DNA of 54,192 nt from Verrucomicrobiota bacterium (GCA_003152315.1 PLZV01000034.1:1-54192); one strand, 5' to 3'. Shown: positions 1-54,192, counted from the stretch's first letter. Notes: generated from the letters alone by a model not told the origin. Made by a program: numbers and translations.

Positions 1-219
1 CGGAGGCGCGCTTTCATATATTCATGCTGAGTCCCGTCGTCCGACGGGATCCCGCAGGAGTGCGGGACTTGTCGAACCATCTCTGTCGTTCGCCGTCTCC
101 GCTGAAATTCCCGGCGGCGCCCACGCTCCATCGCGTCAGCGTCCGCACGCCGTTCACACCCCCAAAAGAAGGTCAAAACATGCATTCAAATCCGCAAATA
201 CCCCCTCAAAACCCCTTCC

Positions 220-251
220 CGGTGGGTTCGTTTTCCAAAACGAACCCACCG
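220..251. repeat. Palindrome adjoining dispersed repeat copy 1
   Basis: Arms of 15 bases at 220-234 and 237-251 are exact reverse complements around a CC centre. The right arm is also the left arm of the longer-range pair 238-251/322-335, so three copies of the same arm sequence sit within 116 bases. Confidence 0.8.
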
Positions 252-345
252 ATTTCTCTCGGAGATTGCCGCCGCAACCAGCGTATTCAAAGCCATTTGC
301 ATCGAAAAAATCCCGAAAAAACGGTGGGTTCGTTTGGTAAAAAGG
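238..345 (+). repeat. Dispersed paired-arm repeat, copy 1
   Basis: AAACGAACCCACCG at 238-251 is exactly complementary to 322-335, with 70 bases between. The right arm is followed by a GGCATGTTT-like stretch, as in the other copies (CATGTTTT). Compare 9907-10005 and 39193-39289, which have the same spacing but different bases in the outer half of the arms. A TGTCCAGTAAAATTATCG-like tail remnant lies at 938-957, far from the arms, so this copy may have been interrupted or rearranged. Confidence 0.7.
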
Positions 346-1024
346 CATGTTTGATGTGCCCCTCGTCCCGTCGTAGCCTTGTCGACGTCAAATCCTCGCC
401 TCTCCCCTTGGGGGGAGCCGAGTCGGACAAGACGCCGTTGTCGTATACGGCAAAGGATTGAGGTGAGGGGTATTTCCGTCCGTGCTTGCTCGCCCGCCAC
501 CCTCTCCTCGCTTGACCAAATCCGCCACCTCGTCCGCGTAAAGTATTCCGGTTCCGATAGATAAAAGGGGTATTCGTTTCGCATTTCGAGGTGCGGGGGT
601 GGCACCAAGAAGGCGTCGCGTCGTGCCGACGCCCGAAGGGTGTAGCTCAGGGGACTGAGCGGAGCCAACCGAGCGCAGCGAGAACCAACCACCCCCCTGC
701 CTTGCCTGTTGCAGCGGCGCTTCTGTGAAGCGCCGAATAGCGGTGGACGGATCCAACGCGCCGCCAGCTTTCTTCCGCCTCTCCCCTTGGGGGAGAGGGT
801 TAGGGTGAGGGGTAGTCGTATCCTCCCCCAACCCCTTGAAAGTTGGACGGCGTGCCCCGAATCCTTTTCGGGGTTGAGCGTTGGAAGTTGAGCGTTCATG
901 TGTATGTCGCTTCCCATTCTACCCCCCTCAGCAGCCCGTGTCCAGTAAAATTATCGGTATAAGATATACAAGCGGGGGCAGTCAACGCGAAACACGTTGA
1001 TTTCGGCAGGGAAGTTGCTAAATT

Positions 1025-1591
1025 ATGTGTGGAATGAGATTCCAATTCAACCAGATCAAGGCTACACAAGCCGGAGCGCATCTTCTGAAGCGGAACGGCG
1101 GGAATATGGACATGTACATCTGGATCAAGATGCTCTACCTGGCCGACAAAGAATCCATGTTCAAATGGGAAGAGCCAATAACTGGAGACAGTATCGCCTC
1201 GCTGCAATACGGGCCAGTTTTGAGCACAGTCTATGATTTGACAAAAGGAGACTGCCCCACGCTCCGTGAATATTGGCAGACGTACATTTCTGATGCTGAT
1301 TGCGAGGCCAACAGGATATCTCTCAAGGCAGATCCCGGAGTGAGGGATCTATCGAAAGCAGAAATCAAGATTCTTGACTCTGTGTTCGAGGAATTCAAGG
1401 GCTTTTCCTTTGCAGAAATGAAATCTCACATTCATGGTCTTCCAGAGTATGAAGAAGTGGGAGGCGGCTCCAAGGACATGCCTGTCGAACACCTTCTGCG
1501 AACAAATGGCAAGAGCACAGAGGAAATACAGGAAGCCGAGAAGGGTCATATCCAGATGAGGGTAGCCGAGATGCTTTTCACAAAAACCTGA
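1025..1591 (+). CDS. Panacea-domain protein, probable antitoxin
   Basis: The 188-residue product has the Panacea (SocA-like, formerly DUF4065) signature: KMLYLADKESMFKW followed by EPITGDSIASLQYGPVLSTVY at about residues 35-70. Panacea proteins are antitoxins that neutralise many unrelated toxins, usually through direct binding. The start at 1025 has a purine-rich AGGGA about 12 bases upstream. The stop overlaps the next ATG as TGATG, so the two genes are probably translationally coupled, as expected for a toxin-antitoxin pair. Later in-frame ATGs are possible starts. The domain call rests on motif recognition by eye; the antitoxin role is inferred from the domain and the small coupled neighbour. 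Confidence 0.75.
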   Translation: MCGMRFQFNQIKATQAGAHLLKRNGGNMDMYIWIKMLYLADKESMFKWEEPITGDSIASLQYGPVLSTVYDLTKGDCPTLREYWQTYISDADCEANRISLKADPGVRDLSKAEIKILDSVFEEFKGFSFAEMKSHIHGLPEYEEVGGGSKDMPVEHLLRTNGKSTEEIQEAEKGHIQMRVAEMLFTKT

Positions 1592-1845
1592 TGCCTGAGC
1601 CCGGCACAGTCTTCCAAATTGTTCCCGAAGGCAGCAACCACTACTGGGTGGTGATTTCTACTCCACTGGATGGAAAGGTTCTGATGGTCAACATCACCGA
1701 TGAGAGACACTGCCCGGATTCTCCCTGCAAAGTGGCGATTGGCGAGCATCCCAGCGTGGACAAGGCGAGTGCAGTATATTATCGGAAAGCAAGAGAGGTT
1801 GAGGCCGCCATGCGGTCTTGTATGAAGTCAACGAGTTCGCCGTAG
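1591..1845 (+). pseudogene. Probable toxin partner of Panacea antitoxin, C-terminus frameshifted
   Basis: The 84-residue frame reads PGTVFQIVPEGSNHYWVVIS, VLMVNITDE and then YYRKAREVEAA. This resembles a family of roughly 100-residue small proteins (HYW/FVV core, VN.T, H-P, YYRKAR) that often end in a segment like V.D.LL..I..GA. Here the frame ends abruptly with an unrelated tail (RSCMKSTSSP). In the minus-one frame, from about 1818, the sequence continues LYEVNEFAVVHVRVDGSLFQ and ESCKRGEESA, which fits the expected C-terminus. A one-base frameshift between about 1800 and 1820 would therefore restore a protein of about 105 residues. I see no obvious slippery heptamer. It could be a true inactivating mutation or a sequencing error. 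The toxin role is inferred from position. Confidence 0.5.
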
Positions 1846-1910
1846 TTCATGTCCGCGTCGATGGTAGTCTTTTCCAAGAATCTTGCAAGCGGGGTGAAGA
1901 ATCTGCGATT

Positions 1911-2786
1911 ATGATATTCACTATGGCAAAACCAGTTGCTGCCGAGTTCGCACGTTTCTGCATTCCTGTTCTACAAACCCTCAAAGAAATGGGGGGTTCG
2001 GGAAATGCGTCGGAAGTGGTCGATGCGGTATTGGCAAGACTCAAAATCCCCGAAGCCGAACAGCAAGTGGTTAACAAGAACGGACAATCTCGCATAGAGA
2101 ATCAAATTCAGTGGGCGAGATTTTATATGTTTCGTGCGGGATACATGGATTCCTCAAGCCGTGGGGTCTGGACCCTGACGGAAAAAGGTAGAGAACTCGA
2201 CCTTGCGACATTTGATTATTCCGCTGCCATTAGAAGTGTACGTGCTGCGGTTGCAGCGATGCATAAAGAGCACCCCAAGCAGGAGGTTCTCGAGGACGAT
2301 GTTAGCGAACAGGTTTTGGAGGAATCGGACTACCGGCTGGAATTGTTGCAAACCTTGAAGGCAATTTCACCTGCTGGTTTTGAGCGACTCTGCCAAAGAC
2401 TCTTGAGAGAAGCCGGTTTTCAAGAGGTCAATGTCACTGGTCATAGCGGGGATGGCGGAATTGACGGAAACGGGGTACTCGCCATAAATCCGCTGGTCAG
2501 TTTCAATGTGCTGTTTCAATCCAAGAGATACGAAGGCGCAGTGACTGCCTCGCAAGTACGTGATTTTCGGGGAGCGATGTCGGGGAGAACAGATAAGGGC
2601 ATCATCATCACCACAGGCACATTTACGTCGGAAGCCAAGAAAGAATCCCGAAGGGATGGTGTTCCACCTATCGAGTTGGTTGACGGAGAAAAACTCGTGC
2701 AGATGTTTGAAAAATACGACCTAGGTCTTGTCCGTCGAAATACGTATAGCATCGACCACAAGTTCTTCGATGATTTCAGAGAGTAG
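1911..2786 (+). CDS. Mrr-type restriction endonuclease
   Basis: The N-terminal half (about residues 1-120 from the ATG at 1911) resembles the Mrr N-terminal winged-helix domain (FCIPVLQTLKEMG ... ENQIQWARFYMFRAGYMD, then WTLTEKGREL). The C-terminal half is an Mrr catalytic domain of the PD-(D/E)xK superfamily: ISPAGFERLCQRLLREAGF, then GHSGDGGIDGNGVL, and FQSKRYEG supplying the Q-x-K element. Mrr enzymes cut modified DNA. The start is set at 1911 because GGGGTGA lies 13 bases upstream; the same frame is open back to about 1803, and that stretch probably belongs to the frameshifted upstream gene. A second possible ATG is at 1923. It sits between a Panacea pair and a NERD protein, consistent with a defence islet. 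Confidence 0.85.
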   Translation: MIFTMAKPVAAEFARFCIPVLQTLKEMGGSGNASEVVDAVLARLKIPEAEQQVVNKNGQSRIENQIQWARFYMFRAGYMDSSSRGVWTLTEKGRELDLATFDYSAAIRSVRAAVAAMHKEHPKQEVLEDDVSEQVLEESDYRLELLQTLKAISPAGFERLCQRLLREAGFQEVNVTGHSGDGGIDGNGVLAINPLVSFNVLFQSKRYEGAVTASQVRDFRGAMSGRTDKGIIITTGTFTSEAKKESRRDGVPPIELVDGEKLVQMFEKYDLGLVRRNTYSIDHKFFDDFRE

Positions 2787-2816
2787 GCTTGAACTCATCG
2801 GTGACAAACACAGACT

Positions 2817-3623
2817 ATGGCAAAAATCCTAGGCAAAGCAGGCCGCTACGTTGAAGACCAGACTCTTAAAAAAGCTCAACGAGTTGTTCTTGTCCTCTTA
2901 ATTGCTGGATTTGTTTGCGCCATACTCGCCGGTTTCCTATTGGGGAGGTCGGTCAGTACAATACGGGTTTCACCTTTTATGAGCCTGCCATTCCTTCTGC
3001 TTACGCTCGGCCTCGTTCACTTTGGCTATCGAAAGCTGGAAAAAAGAATCGACGTTATCGAGCGCGAGAAGATTTCCTTTCGCAAGGGCGCAGTTGGCGA
3101 AGCTCTCATCGCTGGCGTTCTCGAAGGACTGTCAGATGACTACGTTTTGATTAACGACCTCACCACGCCGTTCGGCAATATCGACAGCGTTGTAATAGGG
3201 CCAACGGGGGTCTACGGAATTGATGCGAAAAACTGGAAGGGAACGGTCACACCTGATGGTAATGGCGGGTTGCTGCTCAACGGGAAAACAACGACGAAAA
3301 ACGAACCGAGAAACTTTGTCAGGACGTTGATGGCTTGTCGGGAACAAGTGCTGACTCTCTGTAAATCCAACCGACTCGACTGTGACATTTTCATTCGTGC
3401 GGTGCTGGCGTTTCCTTCTGCGTATGTTGATACGCCATTTGGGTCGGTGAAAAATGCTGACTGCCTGACCGACGAAAGACTCTGTGGCTACATCACAGAC
3501 AAATATAACGAGGGGAAACTTAACAAGGAGCAAATCGACATTATCGCTCGTGCGTTTCTTGCTCTGGCGCAGATGGACAAGGAATTCCCTGACACTGCCT
3601 CAACTCAATCGGCTGCTACTTAA
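2817..3623 (+). CDS. Membrane-anchored NERD-domain protein
   Basis: This 268-residue protein has two predicted membrane segments near the N-terminus (VVLVLLIAGFVCAILAGFLL and a second at about residues 58-75). A NERD (nuclease-related) domain follows: RKGAVGEALIAGVLEGL, NDLTTPFGNIDSVVIGPTG and VYGIDAKNWKG. The E, D and D-A-K-N-W residues match the PD-(D/E)xK-like core of the family. NERD proteins are often linked to DNA processing or plasmid and phage contexts, but no general function is established. It follows the Mrr gene by about 30 bases on the same strand, so it may belong to the same defence islet. The cytoplasmic C-terminal location of the domain is inferred. Confidence 0.8.
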   Translation: MAKILGKAGRYVEDQTLKKAQRVVLVLLIAGFVCAILAGFLLGRSVSTIRVSPFMSLPFLLLTLGLVHFGYRKLEKRIDVIEREKISFRKGAVGEALIAGVLEGLSDDYVLINDLTTPFGNIDSVVIGPTGVYGIDAKNWKGTVTPDGNGGLLLNGKTTTKNEPRNFVRTLMACREQVLTLCKSNRLDCDIFIRAVLAFPSAYVDTPFGSVKNADCLTDERLCGYITDKYNEGKLNKEQIDIIARAFLALAQMDKEFPDTASTQSAAT

Positions 3624-3991
3624 AAGCTGTGACTTGCTCAATGGGGGGACACCACTTTACAGCGGCTCTCGCAATCGGTCCCGCATGCACCAAACTGAAC
3701 GACTTCTACATGCTTTTTGGCGCTCCGCAAGACAAAATCAATACAGACTTCTGCTACCGCGGCACCACCGCGATCAACAACCCAATCCCACACGTCAATA
3801 CCACTGTGCCAACGCCGACTCCTGGAAATGCGGTCAGAGTTTTGTACGTATGACGAAATTGCTCTTCCCGAGAAGCTCTCCAACAACAACAATCTGATAG
3901 TGCATGCACGCGACGCTTCGCGTCCTTTGTCCCATTCGTGTTGAATACCCTTGTCCGCCTCCCCAATCAGTAGTAGGCTTGGCAGTTCGAT
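3624..3991. other. Intergenic, no supported gene
   Basis: A 74-codon open frame at 3629-3853 has no recognisable domain and no ribosome binding site. The antisense frame beginning at 4309 is a shadow of the ABC-F gene. I see no convincing terminator or promoter here. Confidence 0.5.
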
Positions 3992-5938
3992 ATGATGACG
4001 ATTTCGGGAATGACCAAGGCCTTTGGGGCGCACGTGCTGTTCGAGGACGCGTCCCTGCAGGTCAACCGCGGCGACCGCATCGGGCTGGTCGGGCCGAACG
4101 GCGCGGGCAAGTCCACCTTGTTCTCGCTCGTCCTCGGCCACGACACTCCCGACGAGGGCGAGGTGACCATCGAACGCAACGGGACGATGGGCCATTTGCC
4201 ACAGGAGACCGCGCCGGTGGGGGAGGAGACGGTGCTGGAGCTGGCCACGGCCATTACGCCCGAGATCGCGGAATTGCAGCGGCGGCTGAAAGCGTTCGAA
4301 GCGGGTCACGATACCGAGTCACACGATTTCCACGAAGTGCAGGCGCGGTTCGACGAACTCGGCGGCTACCAGCTCGAACCGACGGCCAAGACGATCCTGC
4401 ATGGGTTGGCGTTCCGCGAACGCGATTTTGATCGGCAGTTGAAAGCGATGAGCGGCGGCTGGGTCATGCGCGCGCACCTCGCGCGGTTGCTCGTGCAACA
4501 GCCCGACCTGCTGCTGCTCGACGAACCGACCAACCATCTCGACCTCGAAGCGTTGCAGTGGTTCCAGGAATACCTCAAAACCTATCCGGGCGGCGTGTTG
4601 CTGATCTCCCACGACCGCGAATTCCTGAATCAACTCGTCGGCAGCATCGTGGAGATTCGCCAGAGCCAGTTGCTCCGCTATCGCGGCAACTACGACGAGT
4701 ATCTCGTCCAGCGCGAGGCGCAATCGGAGCAATTGCTGGCGGCCTACAAGAACCAGCAGCGCGACATCCAGCGCTTGCAGGAGTTCGCCGACCGTTTCCG
4801 CGCGAAGGCCAGCAAGGCGTCGCAGGCGCAGGCGAAACTCAAGCAGATCGAGCGCATGGACAAGATCGAGGCGCCGGTGAACGAAGCGCGCAAGATTAAA
4901 TTCAAGTTTCCACAGCCGCAACGCAGCGGGTTGAAGGTGATCACGCTCAAGAATATCCATCACGCGTACGGCAGCACCGTCGTTTATCGCGGCATGAACT
5001 GCGAGGCCGAGCGCGGCCAGCGCATCGTGCTGGTCGGCCCGAACGGCGCGGGCAAATCTACGCTGCTTAAGCTCCTCGCCGGCGTGCTCCCCGTCCAGGG
5101 CGGCACGCGCGAGTTGGGCTTGAACGTAAAGGTCGGTTACTACGCCCAGTACCGCGTCGAGATGCTGAACCCCGAGCACACCGTCGTCCAGGAAGCACTG
5201 GACACGCCCCAACGCATCTCCGAGCAAACCGTCCGCACCGTCCTCGGCTCATTTCTATTTCGCGGCGACGACGTCTTCAAATCGGTCGGCGTGCTCAGCG
5301 GCGGCGAGAAAAGCCGGTTGGCGCTGGTCAAGCTGCTGCTCGATCCGCCAAACCTGCTCTTGATGGACGAGCCGACCACGCACCTCGACATGGCGAGCAT
5401 CGACGCGCTCATCAGCGCGCTGGAATCCTACGAAGGCACGCTGATTTTCATCAGCCACGACGTCTATTTCATCCGCCAGCTCGCCAAATACGTCTTGCAC
5501 GTGAACAACGGCGAACTCATGCATTACCATGGCGATTACCAATACTACCTCGACAAATCAGCCGCCATCGCCGCGGCGATCGCGGCGTCAGCGGCTCCGA
5601 TCGCGCCGGCGGCGATTTCCACTCGCGCCAAGGGCAAGGAACAAAAGCGGTCGGAAGCCGAGGCGCGCAATGTGCGTTCGCGCGAACGTCGCGAACAGGA
5701 ACAGCTCGTGGGTACTCTGGAAAAAGAAATCGCCCGGCTGGAACAAAAGCAGAAGGAACTGGCCGCCGAACTGGAAAAGCCCGAGACCTACGACAAGCCG
5801 GGCCGCGCCGTGGCCATCAATCGTGAACTGAGCACCGTCACCGAAGACCTCGCCCGCGCCACCGCCGATTGGGAGCAGGCCGCCGCGCGCGTGAACGAGT
5901 TGAAGCCCGCCCTGAAACCCGACCTCACAGTGTCTTGA
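3992..5938 (+). CDS. ABC-F family ATPase
   Basis: This 648-residue soluble protein carries two ABC ATPase domains and no membrane segment, the layout of ABC-F proteins (Uup, YheS, EttA), which act on the ribosome or, for Uup, in DNA metabolism. Both Walker A motifs read GPNGAGKS (about residues 35-42 and 350-357). Signatures are AMSGGWVMRA and VLSGGEKSR, and Walker B motifs are LLLLDEPTNHLD and LLLMDEPTTHLD. Between the domains is the charged linker typical of the family (YKNQQRDIQRLQEFADRFR), and a coiled-coil C-terminal extension follows residue 555. Its 3' end overlaps the convergent cytochrome gene by 14 bases. Subfamily cannot be fixed by eye; the C-terminal coil suggests a Uup/YheS-like member. 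A second ATG at 3995 is an equally good start. Confidence 0.92.
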   Translation: MMTISGMTKAFGAHVLFEDASLQVNRGDRIGLVGPNGAGKSTLFSLVLGHDTPDEGEVTIERNGTMGHLPQETAPVGEETVLELATAITPEIAELQRRLKAFEAGHDTESHDFHEVQARFDELGGYQLEPTAKTILHGLAFRERDFDRQLKAMSGGWVMRAHLARLLVQQPDLLLLDEPTNHLDLEALQWFQEYLKTYPGGVLLISHDREFLNQLVGSIVEIRQSQLLRYRGNYDEYLVQREAQSEQLLAAYKNQQRDIQRLQEFADRFRAKASKASQAQAKLKQIERMDKIEAPVNEARKIKFKFPQPQRSGLKVITLKNIHHAYGSTVVYRGMNCEAERGQRIVLVGPNGAGKSTLLKLLAGVLPVQGGTRELGLNVKVGYYAQYRVEMLNPEHTVVQEALDTPQRISEQTVRTVLGSFLFRGDDVFKSVGVLSGGEKSRLALVKLLLDPPNLLLMDEPTTHLDMASIDALISALESYEGTLIFISHDVYFIRQLAKYVLHVNNGELMHYHGDYQYYLDKSAAIAAAIAASAAPIAPAAISTRAKGKEQKRSEAEARNVRSRERREQEQLVGTLEKEIARLEQKQKELAAELEKPETYDKPGRAVAINRELSTVTEDLARATADWEQAAARVNELKPALKPDLTVS

Positions 5939-7517
5939 GGTATTCGATCAGCTCGCGTTTCTCCGGGTCCGAAAGATCAGTGCCGTAGTTGTGCCCCGTG
6001 TTTGCGTTTCCTCCACTGGCTGTGTCGAACAGGTATGCGCCTTCGTCCGCATAACCCATCTCCGTGGAGTTGTAAGCATGCGAGCCGCGATGGAAAGTCT
6101 TGGCGCGTTCCTTCGGCGATGTCAGCAACTCATTCATCGTTCGCACCGAACCGTCGTGCAGGTAGGGCGAGCGCGCCCAAACACCGGCCAAACTGGGTGT
6201 CCAATACTTTTGCGTGCTGCGAATACCGGGCACCTTCGACGGCTTGTACCCATCCACCTGCAACTCCGCCAAAAATGTATCGAACAATTCAGCTTGATGC
6301 GGTGTGAACTGCAGCGCCCGTCGCGGGTCCGTCCCAACGTCATCTGCGTTGCGAAGCCGAGTGTCGTCATCGGGTATGTTGTGACACGAGGCGCAGCGGG
6401 CCTGATAGTGGTGAGCACCGGCTTGGGCGGCTTCGGTATCAATCGTGAGCGGATACCGCGGCGGACGAATCACCTCCGCCAGGTCCGTTTGTCGTTTGAC
6501 GTGCGCGAAGTTGAGGTCTCCGCGTTTGCCGATCAGCGGCGCGCCGAGACCGAGCGATGCGAGCAGGTTGTGCCCGATGGGTGACTGTGTGTTCCCATCC
6601 CAATGCACCCAGTGGCGATGATCGACGTTCCAAACCAGCCCGTACTTCACCGGCGCGTACGGCTGCGGCGTGCCGAACAACACCGCGGAAAGCAGGCCAA
6701 AGGCGTCATTCCGACCCGGCCCAGAAGCCGGCGGCGCCTTGTCGGGCGGCTGATCGGGGATATGCAGCGCGGCGCGCATATTGTGAAATAGCTGCAATTG
6801 CGAGCGCACGAGCGGCGTCAGGTCCCGGCCACGCCCTAGAAGTCGGCTATCGAGGCGAACATCCCCCGCTGAAATCCGGTACAACGCGCCGGCGGTAATC
6901 CCTTTCGTACCGAACGGATCGGCCGCGATGGCGGCCGTGATTTTCTCGTCCTGCCGCTGCAGTTCCGTCGCGAGTAAATCCTGCGCTTTCGTCCCGGCCT
7001 GTGGGTCGGATGCAACGAGATAATTCGCCAGATACCGTTTCATGTTCGCCGCGTCACTCGTGCGCCACGTCGCCACCGCCACCGCGCCAAAAAACGCCTC
7101 GGCATCGAAATGACTGGTCATGCCGAGCACCCGCACGGGATTGGCGGCCGCGCCGAATGTGATTTCACCGACGTGACAGGCAGCGCAATTGATGCCGATC
7201 GAAGATAAATGTGCCAGATGCGGCACTTCGCGACGGCTGATGCCAATGGGCCATCCGCCCGAAGCATCCGGGATTAGTCCAAAGGTCGAGAGATCGTTTC
7301 CATGAAACAGATCCGGGTAGGTGGCCATGAAAGCCTTGAGCACGCGCTCGGGAACGACCTCTGTGCTCATCGACCCGTGCAGAAAAAATTCCATATCTTC
7401 GTGCGACCATGTCGGCACTTGGGCGAGATCGATGCCGGGACGTTCCTGGGCCGAAGCGGTGGAGAGCGCCAACGCGATAACAGCGCCCACGAGCGAAGCG
7501 AGGAGCGGGGTTCTCAT
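5925..7517 (-). CDS. Exported di-haem c-type cytochrome, RoxA/peroxidase-like
   Basis: The 530-residue product starts with a clear Sec signal (MRTPLLASLVGAVIALALST, then ASAQ). It has two CxxCH haem c sites: CAACH at about residue 135 and CASCH at about residue 380. The second is followed by a region like the last domain of di-haem peroxidase and RoxA-like proteins: STQKYWTPSLAGVWARSPYL and HDGSVRTMNELL. Such proteins are periplasmic oxidoreductases; RoxA itself cleaves rubber, but most relatives are uncharacterised, so the substrate is unknown. It is transcribed alone, convergent with the ABC-F gene, and no partner redox gene is nearby. Confidence 0.8.
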   Translation of the reverse strand: MRTPLLASLVGAVIALALSTASAQERPGIDLAQVPTWSHEDMEFFLHGSMSTEVVPERVLKAFMATYPDLFHGNDLSTFGLIPDASGGWPIGISRREVPHLAHLSSIGINCAACHVGEITFGAAANPVRVLGMTSHFDAEAFFGAVAVATWRTSDAANMKRYLANYLVASDPQAGTKAQDLLATELQRQDEKITAAIAADPFGTKGITAGALYRISAGDVRLDSRLLGRGRDLTPLVRSQLQLFHNMRAALHIPDQPPDKAPPASGPGRNDAFGLLSAVLFGTPQPYAPVKYGLVWNVDHRHWVHWDGNTQSPIGHNLLASLGLGAPLIGKRGDLNFAHVKRQTDLAEVIRPPRYPLTIDTEAAQAGAHHYQARCASCHNIPDDDTRLRNADDVGTDPRRALQFTPHQAELFDTFLAELQVDGYKPSKVPGIRSTQKYWTPSLAGVWARSPYLHDGSVRTMNELLTSPKERAKTFHRGSHAYNSTEMGYADEGAYLFDTASGGNANTGHNYGTDLSDPEKRELIEYLKTL

Positions 7518-7589
7518 TAGGCGGAAGATGCTAAGATATTGCCCGCTGGAAAATCAAGAAACTTGCAGTGCAAACGTCGTCTTCCCATC

Positions 7590-8471
7590 TCAGGCCCAAA
7601 GCTTCGGCGGGTACTCGCTTTTGGCCACGAGTTTGAGGATGCTGGCGATGACCTGCGGTTTGTCTTCCTTGTACGTGATGCCGAACCACGAAGCCGGCGT
7701 GCTCAGGACCTTTACACGGGCCGCGCCCAACGCCACCAGTTCATTCACCGTCGTCGGAATATAACACTCACTCTTCAGCTCCTGCCCGCCGCGGCGTAGG
7801 AATTCACTGAACCGCTCCCGCAGTTGCGGGAACAACGCGGGCGTAAACCCCCAGAAATTCATCGAGACCAATTCGTCGCCGCTGAGCACCCGGTCTTCCG
7901 CCTGCGCGCCGCGACCCCGCTTCTCGATTTTGGTTAACTCTACGACCGCCCGCAGCAGGCCGGCCGCGTCGCATTCGCACACACCGCGCGACACGCTGCC
8001 GTGTTCGGACAAGGTGTTCCGCAGTGTGTAGCCGACCATCGCGTAGTCCGGTCCGCCCACCCGCAAAAAATCAGCCATGACTTGAAACGACTCGCGTCCA
8101 TAAAAGTCGTCCGCATTGATCGCGGCGAACGGTTCGCGCAAGGTCTCCTCGGCCAGGAGGATGGCGTGCGTCGTGCCCCACGGTTTCGTGCGACCGGGCG
8201 GGACAGTGAATCCGGACGGAAGCTTGTCGAGTTCCTGGAAAACGTAATCGACGGCAATCCGTTTTTCGAACTTTCCGCCAATCGCCTCCCGAAACGGCGC
8301 TTCAATGTCGCGGCGAATGACAAACACCAGCCGCCCGAAACCCGCCCGCAACGCATCGTAGATCGAGTAGTCGATGATCGCTTCACCGTTGGGGCCGACG
8401 GCATCGATTTGCTTGAGCCCGCCGTAACGGCTGCCCATCCCTGCGGCCATGACCAGTAGAGTCGGTTGCAT
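7590..8471 (-). CDS. Nucleotidyltransferase family protein (NTP-transferase fold)
   Basis: The N-terminus (LLVMAAGMGSRYGGLKQIDA) is the glycine-rich nucleotide-binding loop of the sugar-phosphate nucleotidyltransferase superfamily, and FAAINADDFYG supplies the metal-binding D-D pair. At 293 residues it matches single-domain members. In this superfamily such enzymes make NDP-sugars from NTP and sugar-1-phosphate, but this GMGSRYGG-type subfamily has no firm substrate assignment that I can state. It is divergent from the response regulator at 8968 across about 500 bases. A role in feeding the downstream glycosyltransferases is possible but unproven. Confidence 0.85.
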   Translation of the reverse strand: MQPTLLVMAAGMGSRYGGLKQIDAVGPNGEAIIDYSIYDALRAGFGRLVFVIRRDIEAPFREAIGGKFEKRIAVDYVFQELDKLPSGFTVPPGRTKPWGTTHAILLAEETLREPFAAINADDFYGRESFQVMADFLRVGGPDYAMVGYTLRNTLSEHGSVSRGVCECDAAGLLRAVVELTKIEKRGRGAQAEDRVLSGDELVSMNFWGFTPALFPQLRERFSEFLRRGGQELKSECYIPTTVNELVALGAARVKVLSTPASWFGITYKEDKPQVIASILKLVAKSEYPPKLWA

Positions 8472-8967
8472 TTGTCAATCTTGCGGATTTCTGCCAGTTG
8501 TAATCCGTCTTCCTTAGCCGGGTTGCAGCGTCTTCGTCAAGAACGACCTTTGCGAAAGGGCGGTGCATGGCGTCCTTTGACAGAATTGTTCATCTCCCCT
8601 TGCCAGTTTGGTTCATTCCCCCGCCCAAACGCAAATCTGCATTCGCAAAAGCCGCCCAACCAGCGCGTTATCGCCCGCCATGAGGAACCGGCACGCGGGA
8701 TGCAGAGGACACTGCGGTCAGCATGAATAATCAGGAACAGTTCAATTTTCAAGACCCCTATCGTGGGCGGTTCGGTAGCGAAGAAACCCCACACGGTCGC
8801 GCGCGCGATAGACGTACCTGCGGCATCTGTGTCGTCCCTGACAACCCTAGCGACACATCCCGCAACCTGACCAAAAATCGCGCCCGCCGTGTCCCTTCAC
8901 CCCGAGCCGTCCGCGAAAAGTTTCCCCAAGCGGAACGTGGACAAATCACAACCACTGGAGCCGACTT
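8472..8967. other. Divergent intergenic region, no clear gene
   Basis: This 496-base gap separates the divergent nucleotidyltransferase and response-regulator genes and presumably holds their promoters, though I cannot pick convincing -35/-10 pairs. An 82-codon frame at 8723-8971 overlaps the next start as ATGA, but its product is low-complexity, charged and without any recognisable domain, so I do not call it. A GGAG box about 8 bases before 8968 fits the response-regulator start. Confidence 0.45.
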
Positions 8968-9717
8968 ATGAGCGTCGTGGAACCACCCCTGACCCGAAAT
9001 GATGAATTGCGCGCCGAACTGCGTGAGGTTTGCTTGAAGGAATGCGGCGCGGCCGTGTCGCCGATCCGCCAGGCCATGCAAGCCATCGCCAAAAACCCGA
9101 CGGATGTTGCGACGCTGTACGAACTTTACCGCCAGATGCATTCGCTGGCGGAGAATGCCAGCGTGACGCGGCTCCTGACCATCGCGCGTGTCGTAGGCGC
9201 CTTCGATGCGTTGCTCAAGCAGCTCATGGATAAGCCCGACAGCGTCACGCAGTCCGTCCGCCGCACCATGGCGCAATCCGTTGATTTGCTCTGCACCCTG
9301 TTCGAGGGTGAAGGGCAAGAAGTGGACCTGGCCACGGCGCGGGTATTGACGGTCGATGACCAGCAGATTGCGCTGCGTTCCGTGATGCACGCGCTCGAGA
9401 AAGCCAACCTGAAGGCGCAGGCGTTGTCGGATCCCTCCGCGGGACTCAGCGTGGCGCAGGAATGGCAATTTGACCTCATTGTGCTCGACCACGAAATGCC
9501 CGGCATGACCGGCGCGGAACTCTGCGCGAAGCTGCGGGCCCTCCCGAACTACAAGAAGACCCCCATTCTCTTTGTCACGAGTGCCAGCGGTTTCGAGAAC
9601 CGCGCCGAAATCTGCCGCAGCGGCGGCACCGATGTCATCGCCAAACCGTTTTTGTCGACCGAACTCGGCCTAAAAGCCCTCACCCTCATCGTCAAGTCTA
9701 GGACGGTAGCTTCGTAG
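8968..9717 (+). CDS. Response regulator with Hpt-like N-terminal helical domain
   Basis: The C-terminal part of this 249-residue protein, from about residue 125, is a CheY-like receiver: VLTVDDQQ holds the acidic pocket, LIVLDHEMPG the phospho-acceptor Asp, FVTS the Thr/Ser switch and IAKPF the conserved Lys. The first 110 residues are helical and look like an Hpt-type bundle: YRQMHSLAENASVTRL has His58 where Hpt domains have H-x-L-K-G, but K-G is replaced by A-E, so phosphotransfer is uncertain. There is no DNA-binding output domain. No histidine kinase lies nearby, so its partner is elsewhere. The start is supported by GGAG 8 bases upstream. Confidence 0.85.
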   Translation: MSVVEPPLTRNDELRAELREVCLKECGAAVSPIRQAMQAIAKNPTDVATLYELYRQMHSLAENASVTRLLTIARVVGAFDALLKQLMDKPDSVTQSVRRTMAQSVDLLCTLFEGEGQEVDLATARVLTVDDQQIALRSVMHALEKANLKAQALSDPSAGLSVAQEWQFDLIVLDHEMPGMTGAELCAKLRALPNYKKTPILFVTSASGFENRAEICRSGGTDVIAKPFLSTELGLKALTLIVKSRTVAS

Positions 9718-9741
9718 CGTCGTCAATCTCCATTCGATATG

Positions 9742-9846
9742 TAGCCGCACCCTTTAGGGTGCGTAGGCTAAAGTTTCCCGTTCAGGATTTGTAGGGCAAG
9801 CGGCCCGCTTGCCACCGCTGTTGGAGGGACGCGCTCCGTCGCGTCC
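9742..9846. repeat. Cluster of three short hairpins
   Basis: Three inverted repeats follow the response regulator. At 9742-9770 TAGCC..GGCTA encloses GCACCCT-TT-AGGGTGC; at 9795-9813 GGCAAGCGG and CCGCTTGCC are separated by one base; at 9827-9846 GGACGCG and CGCGTCC flank CTCCGT. None has a T-run, so they are not classic terminators. They look like REP-type elements. Confidence 0.7.
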
Positions 9847-9906
9847 GCTTAGGGATAAACCGAACACGGCAGAAGGTCGCAAGCCGAGTTGGTGCATTTT
9901 CACTCC

Positions 9907-10163
9907 AAACGAACCGGATTCGTCAGTCCACGCTCTTATCGTATAACCTATTGTGGCTCTGTTGGATAGCCGCTGTTTTGCGAGCCAAATCAATCCAGTT
10001 CGTTTCGCAGAAACACATGTTTTTGAGAAACCCTCCTTCCCAGAAAAACACCCTTCTTCCCTCTGCCTTTCCGCTCCGCGCTCTCCGCTTTCTTTCTTTC
10101 CCAATGTCAAAGAACTGCGCCGACTATACGCCATTCACCGCGCGCTGTCCAGAAGAATTATCG
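9907..10163 (+). repeat. Dispersed paired-arm repeat, copy 2
   Basis: The arms are AAACGAACCGGATT at 9907-9920 and AATCCAGTTCGTTT at 9992-10005, complementary except at one position, with 71 bases between. Next come CGCAGAAACACATGTTTT, a variable part, TGTCAAAGAACTGCGCCGAC (from 10105) and GCTGTCCAGAAGAATTATCG (10144-10163). All these blocks recur in reverse orientation at 39074-39206. It abuts the truncated ATPase that follows. Confidence 0.8.
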
Positions 10164-10831
10164 GTAGCCGATTGCTGAGCGTGTTTCGCTCTTCGGAGGA
10201 TATCAGCGCGGGTGCTTTGCTCAAGAACATTCTTGCACAACATGATTTTAACAGCGAAGCCGGAATTGCCGCCTTCTTGGCAGAGATTCTTGCCTCACTT
10301 GAGAATGACAAACGTCCTGGAGGCAACCCTGTCAAGGTCATCGACCAGATCCGCAAGGGTAAAACAGTTCTCGCACTCTACGATTTGATTTATTCGCTGG
10401 AATACCTGAAGCCGCGATATGCACTCAGAATTGGAAATAAAGAACTATACCAATTGTCGTCAGGGGAACGCGGGACCTTATTGCTTGTGTTTTACCTGCT
10501 GGTTGACAAAGACGATATCCCGCTGGTGATTGATCAGCCCGAAGAGAACTTGGATAACCAAACTGTTTACGAATTGCTCGTGCCTTGCATGAAGGAAGCA
10601 AAACAACGGCGGCAGATATTCATTGTGACGCACAATCCAAACTTGGCGGTAGTTTGCGATGCTGAGCAAATCATCAGCGCCGACTTGGACAAGAAGGCAA
10701 ATTGCCGGATGAATTACATCTCCGGGGCAATCGAGAATCCTGAAATAAATAGGGCAATCGTGGATATTCTAGAAGGCACAATGCCGGCATTTGATAACAG
10801 GGATTCGAAATATCTCGGGACAGCACGGTAA
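9953..10831 (+). pseudogene. 5'-truncated TrlF-like ABC/SMC-type ATPase remnant
   Basis: The open frame runs from 9953, but its first 70 codons lie in the dispersed repeat; protein-like sequence starts at about 10163. What remains is only the C-terminal half of an ATPase: LSSGERGTLLLVFYLL (ABC-type signature), LVIDQPEENLDN (Walker B) and FIVTHNPNLAVVCDAEQII (H-loop). This combination is typical of the C-terminal part of TrlF-family and related SMC/RecF-like ATPases, which pair it with an N-terminal PHP or other domain. The Walker A half is missing, so it cannot bind ATP on its own. Truncation coincides with the end of the repeat. No ribosome binding site fits the frame. Confidence 0.7.
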
Positions 10832-10898
10832 CTCATTCACTGCCTCGTTTTGACTTCCGCCACCGAATTCCCTAGAGTGCTGCGCTTGAGGAGCGCGC

Positions 10899-11897
10899 AT
10901 GGTTGATTGGCAAATCGTCCTGGTAAAAATCGCCACAATGTTCCTGGTGATTCTCGTCGGCTGGTTCGTGCGCCGACGCGGCTATCTGCCTGAGGAAACC
11001 ACGAGGATCTTGAGCCGGTTCGTCATCGACATCGCGTTCCCCGCTTTGGTGTTCACGGAAATGCTGCGCACGGTCACGCCGGGAGCCTTGCGCGAGGGCT
11101 GGTTCGCGCCGTTGCTCATGGGCGTGCTGATCGTCATTGCCTGGCTGGCGGGCTTGTTGGTTGCGCCATTCTTCTGTCGCGGGGAACAAAAGAAAACCTT
11201 CGTCTTTCTCGCGGCGATACCGAATTGGATTTTCTTGCCGCTGCTGATCGTCCAGACCATGTACGGAGACGCGGGCGTGCGGACTCTCCTGCTCGATAAC
11301 GTCGGTGCGCAACTCATGCTCTGGTCGTTTGGTGTGTGGCTCCTCCGTGGCGGCGTAACTCCCCGCGAAGCGGCGCGTAATATCGTGACCAATCCGGGCC
11401 TAATCGCAACAGCCATCGGGATTCTGGTCGCGCTGCTGGTTCCTTCTTCGCACAACTGGGAGCTGGCTGAACATTTCTCAGGATCACCCGTGCCCCTGCT
11501 CGCAAGTGCCGTGGTGCAAGCGCTGGCCATCGTGGGGAGCATGACCATCCCGGTCTCATTGCTGGCCATCGGCGCGCAACTCGGCGATCTCGAATTACAT
11601 ATGCATCGACCCTCGCGGGCGCTCTGGGGAGTGCTGCTCGCCCGGCTCATCGTCGGGCCGCTGCTCACGGTAGCGGTCGGCTGGGCCTTGTTAAAAACGG
11701 GTTTGATCGTGCCGGAAATCCCGCGCATGATCGGCTATCTGATCGCAACGATGCCCGTGGCGATTTCCTGCAGCATGTTCACCGAACGCTTCGGCGGCGA
11801 CGTCTCACTCAGTGCGCAAGGAATTTTCTACAGCACGCTTTTCAGTTTGCTCACCGTACCGGCCATTTTCTTCGTCATCCAGCGGCTGGGGCTTTAA
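10899..11897 (+). CDS. AEC family transporter (auxin efflux carrier-like permease)
   Basis: This 332-residue integral membrane protein has about ten hydrophobic segments, starting IVLVKIATMFLVILVGWFVR. The RRRGYLPEETTRILSRFVID and FPALVFTEML pattern with a second matching half (VVQALAIVGSMTIPVSLLAI, GAQLGD) is typical of the AEC family, which moves small organic acids or similar metabolites. Bacterial AEC substrates vary, so the substrate is unknown. It is a single gene, ending in a likely intrinsic terminator at 11902-11930. Confidence 0.88.
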   Translation: MVDWQIVLVKIATMFLVILVGWFVRRRGYLPEETTRILSRFVIDIAFPALVFTEMLRTVTPGALREGWFAPLLMGVLIVIAWLAGLLVAPFFCRGEQKKTFVFLAAIPNWIFLPLLIVQTMYGDAGVRTLLLDNVGAQLMLWSFGVWLLRGGVTPREAARNIVTNPGLIATAIGILVALLVPSSHNWELAEHFSGSPVPLLASAVVQALAIVGSMTIPVSLLAIGAQLGDLELHMHRPSRALWGVLLARLIVGPLLTVAVGWALLKTGLIVPEIPRMIGYLIATMPVAISCSMFTERFGGDVSLSAQGIFYSTLFSLLTVPAIFFVIQRLGL

Positions 11898-11901
11898 CGG
11901 T

Positions 11902-11930
11902 CGGCAACTTTCAAGAGTTGTCGTTGTTTA
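11902..11930 (+). terminator. Probable intrinsic terminator after AEC transporter
   Basis: CGGCAACT (11902-11909) and AGTTGTCG (11916-11923) pair with one G-U around a 6-base loop and are followed by the T-rich TTGTTTA, 5 bases after the transporter stop. Confidence 0.45.
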
Positions 11931-11948
11931 ACCGATGGGATTACATTC

Positions 11949-13898
11949 GTGCCTGTGCGGAATCGTGCCAGTTCATTGAGCATACCGGTCGCGCTGATCA
12001 TCGTGGCGCTCTTCTGCGCGCTGTTGTCGGCCTATCACGTTGCTTGTTATGACGGAACGGACGAAAACGGTTACCTGGTGACCGCGAAGGGACTGGCCAC
12101 GCGGGGCGACTCGGGAAAAGTACTGGCGGACCCCAACGAATTCGTCAGCGGCAACTACGTGTTGGCGGACAACGGGAGTTACTACGGGAAGTATCCGCTC
12201 GGTTACCCATACTTGTGCGCCCTGGCCTACAAACTCGGCGGGCCGTCGGCTGTCTTTCTGGTGAACCCGATCCTCGCCGCGCTCGCGGTACTGGGGACTT
12301 TCTTCCTGGGCCGCGCCATGATGAGCGCGTTTGCGGGTACATTGGCGGCGATTCTCCTCGCGACAAATCCGCTGCACGCCTATTTCGGCCTCTCCTCGCT
12401 CAGCCACTCTGGGTCGATCTGCTTTGCGGTCTGCGGAATGTTTTTCTTATGGCGCTGGACGGAGTCGGGCGGGAAGGGGAACGCGTTGTTGGCGGGCGCG
12501 TTGTCGGCGTATGCGAGCACGGTGCGCTATACGGACGGCCTGTTGCTGTTGCCGATTGTGGGCATGGTGTGCTGGCGATTCTTCGCAAAGGAAACTCCCG
12601 CTGACCAACGGCCGGTCGCCCGGCGGAAAGTCGTGGGAGACGTAATCACGATGACTGTGGCAGCGATCGTCGTTGTGACACCATTGCTGATTCATCATTG
12701 GCGGGCGTTCGGCGCGCCGTGGGTGACGGGGTATTCGTTGTGTGGCGAATCGACGGGTTTCGGCTGGAAGTTTTTTAAGGAAAACTGGTGGTTGATGCTG
12801 ACCCGCATGGATACGGGCGGGTTGATCCTGTTGTTCCCTCTGGGACTGGTGGGCTTGGCCTACCTGGCCACGCACGATGCTAAGCGCGGTCTGTTGCTCG
12901 GGCTGTGGGCTGTGCCCGGCCTGTTACTCTACAGCGCCTATTACTGGGCGCCACAAGGTGAGGGACCGGGATACGTGCGCTTTTTCGTCAGCGTGTTTCC
13001 GCCGCTGATCCTGAGCGCGCTCACGCTCCTCTGCTTCGCAGTGCGGGCGCGGCCGTGGTGGTGGGAGGTGGGACTGGGCGCGTTCGTGGCCGTCGTGGCG
13101 ACGGCGAATTTGCGCGAAGCAACGCGCCAACTCGATCGCCAGATGTATCGGTTGCTGTTCGCGAAAGAAACCACCGATCGAATGCGGGAAAAACTACCTG
13201 ACGGCGCGGTCATCGTGGCGAGCGATCGCCTGCTGAATTTCGTAGAGTTCGCCGGCGACTGGCACCTCTACGCGCTGGAGACGTTCGATCGCGGGGCGAT
13301 CCAGAACAGGATCAAGAACCTCAATGACAACAATCCGCGTCCGTTCCAGCGGCGCAAGGCGCAGAAACTGGCGGAGACGCAGGGCAGCAAAACCGATTCG
13401 GAGTTGACCCAGGCGCAGCGCGATCTCATCAGCCGGCGATTGGCGGAAGGACGTGAAGTTGCGATGGTCCTCCCCAAAGACTCCTACCGACGCGCGCGCG
13501 GACGGCTCGGAGACAAGTTTGAGTTTGATTCACTGACAGAATGGACGGAGATTCGTCTTGGCTTCCGGGACAACGACCTGAACTATACCTCGTGGGCACT
13601 GTACCGAATCAAACCGCACACAACCAAACCCGCGAGCGCGGCTGATTTGGAACAACAGATTGATAATTTGGACGCCAAACTGCGGGACGCGCGCGCGGAT
13701 TTCGACGCGCGCTATCCGGGCGGACAGACGGCGTGGACAAAAGTGCAGGACCTGGAGCGCGATTTGCGTGATCTGCGCGATAAGTTGAAGAAGTCGACAG
13801 CGAAAAAGTCACCGCCACCTGTGCCAAAGTCTTTGACGGTCACGACCAATGCGCCGCCGCCGACTTCTGCGGTGAATCCCGGCGAGGTGAAGAAATGA
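11949..13898 (+). CDS. GT39/ArnT-like membrane glycosyltransferase
   Basis: The 649-residue protein is read from a GTG start. It has a hydrophobic first segment, then [20 protein letters not shown], where the D-E pair after the first membrane helix resembles the catalytic acidic site of PMT/ArnT-type (GT-C) transferases. [19 protein letters not shown] follows, then about ten membrane helices up to residue 375. These enzymes move a sugar from a polyprenyl-phosphate donor to a protein or lipid outside the membrane. The C-terminal 270 residues are soluble, with a coiled coil ([34 protein letters not shown]). Its stop overlaps the pseudopilin start as ATGA, which suggests a link between the two; glycosylation of the pilin is a guess. 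Confidence 0.75.
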
Positions 13899-14572
13899 AT
13901 GGCGATTCGCAGCAAGGGCGGGGGACGCGTGGCTTCACGTTGGTGGAACTGCTCGTCGCCATCGCCATCATCGGGCTTCTGGCAGCGCTGTTGATGCCGT
14001 CCTTGGGAACTGCGCGCAAGAAGGCCAAGGCGGCCGGATGCATCAATAACCTCCGCCAACTCGGCCTGGCCGTGCAGATGTACACCGACGACTCGGGCGG
14101 CCAACTCGCGGGCTTGAGCGGGATTTTCCCGACATGGGGGTCGACCAACGGCCCGCAGGCCTGGACCCAACTTTTGTTTCCGTACGTGAAGACCACTACA
14201 GTCTATCTCGATCCGGACCGCCCCCCTTGGATGCCCGAGCTGCCGGTGGCGTATTATCTGAACTTGCTGCCGGCCTACGTCGAGGCCGGATCGCCCGGCA
14301 CGGGGATTTATGCGATCGATTTCCGGCAGATCAGCAACCCCTCCGCGTTCATCCTGATGAGCGAGGACCTCTTCATCAGCCCCCAACAAGAGATTGACCC
14401 GACAAACGAGAGGGCCGACCGCACGGGATTCAGCACCACCTCGGGGACTTATCCGCCGCCGCATCTCGGTTACGCCAATTTTTTGTTTGCGGATGGGCAT
14501 GTCGCCCCGTTCAATCGCTTCGATGTGACGCAGATGACCTACTGGTACGACAAGATGGCCAACTGGCAGTGA
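13895..14572 (+). CDS. Type II secretion/pilin-like protein with N-methylation motif and H-x9-DG motif
   Basis: The 225-residue product starts with a short leader ending in G, then [20 protein letters not shown], the prepilin cleavage/methylation signature and hydrophobic stem helix. [17 protein letters not shown] follows the stem. Near the C-terminus [13 protein letters not shown] has the H-x9-DG motif that marks a large expanded family in Planctomycetes, Verrucomicrobia and Lentisphaerae. Such proteins are processed by a prepilin peptidase and stay membrane-anchored or enter pseudopili; their individual roles are mostly unknown. It is coupled to the upstream GT39-like gene by ATGA and followed after 1 base by the next gene. 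Confidence 0.9.
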
Positions 14573-14573
14573 C

Positions 14574-15329
14574 ATGAAAGACAACTGGAAGCTTTGGCTC
14601 GCGGTGGTCGCCTGTGTAGTCGTTACGGCCTTCTGTGCGCGGCGGGCGTACGACGCGTTTCATGAGCGTCCGCCGGCCTGGGTCAAAACAGAAGATCGCA
14701 TCGGTCCTGCAATCAGTCGAGACGCCCAACTCAATGTCGCGTGGAAAAAATTCAGCGACCTGCTGGGGACGGTGCGACGCGAATCCGCGCAGCAACAATT
14801 GCCCGTCGGCACCGTCTCCTTGCTGGCGCTCGAAAGCGACGCGACCAATGCCGTCTCCATCGCCACCGAGTCAGTGGTGAATCAGGGTTTCAACCCGCTC
14901 AATAATATCCAGGCTTCCATCGGCGGTGACGAAAAGCGATTCGTCGGCTTTTACGCAACCGATGGCGGGCCAATCGCGTTCACCATCGTGCGCGTACCGG
15001 GGCGACCGCGAAACCCGCCGGTAACGCTGCATCTCAACAGCCCGATCGCGCCCGGTGAAACGCAGTTGGTGGTGCGCGTCGAGCGACGGCGTGCGCCTGT
15101 CAATATCGGCAAAGATGGGAAAGCGCAGGCCGGCCTGGGTCGTTTCCCGCGAACGCCCAACGCGGTTTACGGGCGCGCGCTGGGATTGCCAGCCGGTAGT
15201 GCGATTGTCCGCACCGTTCCGGACAAGACGGCGACGATATCGGACGGCGTGGCCCCGCTGGTATCGTGGATTGGCACCGCGACCAGCGCAAACGCACCAA
15301 TGAGCGTCGTCTTCACTTTGGCCAAGTAG
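14574..15329 (+). CDS. Membrane-anchored protein of unknown function
   Basis: I do not recognise this 251-residue protein. It has one N-terminal membrane segment (WLAVVACVVVTAFCARRAY) and a soluble, probably periplasmic body rich in beta-type sequence (PVTLHLNSPIAPGETQLVVR). It is third in an operon with the GT39-like protein and the pseudopilin, so it may serve the same surface structure. Its end overlaps the convergent GT9 gene by 17 bases. Confidence 0.7.
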   Translation: MKDNWKLWLAVVACVVVTAFCARRAYDAFHERPPAWVKTEDRIGPAISRDAQLNVAWKKFSDLLGTVRRESAQQQLPVGTVSLLALESDATNAVSIATESVVNQGFNPLNNIQASIGGDEKRFVGFYATDGGPIAFTIVRVPGRPRNPPVTLHLNSPIAPGETQLVVRVERRRAPVNIGKDGKAQAGLGRFPRTPNAVYGRALGLPAGSAIVRTVPDKTATISDGVAPLVSWIGTATSANAPMSVVFTLAK

Positions 15330-16317
15330 TGAGAGCTTGCCGAACGGCCGCCTCCACCTCGTCCACATGAATCGCCGCAAAGCTCCTCCGCCAATGTTTC
15401 TCTTGTGATTCCCACCGCTTTCGTGGAACGGACTTTGCCACGATAACCGCCTTTTCCGTTAAGGGACGCCAGCGTGTCGGCCCGTACATCGGCGCGGTGC
15501 GACCAAAGATCACCACGACCGGGCAACCGACCGCCGCCGCCAGATGACTCGGTCCCGTATCCCGCGTGACCAGCCCACGTGCGTGTTTCAGTAACCAGCC
15601 CAATTCGCCAAGGTCCGTTTTGCCGGCAAGATTCAGAAACCGCGAGGGGATGGCAGGAACGCAATCATCGGAATCGGCGCCGATGAAGACCGGCACCAGG
15701 CCGTATTCGCTCTGTAGCTTGTCGGCCAGACGCACGTAGTACTCGATCGGCCAACGGGCCACCGGCGAGTGTGCCGAGGGGTTTAGGACGACAAACCGCG
15801 TGGATTCCAATGGACACGGCAATTTCGCCCGGAGTGAACCAAGCGCAGACTCAGGAAGATGAACGTTTGATTCCAGCCGCGCCGGCTGGACGACTCCGAG
15901 CAACTGCAGTAAATCGAAATTGTACTCCGCTTCATGTTTCAAACCCTCGGTCCGTCGGTCTTCGAGTGCCTGAGTAAGATGTTTGGACAAGGATTTGTGA
16001 CGGTACCCGATGCGGACGGGAATTCCGGCGTTGTGTGCTGCGACGTAACACTCCTTGTCAGGATGCAGATGAACAATGGCATCCGGCTTGATGGACGCGA
16101 TGTGCAGTGGATCCGAAATGTAGCCAGTTAGATCAGGATGATTGTCCAGCAACGGTCGCATCCGCTCTGCCGCCAAAAAATAGATTTCACCGCGCGGGAA
16201 CGCCTGACGGAGCGGTGCAAGACACGACGTGGAGATGATCACATCACCCACGCGGTCGGGACGCGCGATGAGCAGGCGCGGCGCGTCAGGCAGCGCCAAT
16301 TTCGCGGTAGAGGTCAT
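15313..16317 (-). CDS. Glycosyltransferase family 9 (heptosyltransferase-like)
   Basis: RLLIARPDRVGDVIISTSCL near the N-terminus is the GT9/ADP-heptose:LPS heptosyltransferase signature, with YFLAAERMRPLLDNHP and later VFIGADSD and GLVTRDTGPSHLAAAVGCPV, VVIFGRTAPMYG. GT9 enzymes transfer heptose or similar sugars from ADP-sugars to LPS core at the inner face of the inner membrane. The open frame extends upstream to 16389, but that part overlaps the preceding GT4 gene; I set the ATG at 16317, which has GGGA about 11 bases upstream (16329 is the alternative). Length of about 334 residues is normal. It is the last gene of a two-gene minus-strand unit. Confidence 0.85.
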   Translation of the reverse strand: MTSTAKLALPDAPRLLIARPDRVGDVIISTSCLAPLRQAFPRGEIYFLAAERMRPLLDNHPDLTGYISDPLHIASIKPDAIVHLHPDKECYVAAHNAGIPVRIGYRHKSLSKHLTQALEDRRTEGLKHEAEYNFDLLQLLGVVQPARLESNVHLPESALGSLRAKLPCPLESTRFVVLNPSAHSPVARWPIEYYVRLADKLQSEYGLVPVFIGADSDDCVPAIPSRFLNLAGKTDLGELGWLLKHARGLVTRDTGPSHLAAAVGCPVVVIFGRTAPMYGPTRWRPLTEKAVIVAKSVPRKRWESQEKHWRRSFAAIHVDEVEAAVRQALTTWPK

Positions 16318-17524
16318 TTGTATAGTCATCCCAGGAACGGAAGGCACGGTCGCACGCTTCGGTAAACAGCCGGCGGTATGTCGTTTCATTCATGAGCAAC
16401 TCGCGCATTGCCGCAGCCAGCGAGTTGACATCGGAGGATTTCATCGTCAGGCACCCGCCGCCATTCGCGACTTCGGCAATCGCGCCATTATCACCGCAAA
16501 CGCAAGGGCGTCCATGCCAGAGGCTTTCCAAAATGGGCAAACCGAAACCTTCCCGCACGGATGGATAGACCGTGAACGAACAATCCCGATACGCTATGTG
16601 CAACACCTTGTCAGTAACGTGGCGCAACCATTTCACGGGTCTCCCGCGTTTCACCAGACGCTCGACGATCCCGAGGACGGTCGGGCCCCAGTCCGGGGTG
16701 GACCGTCCGATGAGCAATAGCTCAAAGTTCAGGCCGCTGCTCCACAGTTGTTCGGAGGCTTCCAAGAGGAGCCCATGGTTTTTGCGTCGCTCCAGGGTGG
16801 CCACACAGAGAATTCGCTGTGCCGGAAAGTTCGGTTGGGGAGTCGGGCGGGCTTTCCCAAAATCGGTCGGCAAACCCAACACCGCCGTTGCCGTCGCGTC
16901 CACACCGTAAAGGTCCCAATAGTGATGCAGGTCGGTCTCGACCTCGCGCGAAATGCAGACCACTTTGTCAAATTGGGCGAGCGACTGCACGTACTCGGGA
17001 AAGTTTGGCTTGCGTGTCGACGCGGTAAACTCGGGCAGGCGCAGGACAATCGCGTCATAAAAGACGGCGCCGGTGCGGCCGGGGAACCAGGTTTTCAGCG
17101 CGCGGACTTTCGCGATGCGGTTGTCCTGGAAGATTTCCGGCACAAACAGGACATCGCGGGCCGTGGCCGCCCGTTCGAGCGCGAAACGGCGATGACGGTT
17201 GCGCAAATACCGCACGGTCGCCGACCACGGGAACCGAGCCGCCAGTTTTTCGGGTTTGGCACTCGATTGTTGATGGCGGGCAAACGGCTCGACGAGAAAC
17301 CGTCGTTCGCGGGCGGTGAGACGACAATAGGAGTTGAGCTTGGGACTCCACAGCAACGGAGTGACCGGCGACCGGGCCGACAGCGCCGCAAAGATTCCCC
17401 GCACCATTCGCTGAACACCCGTGTTCATCGGCGATTTGCAGGAACTGGTGACATCCAGGTAAAGCACGCGGGAGTGTAGAAAGAGGTGGCCGACTGTGGC
17501 AAGATACAAACGCAGATGGACCAA
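16286..17524 (-). CDS. Glycosyltransferase family 4 (GT-B)
   Basis: The product of up to 412 residues has the GT4 C-terminal domain: ILCVATLERRKNHGLLLEAS (donor-binding loop) and YPSVREGFGLPILESLWHGR, the E-x7-E motif, followed by PCVCGDNGAIAEV. The N-terminal domain begins YLDVTSS and NTGVQRMVRGIFAAL, similar to retaining transferases that add sugars to polysaccharide repeats. The exact start is unclear: the first 19 residues overlap the divergent GT2 gene, and a GTG at 17467 is an alternative. It overlaps the GT9 gene downstream by about 30 bases, so the two are probably co-transcribed. Sugar and acceptor are unknown. Confidence 0.85.
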   Translation of the reverse strand: MVHLRLYLATVGHLFLHSRVLYLDVTSSCKSPMNTGVQRMVRGIFAALSARSPVTPLLWSPKLNSYCRLTARERRFLVEPFARHQQSSAKPEKLAARFPWSATVRYLRNRHRRFALERAATARDVLFVPEIFQDNRIAKVRALKTWFPGRTGAVFYDAIVLRLPEFTASTRKPNFPEYVQSLAQFDKVVCISREVETDLHHYWDLYGVDATATAVLGLPTDFGKARPTPQPNFPAQRILCVATLERRKNHGLLLEASEQLWSSGLNFELLLIGRSTPDWGPTVLGIVERLVKRGRPVKWLRHVTDKVLHIAYRDCSFTVYPSVREGFGLPILESLWHGRPCVCGDNGAIAEVANGGGCLTMKSSDVNSLAAAMRELLMNETTYRRLFTEACDRAFRSWDDYTNDLYREIGAA

Positions 17525-18478
17525 TCGCCAACAACCAAACTCGTGGCCGGACGGTTCTCAATCGTTGTCCCGTCGTTTCAGCAAGGTGAGTTTCTCGAGC
17601 GCACCTTGCAGAGCATTCTTGGCCAGCGCGAGGTGGATGTGGAAGTCATCGTCCAGGATGGCGGCAGCACGGATCAGACCGTAGGTATTCTGAAACGCTA
17701 TGGGGATCGCGTGCGGTGGGAAAGCCGAACCGATGGGGGACAAACCGCCGCCATCAACAGTGGTCTTCAAAAGGCCAGCGGCGAATACATTGGTTACCTG
17801 AATTCCGATGATGTGCTCTGCGAGGGCGCGCTCCAGCAAGTGCGTGCGTTCTTCACGGCGCACCCCGCCGCCGGGGTTGTCTACGGATTGGCAGACTTTA
17901 TTGACGAGAATGATCAGGCGATCGCCGCCTATCCCGTTGAACCCTGGAGCTATGCCCGGTTGCGCGAGATTTGTTTCATTTGTCAGCCGGCGTGTTTTTA
18001 TCGGCGCTCAGTTTGGGAGCGCTGTGGGCCATTCGACCCGGCGTTACATTACTCCATGGACTATGAGTACTGGCTTCGGGTCGGCGCAGTCGAACCCTTT
18101 CATTTTCTCCCCCAAAAACTCGCGGGCTCCCGGCATCATGGCTCCGCCAAGACGTTTAACCGGAGCCGCGAGGCGCACCGCGAAACGATTGCCGTCCTGC
18201 AGCGGTATCACGCGGGGCAAATTCCGCCATTTTGGATCATTGCCTACGCGCGACACTGCGGCGAGGACCGCTTGCGCGAGGGAGGTCCGTTGCCGCTGCG
18301 TTGGCTGAAGTTCGCTTTAAGCTACTGGATTCATTTGCTAATGCTGGCCCCGAAAGTCACACCAGGAGGCACACGGGTACTCCTGCGCAAACTCGGTCCG
18401 CCTTACCCCAGCGCGTGCCGGAGAATGCGGGACCCGTTAAGTTGTTTGAAGATGGCGGCTTGTCCCGCAATCGACTGA
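17516..18478 (+). CDS. Glycosyltransferase family 2
   Basis: The GT-A fold is clear: FSIVVPSFQQGEFLERTLQS, VIVQDGGSTDQTVGIL and YLNSDDVL, where S-D-D is the metal/nucleotide-binding motif. The start is set at the ATG at 17516 rather than the earlier 17486, because the earlier codons overlap the divergent GT4 gene and add nothing conserved. It is a close paralogue of the GT2 at 22094-22987 (same DGGSTDQTV and LNSDD blocks), so one probably arose by duplication. It stands alone on the plus strand within a minus-strand polysaccharide cluster. Confidence 0.88.
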   Translation: MDQSPTTKLVAGRFSIVVPSFQQGEFLERTLQSILGQREVDVEVIVQDGGSTDQTVGILKRYGDRVRWESRTDGGQTAAINSGLQKASGEYIGYLNSDDVLCEGALQQVRAFFTAHPAAGVVYGLADFIDENDQAIAAYPVEPWSYARLREICFICQPACFYRRSVWERCGPFDPALHYSMDYEYWLRVGAVEPFHFLPQKLAGSRHHGSAKTFNRSREAHRETIAVLQRYHAGQIPPFWIIAYARHCGEDRLREGGPLPLRWLKFALSYWIHLLMLAPKVTPGGTRVLLRKLGPPYPSACRRMRDPLSCLKMAACPAID

Positions 18479-18507
18479 CAAACTGAGGAGTTAGCGCGCG
18501 TAGCTTT

Positions 18508-20730
18508 CTAATCCGCTCGGCGCACCACCAGGTTCTTGATCAAGTAGGAAGCCATACGCGAATCCTGTTCCGATAGTCTTACGGGCGGCAAGTCACAGTC
18601 AAAGACGACTTCAACTGTATCACCCGTGTGGTCGATCTCGATTGGTTCTGATGTCCAGTTGTGCCAACCCCCGTCCATCGTGAGTTCGAATGTCTTGCCA
18701 CCGACGGATAGGTGGACCGGTAGATGATCGCTGGTTGGCATGTGCGTAAACGAAACGATGACACGCTGAGGTCGTTCGCCTATAATACCGTAGGTGAAGT
18801 GGAGTTGCCGGCCAGTCCAGTGCCACCACCCGGTTTGATCCTGCTCGCGATCGTAACCGCCTGTGGAAGATCGCAGGGTGAAGAGAGTGCCGGGACAGAG
18901 GTCCAGCCAGAGATTGCCGGCCCGCCGCGCGGTGGGCGGCGGCGAGACGTCCATCGAGATGATCCAGCGGCACGGTTCGGTGGTTTGGTTTCGCTGGTCT
19001 TCGGGCAACGCGCTGAGGTAGCCATCCGATCTCCAGTCGCCTGCCAGCGCGTGATCTTCCAATGCGTACATGAGCATCTCTCGCGGTTTGTACAGGCTAT
19101 CGGCCACGTCCAGGTAGATGGGAACATCTTTAGGGACATACGCTGAGAACTGGTGGATCTTGGAGAAGGCCGATAACGGGTCATAGGGGAGACCGGTGTC
19201 TTGTCTCACGTGGAATGTTCGGGGACCAGACAACTGGGCGTGGCTTCTGATTCCTGCGGCGAGAATCGCCAACAAACCCACAGACACAATGGATGACGTA
19301 ATCAAATTCTTCCTGCCGACCGCCGCCATGCCCGCCGCCAGCAAACAGAACACGCTCGGAGATGCCCAGTTGCTCAACTTGAACTGGCTCCAGGATTGTC
19401 CGGTTCCCGTCGGCCAGGGAGATGCGACGACAAATCGAAAACAGACAAAGGCCATGATCATAAGTGCCAGAAAGACCACGTGGGGCATGAGTCTCCATAT
19501 GTTTCCCCGACCCCGTAAAGACCACCGGAGTCCTGCCATCACCACGCCGATTCCCACCAGACACGCGACGGGAGTGACGAACTTGCCGAGCAGGAACACG
19601 TCGCCGTCCCAGGAGCCGCTGCGAAGTCCCATCGCGTGCCAGAGAAAATGCCACCACGGCCAGTCCACCGGGGTACCGACAACTGCGGTCACTTGGCGGC
19701 GAAGAGATTTGGCGACCCGCACCCATTCCAAATTCACCAGGATAAGGCACAGGAGCCCAAGCCATCCTGCGACGACAAGAAGGCGGCCACGCCGCAGCCG
19801 AAGCGGGAAGCTGGCGATGACAAAGACCAACCCCATCGTCGCAACTGCGAATGGGGAGATGTCCGAATAGCAGTGAATTGTTGCCGAGAGCAACAGTGCG
19901 ACCGGTATCCACTGTCCTAGAGCAGCAGTCGTCTTGGAGTGCGCGACAGAGTGGCGTAAGACCGGACCAGCGAGGACAAGGGCTCCGGCGACAAAGGCCA
20001 ACCCCCAAGTCTGTGCGAAGAAGCCATTGGAAGCTCCGAAGGTAAACCCGTTGAGAGTTAGCCCAACGGCCGCACCGCATAGCAACGACAGCGAGATCCT
20101 GTGGCAGACGGAATATGCCATTCCGGCCACAGCCAGAGCGCAGAGGGCCACGGGGATTGCCACGGCGGCAGGATAAACCTGATAGGACCATCCGGCGCCC
20201 ATCAGCGCCTGGAGGTAACCCAGGATGAAAGAGGCGCCCATCCTCCAGCCGGTTACCTGGTAAGCCCACACCAGACTTACCGCGGGATAGTTTCCGGACT
20301 GCATGGCGCGGTGAGCGAACCCGTGGGTTTGCAGCCACTGCCCATGCACCAGGTAGGTGAAAGCGTCGTTGTACGGATTGAGCGCGGCGTATTGCCACAC
20401 GGAATACAGCACTCCGGCGGTCGCGACGACCGAAAAGCAAACGATGAGCAGGATATTCTTGATCAGTGGCGTGAGATCGCGTCGGCCCCAGAGCGACGCC
20501 AGCACGGGCGCGGCCATGGCCAGCACGCACACCGGCTGGCGGTAGCCATGCCCGAACCAGCCAAGCGGAATAATCAGGTGAAGTATCACCGCGAATCCGA
20601 GCAAGGGACTCAGGAATAGTTTGCTTTCCGGACGCAACCTCCAAGGCAAAAGACTTACCACCCTCCAGCCAATCACGGTTGAGGCCGTCAATATCACGAA
20701 CAGGATTGCCAGTGACTCGCAGTAAAGCAT
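18508..20730 (-). CDS. Large polytopic membrane protein of polysaccharide cluster
   Basis: This 740-residue protein has roughly a dozen hydrophobic segments over residues 1-490 and a soluble C-terminal part of about 230 residues. The loop ALNPYNDAFTYLVHGQWLQT between membrane segments recalls the acidic first loop of GT-C transferases. The last 110 residues form a beta-sandwich-like domain (TGWWHWTGRQLHFTYGIIGE, GGWHNWTSEPIEI). I cannot name the family; a polyprenyl-phosphate-dependent glycosyltransferase is plausible from the topology and the neighbours. The start has GAGGAG about 7 bases upstream. It lies between GT2 and GT4 genes. Confidence 0.7.
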   Translation of the reverse strand: MLYCESLAILFVILTASTVIGWRVVSLLPWRLRPESKLFLSPLLGFAVILHLIIPLGWFGHGYRQPVCVLAMAAPVLASLWGRRDLTPLIKNILLIVCFSVVATAGVLYSVWQYAALNPYNDAFTYLVHGQWLQTHGFAHRAMQSGNYPAVSLVWAYQVTGWRMGASFILGYLQALMGAGWSYQVYPAAVAIPVALCALAVAGMAYSVCHRISLSLLCGAAVGLTLNGFTFGASNGFFAQTWGLAFVAGALVLAGPVLRHSVAHSKTTAALGQWIPVALLLSATIHCYSDISPFAVATMGLVFVIASFPLRLRRGRLLVVAGWLGLLCLILVNLEWVRVAKSLRRQVTAVVGTPVDWPWWHFLWHAMGLRSGSWDGDVFLLGKFVTPVACLVGIGVVMAGLRWSLRGRGNIWRLMPHVVFLALMIMAFVCFRFVVASPWPTGTGQSWSQFKLSNWASPSVFCLLAAGMAAVGRKNLITSSIVSVGLLAILAAGIRSHAQLSGPRTFHVRQDTGLPYDPLSAFSKIHQFSAYVPKDVPIYLDVADSLYKPREMLMYALEDHALAGDWRSDGYLSALPEDQRNQTTEPCRWIISMDVSPPPTARRAGNLWLDLCPGTLFTLRSSTGGYDREQDQTGWWHWTGRQLHFTYGIIGERPQRVIVSFTHMPTSDHLPVHLSVGGKTFELTMDGGWHNWTSEPIEIDHTGDTVEVVFDCDLPPVRLSEQDSRMASYLIKNLVVRRAD

Positions 20731-20906
20731 GCTCGCTCCTCAGGATAGCAGTCGGTTCAAGTCCGTCTGCAGGGCCACCTCCACGCTCCCTTGTTCCGAT
20801 CCCTCAATCATCATACCAGAAAGGTACGGTGCGCTCGCCTCGTTTGCTCCGGTGCCTTCATAACAGGCACGCCAACGTTGTGTCAAAAGGTAAGTTCGCG
20901 CTGGCG

Positions 20907-22094
20907 TTACGCTTCTACTAGAAACTGCTTCTCCCAGACCGCGCCCAAATGTGGAATTTCCACTATCTGCTGGTATATCTCGCGGACTTGTTCGGCAGTT
21001 GACTGCCACGAAAACTCACTCGCTCGCGCAACGCCCTGCTCGCGTAGAACCTCACGGTTGATCTGTCCGGTTGCCAGTTGGTGCATGGCGTTGACAATCG
21101 AGTCTTCAGCAAATGGATCCACCAGCAATCCCGCGCGACCGACGATCTCGGGCAATGACGTCGTGTTGGACGTAATGACGGGCGCGCCGAGCGTCATGGC
21201 TTCCAACACCGGCAAACCGAAGCCTTCAAATAGCGATGGGTACAGGAAGGCAAAACAATTCTGATAAAGCCACTGCAACTCGGTCTCCTCCACGTATCCA
21301 GGAAGAATGACGTCTTGCTGCAGGCCCAACTCCTCAATGAATCTGTCAAAACCCTCCATCAGCCAGCCTTTGCCGCCGGCCAGCACCAGTGGAAAACTTC
21401 CGCCCAACTGCGTTTTCAAACGCGCGTATGCCTGGAGCAACCGCCGATGATTCTTGCGCGGCTCAATTGTCCCCACGTTCAGCCAGAAACGTCCCGGCTG
21501 AAGGTGGGCCAGCCTCCGGGGATGTGGGCACTCCGGCTGCAAGTGAAACCGGCTGGCGGGATGCACGACGTGAATACGGTCGGGCGGGTAGTGCGGGAAC
21601 GTGTTCAGAAAGTGATTGCGACTGTAATGCGAGATCGCCACGATGAAATCGGCGCGCAGACTGGCGCCAAACGTCCCGGTAAAACAGGCGATCCGATTCG
21701 CTTCCGTCGTCGATTCGGGATGCTCCAGAAACATCAGGTCATACAACGTGTACACGAGTCGAGCCCGGCGCAAACCGTGCGGGCAGAAAAAGTTGTTGGC
21801 ATGGACGATGTCGGGCTCGCCCAGTCGCGCCTCAAAATCGTCACTAGGGTTGCGCCAGAATTGCTGCGCCTCCGCCAGCGTGCTGTGGGACAAGCCCCGT
21901 TGAAAATTCGGCCTGTCAATATGGACGGTGGCCGCAGGCCCGTCCATGTCCCAATACACGTCACCGAACGTGGGATACAGGACATATTCATTCCGCGCGT
22001 CGATCTCCGCGAGGTGACGAACCAAACTGTCAGCTAGCCAGCCGCAACCGGCTTTGGCGTTCCCCGTCTGGCTGGTGTCGAAACCGATTCTCAT
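20907..22094 (-). CDS. Glycosyltransferase family 4
   Basis: A 395-residue GT-B enzyme. The N-terminus is MRIGFDTSQTGNAKAGCGWL; the donor domain has FWLNVGTIEPRKNHRRLLQA and YPSLFEGFGLPVLEAMTLGA with the E-x7-E motif, then SNTTSLPEIVG. The last block is also found nearly unchanged in the GT4 domain of the fusion protein at 22984-26448, so these two are related. Its ATG overlaps the stop of the upstream GT2 gene by one base (TGATG), so both are translated from one message. Confidence 0.9.
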   Translation of the reverse strand: MRIGFDTSQTGNAKAGCGWLADSLVRHLAEIDARNEYVLYPTFGDVYWDMDGPAATVHIDRPNFQRGLSHSTLAEAQQFWRNPSDDFEARLGEPDIVHANNFFCPHGLRRARLVYTLYDLMFLEHPESTTEANRIACFTGTFGASLRADFIVAISHYSRNHFLNTFPHYPPDRIHVVHPASRFHLQPECPHPRRLAHLQPGRFWLNVGTIEPRKNHRRLLQAYARLKTQLGGSFPLVLAGGKGWLMEGFDRFIEELGLQQDVILPGYVEETELQWLYQNCFAFLYPSLFEGFGLPVLEAMTLGAPVITSNTTSLPEIVGRAGLLVDPFAEDSIVNAMHQLATGQINREVLREQGVARASEFSWQSTAEQVREIYQQIVEIPHLGAVWEKQFLVEA

Positions 22095-22987
22095 CAGGCG
22101 AGTCTCTCCCGTATCGCTTTGCCGGCGTTGCCACTAATCCAACCGCCCGTTGTTTGCAGCACGTTCCTCGAAAGCGAATGATTCCATCGCAAGGAGGCGT
22201 ACCAAGAGACCGCCGACACCGCCAAGGCAAACCGAAACGGTTCGCTGCGACGAAAGCCTTTCGTTTCCACCACGGCGTGTGCATAGTTGAACACCCAACG
22301 GTCGGGCGTCTTGCCGAGATGCCGGCACATGAAATTGTTAATAGCTGTATGGCATGCGACCCGCGCCCCGACCGTAAACGCCTCGGCATGCAAGCGCGTC
22401 GCCGCCAACAATTTCGGAAGGTACTCGAACCGCACGCCGTTCTTGCCCAGCCGCACCCAGTATTCGTAATCGATGCTCTGGCGCAGGGCGAGATCCATCA
22501 GCCCACACCGGTCAAACACCCGGCGCCGCAGGAAAGCCGCTGGCTGACTGATGAAACAGTTCTCCAATAGCCGGTCCCAGTTCCACGGCTCCGTCAGATA
22601 CTTCTCGATAAACACATCCTCTTCATCGATGTGACAGGCGTCGCCATAAACTACATCGACGTCAGGATGCGCATCGAAAAACTCAAGCACCGTTGCCAGC
22701 GCGCCCGGATAATAGATGTCATCGGAATTCAACCACCCCACAATGGGTGCCGAGGAGCGCGCCACACCTTTGTTGATGGCGTCAGCATGGCCCCGGTCCT
22801 TTTCGGAAACCCACCAGAATCGATTGCCGTGGCTTGTCAGTATTTCCACGGTTTGATCGGTGCTACCACCGTCGATCACCACGTACTCCAGGCCCTCCAC
22901 CCCCTGCGTCAGCACGCTTTGAATGGTGCGCTCGATATACTTCCCTTGATTGTAGGACGGCGTGATGATGCTGATGCGCGGCGTCAT
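22094..22987 (-). CDS. Glycosyltransferase family 2
   Basis: RISIITPSYNQGKYIERTIQ, VVIDGGSTDQTVEIL and GWLNSDDIYYPGAL define the GT-A catalytic domain. I set the start at 22987 because it overlaps the upstream stop as ATGA and precedes the conserved domain directly; a longer frame to 23059 would lie inside the upstream gene. Length is then 297 residues, usual for GT2 enzymes of O-antigen clusters. It is the middle gene of a tightly coupled Wzt, fusion, GT2, GT4 series. Confidence 0.9.
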   Translation of the reverse strand: MTPRISIITPSYNQGKYIERTIQSVLTQGVEGLEYVVIDGGSTDQTVEILTSHGNRFWWVSEKDRGHADAINKGVARSSAPIVGWLNSDDIYYPGALATVLEFFDAHPDVDVVYGDACHIDEEDVFIEKYLTEPWNWDRLLENCFISQPAAFLRRRVFDRCGLMDLALRQSIDYEYWVRLGKNGVRFEYLPKLLAATRLHAEAFTVGARVACHTAINNFMCRHLGKTPDRWVFNYAHAVVETKGFRRSEPFRFALAVSAVSWYASLRWNHSLSRNVLQTTGGWISGNAGKAIRERLA

Positions 22988-25900
22988 GCCTGCGGTACCT
23001 CGGCGAACAGTTCCACCATTTCGTCGGGTGCCAGAATCCGGCATGACCGGCACAGGCAACCCAATATTCGCGTATCCGCCCCCAACCGATGCACCTGTGG
23101 TTGAAAGGTCGGGCGGACCTGGATTTCCAACGCGCCGCCCACGGCCGGCAGCCGATGCCGCAGTGTGACCGTTTGCCCGCGTTTGATCACGTGCGTTTGG
23201 GGGCGCTCGCGGCCCAACGAGGCAAGGCGGATGGACAAGGTTTCGGATGGCAACCAGTCCGGGGCATACAGAGTCATCTCCAAATAGCGTTGCGCGCTGC
23301 TCGGGTTGTGCGTGACAGTCACACGCTCCCCGGTCCAGCCATCCGAGAACACGCCGTGTAGGGCCGGTGTGAGGTGGTTGCCCTCATTCAATGCGTCCTG
23401 AAGGACATGGAGATAACGCCGTGCCATCCCAGTGGCATCGTCAAAAGCCGTGAGACGATTCCGCCCGCGCTGGATCAATTGCCCCACCAGTTCGGGATCG
23501 GACTCGACTTGCTCGATTGCCTGCACGATTTCCGTCGGCTTGCGCGGATCGAACAGCACCGCCGCGTCACCGACAACCTCCGGCAAGCTGGTCACATTGC
23601 TGCATAACACCGGCTTGTCAACGGCCATTGCCTCCAGCACCGGCATACCGAATCCCTCGAACAGCGATGGGAAAACCATGGCACGGCACGTACGTAGCAG
23701 CACCGCAAACTCTTCGTTGGGGAGGAACTCCGTCAATATCAACTGTCCGTCCAGTCCCATCCGCGCCCCGGCCTCTTGTAGCTCCTCCCGACGTGCACTC
23801 AACCCACCAGTGCACACGAGTTTCAAATCGGATTCTGGATGACGCGCGCGATACATCCCAAATGCCGTCAGCAGCATCTCGTGATTCTTGTGCGGCCAGT
23901 AATTCGCCGGGTATAAAAGAAACCGGCCCGCATGCAAGCCATATCGTGACAACACGTCGGCGTCCTTGACTGTCCGGCTGTCGGCCAACCGATGGAACAG
24001 GCTGATGTGAATGGTCGTGACCTGCGGCGAATCCACCGTTCCGTGTTGCAGGACAGTCCCACGCACATAGTCCGACATGCAAATCACCCGCGTCGCGAAA
24101 CGACATACATTCCGAAATTCCTGATCGCGATGAGCGCGCTCCTTTTGGCTGAACAATTCCGGGTACGCCAGATACTGCAAATCGTGCACGATGGTTACCA
24201 TGGGCACTCGCGGATCGAAAAACCGTGCCGTCGTAAACGGACAAAAAACAATGTCGGGACTCAACTCTCGCAGTAAACTGCGACGGGAGGACGACTTAAA
24301 GCGTTTGCCCAGCCGCGAAAGGCCACCAGGAGGTCGCCGTGATGTTTCGGGAATCCGCGCGTCATCCCCTCCCACGCATACCCGTCGCACATTATGCGAA
24401 TCCAATGACGCCAGATCGGCATGGCCCTTCTCAGAAGTCAGAAGGACCCACTCGCAGGAGGGAGCAAGCTGCGCAAGATGCCGCACCAATTCCATGGCAA
24501 CCAATTTCGCCCCGCCGTTGTCGGCGCCCGGCAGGACCGGCGTCAAGTCCACCACCACTCGCCGCAACGTCTTCTGCGGACCGTCACTGGTGGGACGTGG
24601 CGCGATTGATCCACTCCCGGCAGCCGCCGTGATCGACCGGTCGAGCGAACGCCACAAACCGAGCGCACGCATGACCCGGTAGGTGTGGCTATGGCCCAGC
24701 TGCTGCAACGTGGCTTGCATTGTCCCGGCGTGAGCCTTCGAGTAGCTCATCTCGGCCTGCAATCGCTTGTGCTTGGAATCGGCCTCTTCCAACATCCGTT
24801 GTTGTTTGTTGATTTCCTCGCCGTGTGCGACTCGGTCGGCTTCCGACGACTCCAACCGCTGTTGCAATTCGGTCAGACGCACATGTAAACTGGCCACTTG
24901 CGCACCCTGGGTCTGGATGACGCCCAGCCGGGCTGCCCGATCTCGTTCCGACTCCCCGAGCAACTGTTCCAGTTGTCGGATGTTTTCCAGACGTGCCGCC
25001 CGGTCCGCTTCCGACGTCTCCAACCGCTGTTGCAATTCGGTCAGACGCGCCTGCGCCAGTCCGCGCTCGGTTTCCAAGTTGCCCACCTCGGTCTGCAACC
25101 GGGCCAGGTGATTGGCAGATTCCGCGATGTCGGCGGACATCCGTGTTCGGTCAGCCTCGACGGCGATCAGGTCCTGTCGGGTCTTTTCCAGTTGTCCAAG
25201 GAGATCGAGCTTCTCTTTTGCGAACGCCGATTGCTGGGCCTGCTTCTCGTGCGCGAGTGATTCACTCTTACTCCGCTCTTGCTCCAGTTCGGTCTGCAAC
25301 CCGTTCATTCGGGCAGTTGCCTGCTTGTTCTTCTCGATCAGACGCGATACCTGGTCGTTCAACTCGGCTCGGAGGCTCTCCGTCTGCTGCGCCTGGGCGG
25401 AATACTTCTTCGTCTCCTCGAGCCAGCGATGAACCTCGGCCTCCAATTCTGTAAGCCGTTGACCCTGCTGGTGGATCACTTGCAATCGAGCTGCGCGATC
25501 CGACTCGGACTCCGTATAGCGTGTGCGCAGGTCGCGCACCTGGTCGTCCAAATCGATGAAGGCTTGAACGACCCGCCCGCCCGGCGTCACGGTCAGCGCC
25601 TGCTGAATTTCCTCGGGAGCAAAGACGGGCAGCGGACGGCAGCCGGTAATCAGAAACATGTCGTAGTGGGCGAAGATCGCCGGCTCGAAGACTACGAAAT
25701 CGGCGCCCAGGCGGTGGAACATCTCGCGGATTGATTGTTGGCTGAACAAGTAGAGATGTTGGTCTGGTTTCAATTGCTCCAGAAAGCGATCCGCCAGTAG
25801 GGTCAGTTCCTCCAGCGTTTTGCCGGCGAGATAATGCGGGGTCTGGATCGCCAATAGACCATTCGGCTTGAGCAGCTTCAGGCAGACGCGCATCGTGCCC

Positions 25901-26448
25901 AACGGATCAGGCAGATGTTCGATCACATCCATCATCGCGATAACGTCCAGGCTGCCCGCGCGAATCTTTTGATCTTCGATCGGCCCGACCAGCGTCGGCA
26001 CGTCGAACGTGCGACGGGCGAATTTCGCCAGCCACGGGCTCAGTTCCAATCCCGTGGCATCGAAGCCGGCATCCCGCAGCATGGCAACAAATCCCCCATG
26101 AGCGCTGCCCAACTCAAGCACGCGCGCCGGTGGCAGCTTGTACTTGAGGACGGTGCGCAGCCAGTAGATACAGCGTTCCGGCAGGTCCAGCCGCGCGCGG
26201 GCGCCCAGGTCGGGATATCCGTGTTCTTTCGGTAGACGGGTCAGGTAATAATTCTTTCCGTACAGGTCTTTTTCTTCATCTTGAACGCGCGAAACATCAC
26301 CTTTCGGTGGCCGGCGCAGCACCAGGGTTTCACACTGGGCACAGCGCCGGTAATCGTCAGAAAACGGTTTCAGACCCTCATTCCCGCACCAGCAGGCGGG
26401 GTCATGCTCACGGCGCGATCTGTCCGGTTGCTTGCCTGGGGATTTCAT
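22984..26448 (-). CDS. Methyltransferase / coiled-coil / GT4 fusion protein
   Basis: This 1154-residue protein combines four parts. Residues 19-39 hold a CxC...CxxC cluster (C19, C21, C36, C39), likely a zinc knuckle. A class I SAM methyltransferase follows, with VLELGSAHGGF as motif I at about residue 110 and DVIAMMDVIEHLPDP as motif II/post-I. Residues of about 290-590 form a long coiled coil with repeated LTELQQRLE(T/S)SEADR units. Residues of about 630-1010 are a GT4 domain (FPSLFEGFGMPVLEAMAVDK), and the last 120 form a beta-rich domain. Related methyltransferase-coil proteins such as WbdD cap O-antigen chains and set their length, which fits the adjacent Wzt. Capping is an inference; the methyl acceptor is unknown. 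It overlaps its neighbours by ATGA at both ends. Confidence 0.88.
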   Translation of the reverse strand: MKSPGKQPDRSRREHDPACWCGNEGLKPFSDDYRRCAQCETLVLRRPPKGDVSRVQDEEKDLYGKNYYLTRLPKEHGYPDLGARARLDLPERCIYWLRTVLKYKLPPARVLELGSAHGGFVAMLRDAGFDATGLELSPWLAKFARRTFDVPTLVGPIEDQKIRAGSLDVIAMMDVIEHLPDPLGTMRVCLKLLKPNGLLAIQTPHYLAGKTLEELTLLADRFLEQLKPDQHLYLFSQQSIREMFHRLGADFVVFEPAIFAHYDMFLITGCRPLPVFAPEEIQQALTVTPGGRVVQAFIDLDDQVRDLRTRYTESESDRAARLQVIHQQGQRLTELEAEVHRWLEETKKYSAQAQQTESLRAELNDQVSRLIEKNKQATARMNGLQTELEQERSKSESLAHEKQAQQSAFAKEKLDLLGQLEKTRQDLIAVEADRTRMSADIAESANHLARLQTEVGNLETERGLAQARLTELQQRLETSEADRAARLENIRQLEQLLGESERDRAARLGVIQTQGAQVASLHVRLTELQQRLESSEADRVAHGEEINKQQRMLEEADSKHKRLQAEMSYSKAHAGTMQATLQQLGHSHTYRVMRALGLWRSLDRSITAAAGSGSIAPRPTSDGPQKTLRRVVVDLTPVLPGADNGGAKLVAMELVRHLAQLAPSCEWVLLTSEKGHADLASLDSHNVRRVCVGGDDARIPETSRRPPGGLSRLGKRFKSSSRRSLLRELSPDIVFCPFTTARFFDPRVPMVTIVHDLQYLAYPELFSQKERAHRDQEFRNVCRFATRVICMSDYVRGTVLQHGTVDSPQVTTIHISLFHRLADSRTVKDADVLSRYGLHAGRFLLYPANYWPHKNHEMLLTAFGMYRARHPESDLKLVCTGGLSARREELQEAGARMGLDGQLILTEFLPNEEFAVLLRTCRAMVFPSLFEGFGMPVLEAMAVDKPVLCSNVTSLPEVVGDAAVLFDPRKPTEIVQAIEQVESDPELVGQLIQRGRNRLTAFDDATGMARRYLHVLQDALNEGNHLTPALHGVFSDGWTGERVTVTHNPSSAQRYLEMTLYAPDWLPSETLSIRLASLGRERPQTHVIKRGQTVTLRHRLPAVGGALEIQVRPTFQPQVHRLGADTRILGCLCRSCRILAPDEMVELFAEVPQA
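24841..25048. repeat. Internal direct repeat in coiled-coil coding region
   Basis: A 40-base segment at 24841-24880 recurs at 25009-25048 with one mismatch, 168 bases (56 codons) apart. It encodes the LTELQQRLE(T/S)SEADR unit of the fusion protein. The period is in frame, so the coil could gain or lose 56-residue units by recombination. Confidence 0.75.
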
Positions 26449-27896
26449 TCAGACTTTCGCGCACCCACGGGGTTTTCCACAGTCACCGCGCAAGAACCGG
26501 GAAGATTGGCGACGCCGTGATGCAGTAGTTGCACGGGTTGACCGCGGGAACGAAACGTGACTCCGATAACCCCGACGCGCGCCAGATGACACAGCCGAAT
26601 AATCTTCGGATGCAGATCCGTGTGTATCAAGGAGCCGCGCCGCTCATAGTCGTCTTTCGTTAGCATGGCCAACCCCAACGTAAACACGTATTCGCCAACG
26701 GCCAGTTCCAGCGAAATGTCCTGTCGGAACCGCAAGCGCGCGCCGGCGCTTACCCGCAAGGGTACGTCCGAGCCATACTCCAGCGTATTCTTTCCATGCA
26801 CGATCATGCTCTTGTCATTGAGAATCTCCAATCCGCCGATCGGAACCTCAATGTCGCGCAACAACTCAAACTCGTAGAAGAAGGAGGCGGTCTGGCCTTG
26901 CTCAAAAGCGCGGCAGGTTCGGCCATCGGCGTTGCAGATCGCCACACCCGTGCAGCATGCCCAGCCATTGGAGACCTGGGGAACATGCTCAATATCGAAA
27001 AAAGCTTCCGCAGGCGCCCACGGCAGTTTGTGATTCTCAGATAGTGAGTGTCCGCCGTTCTGGCCTGCCGCAACCGGCTGGGACGGCGCGACGGCAGGCA
27101 GATGAGCCTGTTGTTCCATCAAATAGTACCGCTTGACCGCCTCGGAGGCGTTTCCTTGGAAGGCCACCAATCCCTGGTCGAGCAGGAGCGCGTTATGGCA
27201 GAACTGTTCGACCTCGTTCATCGCGTGCGAGACGAGCAGAATGGACACGCCCCGCTCCCGCATCCGCTCCAGGCGCTGGTAACATTTTTGCCGGAAGAAG
27301 ATATCGCCCACGGCCAGGGCCTCATCGATCAACAGCACCTGGGCGTCCACGGTCGTTGACACCGCGAACGCCAGCCGCACCAGCATGCCGCTGGAGTAGG
27401 TCTTGGTCGGTTGGTCGATGAAGTCACCGATGTCCGCGAAAGCCTCGATCTCGTCAAACTTCGCGTCGGTTTCTTCCTGGCTCATGCCGCGGATGGCGGT
27501 GTTCATGTAGACGTTTTCGCGGCCGGTGAACTCGGGGTTGAACCCGCTGCCCAATTCCAGTAGCGCGGCCACACTGCCCGCGACGGTGACATCGCCTTCC
27601 GTGGGCATCAGTGTTCCCGCGATGATCTGCAGGAGCGTGCTTTTGCCCGAACCATTTCGCCCGATGATGCCAAGGCTCTCGCCGCGGGCCACGGTGAACG
27701 AGATGTTCTTCAACGCGTAAAAGCTCCGGAACGATTGGCGGGAATGCCGACTGCACCAATCGCGTACGCCGGGTGGCAGGAACGGCAACTGCCCGACCTG
27801 GCCCAACATCGGCCCGTGCAGCCGGGCTGAGGGCGACGACCAGATGGCGTACGCTTTGGAGACGTTATCGACCGTGATGACGATATCGGAACTCAC
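26445..27896 (-). CDS. wzt: Polysaccharide ABC exporter ATPase, Wzt-like with C-terminal binding domain
   Basis: The 483-residue product, from a GTG start, has Walker A GRNGSGKS, SGFNPEFTGRENVYMNTAIR (typical of the Wzt/TagH group), signature YSSGMLVRLAFA, Walker B VLLIDEALAVGD and the H-loop LVSHAM. After residue 260 there is a C-terminal beta-sandwich domain of the Wzt type, which in O-antigen exporters recognises the finished, capped chain. That fits the neighbouring methyltransferase fusion, whose start overlaps its stop as ATGA. The permease partner at 27973 is on the opposite strand across a 76-base gap. Substrate is inferred to be an O-antigen-like glycan. Confidence 0.92.
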   Translation of the reverse strand: MSSDIVITVDNVSKAYAIWSSPSARLHGPMLGQVGQLPFLPPGVRDWCSRHSRQSFRSFYALKNISFTVARGESLGIIGRNGSGKSTLLQIIAGTLMPTEGDVTVAGSVAALLELGSGFNPEFTGRENVYMNTAIRGMSQEETDAKFDEIEAFADIGDFIDQPTKTYSSGMLVRLAFAVSTTVDAQVLLIDEALAVGDIFFRQKCYQRLERMRERGVSILLVSHAMNEVEQFCHNALLLDQGLVAFQGNASEAVKRYYLMEQQAHLPAVAPSQPVAAGQNGGHSLSENHKLPWAPAEAFFDIEHVPQVSNGWACCTGVAICNADGRTCRAFEQGQTASFFYEFELLRDIEVPIGGLEILNDKSMIVHGKNTLEYGSDVPLRVSAGARLRFRQDISLELAVGEYVFTLGLAMLTKDDYERRGSLIHTDLHPKIIRLCHLARVGVIGVTFRSRGQPVQLLHHGVANLPGSCAVTVENPVGARKSE

Positions 27897-27972
27897 GCCT
27901 TGTGTATCAGGACTTTCTTCGTAGAATTGATCCTCGACCGTGTGCCAGGAACGTCATGGACTTTAGTTTATT
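27897..27972. promoter_or_regulatory. Divergent promoter region between Wzt and Wzm genes
   Basis: Only 76 bases separate the two outward-facing starts, so promoters for both exporter genes, and for the whole minus-strand cluster, should lie here or in the coding ends. The stretch is A/T-richer than its surroundings (TTTAGTTTATTATG next to the permease start), but I cannot assign exact -35/-10 boxes. Confidence 0.35.
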
Positions 27973-28830
27973 ATGCTGATGGCCGCCCAATCTGCGAGCA
28001 AGAAAATTCCTCTCGCGCAACTCGTGTTGCCGTGGCACATCGGTGCGCACCTTCGTCGGCACCGCATGCTGATCGGGCAATTCGTCAAGCGCGACGTGCT
28101 CAGCCGCTACCGCGGTTCGTACCTCGGTGTGTTTTGGTCGCTCCTGCGCCCGTTGTCCATGCTGGCGATGTATACGATTGTGTTTGGTTACATTTTCGAA
28201 TCCAAACTCGGCACCCGCCCCAACGAAACCAAATTCGATTTCACGCTTGCGCTGTTCTGCGGCCTGATCCTTTTTGACTTCTTCGCGGAATGCCTGGCGC
28301 GCGCCCCCACGTTGGTGCTGACCAATACCAACTACGTGACGAAAGTTGTTTTCCCGTTGGAGGTCTTGCCGGTGGTGGCCGTTGGAGCGGCCTTTACGCA
28401 ACTGGTGATCAGTTTTGTCCCACTGCTCGTCGGCCTGGCTTGCGCGCACGGCTTCGTCCCGCTGACGGCGGTTTACCTGCCGATCATTCTGATTCCGCTG
28501 GTTCTGTTTTGTCTCGGGATCACCTGGTTACTGGCCAGCCTCGGCGTGTTTATTCGCGACATCAACTCTTTCGTGCCCGTACTGATCGTCATCATTTTGT
28601 ACGCCAGCGCGATTTTTTACCCCATCAGCCGGGTGCCGCCGAATTTGCTTCCCATCGTGCTCTACAATCCCCTGGCCACAGTCATCGAGCAGACGCGCAA
28701 CGCAGTCCTTTGGGGCGTCCCGCCGGCTTGGGGACGATACGGGATGGTCCTGCTTACGAGTTTCGTCGTCATGATTATCGGCTACGCCTTTTTCATGCGG
28801 ACGAAAAGCGCTTTCGCGGATGTGCTTTAG
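27973..28830 (+). CDS. wzm: Polysaccharide ABC exporter permease, Wzm-like (ABC-2 type)
   Basis: A 285-residue membrane protein with six hydrophobic segments. KRDVLSRYRGSYLGVFWSLL near the N-terminus is the amphipathic interface motif of Wzm/TagG permeases, and NPLATVIEQTRNAVLWG near the C-terminus is equally characteristic. With the Wzt-like ATPase it would move a lipid-linked polysaccharide across the inner membrane. Its start is ATG 27973 or 27979. Unusually the two exporter genes are divergent rather than in one operon. The frame stays open for 81 codons after the TAG stop (see 28831-29076). Confidence 0.92.
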   Translation: MLMAAQSASKKIPLAQLVLPWHIGAHLRRHRMLIGQFVKRDVLSRYRGSYLGVFWSLLRPLSMLAMYTIVFGYIFESKLGTRPNETKFDFTLALFCGLILFDFFAECLARAPTLVLTNTNYVTKVVFPLEVLPVVAVGAAFTQLVISFVPLLVGLACAHGFVPLTAVYLPIILIPLVLFCLGITWLLASLGVFIRDINSFVPVLIVIILYASAIFYPISRVPPNLLPIVLYNPLATVIEQTRNAVLWGVPPAWGRYGMVLLTSFVVMIIGYAFFMRTKSAFADVL

Positions 28831-29190
28831 AAAATCGACAGGTGGAGAAGTCCCGAAATTGCGGACACTGGCGGCGAAAACGAAGGAACAATTGTCCAAT
28901 GGCTCGACGTGCACCCTGATTCTCCAAAAGTCCCTAATAAGGGAATTCTCCTGACTCTCGGCATTATGATTGTCGTAATGGGAGTTCGGACATTCATTCT
29001 AGGGGAAATTAGGGCGCGCGGTGCTGTTGTGACTGGGTTGGAAGCGAAGGCTTTTGGGCCTTTGCCGCAGCTGTAGGCGCTTATTATATATTTTATTGCG
29101 TGCGAAAGAGATGAACAGCTTGGGAGCTCAGAGGCTTTCTCCATGCGGATGCTAGTGGTGAAAGCAGCCGCACCGTTGTTCAATGCCTCG
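28831..29190. other. Intergenic region with an open frame after the permease stop
   Basis: The frame of the permease gene, after its TAG at 28828-28830, stays open to the TAG at 29074-29076. The reading includes a hydrophobic stretch (GILLTLGIMIVVMGVRTFIL) and could be a decayed or very small membrane-peptide gene, for example from ATG 28966 or 28978, but no ribosome binding site or family supports it. The opposite strand is also open in one frame, with no recognisable product. No terminator is clear. Confidence 0.3.
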
Positions 29191-32121
29191 TTACGGTGCG
29201 GCCGACTCTGTGATCGTGAATGTCTTACTGCCAATAATGATCGTACCGGTTAGGGGGATGTTGTTCGTGTTCTCCGCGACTGTGTAACTGACCGTTCCTT
29301 TCCCAACGCCACTGGCGCCATCTGCAATTGTGATGAACGAATCGTTACTGACGGCAGTCCACGCACAGTCGCTCAAGTTGGCGTTGACCTTCACGGTCTT
29401 GGCAGCCAAAGTGCCGAGAAAACCGCACTTGGCAATCTTGGGGCTTATTGACAATTTGCAACCACCGGCAGCCTGGTTGACCGTGAACGTCTGGCCAGCA
29501 ATGGTCATCGTGCCGGTCAGGGGCACGGTGTTGGTATTGCCGGGGACTGTGTAACGAACAGTCCCGTTACCGTTGCTGCTGGCGCCCGCGGTGATCGTAA
29601 TAAACGGGTCGTTACTGACTGCCGTCCAATCGCAGGACATTTCGTGAGATTTCACCCTCAGAGTCCTGAAACCGCCCTTTGCCGGGAGTCTGACACTCGC
29701 TGGGCTCACGGTGAAGATGCAGTTTACGCTGGCAGCCTGGTCGACACTGAACGCCTGCCCCGCAATGGTCATCGCGCCCATGCGCGCGCCGGCGCTGGTG
29801 TTGGTAGCAACCGTGTAGCTGACCGTCCCGCCGCCTGAGCCGCTGGCTCCCGATATAATTACAATCCAATCCGCACTGCTGCTCGCTGTCCAAACGCAGT
29901 CCGTCGCAGCCGTAACGGTTACAATTCCCTCACCGCCGCTCGCGTCGTAGAGCGCGGTTGTCGGCAGAATCGAGGAGGGACATGTGAAATTGGCGACCAG
30001 AGTACTATCACCCGTCGCCGTGAACGTGTAGTTTGACGACGTGCTAACCACCACTCCGCCTTCCGTCCAATTCGCAAAGCTGTAGCCCTCTGCGGGCGCG
30101 GCTGAAACCGTTGCGCTCGACCCGCAAGTCACAGAGCCGCCGCCGCTTGTGATGCCACCTTCCAAAGGTGAACTGTCCGTGTTAATCAGTGGGTCGATAG
30201 CCGGCGGGAAATTGGCCACCAATGTCCTATTGCTAACCGCCGTGAATGTATACTCCGGCGATGTACTCACTTGAACGCCGTTTTCAGTCCAATTGAAGAA
30301 GTTATAGCACGGGCTCGGCGTCGCGGTCACGGTTGCATCCGACCCGCAGTTCACCGTGCCATCGCCACTCGTGCTGCCACCGCCAATTGGAGCAGGACTC
30401 GTCGCTATCGTGTACGCGCACGAAGTGAGGGCGTTGATCAGTCCGTTTGCCTTGGGCGTGCCCCAGCCGGTGCAGAGGTCGTAGCGGGAAACAGCGGGAA
30501 ACCGGGAGGGGCTGAAATGTGTTTCGTTGTTTCCGCTGGTGATGTCATGGAAAGAAGCGGTATACGTCGTCCCGGTGCCGATCACGTAGATAGCGGGGTT
30601 GATAAGGCCGACCGTTGGCTGACCGTTGGCCTCCGCTTGCTGATTGACCAGCGCTATAAGTCCTGCCCAGAGCGGTGCGGCGCAACTGGTGCCTCCGATA
30701 CCGGTAGCCGTGCTTCCGTTGTCGGAGATAACATAGATGCCATCCGCAACCATGGCCACATCGGGAACATTCCGCGAGAATGTCGATCCCTGATTGGGTG
30801 TCATGTTGATTCCCTTTTGCCAAATCGGAATCGGGTAGTTGACACTGATCCCGCCGCCGCTCGCACCATTGGTCTGACTCGGTCCGGTGCCGGGATTCCA
30901 GTTCCACACGGTTTCCGATTGCCAGGGTCCCTTTGGCCCGGTCGTCGTCAAGGTTGTCCCACCAACCAGCGTGATGTACGGGCTGTCTGCTTGCTGTTGG
31001 TCTGGCCAGAGCGAGGTAAACGCTCCATTGTCCCCGGAAGCCTGGAAGAACGACTGACCCTGCGCTGCATATTGTTTATAGATCTGATCAAAAGTCGGGT
31101 CGTCGCCGAGTGTCCAGGAACAACTAATCTGTTTGGCCAAATTATCCGTGGCGATTTGGTTCAAAACGTCATCATTGAATGTTGAATTATTGGGGGCCTC
31201 GTAGATGATAACCTTAGAGAGTCCCGGTGCCATACTGATCGCCATTTCGATATCCAGGGATACTTCCTGCACTTGGTCGGCATTGGCAGTGGGGGTTCCG
31301 TTGAACCCGCCAATCAACACATTCTTCAGTGGGACATGCGGCAACCCGGCTTGGCTCTCGTAGCTGGTGATATCATTTGCGAAGTAGCCATCCAGCTCCA
31401 CCAGACCGACCACTTGCCCGGAGCCGTCGAGCGACACGCCCGGTACGTAGGCCGACCTAAAATCAGATCCCCTGTAGCTACCGGATGGCCCCGAACCGGA
31501 GGCTGGCGTCGCGTTTGCCGCTTTGTTTTCAAGAGCTGCTTGGATGCTCATAGGATGCGGCAAGCTGTAGTTGTTCAAGCCGGTGATGTGCAATATCGGG
31601 ACAGACAAGTCGAGGGACGGTTCGACATCCGCCGCGTAGAATTCGCGGGCTTCCGTCGGGTGTTGATAGGTGTGTAGCGTCACCCGGAAAGTCCTCTCGA
31701 TATTCGCCACGGAGCCGCGTACATCCACCAGGGTGCGATTGGGATGCGTTCCGGTAATGGTGAACCCATTCGCCTTCGCAAACTCGATGACAGTTTGGTA
31801 GTCCTGCTCCGTCGGCCCGAACGTTGCCGTGAATTCATCGGGTGTCAGCCAGTGATGGTACTGGGAGCTTGTTGGTTCATATTGCTGTTGCAACAAATTG
31901 GTGAGTGCGTCTTGGTTGCGCAGCGGTAGTCCGACCACCAAATCCAGATATGTCGAACTCGCAAGCTTTCCGACCGGCTGCAAGCTTAGTTCCGTAATCG
32001 CCCTTACGGTGTGGCCGTTTAAGGCCTGTCTTTCCGCCGCCTGAGCGGGCGCTTTGAATGCGCAAGTGAAGACAGAAAAAACCATCCAGAAGAATAGAAT
32101 TGGTTTCGCTATGGAATTCAT
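29191..32121 (-). CDS. Secreted S53 (sedolisin/kumamolisin-like) serine protease with C-terminal beta domains
   Basis: The start at 32121 gives a Sec signal (MNSIAKPILFFWMVFSVFTC ... APAQA); an earlier ATG at 32148 is possible. Next is a pro-kumamolisin activation domain (SSQYHHWLTPDEFTATFGPT). The catalytic domain has VSLDIEMAISMAPG with the E...D pair, QASGDNG with the oxyanion Asp, and GIGGTSCAAPLWAGL with the Ser. After residue 570 there are two InlB-B-like repeats (FNWTENGVQVSTSPEYTFTA, FANWTEGGVVVSTSSNYTFT) and three BACON-like units (DCVWTASSSADWI, SCDWTAVSNDPFITI, DCAWTAVSNDSFITI). Such tails usually bind glycans or surfaces. It is an extracellular acid protease by family; the Cys in each BACON-like unit is notable. 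Confidence 0.9.
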   Translation of the reverse strand: MNSIAKPILFFWMVFSVFTCAFKAPAQAAERQALNGHTVRAITELSLQPVGKLASSTYLDLVVGLPLRNQDALTNLLQQQYEPTSSQYHHWLTPDEFTATFGPTEQDYQTVIEFAKANGFTITGTHPNRTLVDVRGSVANIERTFRVTLHTYQHPTEAREFYAADVEPSLDLSVPILHITGLNNYSLPHPMSIQAALENKAANATPASGSGPSGSYRGSDFRSAYVPGVSLDGSGQVVGLVELDGYFANDITSYESQAGLPHVPLKNVLIGGFNGTPTANADQVQEVSLDIEMAISMAPGLSKVIIYEAPNNSTFNDDVLNQIATDNLAKQISCSWTLGDDPTFDQIYKQYAAQGQSFFQASGDNGAFTSLWPDQQQADSPYITLVGGTTLTTTGPKGPWQSETVWNWNPGTGPSQTNGASGGGISVNYPIPIWQKGINMTPNQGSTFSRNVPDVAMVADGIYVISDNGSTATGIGGTSCAAPLWAGLIALVNQQAEANGQPTVGLINPAIYVIGTGTTYTASFHDITSGNNETHFSPSRFPAVSRYDLCTGWGTPKANGLINALTSCAYTIATSPAPIGGGSTSGDGTVNCGSDATVTATPSPCYNFFNWTENGVQVSTSPEYTFTAVSNRTLVANFPPAIDPLINTDSSPLEGGITSGGGSVTCGSSATVSAAPAEGYSFANWTEGGVVVSTSSNYTFTATGDSTLVANFTCPSSILPTTALYDASGGEGIVTVTAATDCVWTASSSADWIVIISGASGSGGGTVSYTVATNTSAGARMGAMTIAGQAFSVDQAASVNCIFTVSPASVRLPAKGGFRTLRVKSHEMSCDWTAVSNDPFITITAGASSNGNGTVRYTVPGNTNTVPLTGTMTIAGQTFTVNQAAGGCKLSISPKIAKCGFLGTLAAKTVKVNANLSDCAWTAVSNDSFITIADGASGVGKGTVSYTVAENTNNIPLTGTIIIGSKTFTITESAAP

Positions 32122-32265
32122 ATTCAAACGTTCCGCTAGGGCTGACACAAGCAGGCTCCGTTTAGGGCATCGGATTTCAAGCCCATTCGAGTCACAGCCA
32201 TCTTCGCCTGCAAATTAGCCCGTCACAAGCCGTTCAAGTCAAGCCAGCTTTCGCGGCTCAGGGGC

Positions 32266-32519
32266 GTGCCTGCCACTAAAGAGCTTCGTGCACAACTCAA
32301 GTGGTTCGGTACGAACGTCCGCCGGAAACGATACGCCCGGGGTCTGGCACAACAGTAGTTTGCCGAATTAGTAGACTTGAACCTCCGCATAGTGCAAAAG
32401 ATCGAGGCGGGCGAAATTAACATTCTCATAACCAACTTACTCCGCACCCGGCGCGCCTTGCGTTGTCGCTGGGGTAAACTCGTCGAAGACGAAGAGACCC
32501 AGCGTCGCACTAGCTACTC
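32266..32519 (+). pseudogene. Inactivated XRE/Cro-type helix-turn-helix regulator
   Basis: Read from GTG 32266 the product is VPATKELRAQLKWFGTNVRR, then KRYARGLAQQ, a TAG at 32356-32358, then FAELVDLNLRIVQKIEAGEI and NILITNLLRTRRALRC. The parts before and after the stop together give a standard XRE helix-turn-helix (G-L-x-Q-x-x-F/L-A, R-x-V-Q-K-I-E-A-G-E-x-N). The stop falls exactly where the domain usually has Q or E, so one CAG-to-TAG change could have killed it. The frame beyond about 32510 runs into the convergent ATPase gene. No function is likely now unless TAG is suppressed. Confidence 0.75.
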
Positions 32520-33223
32520 GGCGGGCCGCTGCGCACCACGACGCCGTCTTTCATCTCGTGGATGAAATCGCCGGCGCGGGCGATTTGAGGGTTGTGGGTC
32601 GCCAGCAAGAGGGCCTTCTGCTCGCGTTTCACCAGATCGGTAAGCAGCTTGAAGATGCGTTCGGAGTTTTCGGCGTCGAGATTGCCCGTGGGCTCGTCGG
32701 CGAGGAGGATTTTCGGGTCGTTGGCCAGCGAGCGGGCGATGGCGACGCGTTGTTGTTCTCCACCGGAGAGGTGATTGGCGGGCCGCTCCAGTTTATCACC
32801 CAGTCCCACGGCCTCGAGCAGCATTGCCGCGCGGTCGCGCATCCCGCGGGGGCTTAATTTGGCGAGCCGTCGCATCGGGATGGTCACGTTCTCGAGCGCC
32901 GTGAACTCGTGCATCAGGAAGTGAAACTGAAAGACGAACCCGATCAGCTCGCTGCGCTTTTGGGAGAGCTCGTTGTCGGACAACCCCGACACGTCTTCGC
33001 CACCGATGATGATCCGGCCCTGGTCAGGAAGGTCCAGCAATCCCAACACGTAGAGCAACGTGCTCTTGCCGCAACCGGAGGGACCGACAATGGAGTGGAC
33101 CGATCCGACTTCGACATTCAGTGTGATGCCTCGCAAGACATGCACGCGCGATTCGAATTCACCGAGATAGCGGTGCAGTCCCTGGCAGGATAGCGCCGCG
33201 AAGGTTGTCGAGTCGCTGGTCAT
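32510..33223 (-). CDS. ABC transporter ATPase, LolD/MacB type
   Basis: The ATG at 33223 overlaps the permease stop as ATGA; a longer frame to 33682 is only antisense-like overlap. The 237-residue protein has Walker A GPSGCGKS, FVFQFHFLMHEFTALENV (Q-loop region of the LolD/MacB group), signature HLSGGEQQRVAIARSLAN, Walker B ILLADEPTGNLD and H-loop LLLATHNP. These ATPases drive FtsX-like permeases in lipoprotein release or tripartite efflux. Here the adaptor and two TolC genes upstream in the same operon argue for export through the outer membrane. Confidence 0.92.
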   Translation of the reverse strand: MTSDSTTFAALSCQGLHRYLGEFESRVHVLRGITLNVEVGSVHSIVGPSGCGKSTLLYVLGLLDLPDQGRIIIGGEDVSGLSDNELSQKRSELIGFVFQFHFLMHEFTALENVTIPMRRLAKLSPRGMRDRAAMLLEAVGLGDKLERPANHLSGGEQQRVAIARSLANDPKILLADEPTGNLDAENSERIFKLLTDLVKREQKALLLATHNPQIARAGDFIHEMKDGVVVRSGPPSS

Positions 33224-34470
33224 TGGCCAGAACCACGGAGAATGGCCACCGGCGCCAACTTCGCCGCGCGCCGCGCCGGGAAGTAGCTCGCCAAAAACAC
33301 GCCGACGAACGCGATGCCGGTGGCCGCGGCATAGTGGTACCAACTCCAATACACGAGGAAATGTTCCGTCGCGAAGAAGCCGCGCATTTTGATCGGGATG
33401 CGCGACACGCCCCACGTCAGCAGCGCCCCAAGCACGCATCCCGCCACAGAGCCGATCACGGCGACCAGCAGGCCCTGCCAGAGGAAGATCGCGCTGATAT
33501 CGCCGCGGCGATAGCCCATGGAGCGCAGGATCGCGATCTCGCGCACTTTCTCCAGCACCATCAGGGTGAGGATGTTGAAGATGCCGAAGCCCGCCAGCAC
33601 GATGATCGTCGAGACCGTGATGGCGGCGGAGTAGCGGATGGCCTTGAAGATTTGCAGGTTCCCGTGCTCGCGTTCCTGCCAACTGCGCGAGCGATGTTGC
33701 AGCAAGGTCTCCAGGTGCGCGGCCAGTGGTGGCGCGCGGTCGGGATCTTGCAGTTTGACGAGGATAAACGACACCATGGCTGGTTTATTAAACAGGTTCT
33801 GCGCCACGCGCAGGTGGATGAAACCGCGCTTTTCGTCAACCAGGTTGTCTCCCGTGCGAAAGATACCGCAGCACTCGAAGCTGCGGATGTCACCACCCGG
33901 CCCGATAATGGAGACAGTGCTGCCCACCTGGATGCCCATCTTCCCCGCCAGTAGCGAGCCGAGGAGCAGTCCCGATGACTTCTGGCGGAAGTCACCGAGG
34001 TCGCCCGAAACCATATAGCTTCGCAGGTCAGTGGCCCGCAACTGTGCGTCCAGGTCAATGCCCTGCAAGCGAAACACCTCGCTCTGAAAATCCGTCTCCA
34101 CGGTCGCGCTGCCTTCCAGCACGGGGGCGCAGGCAATGATGTTGGAGAACTCGCGCAGCACGCGCATGACCTCGTCGGCGTCGGTGATGCCTTCGTAGTA
34201 TTTGCGCGGTTGCTCGTTCTTGACGCTGACCAGCGTCTTGTTGTTGCCCCCCCGCAGAATCCCCACATACCGCTCCTGAAAACGGTCCTGCACAACGATC
34301 GAGCCGGTCGTGCCCAGGACGGTTTGAATGTAGAACCGCTCAAATCCCTGCGTCTGCGCCTGGGTGCAAATGAAAAACGCCACGCCCAAAATGATTCCGC
34401 CCAGGCTCAGGATGATGGCCTTCTTGCGATGGCCGATGAAGCGGAGCGCGATGTACAACGGGGAGGGCAT
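33220..34470 (-). CDS. FtsX/LolC-MacB-type ABC transporter permease
   Basis: The 416-residue product has one N-terminal membrane helix (KKAIILSLGGIILGVAFFIC), a periplasmic domain of about 240 residues, and three C-terminal helices in the FtsX arrangement: AITVSTIIVLAGFGIFNILT, LMVLEKVREIAILRSMGYRR, FLWQGLLVAVIGSVAGCVLG and a last one before SYFPARRAAKLAPVAILRG. The V-R-E-I-A-I-L-R-S-M-G and P-A-R-R-A motifs are standard for LolC/E and MacB. It lies between the adaptor and ATPase genes, so it is the membrane part of the exporter. Confidence 0.92.
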   Translation of the reverse strand: MPSPLYIALRFIGHRKKAIILSLGGIILGVAFFICTQAQTQGFERFYIQTVLGTTGSIVVQDRFQERYVGILRGGNNKTLVSVKNEQPRKYYEGITDADEVMRVLREFSNIIACAPVLEGSATVETDFQSEVFRLQGIDLDAQLRATDLRSYMVSGDLGDFRQKSSGLLLGSLLAGKMGIQVGSTVSIIGPGGDIRSFECCGIFRTGDNLVDEKRGFIHLRVAQNLFNKPAMVSFILVKLQDPDRAPPLAAHLETLLQHRSRSWQEREHGNLQIFKAIRYSAAITVSTIIVLAGFGIFNILTLMVLEKVREIAILRSMGYRRGDISAIFLWQGLLVAVIGSVAGCVLGALLTWGVSRIPIKMRGFFATEHFLVYWSWYHYAAATGIAFVGVFLASYFPARRAAKLAPVAILRGSGQ

Positions 34471-34475
34471 GCACG

Positions 34476-35594
34476 TTACATATTGATGGTGACGACGCGG
34501 ACACGCTGGCCGGGACGGAACAAATCCTGATCGGCGACGACGACCTGCTCGCCTTCCTTCAATCCCTCCAGGATCTCCGCGCGTTCGAGGTTGCGGAAGC
34601 CGACCTTCACGGCGCGCGGCTTGACTACATCGTCCTTGACGACGAACACACGGTCGGCCAGGACCGCCCGCGACGGGACGATCAGCGCGTTCTCGCGTCG
34701 GCCGGCGACGATGTTCATTTCACCCGTCATGCCCGACATGAGGTTGGGTGGGGCTTTGTCCAGCGTCAGGGTGATCGTGTAGCGCTGGTTGTTCGCCGTG
34801 GGAAGAACCTGGGAAACGGTGGCGGTGAAATCCCGGTTGGCGTAGGAGTAGAGGCGCACGGCGGCTTTCATCTGCGGCAACACCTGACCGACATCCTCTT
34901 CGTTGATTTGGCCCTCGAGGAACGTGGACGCGGTCGCGACGACGAACGGCGTGCTGCCGTCGGTGATGAATTCGCCATTGAGGCAGTTGATGCCGTTGAG
35001 ATAGCCGCCGATCGGCGATGTGATAAAGCAGTGCGCTTTGCGGTCCTGCAACACACCGGCCTGTTCCCGGTAGATCGCCACCTCGCGGTCCTGTTCCAAT
35101 TGTTCGGCGCGCACGCGTTCGCGCAGGCTCTGCACGTCATTGCGGGTCCGTTCGAGGTCCGCCGCGGGCACATTTTGCATTTGCGCCAGTTTTTCCAACC
35201 GCGCCAGCAACGCCTCTTGCGTATTGAGCTGCTGCTGGCTGGGTGGTCCGATTCTCCGTCTTCCCTCGGCGGCCTGCAGCTCCGTCTCGGCCTTGGTGAT
35301 CTCACGATCGAGGTCTTCATTGGTAATGGTGGCCAGCAATTCACCTTGCGTGACCACCAGGCCAACCACGGAGTTTGAGGCAATGCGATCGGAAAAGCGG
35401 ACCGTGCCGTTACTGCGCGCGCGGATGTTGATGGTGATGGAGGCCACGACTTTCACCGTGCCATACACTGCCGAAATGGCCGTGCCGCGCTGGACGACAT
35501 AGACCTCGGCGGCCGGACGCGAGGCCCACATGCCGTAAAGGATCACGGCTGTTGCCGAGACGACGAGCGCTGCCGGTATGGCGATTTTTTTCAT
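34476..35594 (-). CDS. HlyD/MacA-type periplasmic adaptor protein
   Basis: A 372-residue membrane-fusion protein. It starts with a signal anchor (KKIAIPAALVVSATAVILYG). Next come a barrel-sandwich half (RARSNGTVRFSDRIAS), a helical hairpin with coiled-coil character (EITKAETELQAAEGRRR, ADLERTRNDVQSLRERVRAE), the second lipoyl half (CFITSPIGGYLNGINC) and beta-barrel regions ending VVVADQDLFRPGQRVRV. Such adaptors bridge the inner-membrane transporter and TolC. It is followed 5 bases later by the permease gene. Two Cys flank the second lipoyl half, an uncommon detail. Confidence 0.9.
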   Translation of the reverse strand: MKKIAIPAALVVSATAVILYGMWASRPAAEVYVVQRGTAISAVYGTVKVVASITINIRARSNGTVRFSDRIASNSVVGLVVTQGELLATITNEDLDREITKAETELQAAEGRRRIGPPSQQQLNTQEALLARLEKLAQMQNVPAADLERTRNDVQSLRERVRAEQLEQDREVAIYREQAGVLQDRKAHCFITSPIGGYLNGINCLNGEFITDGSTPFVVATASTFLEGQINEEDVGQVLPQMKAAVRLYSYANRDFTATVSQVLPTANNQRYTITLTLDKAPPNLMSGMTGEMNIVAGRRENALIVPSRAVLADRVFVVKDDVVKPRAVKVGFRNLERAEILEGLKEGEQVVVADQDLFRPGQRVRVVTINM

Positions 35595-35647
35595 CGAGTA
35601 TGAAACGGAGGAATACTATTCGCGCGTCTTCGACAACGCAAGCGCCC

Positions 35648-37012
35648 TCATGGCGCGTCGGCGGTGATGTATTGCAAATAGCGGCCGGTGGCGTGATCCA
35701 ATTCGGCGCGGGCGGCTTCGTGGGAATACGTGGCATCCGCGAGGCCGGCCCGCACGGAGAGCAGGTTGCTTTGCGCCTTCAAGAAGTCAAACTGCGTGGC
35801 CTCGCCCAGTGTAACCTGCGCCTCAATCAAACGCAGGTTTTCCTCGGCGGACTCGGCGGACTTGAGGAATGCATCGCGGCGCGCGTCGGCGCTTTGCAAG
35901 GAGCCCGCAACGGTCGCGAGTTCGCGCGGGATGTTCTGCTCCAGCTTGTGCAGCATGATCTCATAGGCCTGCTGTGTGGCTGCCAGTTCGTGACTCGCGC
36001 CGATCACCTGTCCGTTATCGATGATGCGCCAACTCAAGGCCACTCCGGCGTCCAACTCGCTCGTGCGCGGATCCTGCCCGGGCACGATACTGGTCTGCTT
36101 GCTGACGAGCAGGTTTTCCGGAATGAACAATCCCGAGGCGACGAGCGATACCGTCGGAAGATACTGCGCCCGGACCGTCTGTTTGTCGGCGGCGGTCGCA
36201 TCGACAAGCGCCTGCAGCAGTTTCAGGTCGGCACGGTGTTCCCGCGCATACATGGATTCCCGCGCCAGATCCACGGAGACCGGTTCGTAGCGCAGCGGCC
36301 CGACCGGTTTTGGCAGCCGCAGTTGCCACGAACCATTCGTTCCCTGACCCGGATCGCTTCCGCACAGCGCGGCGATCCTGCACACGGAGGAATAATAGTA
36401 GCCCTGCAAGTTGGCGAGATCGCCTTTCAGGTTGAGTTGCTGGACCTTGGCCGACTTCAACGCCGCTTCGCTGCCGGTGCCCACGTCGAGCCGCTGTTGC
36501 TCGCTGTGAACGTTCGCCTGGAGGCGCTGGTTGAGTTCCTCGTAGATGGCAATAAGATCGCGGAAATACAGCGCCTGCAAAAACACGAGGCGGGCCTCGT
36601 GCAACCGGTCCGTTATGGAGCGGTTAAGAGTTTGTTGCGCGAGGATGACCTCCAACCGGCCGCGGCGCAGCGTGGGCGGAACCCCGGTGTCGAGCAGCGG
36701 TTGGGAGAACTGCGCGGCGACAATGCTGAACAGGCCCGCGGGGGGATATAACCGGCCGCCCCGCAAGCCATCCTGTGTTTGGGCGGCCAGTTGGGGCAGC
36801 GCGCGCGAGCGATAGACGAGCCTGCTGCCCGCCGCCCGTTCGACATCGATCTGCCACTGCCGGATCTCCGGGTTCTGCGTCAGCGTTGAAGCCAAGCAGT
36901 CCTCCAGCGTCAAGTCATACGTCTCCGCCTGTTTCGTGATTTGCGCGAACGCGGTTTGCGCGACGCCAAGCACGAAGAGTAGAACGCAGGTCTGGTAGCG
37001 TCCGTGTCTCAT
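35648..37012 (-). CDS. TolC family outer-membrane efflux protein, copy B
   Basis: A 454-residue TolC-like protein: signal peptide (CVLLFVLGVAQTAFAQ), TLEDCLASTLTQNPEIRQWQ opening the first half, and a repeat of the helical pattern in the second half, with SHEAARAELDHATGRYLQYI at the end (the AELDRATG block is typical). It should form trimeric channels through the outer membrane and across the periplasm. Its ATG overlaps the stop of the preceding TolC gene by 4 bases. It differs strongly in sequence from that copy, so this is not a recent tandem duplication. Confidence 0.9.
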   Translation of the reverse strand: MRHGRYQTCVLLFVLGVAQTAFAQITKQAETYDLTLEDCLASTLTQNPEIRQWQIDVERAAGSRLVYRSRALPQLAAQTQDGLRGGRLYPPAGLFSIVAAQFSQPLLDTGVPPTLRRGRLEVILAQQTLNRSITDRLHEARLVFLQALYFRDLIAIYEELNQRLQANVHSEQQRLDVGTGSEAALKSAKVQQLNLKGDLANLQGYYYSSVCRIAALCGSDPGQGTNGSWQLRLPKPVGPLRYEPVSVDLARESMYAREHRADLKLLQALVDATAADKQTVRAQYLPTVSLVASGLFIPENLLVSKQTSIVPGQDPRTSELDAGVALSWRIIDNGQVIGASHELAATQQAYEIMLHKLEQNIPRELATVAGSLQSADARRDAFLKSAESAEENLRLIEAQVTLGEATQFDFLKAQSNLLSVRAGLADATYSHEAARAELDHATGRYLQYITADAP

Positions 37013-38430
37013 GGGCTGCCTTTACCCCTGGGCCGGGCGTCAGTGATTTGAAAGTGGCTGCCCATGGCGCGGTCCAGTCGCGCCAGTGCGGCGTTGTATT
37101 CAAAGCGCGCCGACAATTCCGCCGTCTGCGCGCGGGTCAGGTCGAGCTGGCTTTGCAATACTTCCAATTGGCTCGTCAACCCGGTGTCGAAATTGGCAGT
37201 GGCAAGTTTCAAGGAATCGGCGGCAAGTTGCACGTTGGCCGTTTGCGTCCCGATGTTTTCCTCGGACCGCTGCAGGTCATGCCAGGCCAGCAGCACGTCG
37301 GTCTCGATGCTGCGATAAACCGCGTCATGAGAAACCTCGGCGGCCTCGACGCGGGCGCGGGTGGCGTTCATGCGACCCCGCGTGGCGAAACCGTCGAACA
37401 ACTGCCAACTGACAGAGACACCCCCGAGATAACCCTCGAAGTAATCCGCTGATTGCGAGCGGTCAGGCTCGCTGACGACATCGTAACCCGCGAACAGGCT
37501 CACGTGCGGCAGCAGTTGGCTGTGGTCGACGATCAATTGTTTCTTCTGCACGTTGATATCATTTTCCCGGGCCGCGAGTTCGGGACGTTGAACGAGCGCG
37601 CGCGAAAGACAGTCGTCCAATTCGAGTGCTGTTTTCTCGTGAACCAATTTGCCATCGACATCGAACGGCACGCGCTCCTGGTCGACGGAGTAGGGGATCG
37701 ACAGGAGTTCGCTGAGCCGCAGCCAGGAATTGCGGAGGCGATTGCGGGCATCGACGAGGGCGGATTGCTCGAGCGCGCGGTTCACCTCCGCGCGGAGAAC
37801 GTTGAGTTTCTGGCCGGTGCCGACTTCGAGGCGGGCCTGTTCGTTCTTGACCTGTTCGGCGAGAAAGTTGACGGCCTGTTCGTGGACAGCGACGTCGGAT
37901 TGATTGCGCAGGATGTCGTAAAAGGCGATGCGCACGTCCATGATGACCTGGTTGATCGCGCCCTCGTAGTCGAGCGTGCGCGAGTGCTGTTGCAACCGCG
38001 CAATCTCCATCCCGGCGCGCACCGCGCCACCCGCGTAAATGGCTTCGGTCAGGCGGATATTGACGTTCCAGATCTCCGACCGATTGTTCACCGATCCACC
38101 CAGCGTCGCGTAGTTGGCTTCGAGCTTCTCGTAGTTAGCGTAACTGGTGAGGCTGGGCAGGAAGCCCGCGCGGGCCACGACGATGGCGCCCGCGGCCTCT
38201 TCGAGATACTTCTTCGCCACGAGGACGTCGGGGTTCTGTTCCAGCGCGCGATCGATGCACTGCTGGAGCGTGTAGCGCGTCGGTTGTGGCGAGAGCGACA
38301 CCACGTTGGAGACGACATCGTTCTCCGCGAACGCGCACGGCGCGCACGCCAGCGCACAGACCAGCCACAGGATTGTTTCTCGCAACGACAAAGCGCTTGC
38401 AGTTTTAATGATAAACCGCCCCGTTGCCAA
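37009..38430 (-). CDS. TolC family outer-membrane efflux protein, copy A
   Basis: The 473-residue product has an N-terminal signal (TILWLVCALACAPCAFAEND), then TRYTLQQCIDRALEQNPDVL, the usual opening of TolC-family repeats, long alpha-helical hairpins (VHEQAVNFLAEQVKNEQARL), a second half starting LELDDCLSRALVQRPELAA, and AALARLDRAMGSHF at the C-terminus. It is the first TolC of the operon and is followed by copy B with a 4-base overlap. Its start is about 15 bases after the small membrane-protein gene, so the operon may begin further upstream. Confidence 0.9.
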   Translation of the reverse strand: MATGRFIIKTASALSLRETILWLVCALACAPCAFAENDVVSNVVSLSPQPTRYTLQQCIDRALEQNPDVLVAKKYLEEAAGAIVVARAGFLPSLTSYANYEKLEANYATLGGSVNNRSEIWNVNIRLTEAIYAGGAVRAGMEIARLQQHSRTLDYEGAINQVIMDVRIAFYDILRNQSDVAVHEQAVNFLAEQVKNEQARLEVGTGQKLNVLRAEVNRALEQSALVDARNRLRNSWLRLSELLSIPYSVDQERVPFDVDGKLVHEKTALELDDCLSRALVQRPELAARENDINVQKKQLIVDHSQLLPHVSLFAGYDVVSEPDRSQSADYFEGYLGGVSVSWQLFDGFATRGRMNATRARVEAAEVSHDAVYRSIETDVLLAWHDLQRSEENIGTQTANVQLAADSLKLATANFDTGLTSQLEVLQSQLDLTRAQTAELSARFEYNAALARLDRAMGSHFQITDARPRGKGSP

Positions 38431-38445
38431 CGACTTTCGCGCAGT

Positions 38446-38736
38446 TCAAACCTGTTTCGGACGCTTTGCTTTCAGATGACCAGTGAATCTGAGGATGCCG
38501 AGCCATGCCAATGACCAGAGTGTCGTGTGAAGGATGATTGCTGTAATCCAAGTCCAGATGTCTCCCATGTGGAGAACATCGGAGACGTAGCATGCTGGCA
38601 TCATGTAAACGAAGAACAACGCGCCGAGCAGATTCGAAGGGCCGCACGGGCCAACACTGCCGAACCCCATCAGTAAACCCAAACTACCTGCTTCGCTGAC
38701 AGCCCCCAACAGAATCGGTTTTAACAAGGCTTTCAT
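38446..38736 (-). CDS. Small membrane protein of unknown function
   Basis: A 96-residue protein with three hydrophobic segments (ILLGAVSEAGSLGLLMGFG, LLGALFFVYMMPACYVSDVL, WITAIILHTTLWSLAWLGIL) and a basic tail (KAKRPKQV). I recognise no family. It lies 13 bases after the PspC gene and 15 bases before the first TolC gene, all on the minus strand, so it is probably co-transcribed with both. Confidence 0.65.
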   Translation of the reverse strand: MKALLKPILLGAVSEAGSLGLLMGFGSVGPCGPSNLLGALFFVYMMPACYVSDVLHMGDIWTWITAIILHTTLWSLAWLGILRFTGHLKAKRPKQV

Positions 38737-38749
38737 GCGTAGTTCAACG

Positions 38750-38962
38750 CTAGCGAAAGTCCTTCGCCTGGAAATTCGAAGAATCGGGGGGTGGCATCAG
38801 GAACCAAAGCGCCAGGTAGACTGCCACTCCCGGAAAAGCCGCGCTCAAAAATGAAAGGAGGACAAAGATAATCCGCACTCGCTCGGGAGACCATCCCAGC
38901 CACTCGGCGATCCCGCCGCAGACTCCGGCGATCATCTGGTTGTGAGATCTCTTAAGCTTCAT
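38750..38962 (-). CDS. PspC-domain small membrane protein
   Basis: The 70-residue product matches the PspC domain over its whole length: LKRSHNQMIAGVCGGIAEWL, then one membrane segment (VRIIFVLLSFLSAAFPGVAV, YLALWFLMP). In Proteobacteria PspC senses envelope stress, but stand-alone PspC proteins in other phyla have varied, mostly unknown roles. It leads a run of genes for an envelope-spanning exporter, so an envelope-stress link is reasonable but inferred. Confidence 0.88.
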   Translation of the reverse strand: MKLKRSHNQMIAGVCGGIAEWLGWSPERVRIIFVLLSFLSAAFPGVAVYLALWFLMPPPDSSNFQAKDFR

Positions 38963-39073
38963 GCCTCATCCAGCCAACGGGCTAAAATTGAGCCACGCCG
39001 GGACAAAAGGCAAGCCTGCGGAAGCGGAACGGAAGGCGCGACCGGCGCTGGCTCCAGCGCGCCTATCGTAACG

Positions 39074-39289
39074 CGATAATTCTTCTGGACAGCGTGTTGC
39101 GGGATGGGTATAGTTGGCGCGGTTCTTTGACAAGAGAGAAAAGGGTGTTGTTTGTAGCCAGAGGAGGGGGCGCGAAAACATGCATTTCTGCGAAACGAAC
39201 CCGAATTGTCCCCTATAGATTTCGCATGTAGCTTGCTTACTGATAGGCACTTATGGCGAAAATGCGCAAAAATCGATTCGGGTTCGTTT
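39074..39289 (-). repeat. Dispersed paired-arm repeat, copy 3
   Basis: Reverse-oriented copy of the element at 9907-10163. Blocks on the plus strand are CGATAATTCTTCTGGACAGC (39074-39093, identical to the reverse complement of 10144-10163), the GTATAGTT..TTCTTTGACA block (39108-39132), AACATGCATTTCTGCG before the arm AAACGAACCCGAAT (39193-39206), and ATTCGGGTTCGTTT (39276-39289), with 69 bases between the exactly complementary arms. The region 38963-39437 holds no supported gene besides this repeat. Confidence 0.82.
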
Positions 39290-39437
39290 GGCAAGGTTGC
39301 GTCGTATTTGCTTCCTTTATAATGGTGGTTTCGTTTACGCAGGGTTTGCGGTCAAGGCGGTGCCTGGCTTGCGCGCGGCTTGACTGGCGGAGGGCGTTCC
39401 ATTAGCCTCGCGCGAAGTTATAGGAGCGTGTCGAGTT

Positions 39438-40643
39438 TTGTTCTCCCGCAAGTCCAAACCAATCATCGAGCGGTGCGAGTCGGATGTGAATACGCGGTTG
39501 CGGCTGAAGTATGCGCCGTACTACCGTGTCATCGATTCCGCCGATGGCGTCAACATCGTGGTCGAAGGCCGGCCGATGGTGATGATGTCCACCAACGAAT
39601 ACCTCGGGCTGATCCGTCATCCGAAGGTCGTGGCGGCGGCGAAGAAGGCGCTCGACGTTTGGGGCGCGAGTTCGTGCGGTTCGCGCCTGGCCAACGGCAG
39701 CCGCGCGTACCACATTGAATTGGAGGAAGCGCTGGCGGCATTTCTTGGCAAGGAAGCGTGCCATGTCACCTCGGCGGGTTACCTCGCCTGCGTCTGCAGT
39801 TTAAGTTCGTTGGTCCAGCGCGGCGACGTTTTGGTCGTCGATCCCAGCATCCACTCCTCGCTGTGGGACGGCGCGTTGTTGAGCGGGGCGAAGGTCGAGC
39901 GGTTCGCGCACGAGGACATGGATTCGCTGGCGCAGGTGCTCGAACATCTCGACGCGAAACAGGCCAAGGCCATCGCGGTGGATGGCGTGTACTCGATGGA
40001 AGGGCACATCGCGTCACTGCCGCGACTGTGCGACCTGGCGGAGCAATACGGCGCGGCGGTGGTTGTGGACGACGCCCACGGCTTTGGGATTCTCGGCCGG
40101 GATGGGCGCGGCGTGTGCGATCACCTCGGAGTGACGGAGCGGGTGGATTTGATTGCGGGCAGTTTCTCGAAGTCGCTGGCGAGCAGCGGGGGATTCGTGG
40201 CGGGAAGCAAGGCGTTGATTGAGTATCTGCGGAGCAGTTCGCGGCAGATTATTTTCAGCGCGGCGATCAGTCCGGCGGCGGCGGCGAGCGCGCTGGCGGC
40301 GCTGCAGGTGATCCAGGAAGAGCCGGAGCATCGCGAACGATTATGGGCCAACTATCATCATCTGCGCGGCATCGTGGAAAGCCTGGGCCTGGATTATTGG
40401 CAAAGCCCGACGGCGGCGCTGCCGATTGTCGTCGGCGACAAGGAGAAGTGTTATTGGATGTGGAAGGCGCTGTGGGACGAAGGATTCTTCACGGTGATGT
40501 CCATCGCGCCGGGTGTCCCGCCTGGCAAAGACCTGATTCGCGCGGCGGTCACTTCGTTGCACACGAAGGAGCAACTCGACCGCTTCGGCGAGGCGCTCAA
40601 GGTGGCCATGAAGAAGGCGGGACTCAAGCCGAAGTCCGCTTGA
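39438..40643 (+). CDS. Serine palmitoyltransferase-like PLP enzyme (alpha-oxoamine synthase family)
   Basis: A 401-residue fold-type I PLP enzyme. NGSRAYHIELEEALAAFLGK and VVVDDAHGFGILGRDGRG are the alpha-oxoamine synthase signatures, and the PLP lysine lies in GSFSKSLASSGGFVAG. The S/T-F-S-K-S-x and G-G-F context is closer to serine palmitoyltransferase and CqsA than to KBL (TLGKALG) or BioF (TFGKALG). Such enzymes condense an amino acid with an acyl thioester to a 3-ketoamine, the first step of sphingolipid-type synthesis. The TTG start at 39438 has AGGAG 11 bases upstream. Its 3' end overlaps the convergent GT4 by 20 bases. Neighbouring acyl-chain genes (45000-47218) support a lipid role; the exact substrate is unproven. 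Confidence 0.85.
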   Translation: MFSRKSKPIIERCESDVNTRLRLKYAPYYRVIDSADGVNIVVEGRPMVMMSTNEYLGLIRHPKVVAAAKKALDVWGASSCGSRLANGSRAYHIELEEALAAFLGKEACHVTSAGYLACVCSLSSLVQRGDVLVVDPSIHSSLWDGALLSGAKVERFAHEDMDSLAQVLEHLDAKQAKAIAVDGVYSMEGHIASLPRLCDLAEQYGAAVVVDDAHGFGILGRDGRGVCDHLGVTERVDLIAGSFSKSLASSGGFVAGSKALIEYLRSSSRQIIFSAAISPAAAASALAALQVIQEEPEHRERLWANYHHLRGIVESLGLDYWQSPTAALPIVVGDKEKCYWMWKALWDEGFFTVMSIAPGVPPGKDLIRAAVTSLHTKEQLDRFGEALKVAMKKAGLKPKSA

Positions 40644-41868
40644 TCTGGTGGCCAGCTTCGCGGAATGCATGGGCCAGAGTTTCAGCGTTTCGGGCAATCA
40701 AGAAATTCTCCTCGACCCAGCGTCGACCGTTTTCACCAAGTTGCTGGCGCAGCGCCAGGTCCCCGGCGAGCCGCTTCACAGCATCCGCCAGTTCCCGGGC
40801 GTCGGACACGTCGACGACCAGTCCGGTGGTCTCATGCGTCACCGCTTCCATCGGGCCCGCCGTACGGCTGGAGATCACGGGCAGACAGTGCGCGAACGCT
40901 TCGGGGATCACATTCGGAATACCATCGCGGTCGCCTTGTGGGTCGATCACCCCTGTGTGCCAGAAAATGTCTGCCCAACGGTATTCCTCTTCCACGCGCT
41001 CCGGTGGGAGCGCGCCGCATAGCGTGACCGAGCCGCTGAGTCCATCGCGGTCGATGCGGCGCTGCAACTCGTCTCGTAGCGGGCCACCACCAACAATTCT
41101 CAAGTCAAAAGGCATACCCCACGACTTCAACAAAGCACTGGCAACGAGCTGGTAGTCGTGGCCTTTCTTTGGGACAAGGCGTCCGACGGAAAGCAGGCGG
41201 ATTGGTCGGGCCACGGCATCGCGGACGGGCTTTGGGGGAAGTCGATCGAGACCCCGGCGTGCGAGAATGATCTTCACCGCTGCCCCGCCGGCGCGTTCGT
41301 GCAGATACGTGACGCCCGCCACGGTGGTCGTGTGAACGAAACTGGCGGCGCGGAGTTTGGGTTCGAGAAACGCATCGCCGCCATGCCGATAAATATCATG
41401 AGCGTGGCCGCCGAAGCTGAACGGAATGCCGCAGAGTCGGCCCAGGATCGCGGCGGCGGTGGCGGGGCCTGTCGCCCAGACGCCGTGAATCCTATCGGGT
41501 CTGTGCCGGCGCATGCGGTTGGCGCGGCAGACGGCGAAGATCATGGCCCACACGGTGGTCCAGAAGTTTTCGGGATTTGTGGGGCGATACCGACGATACA
41601 ATTGCCAGCCGTCGCGGAGCAGCGTGCGGTCGCGCAAGAGTTCGCGGGGCAGCGCGATGACCAGTTTCGCGGCTTCCCACCAACGAAAATAGTCGACGGG
41701 TACATCCGCGAGCGCGTGAGCCCGATCGGCGGCGCTGGGCATGAGCATCGAATGAATTTCCACGCGCACACCTTGACCGCACACGCCCGCGACCTCGCGC
41801 CGTAAGAACGTCTGCGAGAGCACAGGATAGCGCTCGAAGATGTAGGCGATGGTTGGCGGCGCGCTCAT
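40624..41868 (-). CDS. Glycosyltransferase family 4 (GT-B)
   Basis: The ATG at 41868 overlaps the upstream stop as ATGA and opens TIAYIFERYPVLSQTFLRRE, a typical start for this GT4 subgroup; the longer frame to 42102 is overlap with the upstream gene. The 414-residue protein has RLLSVGRLVPKKGHDYQLVA in the donor domain, GGGPLRDELQR, and DGIPNVIPEAFAHCLPVISS with the acidic pair used by colanic-acid WcaL-like enzymes. Sugar and acceptor are unknown; proximity to lipid genes suggests glycolipid assembly. Confidence 0.88.
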   Translation of the reverse strand: MSAPPTIAYIFERYPVLSQTFLRREVAGVCGQGVRVEIHSMLMPSAADRAHALADVPVDYFRWWEAAKLVIALPRELLRDRTLLRDGWQLYRRYRPTNPENFWTTVWAMIFAVCRANRMRRHRPDRIHGVWATGPATAAAILGRLCGIPFSFGGHAHDIYRHGGDAFLEPKLRAASFVHTTTVAGVTYLHERAGGAAVKIILARRGLDRLPPKPVRDAVARPIRLLSVGRLVPKKGHDYQLVASALLKSWGMPFDLRIVGGGPLRDELQRRIDRDGLSGSVTLCGALPPERVEEEYRWADIFWHTGVIDPQGDRDGIPNVIPEAFAHCLPVISSRTAGPMEAVTHETTGLVVDVSDARELADAVKRLAGDLALRQQLGENGRRWVEENFLIARNAETLAHAFREAGHQIKRTSA

Positions 41869-42926
41869 CCGTCCTTTCGCGGCGCAGGGTTGTGGATGAG
41901 ATCGCGGACGCGGTTGGTGACGATCTCGGTGCCGTCCACGAAAGTTTCCCGAATCTTCCGGCGGTATCCGTCGAGGTGTGACTCGAATTCCGCGAACAGG
42001 GCGAGCGTTGGCTGGAAGCTGGCCGAAAAGTTCCCGTAGCCGAGTTCGCGCACGTACCAGGCGTTGATGAATTGCTCGAAGTTGACCGTCACGGGAAAAC
42101 ACAGGAGCGGTTTGCCGAAGTAGAGCGCCTCGCTGATGAGGTTGTGGCCGGCGTTGACGACGGCGTAAGCACTGCCGGCGAGGTCTTCGAGGATAGTGCG
42201 CGGATCAAACGGTTTGAACGTCAGATTGCCTTCGACCACCTTTTCGTTGCGATAACCATAGACGATGGCAGGTCGGTGGAGCTGGCGCGCGACATCGATG
42301 AGAGCACTGAAGGTCGGTGTCGATTGGTAGATGAAAACGTAATCACCTTGTCGTGGTTGAATTTCACGCACGGCCGGCCGCAGGACCGGCGGAAGCAGTT
42401 CATTTTGACCGCGGCGTTTGAGTTCGGGGTGGAAGAAGGAAGTGACCAGATTGTGTCGGGTGTGGTCGAAGAAGAGATAATCTTCGATGCGTGAAAGCGA
42501 CCACGAGACCGCTTGGGACGCGGGGACCTTGTAGCGACAGACTTGCAACACATGCGAGTGGTCGAGCGAAAACATCGGCAGCCCCACCTTGTGGACGGCA
42601 TGAGGCAGGAAGAACTCGCGATCGCAAATGGCGACGTCGGGTCGCCAACGGTCAATGAGATCGAGAATTTCCCTGCGCACGCGGGGCCGGTTGATCACGC
42701 AACGGGCGAGATTGCCGCAGGTGCCCAGTACGTAAGCGCGCTGTTTTTTGTAAACCGTGCGCGCGACGGGCACTTCCAGGACGGGATACAAGCCTCGCAA
42801 GACCTCCGGCACGCGACCGCCGCCAACAAAATGGAACTCGTGCTCCGGCAGTCGGCGTGCGACAGCCAGGGCGCGGGAGACGTGCCCGAACGTATTACCC
42901 ATGACTCCGTAGAGGACTCTGGCCAT
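41865..42926 (-). CDS. GT28/MurG-like glycosyltransferase
   Basis: The 353-residue product opens LYGVMGNTFGHVSRALAVAR, where G-x-x-x-G-H-x-x-R-A is the acceptor-side loop of GT28-type and related GT-B enzymes. The C-terminal NAGHNLISEALYFGKPLLCF and EQFINAWYVRELGYG correspond to the UDP-sugar-binding region (N-A-G-H-x-x-x-x-E-A, E/Q-x-x-N-A). Such enzymes glycosylate lipids at the membrane face. It is coupled to the GT4 gene downstream by ATGA and is divergent from the MGDG-synthase-like gene across 124 bases. Confidence 0.82.
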   Translation of the reverse strand: MARVLYGVMGNTFGHVSRALAVARRLPEHEFHFVGGGRVPEVLRGLYPVLEVPVARTVYKKQRAYVLGTCGNLARCVINRPRVRREILDLIDRWRPDVAICDREFFLPHAVHKVGLPMFSLDHSHVLQVCRYKVPASQAVSWSLSRIEDYLFFDHTRHNLVTSFFHPELKRRGQNELLPPVLRPAVREIQPRQGDYVFIYQSTPTFSALIDVARQLHRPAIVYGYRNEKVVEGNLTFKPFDPRTILEDLAGSAYAVVNAGHNLISEALYFGKPLLCFPVTVNFEQFINAWYVRELGYGNFSASFQPTLALFAEFESHLDGYRRKIRETFVDGTEIVTNRVRDLIHNPAPRKDG

Positions 42927-43050
42927 AAATTCAGGGTCTTTCCGACGCGCGGGCCATTTTTCGCATGACGTACAGGGTGCGGTCGGTTATTCTCCAGCGC
43001 GCCTACATTGGTGATGCAAACATAAGAGCGGAGCCGAAACAACCAGATTC

Positions 43051-44319
43051 ATGCGTGCTCTAATTCTCACATCGAGCACGGGCGGCGGCCACAACATGCG
43101 CGCCCGTGCCTTTCAGGAATGGGCCCAGACGGAACCCGATTTGGGTCGTCCGCCACAGCTGCATCGCCCGCTGGAAAAATCGCATGAGATCTACGCCTTT
43201 GGCGTCTGGCTCTACAATTGGATCCAGCGCACCGCGCCGTTCCTCCATCATGGTTATTTTAACTTCCTCGAAGTCGTGGCGATCGTCCGCACGAGCCGGC
43301 CGCTGGGCTCCCAGAAGTATCGCGAGATCCTGGAAGAACTGCAGCCCGACGTACTCATCAGCGTCCATGACTCCCTGAATCACACGTTCTTCGAGTACGC
43401 CCGCGAGGTGCTTGGCGAAGACCGCGTGAGGTGCGTCACCTATTGCGGCGAGTTGTCCGGCGGTTATGGCTTCAGTCGTCACTGGGTGAATCCGTCGGCC
43501 GATCTTTTCATCGGCGCGGTTCCGGAAACCTGCGAAGCCGCCGTGCGTCGGGGCATGGCGCCGGAGAAGACACAGGTGGGCGGTTTCCTCTTGCGTCGGT
43601 TTTTCTACGATGAACCATCCGACGAGGCCGGGCGAGCGGCATTCATCCGCCAGCAGTTGCAGCTCGATCCAAACGAGTTCATTTTGCTGCTCAGCGCCTC
43701 GAGCCGGGGCGCGCACAATCATGTCCGCTTTCTCGAAACGCTGAAACAACGCCACATCGACGCGCAGGTGGTGCTGCTGTGTGGCAAATCGCAAATCGCC
43801 GAACGCGAAATCTCGGCGTGGGCGAAGGCGAACCCCAGGGCACGCGTGCGCCTGCTGCCGCACAACACGAATGTCGGCAAATTGATGCGCTCGGTCTCGG
43901 CCATCGTTGCGCGGCCGGGTACCGGCACGACCAGCGAGGCTATCGTCAGCGGTTGTCCCCTGTTGCTCAACTGTCTCGGCGGCGTCATGCCGCAGGAACA
44001 CATCACCGTGAAGTTTTGCCGCAAGCACGGTGTCGCGCAACTTATCCGCAGTCCCGACGAGCTGGCGCAGGTCGTCGCGCAATGGAGGAAGCGGCCGGAG
44101 TTGCCCGCGGCGATTCGTCAGGCAATGAAAGCAGCCTGCCCGCCGCTACACCCACGCGACATTGTGCGAACAATTGCGGCGCTTCACGTCAGAGCCGATA
44201 ATATCGCCGTAGGGCCCATTCCAGTAATCGAAGCGGCAAGAGCCGCGCACCCAGCGGTGTTACCCGTGCCTGGAAAAAACCTCCCACAACCAGTACCGGC
44301 GGCGGGTTCGATACCGTAA
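43051..44319 (+). CDS. MGDG synthase-like glycosyltransferase
   Basis: LILTSSTGGGHNMRARAFQE at the N-terminus is the MGDG-synthase N-terminal domain signature (S-x-G-G-G-H). The GT28-like C-terminal domain has LLLSASSRGAHNHVRFLETL, VRLLPHNTNVGKLMRSVSAI and VARPGTGTTSEAIVSGCPLL, followed by LGGVMPQEHITVKF. This family (MGDG synthases, bacterial processive diacylglycerol glucosyltransferases) adds galactose or glucose to diacylglycerol or similar lipids. The last about 43 residues are antisense to the SDR gene, a 131-base tail-to-tail overlap, and are Pro/Ala-rich, so this part may be a late extension caused by loss of an earlier stop. It stands alone on the plus strand between minus-strand genes. 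Confidence 0.85.
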   Translation: MRALILTSSTGGGHNMRARAFQEWAQTEPDLGRPPQLHRPLEKSHEIYAFGVWLYNWIQRTAPFLHHGYFNFLEVVAIVRTSRPLGSQKYREILEELQPDVLISVHDSLNHTFFEYAREVLGEDRVRCVTYCGELSGGYGFSRHWVNPSADLFIGAVPETCEAAVRRGMAPEKTQVGGFLLRRFFYDEPSDEAGRAAFIRQQLQLDPNEFILLLSASSRGAHNHVRFLETLKQRHIDAQVVLLCGKSQIAEREISAWAKANPRARVRLLPHNTNVGKLMRSVSAIVARPGTGTTSEAIVSGCPLLLNCLGGVMPQEHITVKFCRKHGVAQLIRSPDELAQVVAQWRKRPELPAAIRQAMKAACPPLHPRDIVRTIAALHVRADNIAVGPIPVIEAARAAHPAVLPVPGKNLPQPVPAAGSIP

Positions 44320-45010
44320 TCACGCGCAGTACAGCCCGGGCGACGCGCTCGGGCGGTGGGGCGGCGACCATGTTGCGGACTTGCGTATCCCAGGCTGCTT
44401 TCAGGCGGCGCTGGTCCTCGGTGCTCGCGGCGGCAGTCGCTTGTTTCGTCCGTTCGTGAAACAGTGTCTGGATATCGCCGGGCCGCAACTCCACGACGTG
44501 AATCGACGTATTGGACAACTCCACCCGCAGTCCCTGTGTGAACGAGCTGAGCGCGGATTTCGCCGCGCTGTAGGGTGCCATGAACGGAATTGGGAATTGC
44601 GCGGCCAGCGAAGTGACGTTGAGGATCACACCACGGTCGCGTTCCCGCATTTTCGGGAGTGCCAGGCGGATCAACTCCAGCGGCGCGTCGACCAGCACCT
44701 GAAACTGTTCGCGCACCATTTCCGCCGGCATCGTTTCCAGTGGGCCAAACGCGCCATCGCCAGCATTGTTGATCAGCGCCTCGAACGCGCCGGCCTCCCT
44801 CAGGGCCTCGGCAAAACCCTCGCGGATCGAGTCGAAGCTGGTCAGGTCCATGCGCACCGGGTGGAAGCCCGGTACTTGCGGAAGGCGCAAAATATCGCGG
44901 GATGTTCCCCAAACTTCACAGCCGTGTTGGGTGAGAAGTCTGGCCGTTTCCAGCCCGATGCCGGAACTGGCGCCGGTAAGGAAAATCTTCCTGGGTTCGC
45001 TAGCAGCCAT
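44189..45010 (-). CDS. Short-chain dehydrogenase/reductase
   Basis: The ATG at 45010 gives a 273-residue protein that opens RKIFLTGASSGIGLETARLL, with the nucleotide-binding T-G-x3-G-x-G. NNAGDGAFGP and the catalytic S...YSAAKSALSSFTQGL (Y-x3-K) follow. A hydrophobic/basic C-terminus (LLPLRLLEWALRRYYRL) could sit at the membrane. With the SPT-like enzyme nearby it might act as a 3-ketosphinganine reductase, or with the ketosynthase as a 3-ketoacyl-ACP reductase; both are inferences from context. The start overlaps the ketosynthase end by 11 bases; longer frames to 45190 are overlap. Confidence 0.85.
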   Translation of the reverse strand: MAASEPRKIFLTGASSGIGLETARLLTQHGCEVWGTSRDILRLPQVPGFHPVRMDLTSFDSIREGFAEALREAGAFEALINNAGDGAFGPLETMPAEMVREQFQVLVDAPLELIRLALPKMRERDRGVILNVTSLAAQFPIPFMAPYSAAKSALSSFTQGLRVELSNTSIHVVELRPGDIQTLFHERTKQATAAASTEDQRRLKAAWDTQVRNMVAAPPPERVARAVLRVITVSNPPPVLVVGGFFQARVTPLGARLLPLRLLEWALRRYYRL

Positions 45011-46268
45011 TTTCCCAGCGGCGCACCGCGAGGCAGACGTTGGTGCCGCCGAAGCCACTCGAATTGTTAAGCGCCACACGCGGCGCGTTGGCGATCGGTT
45101 TCGTGACAATGGGCACGATGGCGCATTCGGGATCGAGTTGGGTGATGTGCGCGGAAACCGGTGTAAACTTTTCCTGCACCGCGAGGACACAAAAAGCGGC
45201 TTCCATCGCTCCGGCCAGCGACAAGCCGTGGCCCGTGAGACTTTTCGTGCTACTCACCGGCGGGGTCTTACCGTTACCGAACACCGCGCGGATCGCGCGA
45301 CACTCGCTGACATCACCCGCGGGCGTGGAGGTGGCGTGGGCGTTGATGTAATCGACTTCATCATTCGACAGGCTCGCGTCTTGCAACGCTGCTTCCATGG
45401 CGCGCCGCAAGCCATCGCCATTGGGGTCGGGTGCGATGACGTTGTATCCGTCGGAGGCCTGTCCCCACCCGAGCACCTCGGCAGCGATGGGCGCGCCGCG
45501 TTGTTGCGCGTGCTCCAGTTCTTCCAATACGAGAACAGCGGCACCGCCCGTACCGACAAATCCGTCGCGTTTCATGTCAAAGGCGCACGGTGTTTTTTGG
45601 GGATCGGTCTGCAGGCTCAGGGCGCGAATGCCGGCGAACGGAAGAATATTGAACTTGTTGCAATCCTCGGCGCCGACTACGAAGACCACCTCCTGGCGGT
45701 TGAGGCGAATCAGGTCGCACGCGGCGCCGAGCGCGTGGGCGGAGGACGAGCAGGCACTGGAAAAGCCGGCAGAGCCGCCTTTGATTTTGAAGGTGGTGAC
45801 GAGATTGATGTAGAGCGAGCCGGGGATGCTGTTGATGATCCCCATCGGCTGGCAGCGGGCGACGCCGCGGGTGAGCATGGTATGCAGGTTGTCATACGCG
45901 AGCCACATCGACCCACCCGAAGCACACATGACGCCGGCGCGCGGGTTTGAGACCAGGTCGGGAGTCAGCTTTGCCTCAGCGATCGCCTGTTGCATGGCGC
46001 AGTAGGCGTAGAGTGAGTTCGGCGCCATCGGCCGCAACTGTTCGCGCGTGAGTTTGCACTCGGGCGGATAGCTCCAGTCCTCAAAGTACGACGTGGGGAA
46101 TTGGAAACCTTTGACGGTGCCGACCAGTTTCACGGGTATGTCGGAAGTGGCAAAGTCGGGAAACGGTTCGACACCAGTGCGACATTCCTGAAGACTACGC
46201 AGCACCTGCTTGCGATTGTTGCCGATGCTGGTGATGAACCCCAGGCCCGTGACGACGACACGCTTCAT
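45000..46268 (-). CDS. Beta-ketoacyl-ACP synthase (FabF/KAS II-like)
   Basis: The 422-residue product has the full thiolase-fold triad: Cys in SAGFSSACSSSAHALG, His in NAHATSTPAGDVSE and His in STKSLTGHGLSLAGAMEAAF. The N-terminus is KRVVVTGLGFITSIGNNRKQ and the C-terminus ALNNSSGFGGTNVCLAVRRW, as usual for KAS II. It condenses malonyl-ACP with acyl-ACP. It lies 23 bases after the ACP-dehydratase fusion and overlaps the SDR, so three core fatty-acid-synthesis activities are in one operon apart from the housekeeping fab genes, pointing to a dedicated lipid or polyketide-like chain. Confidence 0.92.
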   Translation of the reverse strand: MKRVVVTGLGFITSIGNNRKQVLRSLQECRTGVEPFPDFATSDIPVKLVGTVKGFQFPTSYFEDWSYPPECKLTREQLRPMAPNSLYAYCAMQQAIAEAKLTPDLVSNPRAGVMCASGGSMWLAYDNLHTMLTRGVARCQPMGIINSIPGSLYINLVTTFKIKGGSAGFSSACSSSAHALGAACDLIRLNRQEVVFVVGAEDCNKFNILPFAGIRALSLQTDPQKTPCAFDMKRDGFVGTGGAAVLVLEELEHAQQRGAPIAAEVLGWGQASDGYNVIAPDPNGDGLRRAMEAALQDASLSNDEVDYINAHATSTPAGDVSECRAIRAVFGNGKTPPVSSTKSLTGHGLSLAGAMEAAFCVLAVQEKFTPVSAHITQLDPECAIVPIVTKPIANAPRVALNNSSGFGGTNVCLAVRRWENGC

Positions 46269-46291
46269 TGGCGGATTGGATTGATGCGGAA

Positions 46292-47218
46292 TCAGGGCTG
46301 ACCGTTTTCCGAGCCGTTGGGCGCGACAGGCACCGCAAGAGTCACAGGAGCTTCCGACTCGGGCGCAGTTGTCGGCGCGGTGCTCCCGGGCAGCAACTGC
46401 TCGCCGAACGCGAGCACGAGACGCTCGACCTTGGCGACACGCTCGCCGTTGGAGGTCACCGTTCCCTCAAAAATAGCCAGCGGCTCACGCAGTTTCGTCA
46501 GCTTCTGCTCGAACTCCAGTTTTTCCCCGGGCCTGGCCTTGCGGTAAAAATGCGCGCCATCAAGCGACGCGAAGAAGACGTGATTCGACTTGATCTCTTT
46601 GCCGAGCTGGGCGGCCCCGCTTTCCAACACCCAAAGGCACGCGGCCTGACCCATCGCCTCGAAAACGATCGACGCCGGGAAAATCGGTTCATCCTTGAAA
46701 TGGCCTTCGAGGAAAAACTCGCTGCCTTTGATCGTGTAACCCGCCCTTACACTGTCTCCATTGAGCAGGGCTTCGTCGAGGAACAGGAATGGTGGCTGCT
46801 GCGGCAGTACGAGCGCAATTTGCTCGCGGGTATAGCGCTTGGCGGGCGCTTCGATTGTGGCTCCCGTGATCTTGTCGTGGAGGAACTTGTTGAGTTGGCC
46901 AAGGGTGCGGATTTCACGGAGTTCCTCATTCTCGATACGCAGTTTGAGGACTTCCTCGATGGAAAGGACGATTTCGAGCAGGGTCAGTGAGTCCAGCCCG
47001 ATGTCTTCGATGAGACGCGTGTTTTCATTCGCCTCCGACAGTTTCACCGCTGCTGTCGCGGGTTGGTAGCGGTCGAGAATCCCGAAGACGATCGTCGGAA
47101 TCGCGTCGAGATCACCGCTTTCGCGGTAGCGGATAGCGGCTTCTATTGTTTCCGGGCTGCACCGCCGCAGTCCTTCCTTCAGGTCAGCCACATCAGTTTC
47201 AGTCAAAGTCACGCTCAT
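46292..47218 (-). CDS. Acyl carrier protein / FabZ-like dehydratase fusion
   Basis: This 308-residue protein joins two domains. At about residues 40-115 is an acyl carrier domain: RLIEDIGLDSLTLLEIVLSI, where D-S-L is the phosphopantetheine site. At about residues 130-275 is a hot-dog dehydratase: PPFLFLDEALLNGDSVRAGY, then FFLEGHFKDEPIFPASIVFE and AMGQAACLWVL, with the His of G-H-F and the Glu of F-E-A-M-G-Q at the FabZ/FabA catalytic positions. FARKARPGEK-like VFFASLDGAHFYRKARPGEK matches the substrate-gating part. A low-complexity Pro/Ala/Thr tail ends it. Carrier and dehydratase are normally separate genes in fatty acid synthesis. First gene of the KAS and SDR operon. Confidence 0.85.
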   Translation of the reverse strand: MSVTLTETDVADLKEGLRRCSPETIEAAIRYRESGDLDAIPTIVFGILDRYQPATAAVKLSEANENTRLIEDIGLDSLTLLEIVLSIEEVLKLRIENEELREIRTLGQLNKFLHDKITGATIEAPAKRYTREQIALVLPQQPPFLFLDEALLNGDSVRAGYTIKGSEFFLEGHFKDEPIFPASIVFEAMGQAACLWVLESGAAQLGKEIKSNHVFFASLDGAHFYRKARPGEKLEFEQKLTKLREPLAIFEGTVTSNGERVAKVERLVLAFGEQLLPGSTAPTTAPESEAPVTLAVPVAPNGSENGQP

Positions 47219-47339
47219 TAGACGCTACACTTACAATTCAGTTCGCCGGGAGACTGATAGCAAACCCCATCCCAAAGTGAAAGTGCTTTTTTGGGTTGGC
47301 AGGGCCACGCCAGTCTGTTGAGATGACGGTAGCTCACGC

Positions 47340-48491
47340 ATGACACCAGCCGCAAGCGTAAAACCGAGAGTCGTGATCGTCACCCACGAGTTCGCCCTGT
47401 TTCGCGGTGGCGTTGCCACGTACAGCGCCGAACTGGCGGCCGCTCTCAATCGCGCTGGCGAGGCCGTCGAAGTCTGGGCGCCCGACTACGGCACGGCCAA
47501 TGCGACTGACGATTTTACTTTTCCCGTCGCCCGACTGCGGGCCGGCGGCAGCCTGGGATTTTGCGACATGGTGCAGTTCGCGCGACAATTGATAGCGCGG
47601 CGGGCACAACTGGAGCCGGCAACCGTGCTGCTCACAAGCGTCGGCGCGCATATGGCCTTCATGATTCTCGTGCCACTCGGGCTCGTCAAATGCCGGCGTG
47701 TGCTCTCGCTGCTGCACGGTTCCGAAGTGCTGCGATTCGAACGCAACCCATTTTGGAAATTCTGGGCTACGCGTTTTTTTTCGCGCGTCGAGTGTGTGCT
47801 GACGGTTTCCCGGTTCTCCAGGTCGTTGATCGAACGGAGCTTTTTGTCATCGTTGACCCAGCAGATTGTCATGGCTCCATGTTCTTGTAGTGCGGCCGCA
47901 ATGCAATCGATCCCCATCGCAAAGCCAGGCGACGACAAGGTCCGTGTCCTCACGCTGGCCCGCGTTCACCCGCGCAAGGGGCAACTCGATACTGCGCAGG
48001 CACTGGCGCTGTTGCCACCCGAATTGCGCACGAAGATCATTTACCAGGTTGGCGGTAAAGGGGACACCGAGTACTTGCGACGGGTGGAACAGACCTGCCA
48101 TGATGGGGGTGTGGTTCTCGAGTACCTGGGCGAGATAACCGACGCCCTCGCCCGTACCTACCAGCAATGCGACATCTTCGCCATGACCAGCCGGACACTG
48201 CCGAAAAGTGTCGAAGGATTCGGCATCACCTACCTCGAAGCTGGTTTTCACGGGAAACCGGTCGTCGGCTACCGCAGCGGTGGCGCTGTGGAAGCGGTCG
48301 TCAACGGGGAAACGGGAATCCTGGTTGAGGAGGGTGACGTCGCCGCACTGTCGAAAGCCCTACAGCAACTCGTGACCGACCCGGCGCTGCGACAGCGGTT
48401 GGGTGAGGGCGGACGCAGGCACAGCGCCCGTTTCAGTTGGGATGCGACCGCGCGAATCGTAATGGAAGCCGCGCTCCAAGAACCTCAGTGA
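47340..48491 (+). CDS. Glycosyltransferase family 4 (GT-B)
   Basis: The 383-residue product starts RVVIVTHEFALFRGGVATYS (G-G-V-A acceptor loop). The donor domain has VLTLARVHPRKGQLDTAQAL, YQVGGKGDTEYLRR and SVEGFGITYLEAGFHGKPVV with E-x7-E, then GYRSGGAVEAVVNGETGILV. It resembles PimB/PimA-like mannosyltransferases and other GT4 enzymes acting on lipid or polysaccharide acceptors. It is divergent from the ACP-dehydratase operon across 121 bases and may add the outer sugar of the proposed glycolipid, but that is inference. Confidence 0.88.
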   Translation: MTPAASVKPRVVIVTHEFALFRGGVATYSAELAAALNRAGEAVEVWAPDYGTANATDDFTFPVARLRAGGSLGFCDMVQFARQLIARRAQLEPATVLLTSVGAHMAFMILVPLGLVKCRRVLSLLHGSEVLRFERNPFWKFWATRFFSRVECVLTVSRFSRSLIERSFLSSLTQQIVMAPCSCSAAAMQSIPIAKPGDDKVRVLTLARVHPRKGQLDTAQALALLPPELRTKIIYQVGGKGDTEYLRRVEQTCHDGGVVLEYLGEITDALARTYQQCDIFAMTSRTLPKSVEGFGITYLEAGFHGKPVVGYRSGGAVEAVVNGETGILVEEGDVAALSKALQQLVTDPALRQRLGEGGRRHSARFSWDATARIVMEAALQEPQ

Positions 48492-48603
48492 TGTCTCAGT
48501 GTTCTTTTGGGGTAATTAATAATGGATTGACGTTTATCGGGGGGGGAGTAGAGTTTTCACGATCTTCAACGGGTTGTTCTCCAAGACCAGAACGCAGGGG
48601 CGA

Positions 48604-50250
48604 ATGCAAGTCTTCGGAGCGAAGCGAGTCGTGAACGACAGCATCAAGCGTTGGGGAATTGGCGCACTGGCGGCAGCCGTATTCACGTTCATCGGCTGGA
48701 AGGCCGCTGTGCTCTACGAACGCCGCGGAGACCGCCTGCCAACCGCACAGGCGCACAAGCAGCAAACGACGCCAAAGCGGGACATCTACAACCCGAAAGC
48801 GGTATACGTTCCCACGGCGGACATCTCCGCCAATCCATTATTCTCTGATTACATACCGACATCGGCCAGTTCCAAACCAGTTGAAGACGATGGGATCCGT
48901 TTGGTCTCCGGCTTTGAGGGTTCTCCTGCCGCAAAGATCACGAAGGACACTGATGGGCATTGGGTCATTGAGCAAGAAGATCCAACGTGGAAGAAGCCGC
49001 ATTTCTTCCTGTTTCGGATTGAAGGAGCAAACGGCCATGATGTAACAATTGAGCTTCGCAACGTGCCCGACAGATGGTCCACCATCAATCCCGTTTACTC
49101 CTACACGAGAAGTTTGGATGATTTGGCCGCGTTCGCCTTAACTCTTCCAACCAACGCCGTTGCGCTCCACAAGGCGCAGAATGGCGCGGACTTACCCGAT
49201 ACGAGCGGCCAAAGTTGGCATTTCATCGAAGACACAAAGGCGTTCAATGGAAGTTTCTGGTTTCGGCAAAAGCTTGACCACGACGCCCACGTTTGCATGC
49301 GCTACCCATATACGCCAAGCTACAATGAGCGTTATCTCGACAGCCTCACCAATGAGTCTTCGGTGTCAGTTATCACGGTCGGCTCCTCCAAAGAAGGTCG
49401 GCCGCTTCGTGTTGTGAAGATCGGGGAAGGCACTGAGGCGGGTGAACAGCGAAAGCCGTGCGTATTGATTTATGCCCGCGAGCACGCTGACGAACAGGAT
49501 TCAAGTTGGGCGGCGCAAGGCGCCATTGAGTTTCTGGTCTCGGATACGACCGAAGCCCGACAAATAAGGAAGCAGTGCACGTTTCTAGTGATTCCACTGC
49601 TCGATCCTGACGGTGCGGCTGCCCCTGTTTACGAACATATTACAGACAGTTTCGGAGAGGGATACACGACGATTGAGTCGATTGCGTACAGCGCAACTTT
49701 TAAAGCTTGGGTAGACAGAGGCAAGCCACTGCAGCTAGTTCTAAACTTACACAATCTCGAAAGCCAAGAAGGGCCGCATGTATCTAATCCGAGGATCGAG
49801 TCGGACGCGAAGAGGATAAAGTATAGTCAGGCGTTCTATAATGAATTTGTGGTGCCGCCAATAAAAGCTATCGACTTCAGGGTTGGAGCTCCGACTGAAT
49901 CAAAAGGGCCGAGTCCGGGACGATTGGGTGATTGGCTTCGCGTCACGTATGGAACTCTTCATCTGCCGATAGAACTGAACTCGCAGGAGCGGCACAGACA
50001 CATGACAATTTCGGACTTACATCAAGTGGGCAAACTGTTGGTACTGTCTTGTACGCAATACCTGAATTCCGAAGAGGCCGCTCCCTTGCTGGCTGGAATA
50101 GAGCAAGTGCGCAACGAGCGTGCCGCACGATGGAAGAAATATGCTGAAGTCATCGTCGCAAAGAGTGCAATCGAGGCGGAGCGGAATTGCCAGTGGAAGG
50201 AACAGTCTGATCGTCTTTATTCTGAATGGGGCGGCAGGCCACCGAAATGA
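48604..50250 (+). CDS. Membrane-anchored M14-like zinc metallocarboxypeptidase
   Basis: From ATG 48604 (AGGGG 4 bases upstream; a TTG at 48574 would add ten residues) the protein has 548 residues. It has an N-terminal signal anchor (WGIGALAAAVFTFIGWKAAV) and a beta-rich domain at about 90-240. The M14 domain has VLIYAREHADEQDSSWAAQG with the zinc motif H294-x-x-E297, LLDPDGAA, LNLHNLESQEGP with H383 and LPIELNS with the likely catalytic Glu457. M14 enzymes remove C-terminal residues or cut other amide bonds. The arrangement resembles cytosolic-carboxypeptidase-like M14 proteins with an N-terminal beta domain. It lies about 80 bases before the Cys-rich protein gene and could take part in its maturation. 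Confidence 0.82.
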   Translation: MQVFGAKRVVNDSIKRWGIGALAAAVFTFIGWKAAVLYERRGDRLPTAQAHKQQTTPKRDIYNPKAVYVPTADISANPLFSDYIPTSASSKPVEDDGIRLVSGFEGSPAAKITKDTDGHWVIEQEDPTWKKPHFFLFRIEGANGHDVTIELRNVPDRWSTINPVYSYTRSLDDLAAFALTLPTNAVALHKAQNGADLPDTSGQSWHFIEDTKAFNGSFWFRQKLDHDAHVCMRYPYTPSYNERYLDSLTNESSVSVITVGSSKEGRPLRVVKIGEGTEAGEQRKPCVLIYAREHADEQDSSWAAQGAIEFLVSDTTEARQIRKQCTFLVIPLLDPDGAAAPVYEHITDSFGEGYTTIESIAYSATFKAWVDRGKPLQLVLNLHNLESQEGPHVSNPRIESDAKRIKYSQAFYNEFVVPPIKAIDFRVGAPTESKGPSPGRLGDWLRVTYGTLHLPIELNSQERHRHMTISDLHQVGKLLVLSCTQYLNSEEAAPLLAGIEQVRNERAARWKKYAEVIVAKSAIEAERNCQWKEQSDRLYSEWGGRPPK

Positions 50251-50316
50251 ATGTAGTGTGGTCAGTCACTGGTGTGAATCACAACAGCGAACCAACAACC
50301 ACAAACAACTCAATTT

Positions 50317-50321
50317 GGAGG
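50317..50321 (+). promoter_or_regulatory. Strong ribosome binding site of Cys-rich protein gene
   Basis: GGAGG lies 8 bases before ATG 50330 and is the best Shine-Dalgarno match in the window. It decides the start: the same frame is open back to 50120, inside the metallopeptidase gene, but only the 50330 start has this box and a signal peptide. Confidence 0.8.
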
Positions 50322-50329
50322 ACGCGAAA

Positions 50330-50836
50330 ATGAAGAGAGTCAGTAAGATGAAGTTAGGCGGGCTCGCCGCAGCTTTGGCACTGCTGGGCTCGCAGTCCGT
50401 TGCCTTGGCAATGTCATCGGCATCAGATGCGGAACTTGGAAGCATCAAAGGGATGTACGCACAGGTCAAAAAGTGCTGTAAATTTGGTGGGGGCTCTCAA
50501 TGCATGTACGCCGGTCCGCCAATGGAGGGCTGTGGTGTTGGCGGTATAAGTTGCGCCGTGGGTAACCAGTGCTTTAAGGTGATGGACGGCCCGTCGGACG
50601 ATGATGTTTGCTGCAACTTAGACGATAAGGACGCCGCCTGCGGCATTAGCTCTAACGGAATTTGCATAAAGTACCACCCGGGCCTGTGTAGCGAATGGGT
50701 GGCCAATGCCATGGTTAACTGTGCTTGCGATGCGACGCTGGTTTCGGCTTCGAACGTTAATGGTATAGGCCGCAAGTACTGTGGAGGATGGAGCTCGTGT
50801 CCTTGGTACTGGTGGTTCAGCAGTTATTGTCCGTAG
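50330..50836 (+). CDS. Secreted cysteine-rich protein with double-glycine-like processing motif
   Basis: A 168-residue protein. Residues 7-27 are a Sec signal (KLGGLAAALALLGSQSVALA) with a likely signal peptidase site at A27. Directly after it, residues 31-42 read ASDAELGSIKGM, matching the double-glycine leader consensus (L-S-x-x-E-L-x-x-I-x-G-G) at S, E, L, I and the first G; the last G is Met. The remaining chain has 16 Cys (CC at 49-50 and again near 90) and a Trp/Tyr-rich end (CPWYWWFSSYCP). I know no named family. The exported C39-like peptidase two genes downstream is the natural candidate to cut after the motif. The mature form would be a disulphide- or modification-rich peptide of about 125 residues. 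Confidence 0.75.
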   Translation: MKRVSKMKLGGLAAALALLGSQSVALAMSSASDAELGSIKGMYAQVKKCCKFGGGSQCMYAGPPMEGCGVGGISCAVGNQCFKVMDGPSDDDVCCNLDDKDAACGISSNGICIKYHPGLCSEWVANAMVNCACDATLVSASNVNGIGRKYCGGWSSCPWYWWFSSYCP

Positions 50837-50858
50837 GCTGAAGGCACGTGAGGATTCG

Positions 50859-52016
50859 ATGCGTCCCTTGTCTACATATCTCGTCTTGCTCGCCATTCTA
50901 CATGCATTAATCCACTCAGGATTTGCGCAATCAGAGTTGCTGGAGCAACTGCGCGTTAAAGTCTCCGAAACCGAGATGAGGGTAACTAATCTGCGGGTTG
51001 ATGGTACGTCTCAGCACGATTCTTGGGATGCCACGGCTAAGGCATGGAAGTACTCGGGGGAGTCCGAAGCGACAGCTTGGTATGGTGGGCTGCCCGGAAG
51101 CAAGGCGCGCGTAGACTACCACAGGGATGTATCGACCACAGTTGGTGGCCCCGCGCCATTCTACGAAGAAAGTTTCACCGTCGCTTACAACGGCCGTATT
51201 AACCAGAAGCTATACAAGAGTGAAGGTCCGCCAGATCAACAACATGAGGTCGGACGTGGGGTACTGGATTCAAAACGAGACGACGAGATTGTGACAGGGG
51301 GTTTTGCAAGCGGATGGAATTATTCCATATATGGGTGCCTAGATAACCGGGGGATGCGCCTTTCAAACGTGTTTGATTCGAAAGACTTCGTTGTGCAGGC
51401 GAAAGAAAAGTCTTACAGCGGCGTGAACTGCATCCAATTGACAGCGACCGCGCGTCGAGAGCCAATAGAGCGTACTTGGTATTTAGATCCCACGCGTGGA
51501 TATGCAATACTTGGCTGTGAACTCGCATTTGTTAAGACGAACCGGGTGGTTTTTTCGCGGATCACCGTCCAGAAATTGTTAGAGCCGTCACCGGGTATCT
51601 ACTATCCCGGCAAGGTTCTTGAAGAAGTGACGAATCCGGATGGCACCCCAAGTAGCCGTTCAACATACGAAGCTTCAACGGTTATTGTGAATGATCCAAC
51701 CTTTGCCGAGGATGTGTTTAACATCGAGTGGCCTAAAGGCACGCTGGTGTACGACAGAATTAACGACAAGAAGTTCATCGTCGAGGGTGACACAAATACC
51801 ATAATGCAGAGTATAGATCATCAAGTTGAGCAAGTTCGATCGCAGATTGCAGATCAACGCACGCTTGTTCAAGCTCAGACCGAACAAACCGCAACGAAGA
51901 CTATTCCGGTAGCCCGCAGGGCTTGGCCGTGCCCCCAAAAGCGGCTGATCGTCGTCGTGATTCTCCTTGCTGTCATACTGGCGGCAGGTGTGGCGGTGAG
52001 TCTACGACGAAAATGA
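50859..52016 (+). CDS. Secreted beta-rich protein with C-terminal membrane tail
   Basis: From ATG 50859 (TGAGGA 4 bases upstream) the product has 385 residues. It starts with a signal peptide (YLVLLAILHALIHSGFAQSE). The body is beta-rich (DGTSQHDSWDATAKAWKYSG, FYEESFTVAYNGRINQKLYK, ERTWYLDPTRGYAILGCELA) and resembles LolA-like or outer-membrane-lipoprotein-sorting-like proteins of Planctomycetes and Verrucomicrobia. A coiled stretch follows, then a C-terminal hydrophobic helix with a basic end (LIVVVILLAVILAAGVAVSL, RRK), which would anchor it in the membrane or act as a sorting tail. It lies between the Cys-rich protein and the C39-like peptidase, whose ATG overlaps its stop as ATGA. Function unknown. 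Confidence 0.78.
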   Translation: MRPLSTYLVLLAILHALIHSGFAQSELLEQLRVKVSETEMRVTNLRVDGTSQHDSWDATAKAWKYSGESEATAWYGGLPGSKARVDYHRDVSTTVGGPAPFYEESFTVAYNGRINQKLYKSEGPPDQQHEVGRGVLDSKRDDEIVTGGFASGWNYSIYGCLDNRGMRLSNVFDSKDFVVQAKEKSYSGVNCIQLTATARREPIERTWYLDPTRGYAILGCELAFVKTNRVVFSRITVQKLLEPSPGIYYPGKVLEEVTNPDGTPSSRSTYEASTVIVNDPTFAEDVFNIEWPKGTLVYDRINDKKFIVEGDTNTIMQSIDHQVEQVRSQIADQRTLVQAQTEQTATKTIPVARRAWPCPQKRLIVVVILLAVILAAGVAVSLRRK

Positions 52017-53221
52017 AGACTGCGACCTTGGTGCTTGTCGGCATATGCGCGATTGCTCTGGGAGGTCGACTTCTTGGCGAAGAAGACTCACCTGTCCTGC
52101 GCGAATTGGGAGATGCCAAATTGGAGAACTGCGGCGTGGATGTTACGCTATTCCTGTTGGGCTGGTTCAATGTCCCGGTCGGGTTGGAGCGGCTGCAAAA
52201 CGAACTGGGGGTGGGGCCGCACTGGGCAAAAGCGACCTCTCTTGCTCAGATCAAGAGTGCGCTTGAGCGCCGTGGATTGAAAGTTGACGCCTACAAGGAC
52301 GCACGAGTGGATGAAGTACTTCCCCGGATCGACGGGAAACAGGTCTGCGTGTTGCACGTGCAGCGAGACGATTCTCCGGTGGGACATTTTTATCTTGTAG
52401 TTGCACGCAGACTTACTGAAGTGTTCTTGGTGGATGCTGGCACCCGTCAGGATTGGGTTCCGATTCAAGAGTTCAATGAGAAGCTTGGAAAGTCGTTTAC
52501 CGGGTATTGCCTGTTTATCTCGCAAGCCAATCCGAATCCTCAACCAGAGCATACGCTCGACGAGAAGATCATCGAAGTGGATGTGGGGACAATCACAAAC
52601 TCACCGGGCATCCTACTCGTAACAATTCCAGTAGTGAATACGAAGCAAGTGCCGATTGTCGTCGAGAAAGCTTCGGGGTCTTGTGGTTGTTTCAACGGAG
52701 CGGGGTTCAGGGGGGAGCGCCCGACACGCCTGGAGCCGGGTGAGAAGCAAGTGCTCGAACTGCGGTTCGACCGGGCGTCGATAGGAGTCGGCGATGTCCG
52801 GCGCGCCGCCACCCTAAGTGTCAAAGACACAGAGGCAAGGGAAGTGCAGATCAAGATCACTGCCCACGTCTTCCAGCTGCCGGTCGAGCAGCGCGTCACG
52901 TGGTTTCCCCAGAAGATCGACTACGGGTTGGTCAAGGATACCGGCACTTTGCTACGGCCGCAGGATGTGGCGATTTGGTTGCCGCCGGGGGTGATGTTAG
53001 GCAGTATAACGCCAAGTTCTTCTAACGTCCTGGCCAAAGTTTTGGACAAACAGGAGAACGTTGAAGGCGATGACCAAGTCCCGCGGCGGGCCTACCGATT
53101 GGAGGTCTCGATCACGGCCACGCGAAATGGACCGTTCAACGAAAAGGTCTCCATCACGACAAGCGATACCAATTATCCCTTGGTAGAGATTCCACTGGTT
53201 GGCGAAGTTACGCATCAATAG
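52013..53221 (+). CDS. Exported C39-like cysteine peptidase fused to DUF1573
   Basis: The start at 52013 overlaps the upstream stop (ATGA) and gives a signal peptide (TATLVLVGICAIALGGRLLG) in a 402-residue protein; the earlier frame from 51923 is overlap. Residues of about 30-170 are papain-like of the C39 type: Cys40 in LENCGVDVTLFLLGWFNVP, His125 in SPVGHFYLVV and Asp141 in FLVDAG. The oxyanion Gln normally six residues before Cys is Asp34 here. The rest contains a DUF1573 domain (EKASGSCGCFNGAGF, TRLEPGEKQVLELRFD) followed by a further beta domain. C39 peptidases cut double-glycine leaders, usually as cytosolic domains of ABC exporters; this one is exported and free. Its likely substrate is the Cys-rich protein at 50330. 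Confidence 0.82.
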   Translation: MKTATLVLVGICAIALGGRLLGEEDSPVLRELGDAKLENCGVDVTLFLLGWFNVPVGLERLQNELGVGPHWAKATSLAQIKSALERRGLKVDAYKDARVDEVLPRIDGKQVCVLHVQRDDSPVGHFYLVVARRLTEVFLVDAGTRQDWVPIQEFNEKLGKSFTGYCLFISQANPNPQPEHTLDEKIIEVDVGTITNSPGILLVTIPVVNTKQVPIVVEKASGSCGCFNGAGFRGERPTRLEPGEKQVLELRFDRASIGVGDVRRAATLSVKDTEAREVQIKITAHVFQLPVEQRVTWFPQKIDYGLVKDTGTLLRPQDVAIWLPPGVMLGSITPSSSNVLAKVLDKQENVEGDDQVPRRAYRLEVSITATRNGPFNEKVSITTSDTNYPLVEIPLVGEVTHQ

Positions 53222-53240
53222 CGAAGCGGAGGGTGGTGTT

Positions 53241-54101
53241 ATGAGAGATCCAGTTTGGAGCGTTCTGTTGATACTGTCTCCAGCGATATTCTGTGGCAGT
53301 TGGCCAGCATCGGCACAGTCACAGCCTCAAACGGCCAAGGAACCGACGGTTCGCCAGCGGATAGAGAGCAAAGACTCAAATCAGGTGACAGAAGCAGTTG
53401 AGACCATTTGGGAGCGACTCCATTCCTCCAATCCTCAAGATGTGAAGAATGCTGCCAATGGGTTGGACGCGAATCATTGGTTGGATGATTTGATCGCCGC
53501 CGGGCATTATGAAGATGCTGAGAGGTTGGCGCTCGACGCGATTCGAACGTTGCCTTCGGACACGCGTTTAGTTGAAGCGCTACAGGGTTATCGGATGCGG
53601 GCGCTGTTGGGAATGGGCAAGACGAACGACGCGTTGGGCGCGGCGAAGGGGTTGTTCAACGTATGCCGGCTGCAAAGCACGGCCAATGTATTGGCACGCG
53701 TTATCGAATGCCTCAAGGCGACACATCCGGGCGACGATGCGTTGATCGACAGGTTTCGCGCGGAACAAATGGCGGGGGCAAAGGCTGAGGCTGTCGGTTC
53801 TCCGTGGTCAGCAGTCAGAAGTCAGTCTTCGGTTCTGGGAAGCATCAAGGTGGACGGCTCGCCGTATGAGAAGGGTATTGAGGAGCGCAAAACCAACGGC
53901 TATTGGAGTTTGAAAGGAACGGGCAATTTGCTGCTGCTTGCCGACAAACCGGAGCAAGCGAAGCCGTTTTTTGAAAAGGCGTACAAACTTGCTCCGACGA
54001 ATGTCTTGGCAGAAGCGACGGAAAGCATCGCGCGTTGTATGAAAGCCGAGGACGGCACGGTGGGACGGGCCAATGCATGGGTGCTGTCAAACCGGCCGTA
54101 A
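53241..54101 (+). CDS. Exported TPR-like repeat protein
   Basis: The ATG at 53241 has GGAGGG about 8 bases upstream and gives a 286-residue protein with a signal peptide (WSVLLILSPAIFCGSWPASA). Helical hairpins of TPR type follow: LIAAGHYEDAERLALDAIRT, LLGMGKTNDALGAAKGLFNV and LLLADKPEQAKPFFEKAYKL. TPR proteins mediate protein contacts. It starts 19 bases after the C39-DUF1573 gene, so it is probably the last gene of that operon. It may scaffold the other exported proteins; no specific role can be read from the sequence. Confidence 0.78.
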   Translation: MRDPVWSVLLILSPAIFCGSWPASAQSQPQTAKEPTVRQRIESKDSNQVTEAVETIWERLHSSNPQDVKNAANGLDANHWLDDLIAAGHYEDAERLALDAIRTLPSDTRLVEALQGYRMRALLGMGKTNDALGAAKGLFNVCRLQSTANVLARVIECLKATHPGDDALIDRFRAEQMAGAKAEAVGSPWSAVRSQSSVLGSIKVDGSPYEKGIEERKTNGYWSLKGTGNLLLLADKPEQAKPFFEKAYKLAPTNVLAEATESIARCMKAEDGTVGRANAWVLSNRP

Positions 54102-54192
54102 GGTGCGCGACGCTTCTGTGAAACGTCTTCTTCGTGTGGTGTCAACTGCGCGTTTCGCAGAAGCGCGGCTTGTATCTTGCCCATATGGGTCC
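54102..54192. other. Repeat-like intergenic tail
   Basis: The last 91 bases contain two hairpin-like segments (GACGCTTCTGTGAAACGTC and CGCGTTTCGCAGAAGCGCG) related to the hairpin at 716-734. The second also contains TTTCGCAGAA, as in the dispersed repeat. No gene is visible before the window ends. Confidence 0.45.

Follow-up and report, generated by a model that had tools for sequence, protein, structure and literature searches.

Whether a double-glycine leader can be read outside the cytoplasm, by an exported C39 protease acting on a protein that has itself left through Sec, is the question raised by an operon near the end of a 54,192-nucleotide contig of a Verrucomicrobiota bacterium (GCA_003152315.1, PLZV01000034.1), referred to here as the window. 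The coordinates of its features are given in Table 1. A preliminary description of this DNA had reported a small protein with a Sec signal, then the motif ASDAELGSIKGM, then 16 cysteines; a signal-bearing C39 peptidase (Cys40, His125, Asp141) fused to DUF1573 two genes past the small gene; an M14 protein just upstream; and a membrane-tailed beta protein and a TPR-like protein in the same run. All of these components are present as described, the C39-DUF1573 assignment being confirmed by PF03412, PF07610 and alignment.

Table 1. Features of the operon in the window, and of small proteins in loci with an inactive C39 domain (prefixed with the locus).
Feature	Coordinates	Strand	Evidence
M14-family carboxypeptidase-like protein, N-terminal TM/signal anchor; start codon uncertain	48604..50250	+	PF00246, 5.9e-17
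Shine-Dalgarno GGAGG of the small gene	50317..50321	+	sequence
Small Sec-exported Cys-rich protein, proposed C39 substrate	50330..50836	+	168 aa, 16 Cys; homologue in L007
Signal peptide, residues 1-27, predicted cut VALA/MSS	50330..50410	+	n-, h- and c-region read by eye
Double-glycine-like recognition motif ASDAELGSIKGM, residues 31-42, predicted cut after Met42	50420..50455	+	consensus fit, matrix score, kept in L007
Partner protein: N-terminal signal, beta-rich domain, C-terminal TM helix	50859..52016	+	no Pfam family
Exported C39 peptidase + DUF1573 protein, 402 aa	52013..53221	+	PF03412 2.6e-8, PF07610 1.5e-8; N-terminal signal/anchor
C39 peptidase domain	52124..52528	+	Pfam coordinates; family profile matches LahT and ComA protease structures
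DUF1573 (Ig-like) domain	52574..52870	+	Pfam
Exported TPR-like protein	53241..54101	+	TPR families
AQ[VIL]xxxNPxPxxE-like small proteins	L027:3725-4174, L027:6325-6771, L027:9178-9702, L030:198-674, L037:3906-4367, L037:8623-9111		

The N-terminus of the small protein reads as a normal Sec signal, with a K/R-rich n-region (MKRVSKMK) followed by an h-region and the VALA/MSS site, all identified in the sequence by eye. When compared with the published double-glycine leader consensus, LSX2ELX2IXGG (PMC3897388), ASDAELGSIKGM matches at S-11, E-8, L-7, I-4 and G-2 and deviates at -12 (Ala) and -1 (Met). The fit at five key positions originally claimed stands, but the site is Gly-Met and not Gly-Gly, Gly-Ala or Gly-Ser. 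An independent leader matrix gave the window site a score of 9.0, and shuffling the region behind the signal of this protein put its p value at 0.0035. Tyr43 would then be the first residue of the mature protein. The protein matched no Pfam, NCBIfam or convincing PADLOC family. A Cas10h match (0.0036) was discarded as chance, and an AlphaFold model built from a two-sequence alignment (pLDDT 45) was too poor for use.

The C39 domain of the window scores 34.2 bits against PF03412, compared with a curated cut-off of 22 bits, and the PF07610 match is likewise above its cut-off. Its Cys-His-Asp triad is kept in the nearest relative, L007, and aligns to the C, H and D of the LahT and ComA structures. 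A profile of Cys-positive C39 domains matches 6mpz (the AMS/PCAT double-glycine protease domain of LahT) at 3.3e-6, with Cys, His and Asp aligned, and also matches the ComA structures 5xe8 and 3k8u. All three residues are invariant in the aligned Cys-positive domains (11 of 11), and selection had been on Cys only. The classical Gln about six residues ahead of the Cys is Asp in the window and varied in relatives, and so is not conserved; in LahT this Gln lies 4.3 Å from the relevant oxygen, and its catalytic role has been questioned (PMC6363468). As for leader recognition, LahT150 requires hydrophobic residues at -4, -7 and -12 (PMC10885120), positions that are mostly hydrophobic or Ala in the motifs of the present family.

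The arrangement is operon-like, since the C39 gene overlaps the stop of the partner gene by ATGA and the M14, partner and TPR genes are co-directional with short gaps. The TPR-like gene probably belongs to the same transcript; its homologues stand beside the C39 gene in L024 and within the same loci in L025 and L033. The M14 protein matches M14 carboxypeptidases in the PDB (7.5e-11), carries the first zinc-ligand motif HxxE as HADE, and has a C-terminus that recurs in L007, again ahead of the small gene. The partner protein is fused directly to C39 in L031, L068-L071 and L114. Its weak PDB matches were uninformative, and "LolA-like" or "LOL" is a working label only.

Topology suggests that the C39 domain is on the outer side of the membrane. 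According to a hydrophobicity scan, the window's partner protein has a TM helix near its C-terminus with a basic tail behind it, and its C39 protein starts with a signal or anchor. Fused relatives (L068, L069, L070, L071 and L114) have two TM segments with a loop between them containing 3-6 K/R but no more than one acidic residue; following a signal-bearing partner domain, this pattern would place the partner domain and C39 both outside. The N-terminus of the small protein could otherwise be read as one long double-glycine leader, its hydrophobic stretch not being a Sec signal, with cytosolic handling by a C39-ABC transporter encoded elsewhere. Although such transporters are the usual proteases for double-glycine leaders (PMC6363468), a PF03412 search of the window's genome gave no C39-ABC transporter, the local C39 proteins bear their own signals or anchors, and in the small proteins of the family the motif comes after a K/R n-region, an h-region and a c-region of small residues. 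We regard cytosolic handling as highly improbable. The only other C39 protein that PF03412 found in this genome is a signal-bearing C39 + TPR protein of 343 aa with no ABC domain (L140:946-1977, minus strand, contig C16).

Direct searches using the window small protein as query gave no convincing relative; because its Cys-rich body diverges too fast, the C39 protein was taken as bait instead. A scan of genome contigs with the C39 protein yielded one relative, L007, a 5.2-kb contig from a Phycisphaerales MAG (Planctomycetota) with the gene order M14 end, Cys-rich small gene, partner gene and C39-DUF1573. Its identity to the window is 51% for C39-DUF1573, 38% for the partner and 29% for the full-length small protein, and its motif, ASDQDLQNVRGM, is identical to that of the window at 6 of 12 positions despite the divergence of the remaining small protein. 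Further loci were obtained by profile searches in genomes of the class and phylum of L007, after which wider flanks were read. Profiles containing DUF1573 were swamped by unrelated DUF1573 proteins, and a C39-only profile was used instead; ABC-fused C39 loci (L120, L124, L133, L136) were excluded. The result was a set of 33 C39 loci that have no ABC fusion and retain the catalytic Cys, namely the window, L007 and others from the phylum of L007. An exported Cys-rich small protein upstream was scored in 27 of the 33, most with a double-glycine pattern just past the signal, the usual order being a small exported Cys-rich gene just upstream of the partner and C39 genes; the remaining six (L115, L117, L121, L130, L131, L138) had no scored small protein. 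A relative of the window small protein was recognized in L031 (2e-9). The preliminary description had proposed looking for the same neighbourhood in other PVC genomes and asking whether the motif is kept after a Sec-type signal: the neighbourhood was found in L007 and many Planctomycetota loci, and the motif is kept, with the full double-glycine consensus in many relatives.

The post-signal motifs include IADAELATIRGA (L070), LSDVEMSSTRAG (L034), VSDDEAAKLVGG (L122), VSAAELDSLAAG (L123), VLATELAAIQGG (L126), LSAQEMASLRGA (L134), LADSTLARVVGT (L137) and LTIDELNQSRGG (L139). Several relatives have textbook GG, GA or GS sites, such as VLATELAAIQGG and LTIDELNQSRGG, and full GG or GA is found at the site in L070, L122, L126, L134 and L139. 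As descriptive counts over 25 hand-aligned loci, the commonest residues at -12, -11 and -10 are A/L/V, S and D, while E/D occurs at -8 in 18, L/M at -7 in 19, V/I/L at -4 in 19 and G/A at -2 in all 25; G occupies -1 in 10, the remainder being mostly L, A, M, Q, T and S. The resulting family consensus is [ALV]-S-D-x-[ED]-[LM]-x-x-[VIL]-x-G-[G/A/L/M].

The motif was scored with a 12-position matrix whose sole source was a set of ten classical leaders of bacteriocins, pheromones and lanthipeptides, including no sequence of the present study; the best position within 38 residues past the hydrophobic core was set against shuffled versions of those residues. Over the 27 intact-Cys loci, which are phylogenetically non-independent and whose small proteins and start codons were chosen partly by judgement, the summed score was 88.4 versus -61.6 ± 16.0 for shuffles (z = 9.4, Fisher p = 6e-14), with individual p < 0.05 in 13 of the 27. 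L118 was included after its motif had been seen, and L138, with a 16-Cys ORF of poor score, was omitted. Scores were weak in L024, L025, L069, L125, L127, L129, L132 and L135. The post-signal region also outscores distal windows of the same proteins (Mann-Whitney p = 1e-7), as well as 209 further ORFs from these loci that bear a signal (p = 1.5e-9). These results bear on the possibility that the C39-DUF1573 protein serves another envelope substrate and that the motif is incidental in the N-terminus of a structural Cys-rich protein. C39 domains do have other uses, and four of the exported C39 loci (L117, L121, L130, L131) gave no such small protein; nevertheless, an enrichment far above shuffles and background ORFs, together with recurrence of the motif in both halves of the C39 tree, makes an incidental motif quite improbable in our judgement.

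Some members of the family carry additional features. In L126, one protein (5595-7214, plus strand) combines C39 with DUF1559 (SBP_bac_10) and a prepilin-type N-methylation segment, and upstream of it is a small protein with a textbook signal and VLATELAAIQGG. Close to its Sec-type Cys-rich gene, L024 also encodes a 17-Cys protein (2286-2852, plus strand) whose signal is of the Tat-like RR kind (SRRAFLSRLARG). MauE-family (PF07291) proteins are encoded beside the operons at L068:6570-7427 (minus strand) and L027:12312-13376 (plus strand). This family is tied to the redox maturation of a Cys-rich subunit; its presence there fits disulfide formation and suggests dedicated disulfide or redox maturation.

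The catalytic Cys is replaced by Ser, Thr, Asn or another residue in L027, L028, L029, L030, L032 and L037. In the five of these six whose small protein could be read, the motif gives no signal (z = 0.4). Genomes G720 and G661 each combine an active version (L024 and L026, respectively) with an inactive one (L037 and L027). In a tree of 39 C39 domains two changes suffice for the loss of Cys; since this amounts to one or two evolutionary events, the pairing of Cys loss with motif loss is suggestive and not statistical proof, and in that suggestive sense the joint loss fits a C39 domain acting on the motif. The preliminary description had counted a commonly missing catalytic Cys against its own reading; the Cys is indeed missing in one cluster of loci, but the motif is absent exactly there, as the reading would have it.

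The same loci are relevant to a second role for the motif, as a docking element only, with C39, the partner or both holding or escorting the exported protein uncut and signal peptidase making the sole N-terminal cut. Cys-less C39-like domains tether substrates in some ABC systems (cited in PMC5557850), and a cluster of the present loci has lost the Cys. The residue at -1 also counts against cleavage: it is Met in the window and L007 and Leu or Gln in other close relatives, which is unusual for a cleaved site, as known C39 substrates carry Gly, Ala or Ser there. However, a docking role would keep the motif where the Cys is lost, whereas the Cys-lost loci have lost both, and C, H and D are all kept in the Cys-positive set. 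Docking without cleavage appears unlikely to us.

The inactive-C39 loci have their own characteristics. A different shared post-signal stretch, approximately AQ[VIL]xxxNPxPxxE, replaces the double-glycine motif in several of their Cys-rich small proteins, and three such genes are clustered in L027. Upstream of the Cys-rich genes lie beta-propeller-like proteins (L028:1-1923, plus strand, with a Reg_prop match; L027:3-2153, plus strand), encoded at or near the position that M14 occupies in the window, L007, L025 and L033.

Given this evidence, we consider it likely that Sec export comes first and that C39 cleavage at the double-glycine site follows outside the cytoplasm, maturing a disulfide-rich secreted protein. 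The sequences support the export of both proteins, the motif, the intact triad, the genetic linkage and the recurrence; the cut itself, the exact bond and the roles of the partner and M14 are what we infer. The small precursor would cross the cytoplasmic membrane via Sec and lose its signal peptide after Ala27, leaving a 15-residue propeptide that holds the recognition motif. The exported, membrane-anchored C39 would bind this motif through hydrophobic or small residues at -12, -7 and -4 and an acidic residue at -8, and would cut after Gly41-Met42 outside the cytoplasm, thus freeing the Cys-rich body. Since many relatives have partner and C39 in one protein, the partner's task is probably to hold the substrate at the membrane or present it there, and the M14 peptidase may trim the C-terminus. 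The earlier proposal that substrate and protease both pass through Sec, with maturation outside the cytoplasm, gains support from recurrence and motif conservation, cleavage at the motif being its putative step. Our guess is that the product works outside the cell, as a peptide directed at other cells or at the cell surface; a sequence that diverges but spares its cysteines would suit a secreted effector or surface protein.

The closest precedent is FapD of the Pseudomonas Fap amyloid secretion system, a Sec-exported periplasmic C39 whose C38A mutant stops amyloid secretion and whose target is unclear, the Fap proteins being said to have no canonical C39 sequences (PMC5557850). This periplasmic precedent contradicts the statement in the preliminary description that known C39 processing is cytosolic. 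Like FapD, which is required for the export of Sec-exported partners, the present enzyme is an exported C39 with a signal or anchor, as judged here by hydrophobicity and the topology of fused relatives. Unlike the case of FapD, with its unclear substrate, the adjacent small protein here carries the motif right past its signal, C39 is accompanied by DUF1573 and a partner protein, the neighbours are M14, the partner and TPR, and neither a FapF-like porin nor amyloid repeats were noticed. The system shares with PCAT/AMS proteins (ComA, LahT, PCAT1) the C39 fold, the Cys-His-Asp triad and a recognition pattern like L(-12), E(-8), L(-7), I/V(-4), G-G; it differs in having no ABC domain, an exported protease, a Sec signal ahead of the motif in the substrate, no conserved Gln ahead of the Cys and a relaxed -1 residue. 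Class II bacteriocin and lanthipeptide precursors have a short LSxxELxxIxGG leader directly before a small, often Cys-rich product; the putative leader here resembles it, but would be the second of two N-terminal signals, and at about 50-130 aa the Cys-rich product would be larger. Ax21 is a known case of confusion between Sec and double-glycine claims (PMC3897388). Among open-licence papers, we found nothing relevant on planctomycete C39/double-glycine systems. What seems to be new is the link between an exported C39 and an adjacent putative substrate in which a recognisable double-glycine leader comes after a Sec signal, together with the recurrence of this pair across a phylum.

The C39-DUF1573 protein was absent from other genomes of the window's class (286 searched) and phylum (388 searched), and the C39-only profile found none in 113 genomes of the class. 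GC content is 54% in the last 6 kb of the contig versus 56-62% over most of the remainder; the first 3 kb is also low, at 52%. The simplest reading is that the operon was probably acquired horizontally from a planctomycete-like donor, although the contig may instead be chimeric. Elsewhere in the window, a methyltransferase-glycosyltransferase fusion adjoins a Wzt-type ABC ATPase (22984-26448 and 26445-27896, both minus strand), forming a polysaccharide export cluster. A ketoacyl-synthase-like gene, recognized from its translation, adjoins an acyl-carrier + FabA-like dehydratase fusion and resembles a polyene/fatty-acid-type cluster (45000-47218, minus strand), and a large secreted protein combines a pro-kumamolisin activation domain with InlB-like and BACON domains (29191-32148, minus strand).

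On balance, we lean towards the view that Planctomycetota contain an extensive, undescribed class of secreted peptides with two signals, Sec first and a double-glycine leader second, the latter being read once export is complete by a dedicated C39 anchored in the membrane. Leader recognition would then be uncoupled from ABC transport, and the operon would have passed into at least one genome outside that phylum, that of the window. Genome mining pairs double-glycine leaders with C39-ABC transporters. Should such a leader prove to function behind a Sec signal too, mining has probably overlooked a class of Cys-rich peptides that Planctomycetota secrete, which could be found by pairing an exported C39 with a small protein in which a signal precedes a GG motif. 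That would also help to explain what periplasmic C39 enzymes such as FapD recognise, and the loci would supply testable substrate-protease pairs, some with textbook GG sites.
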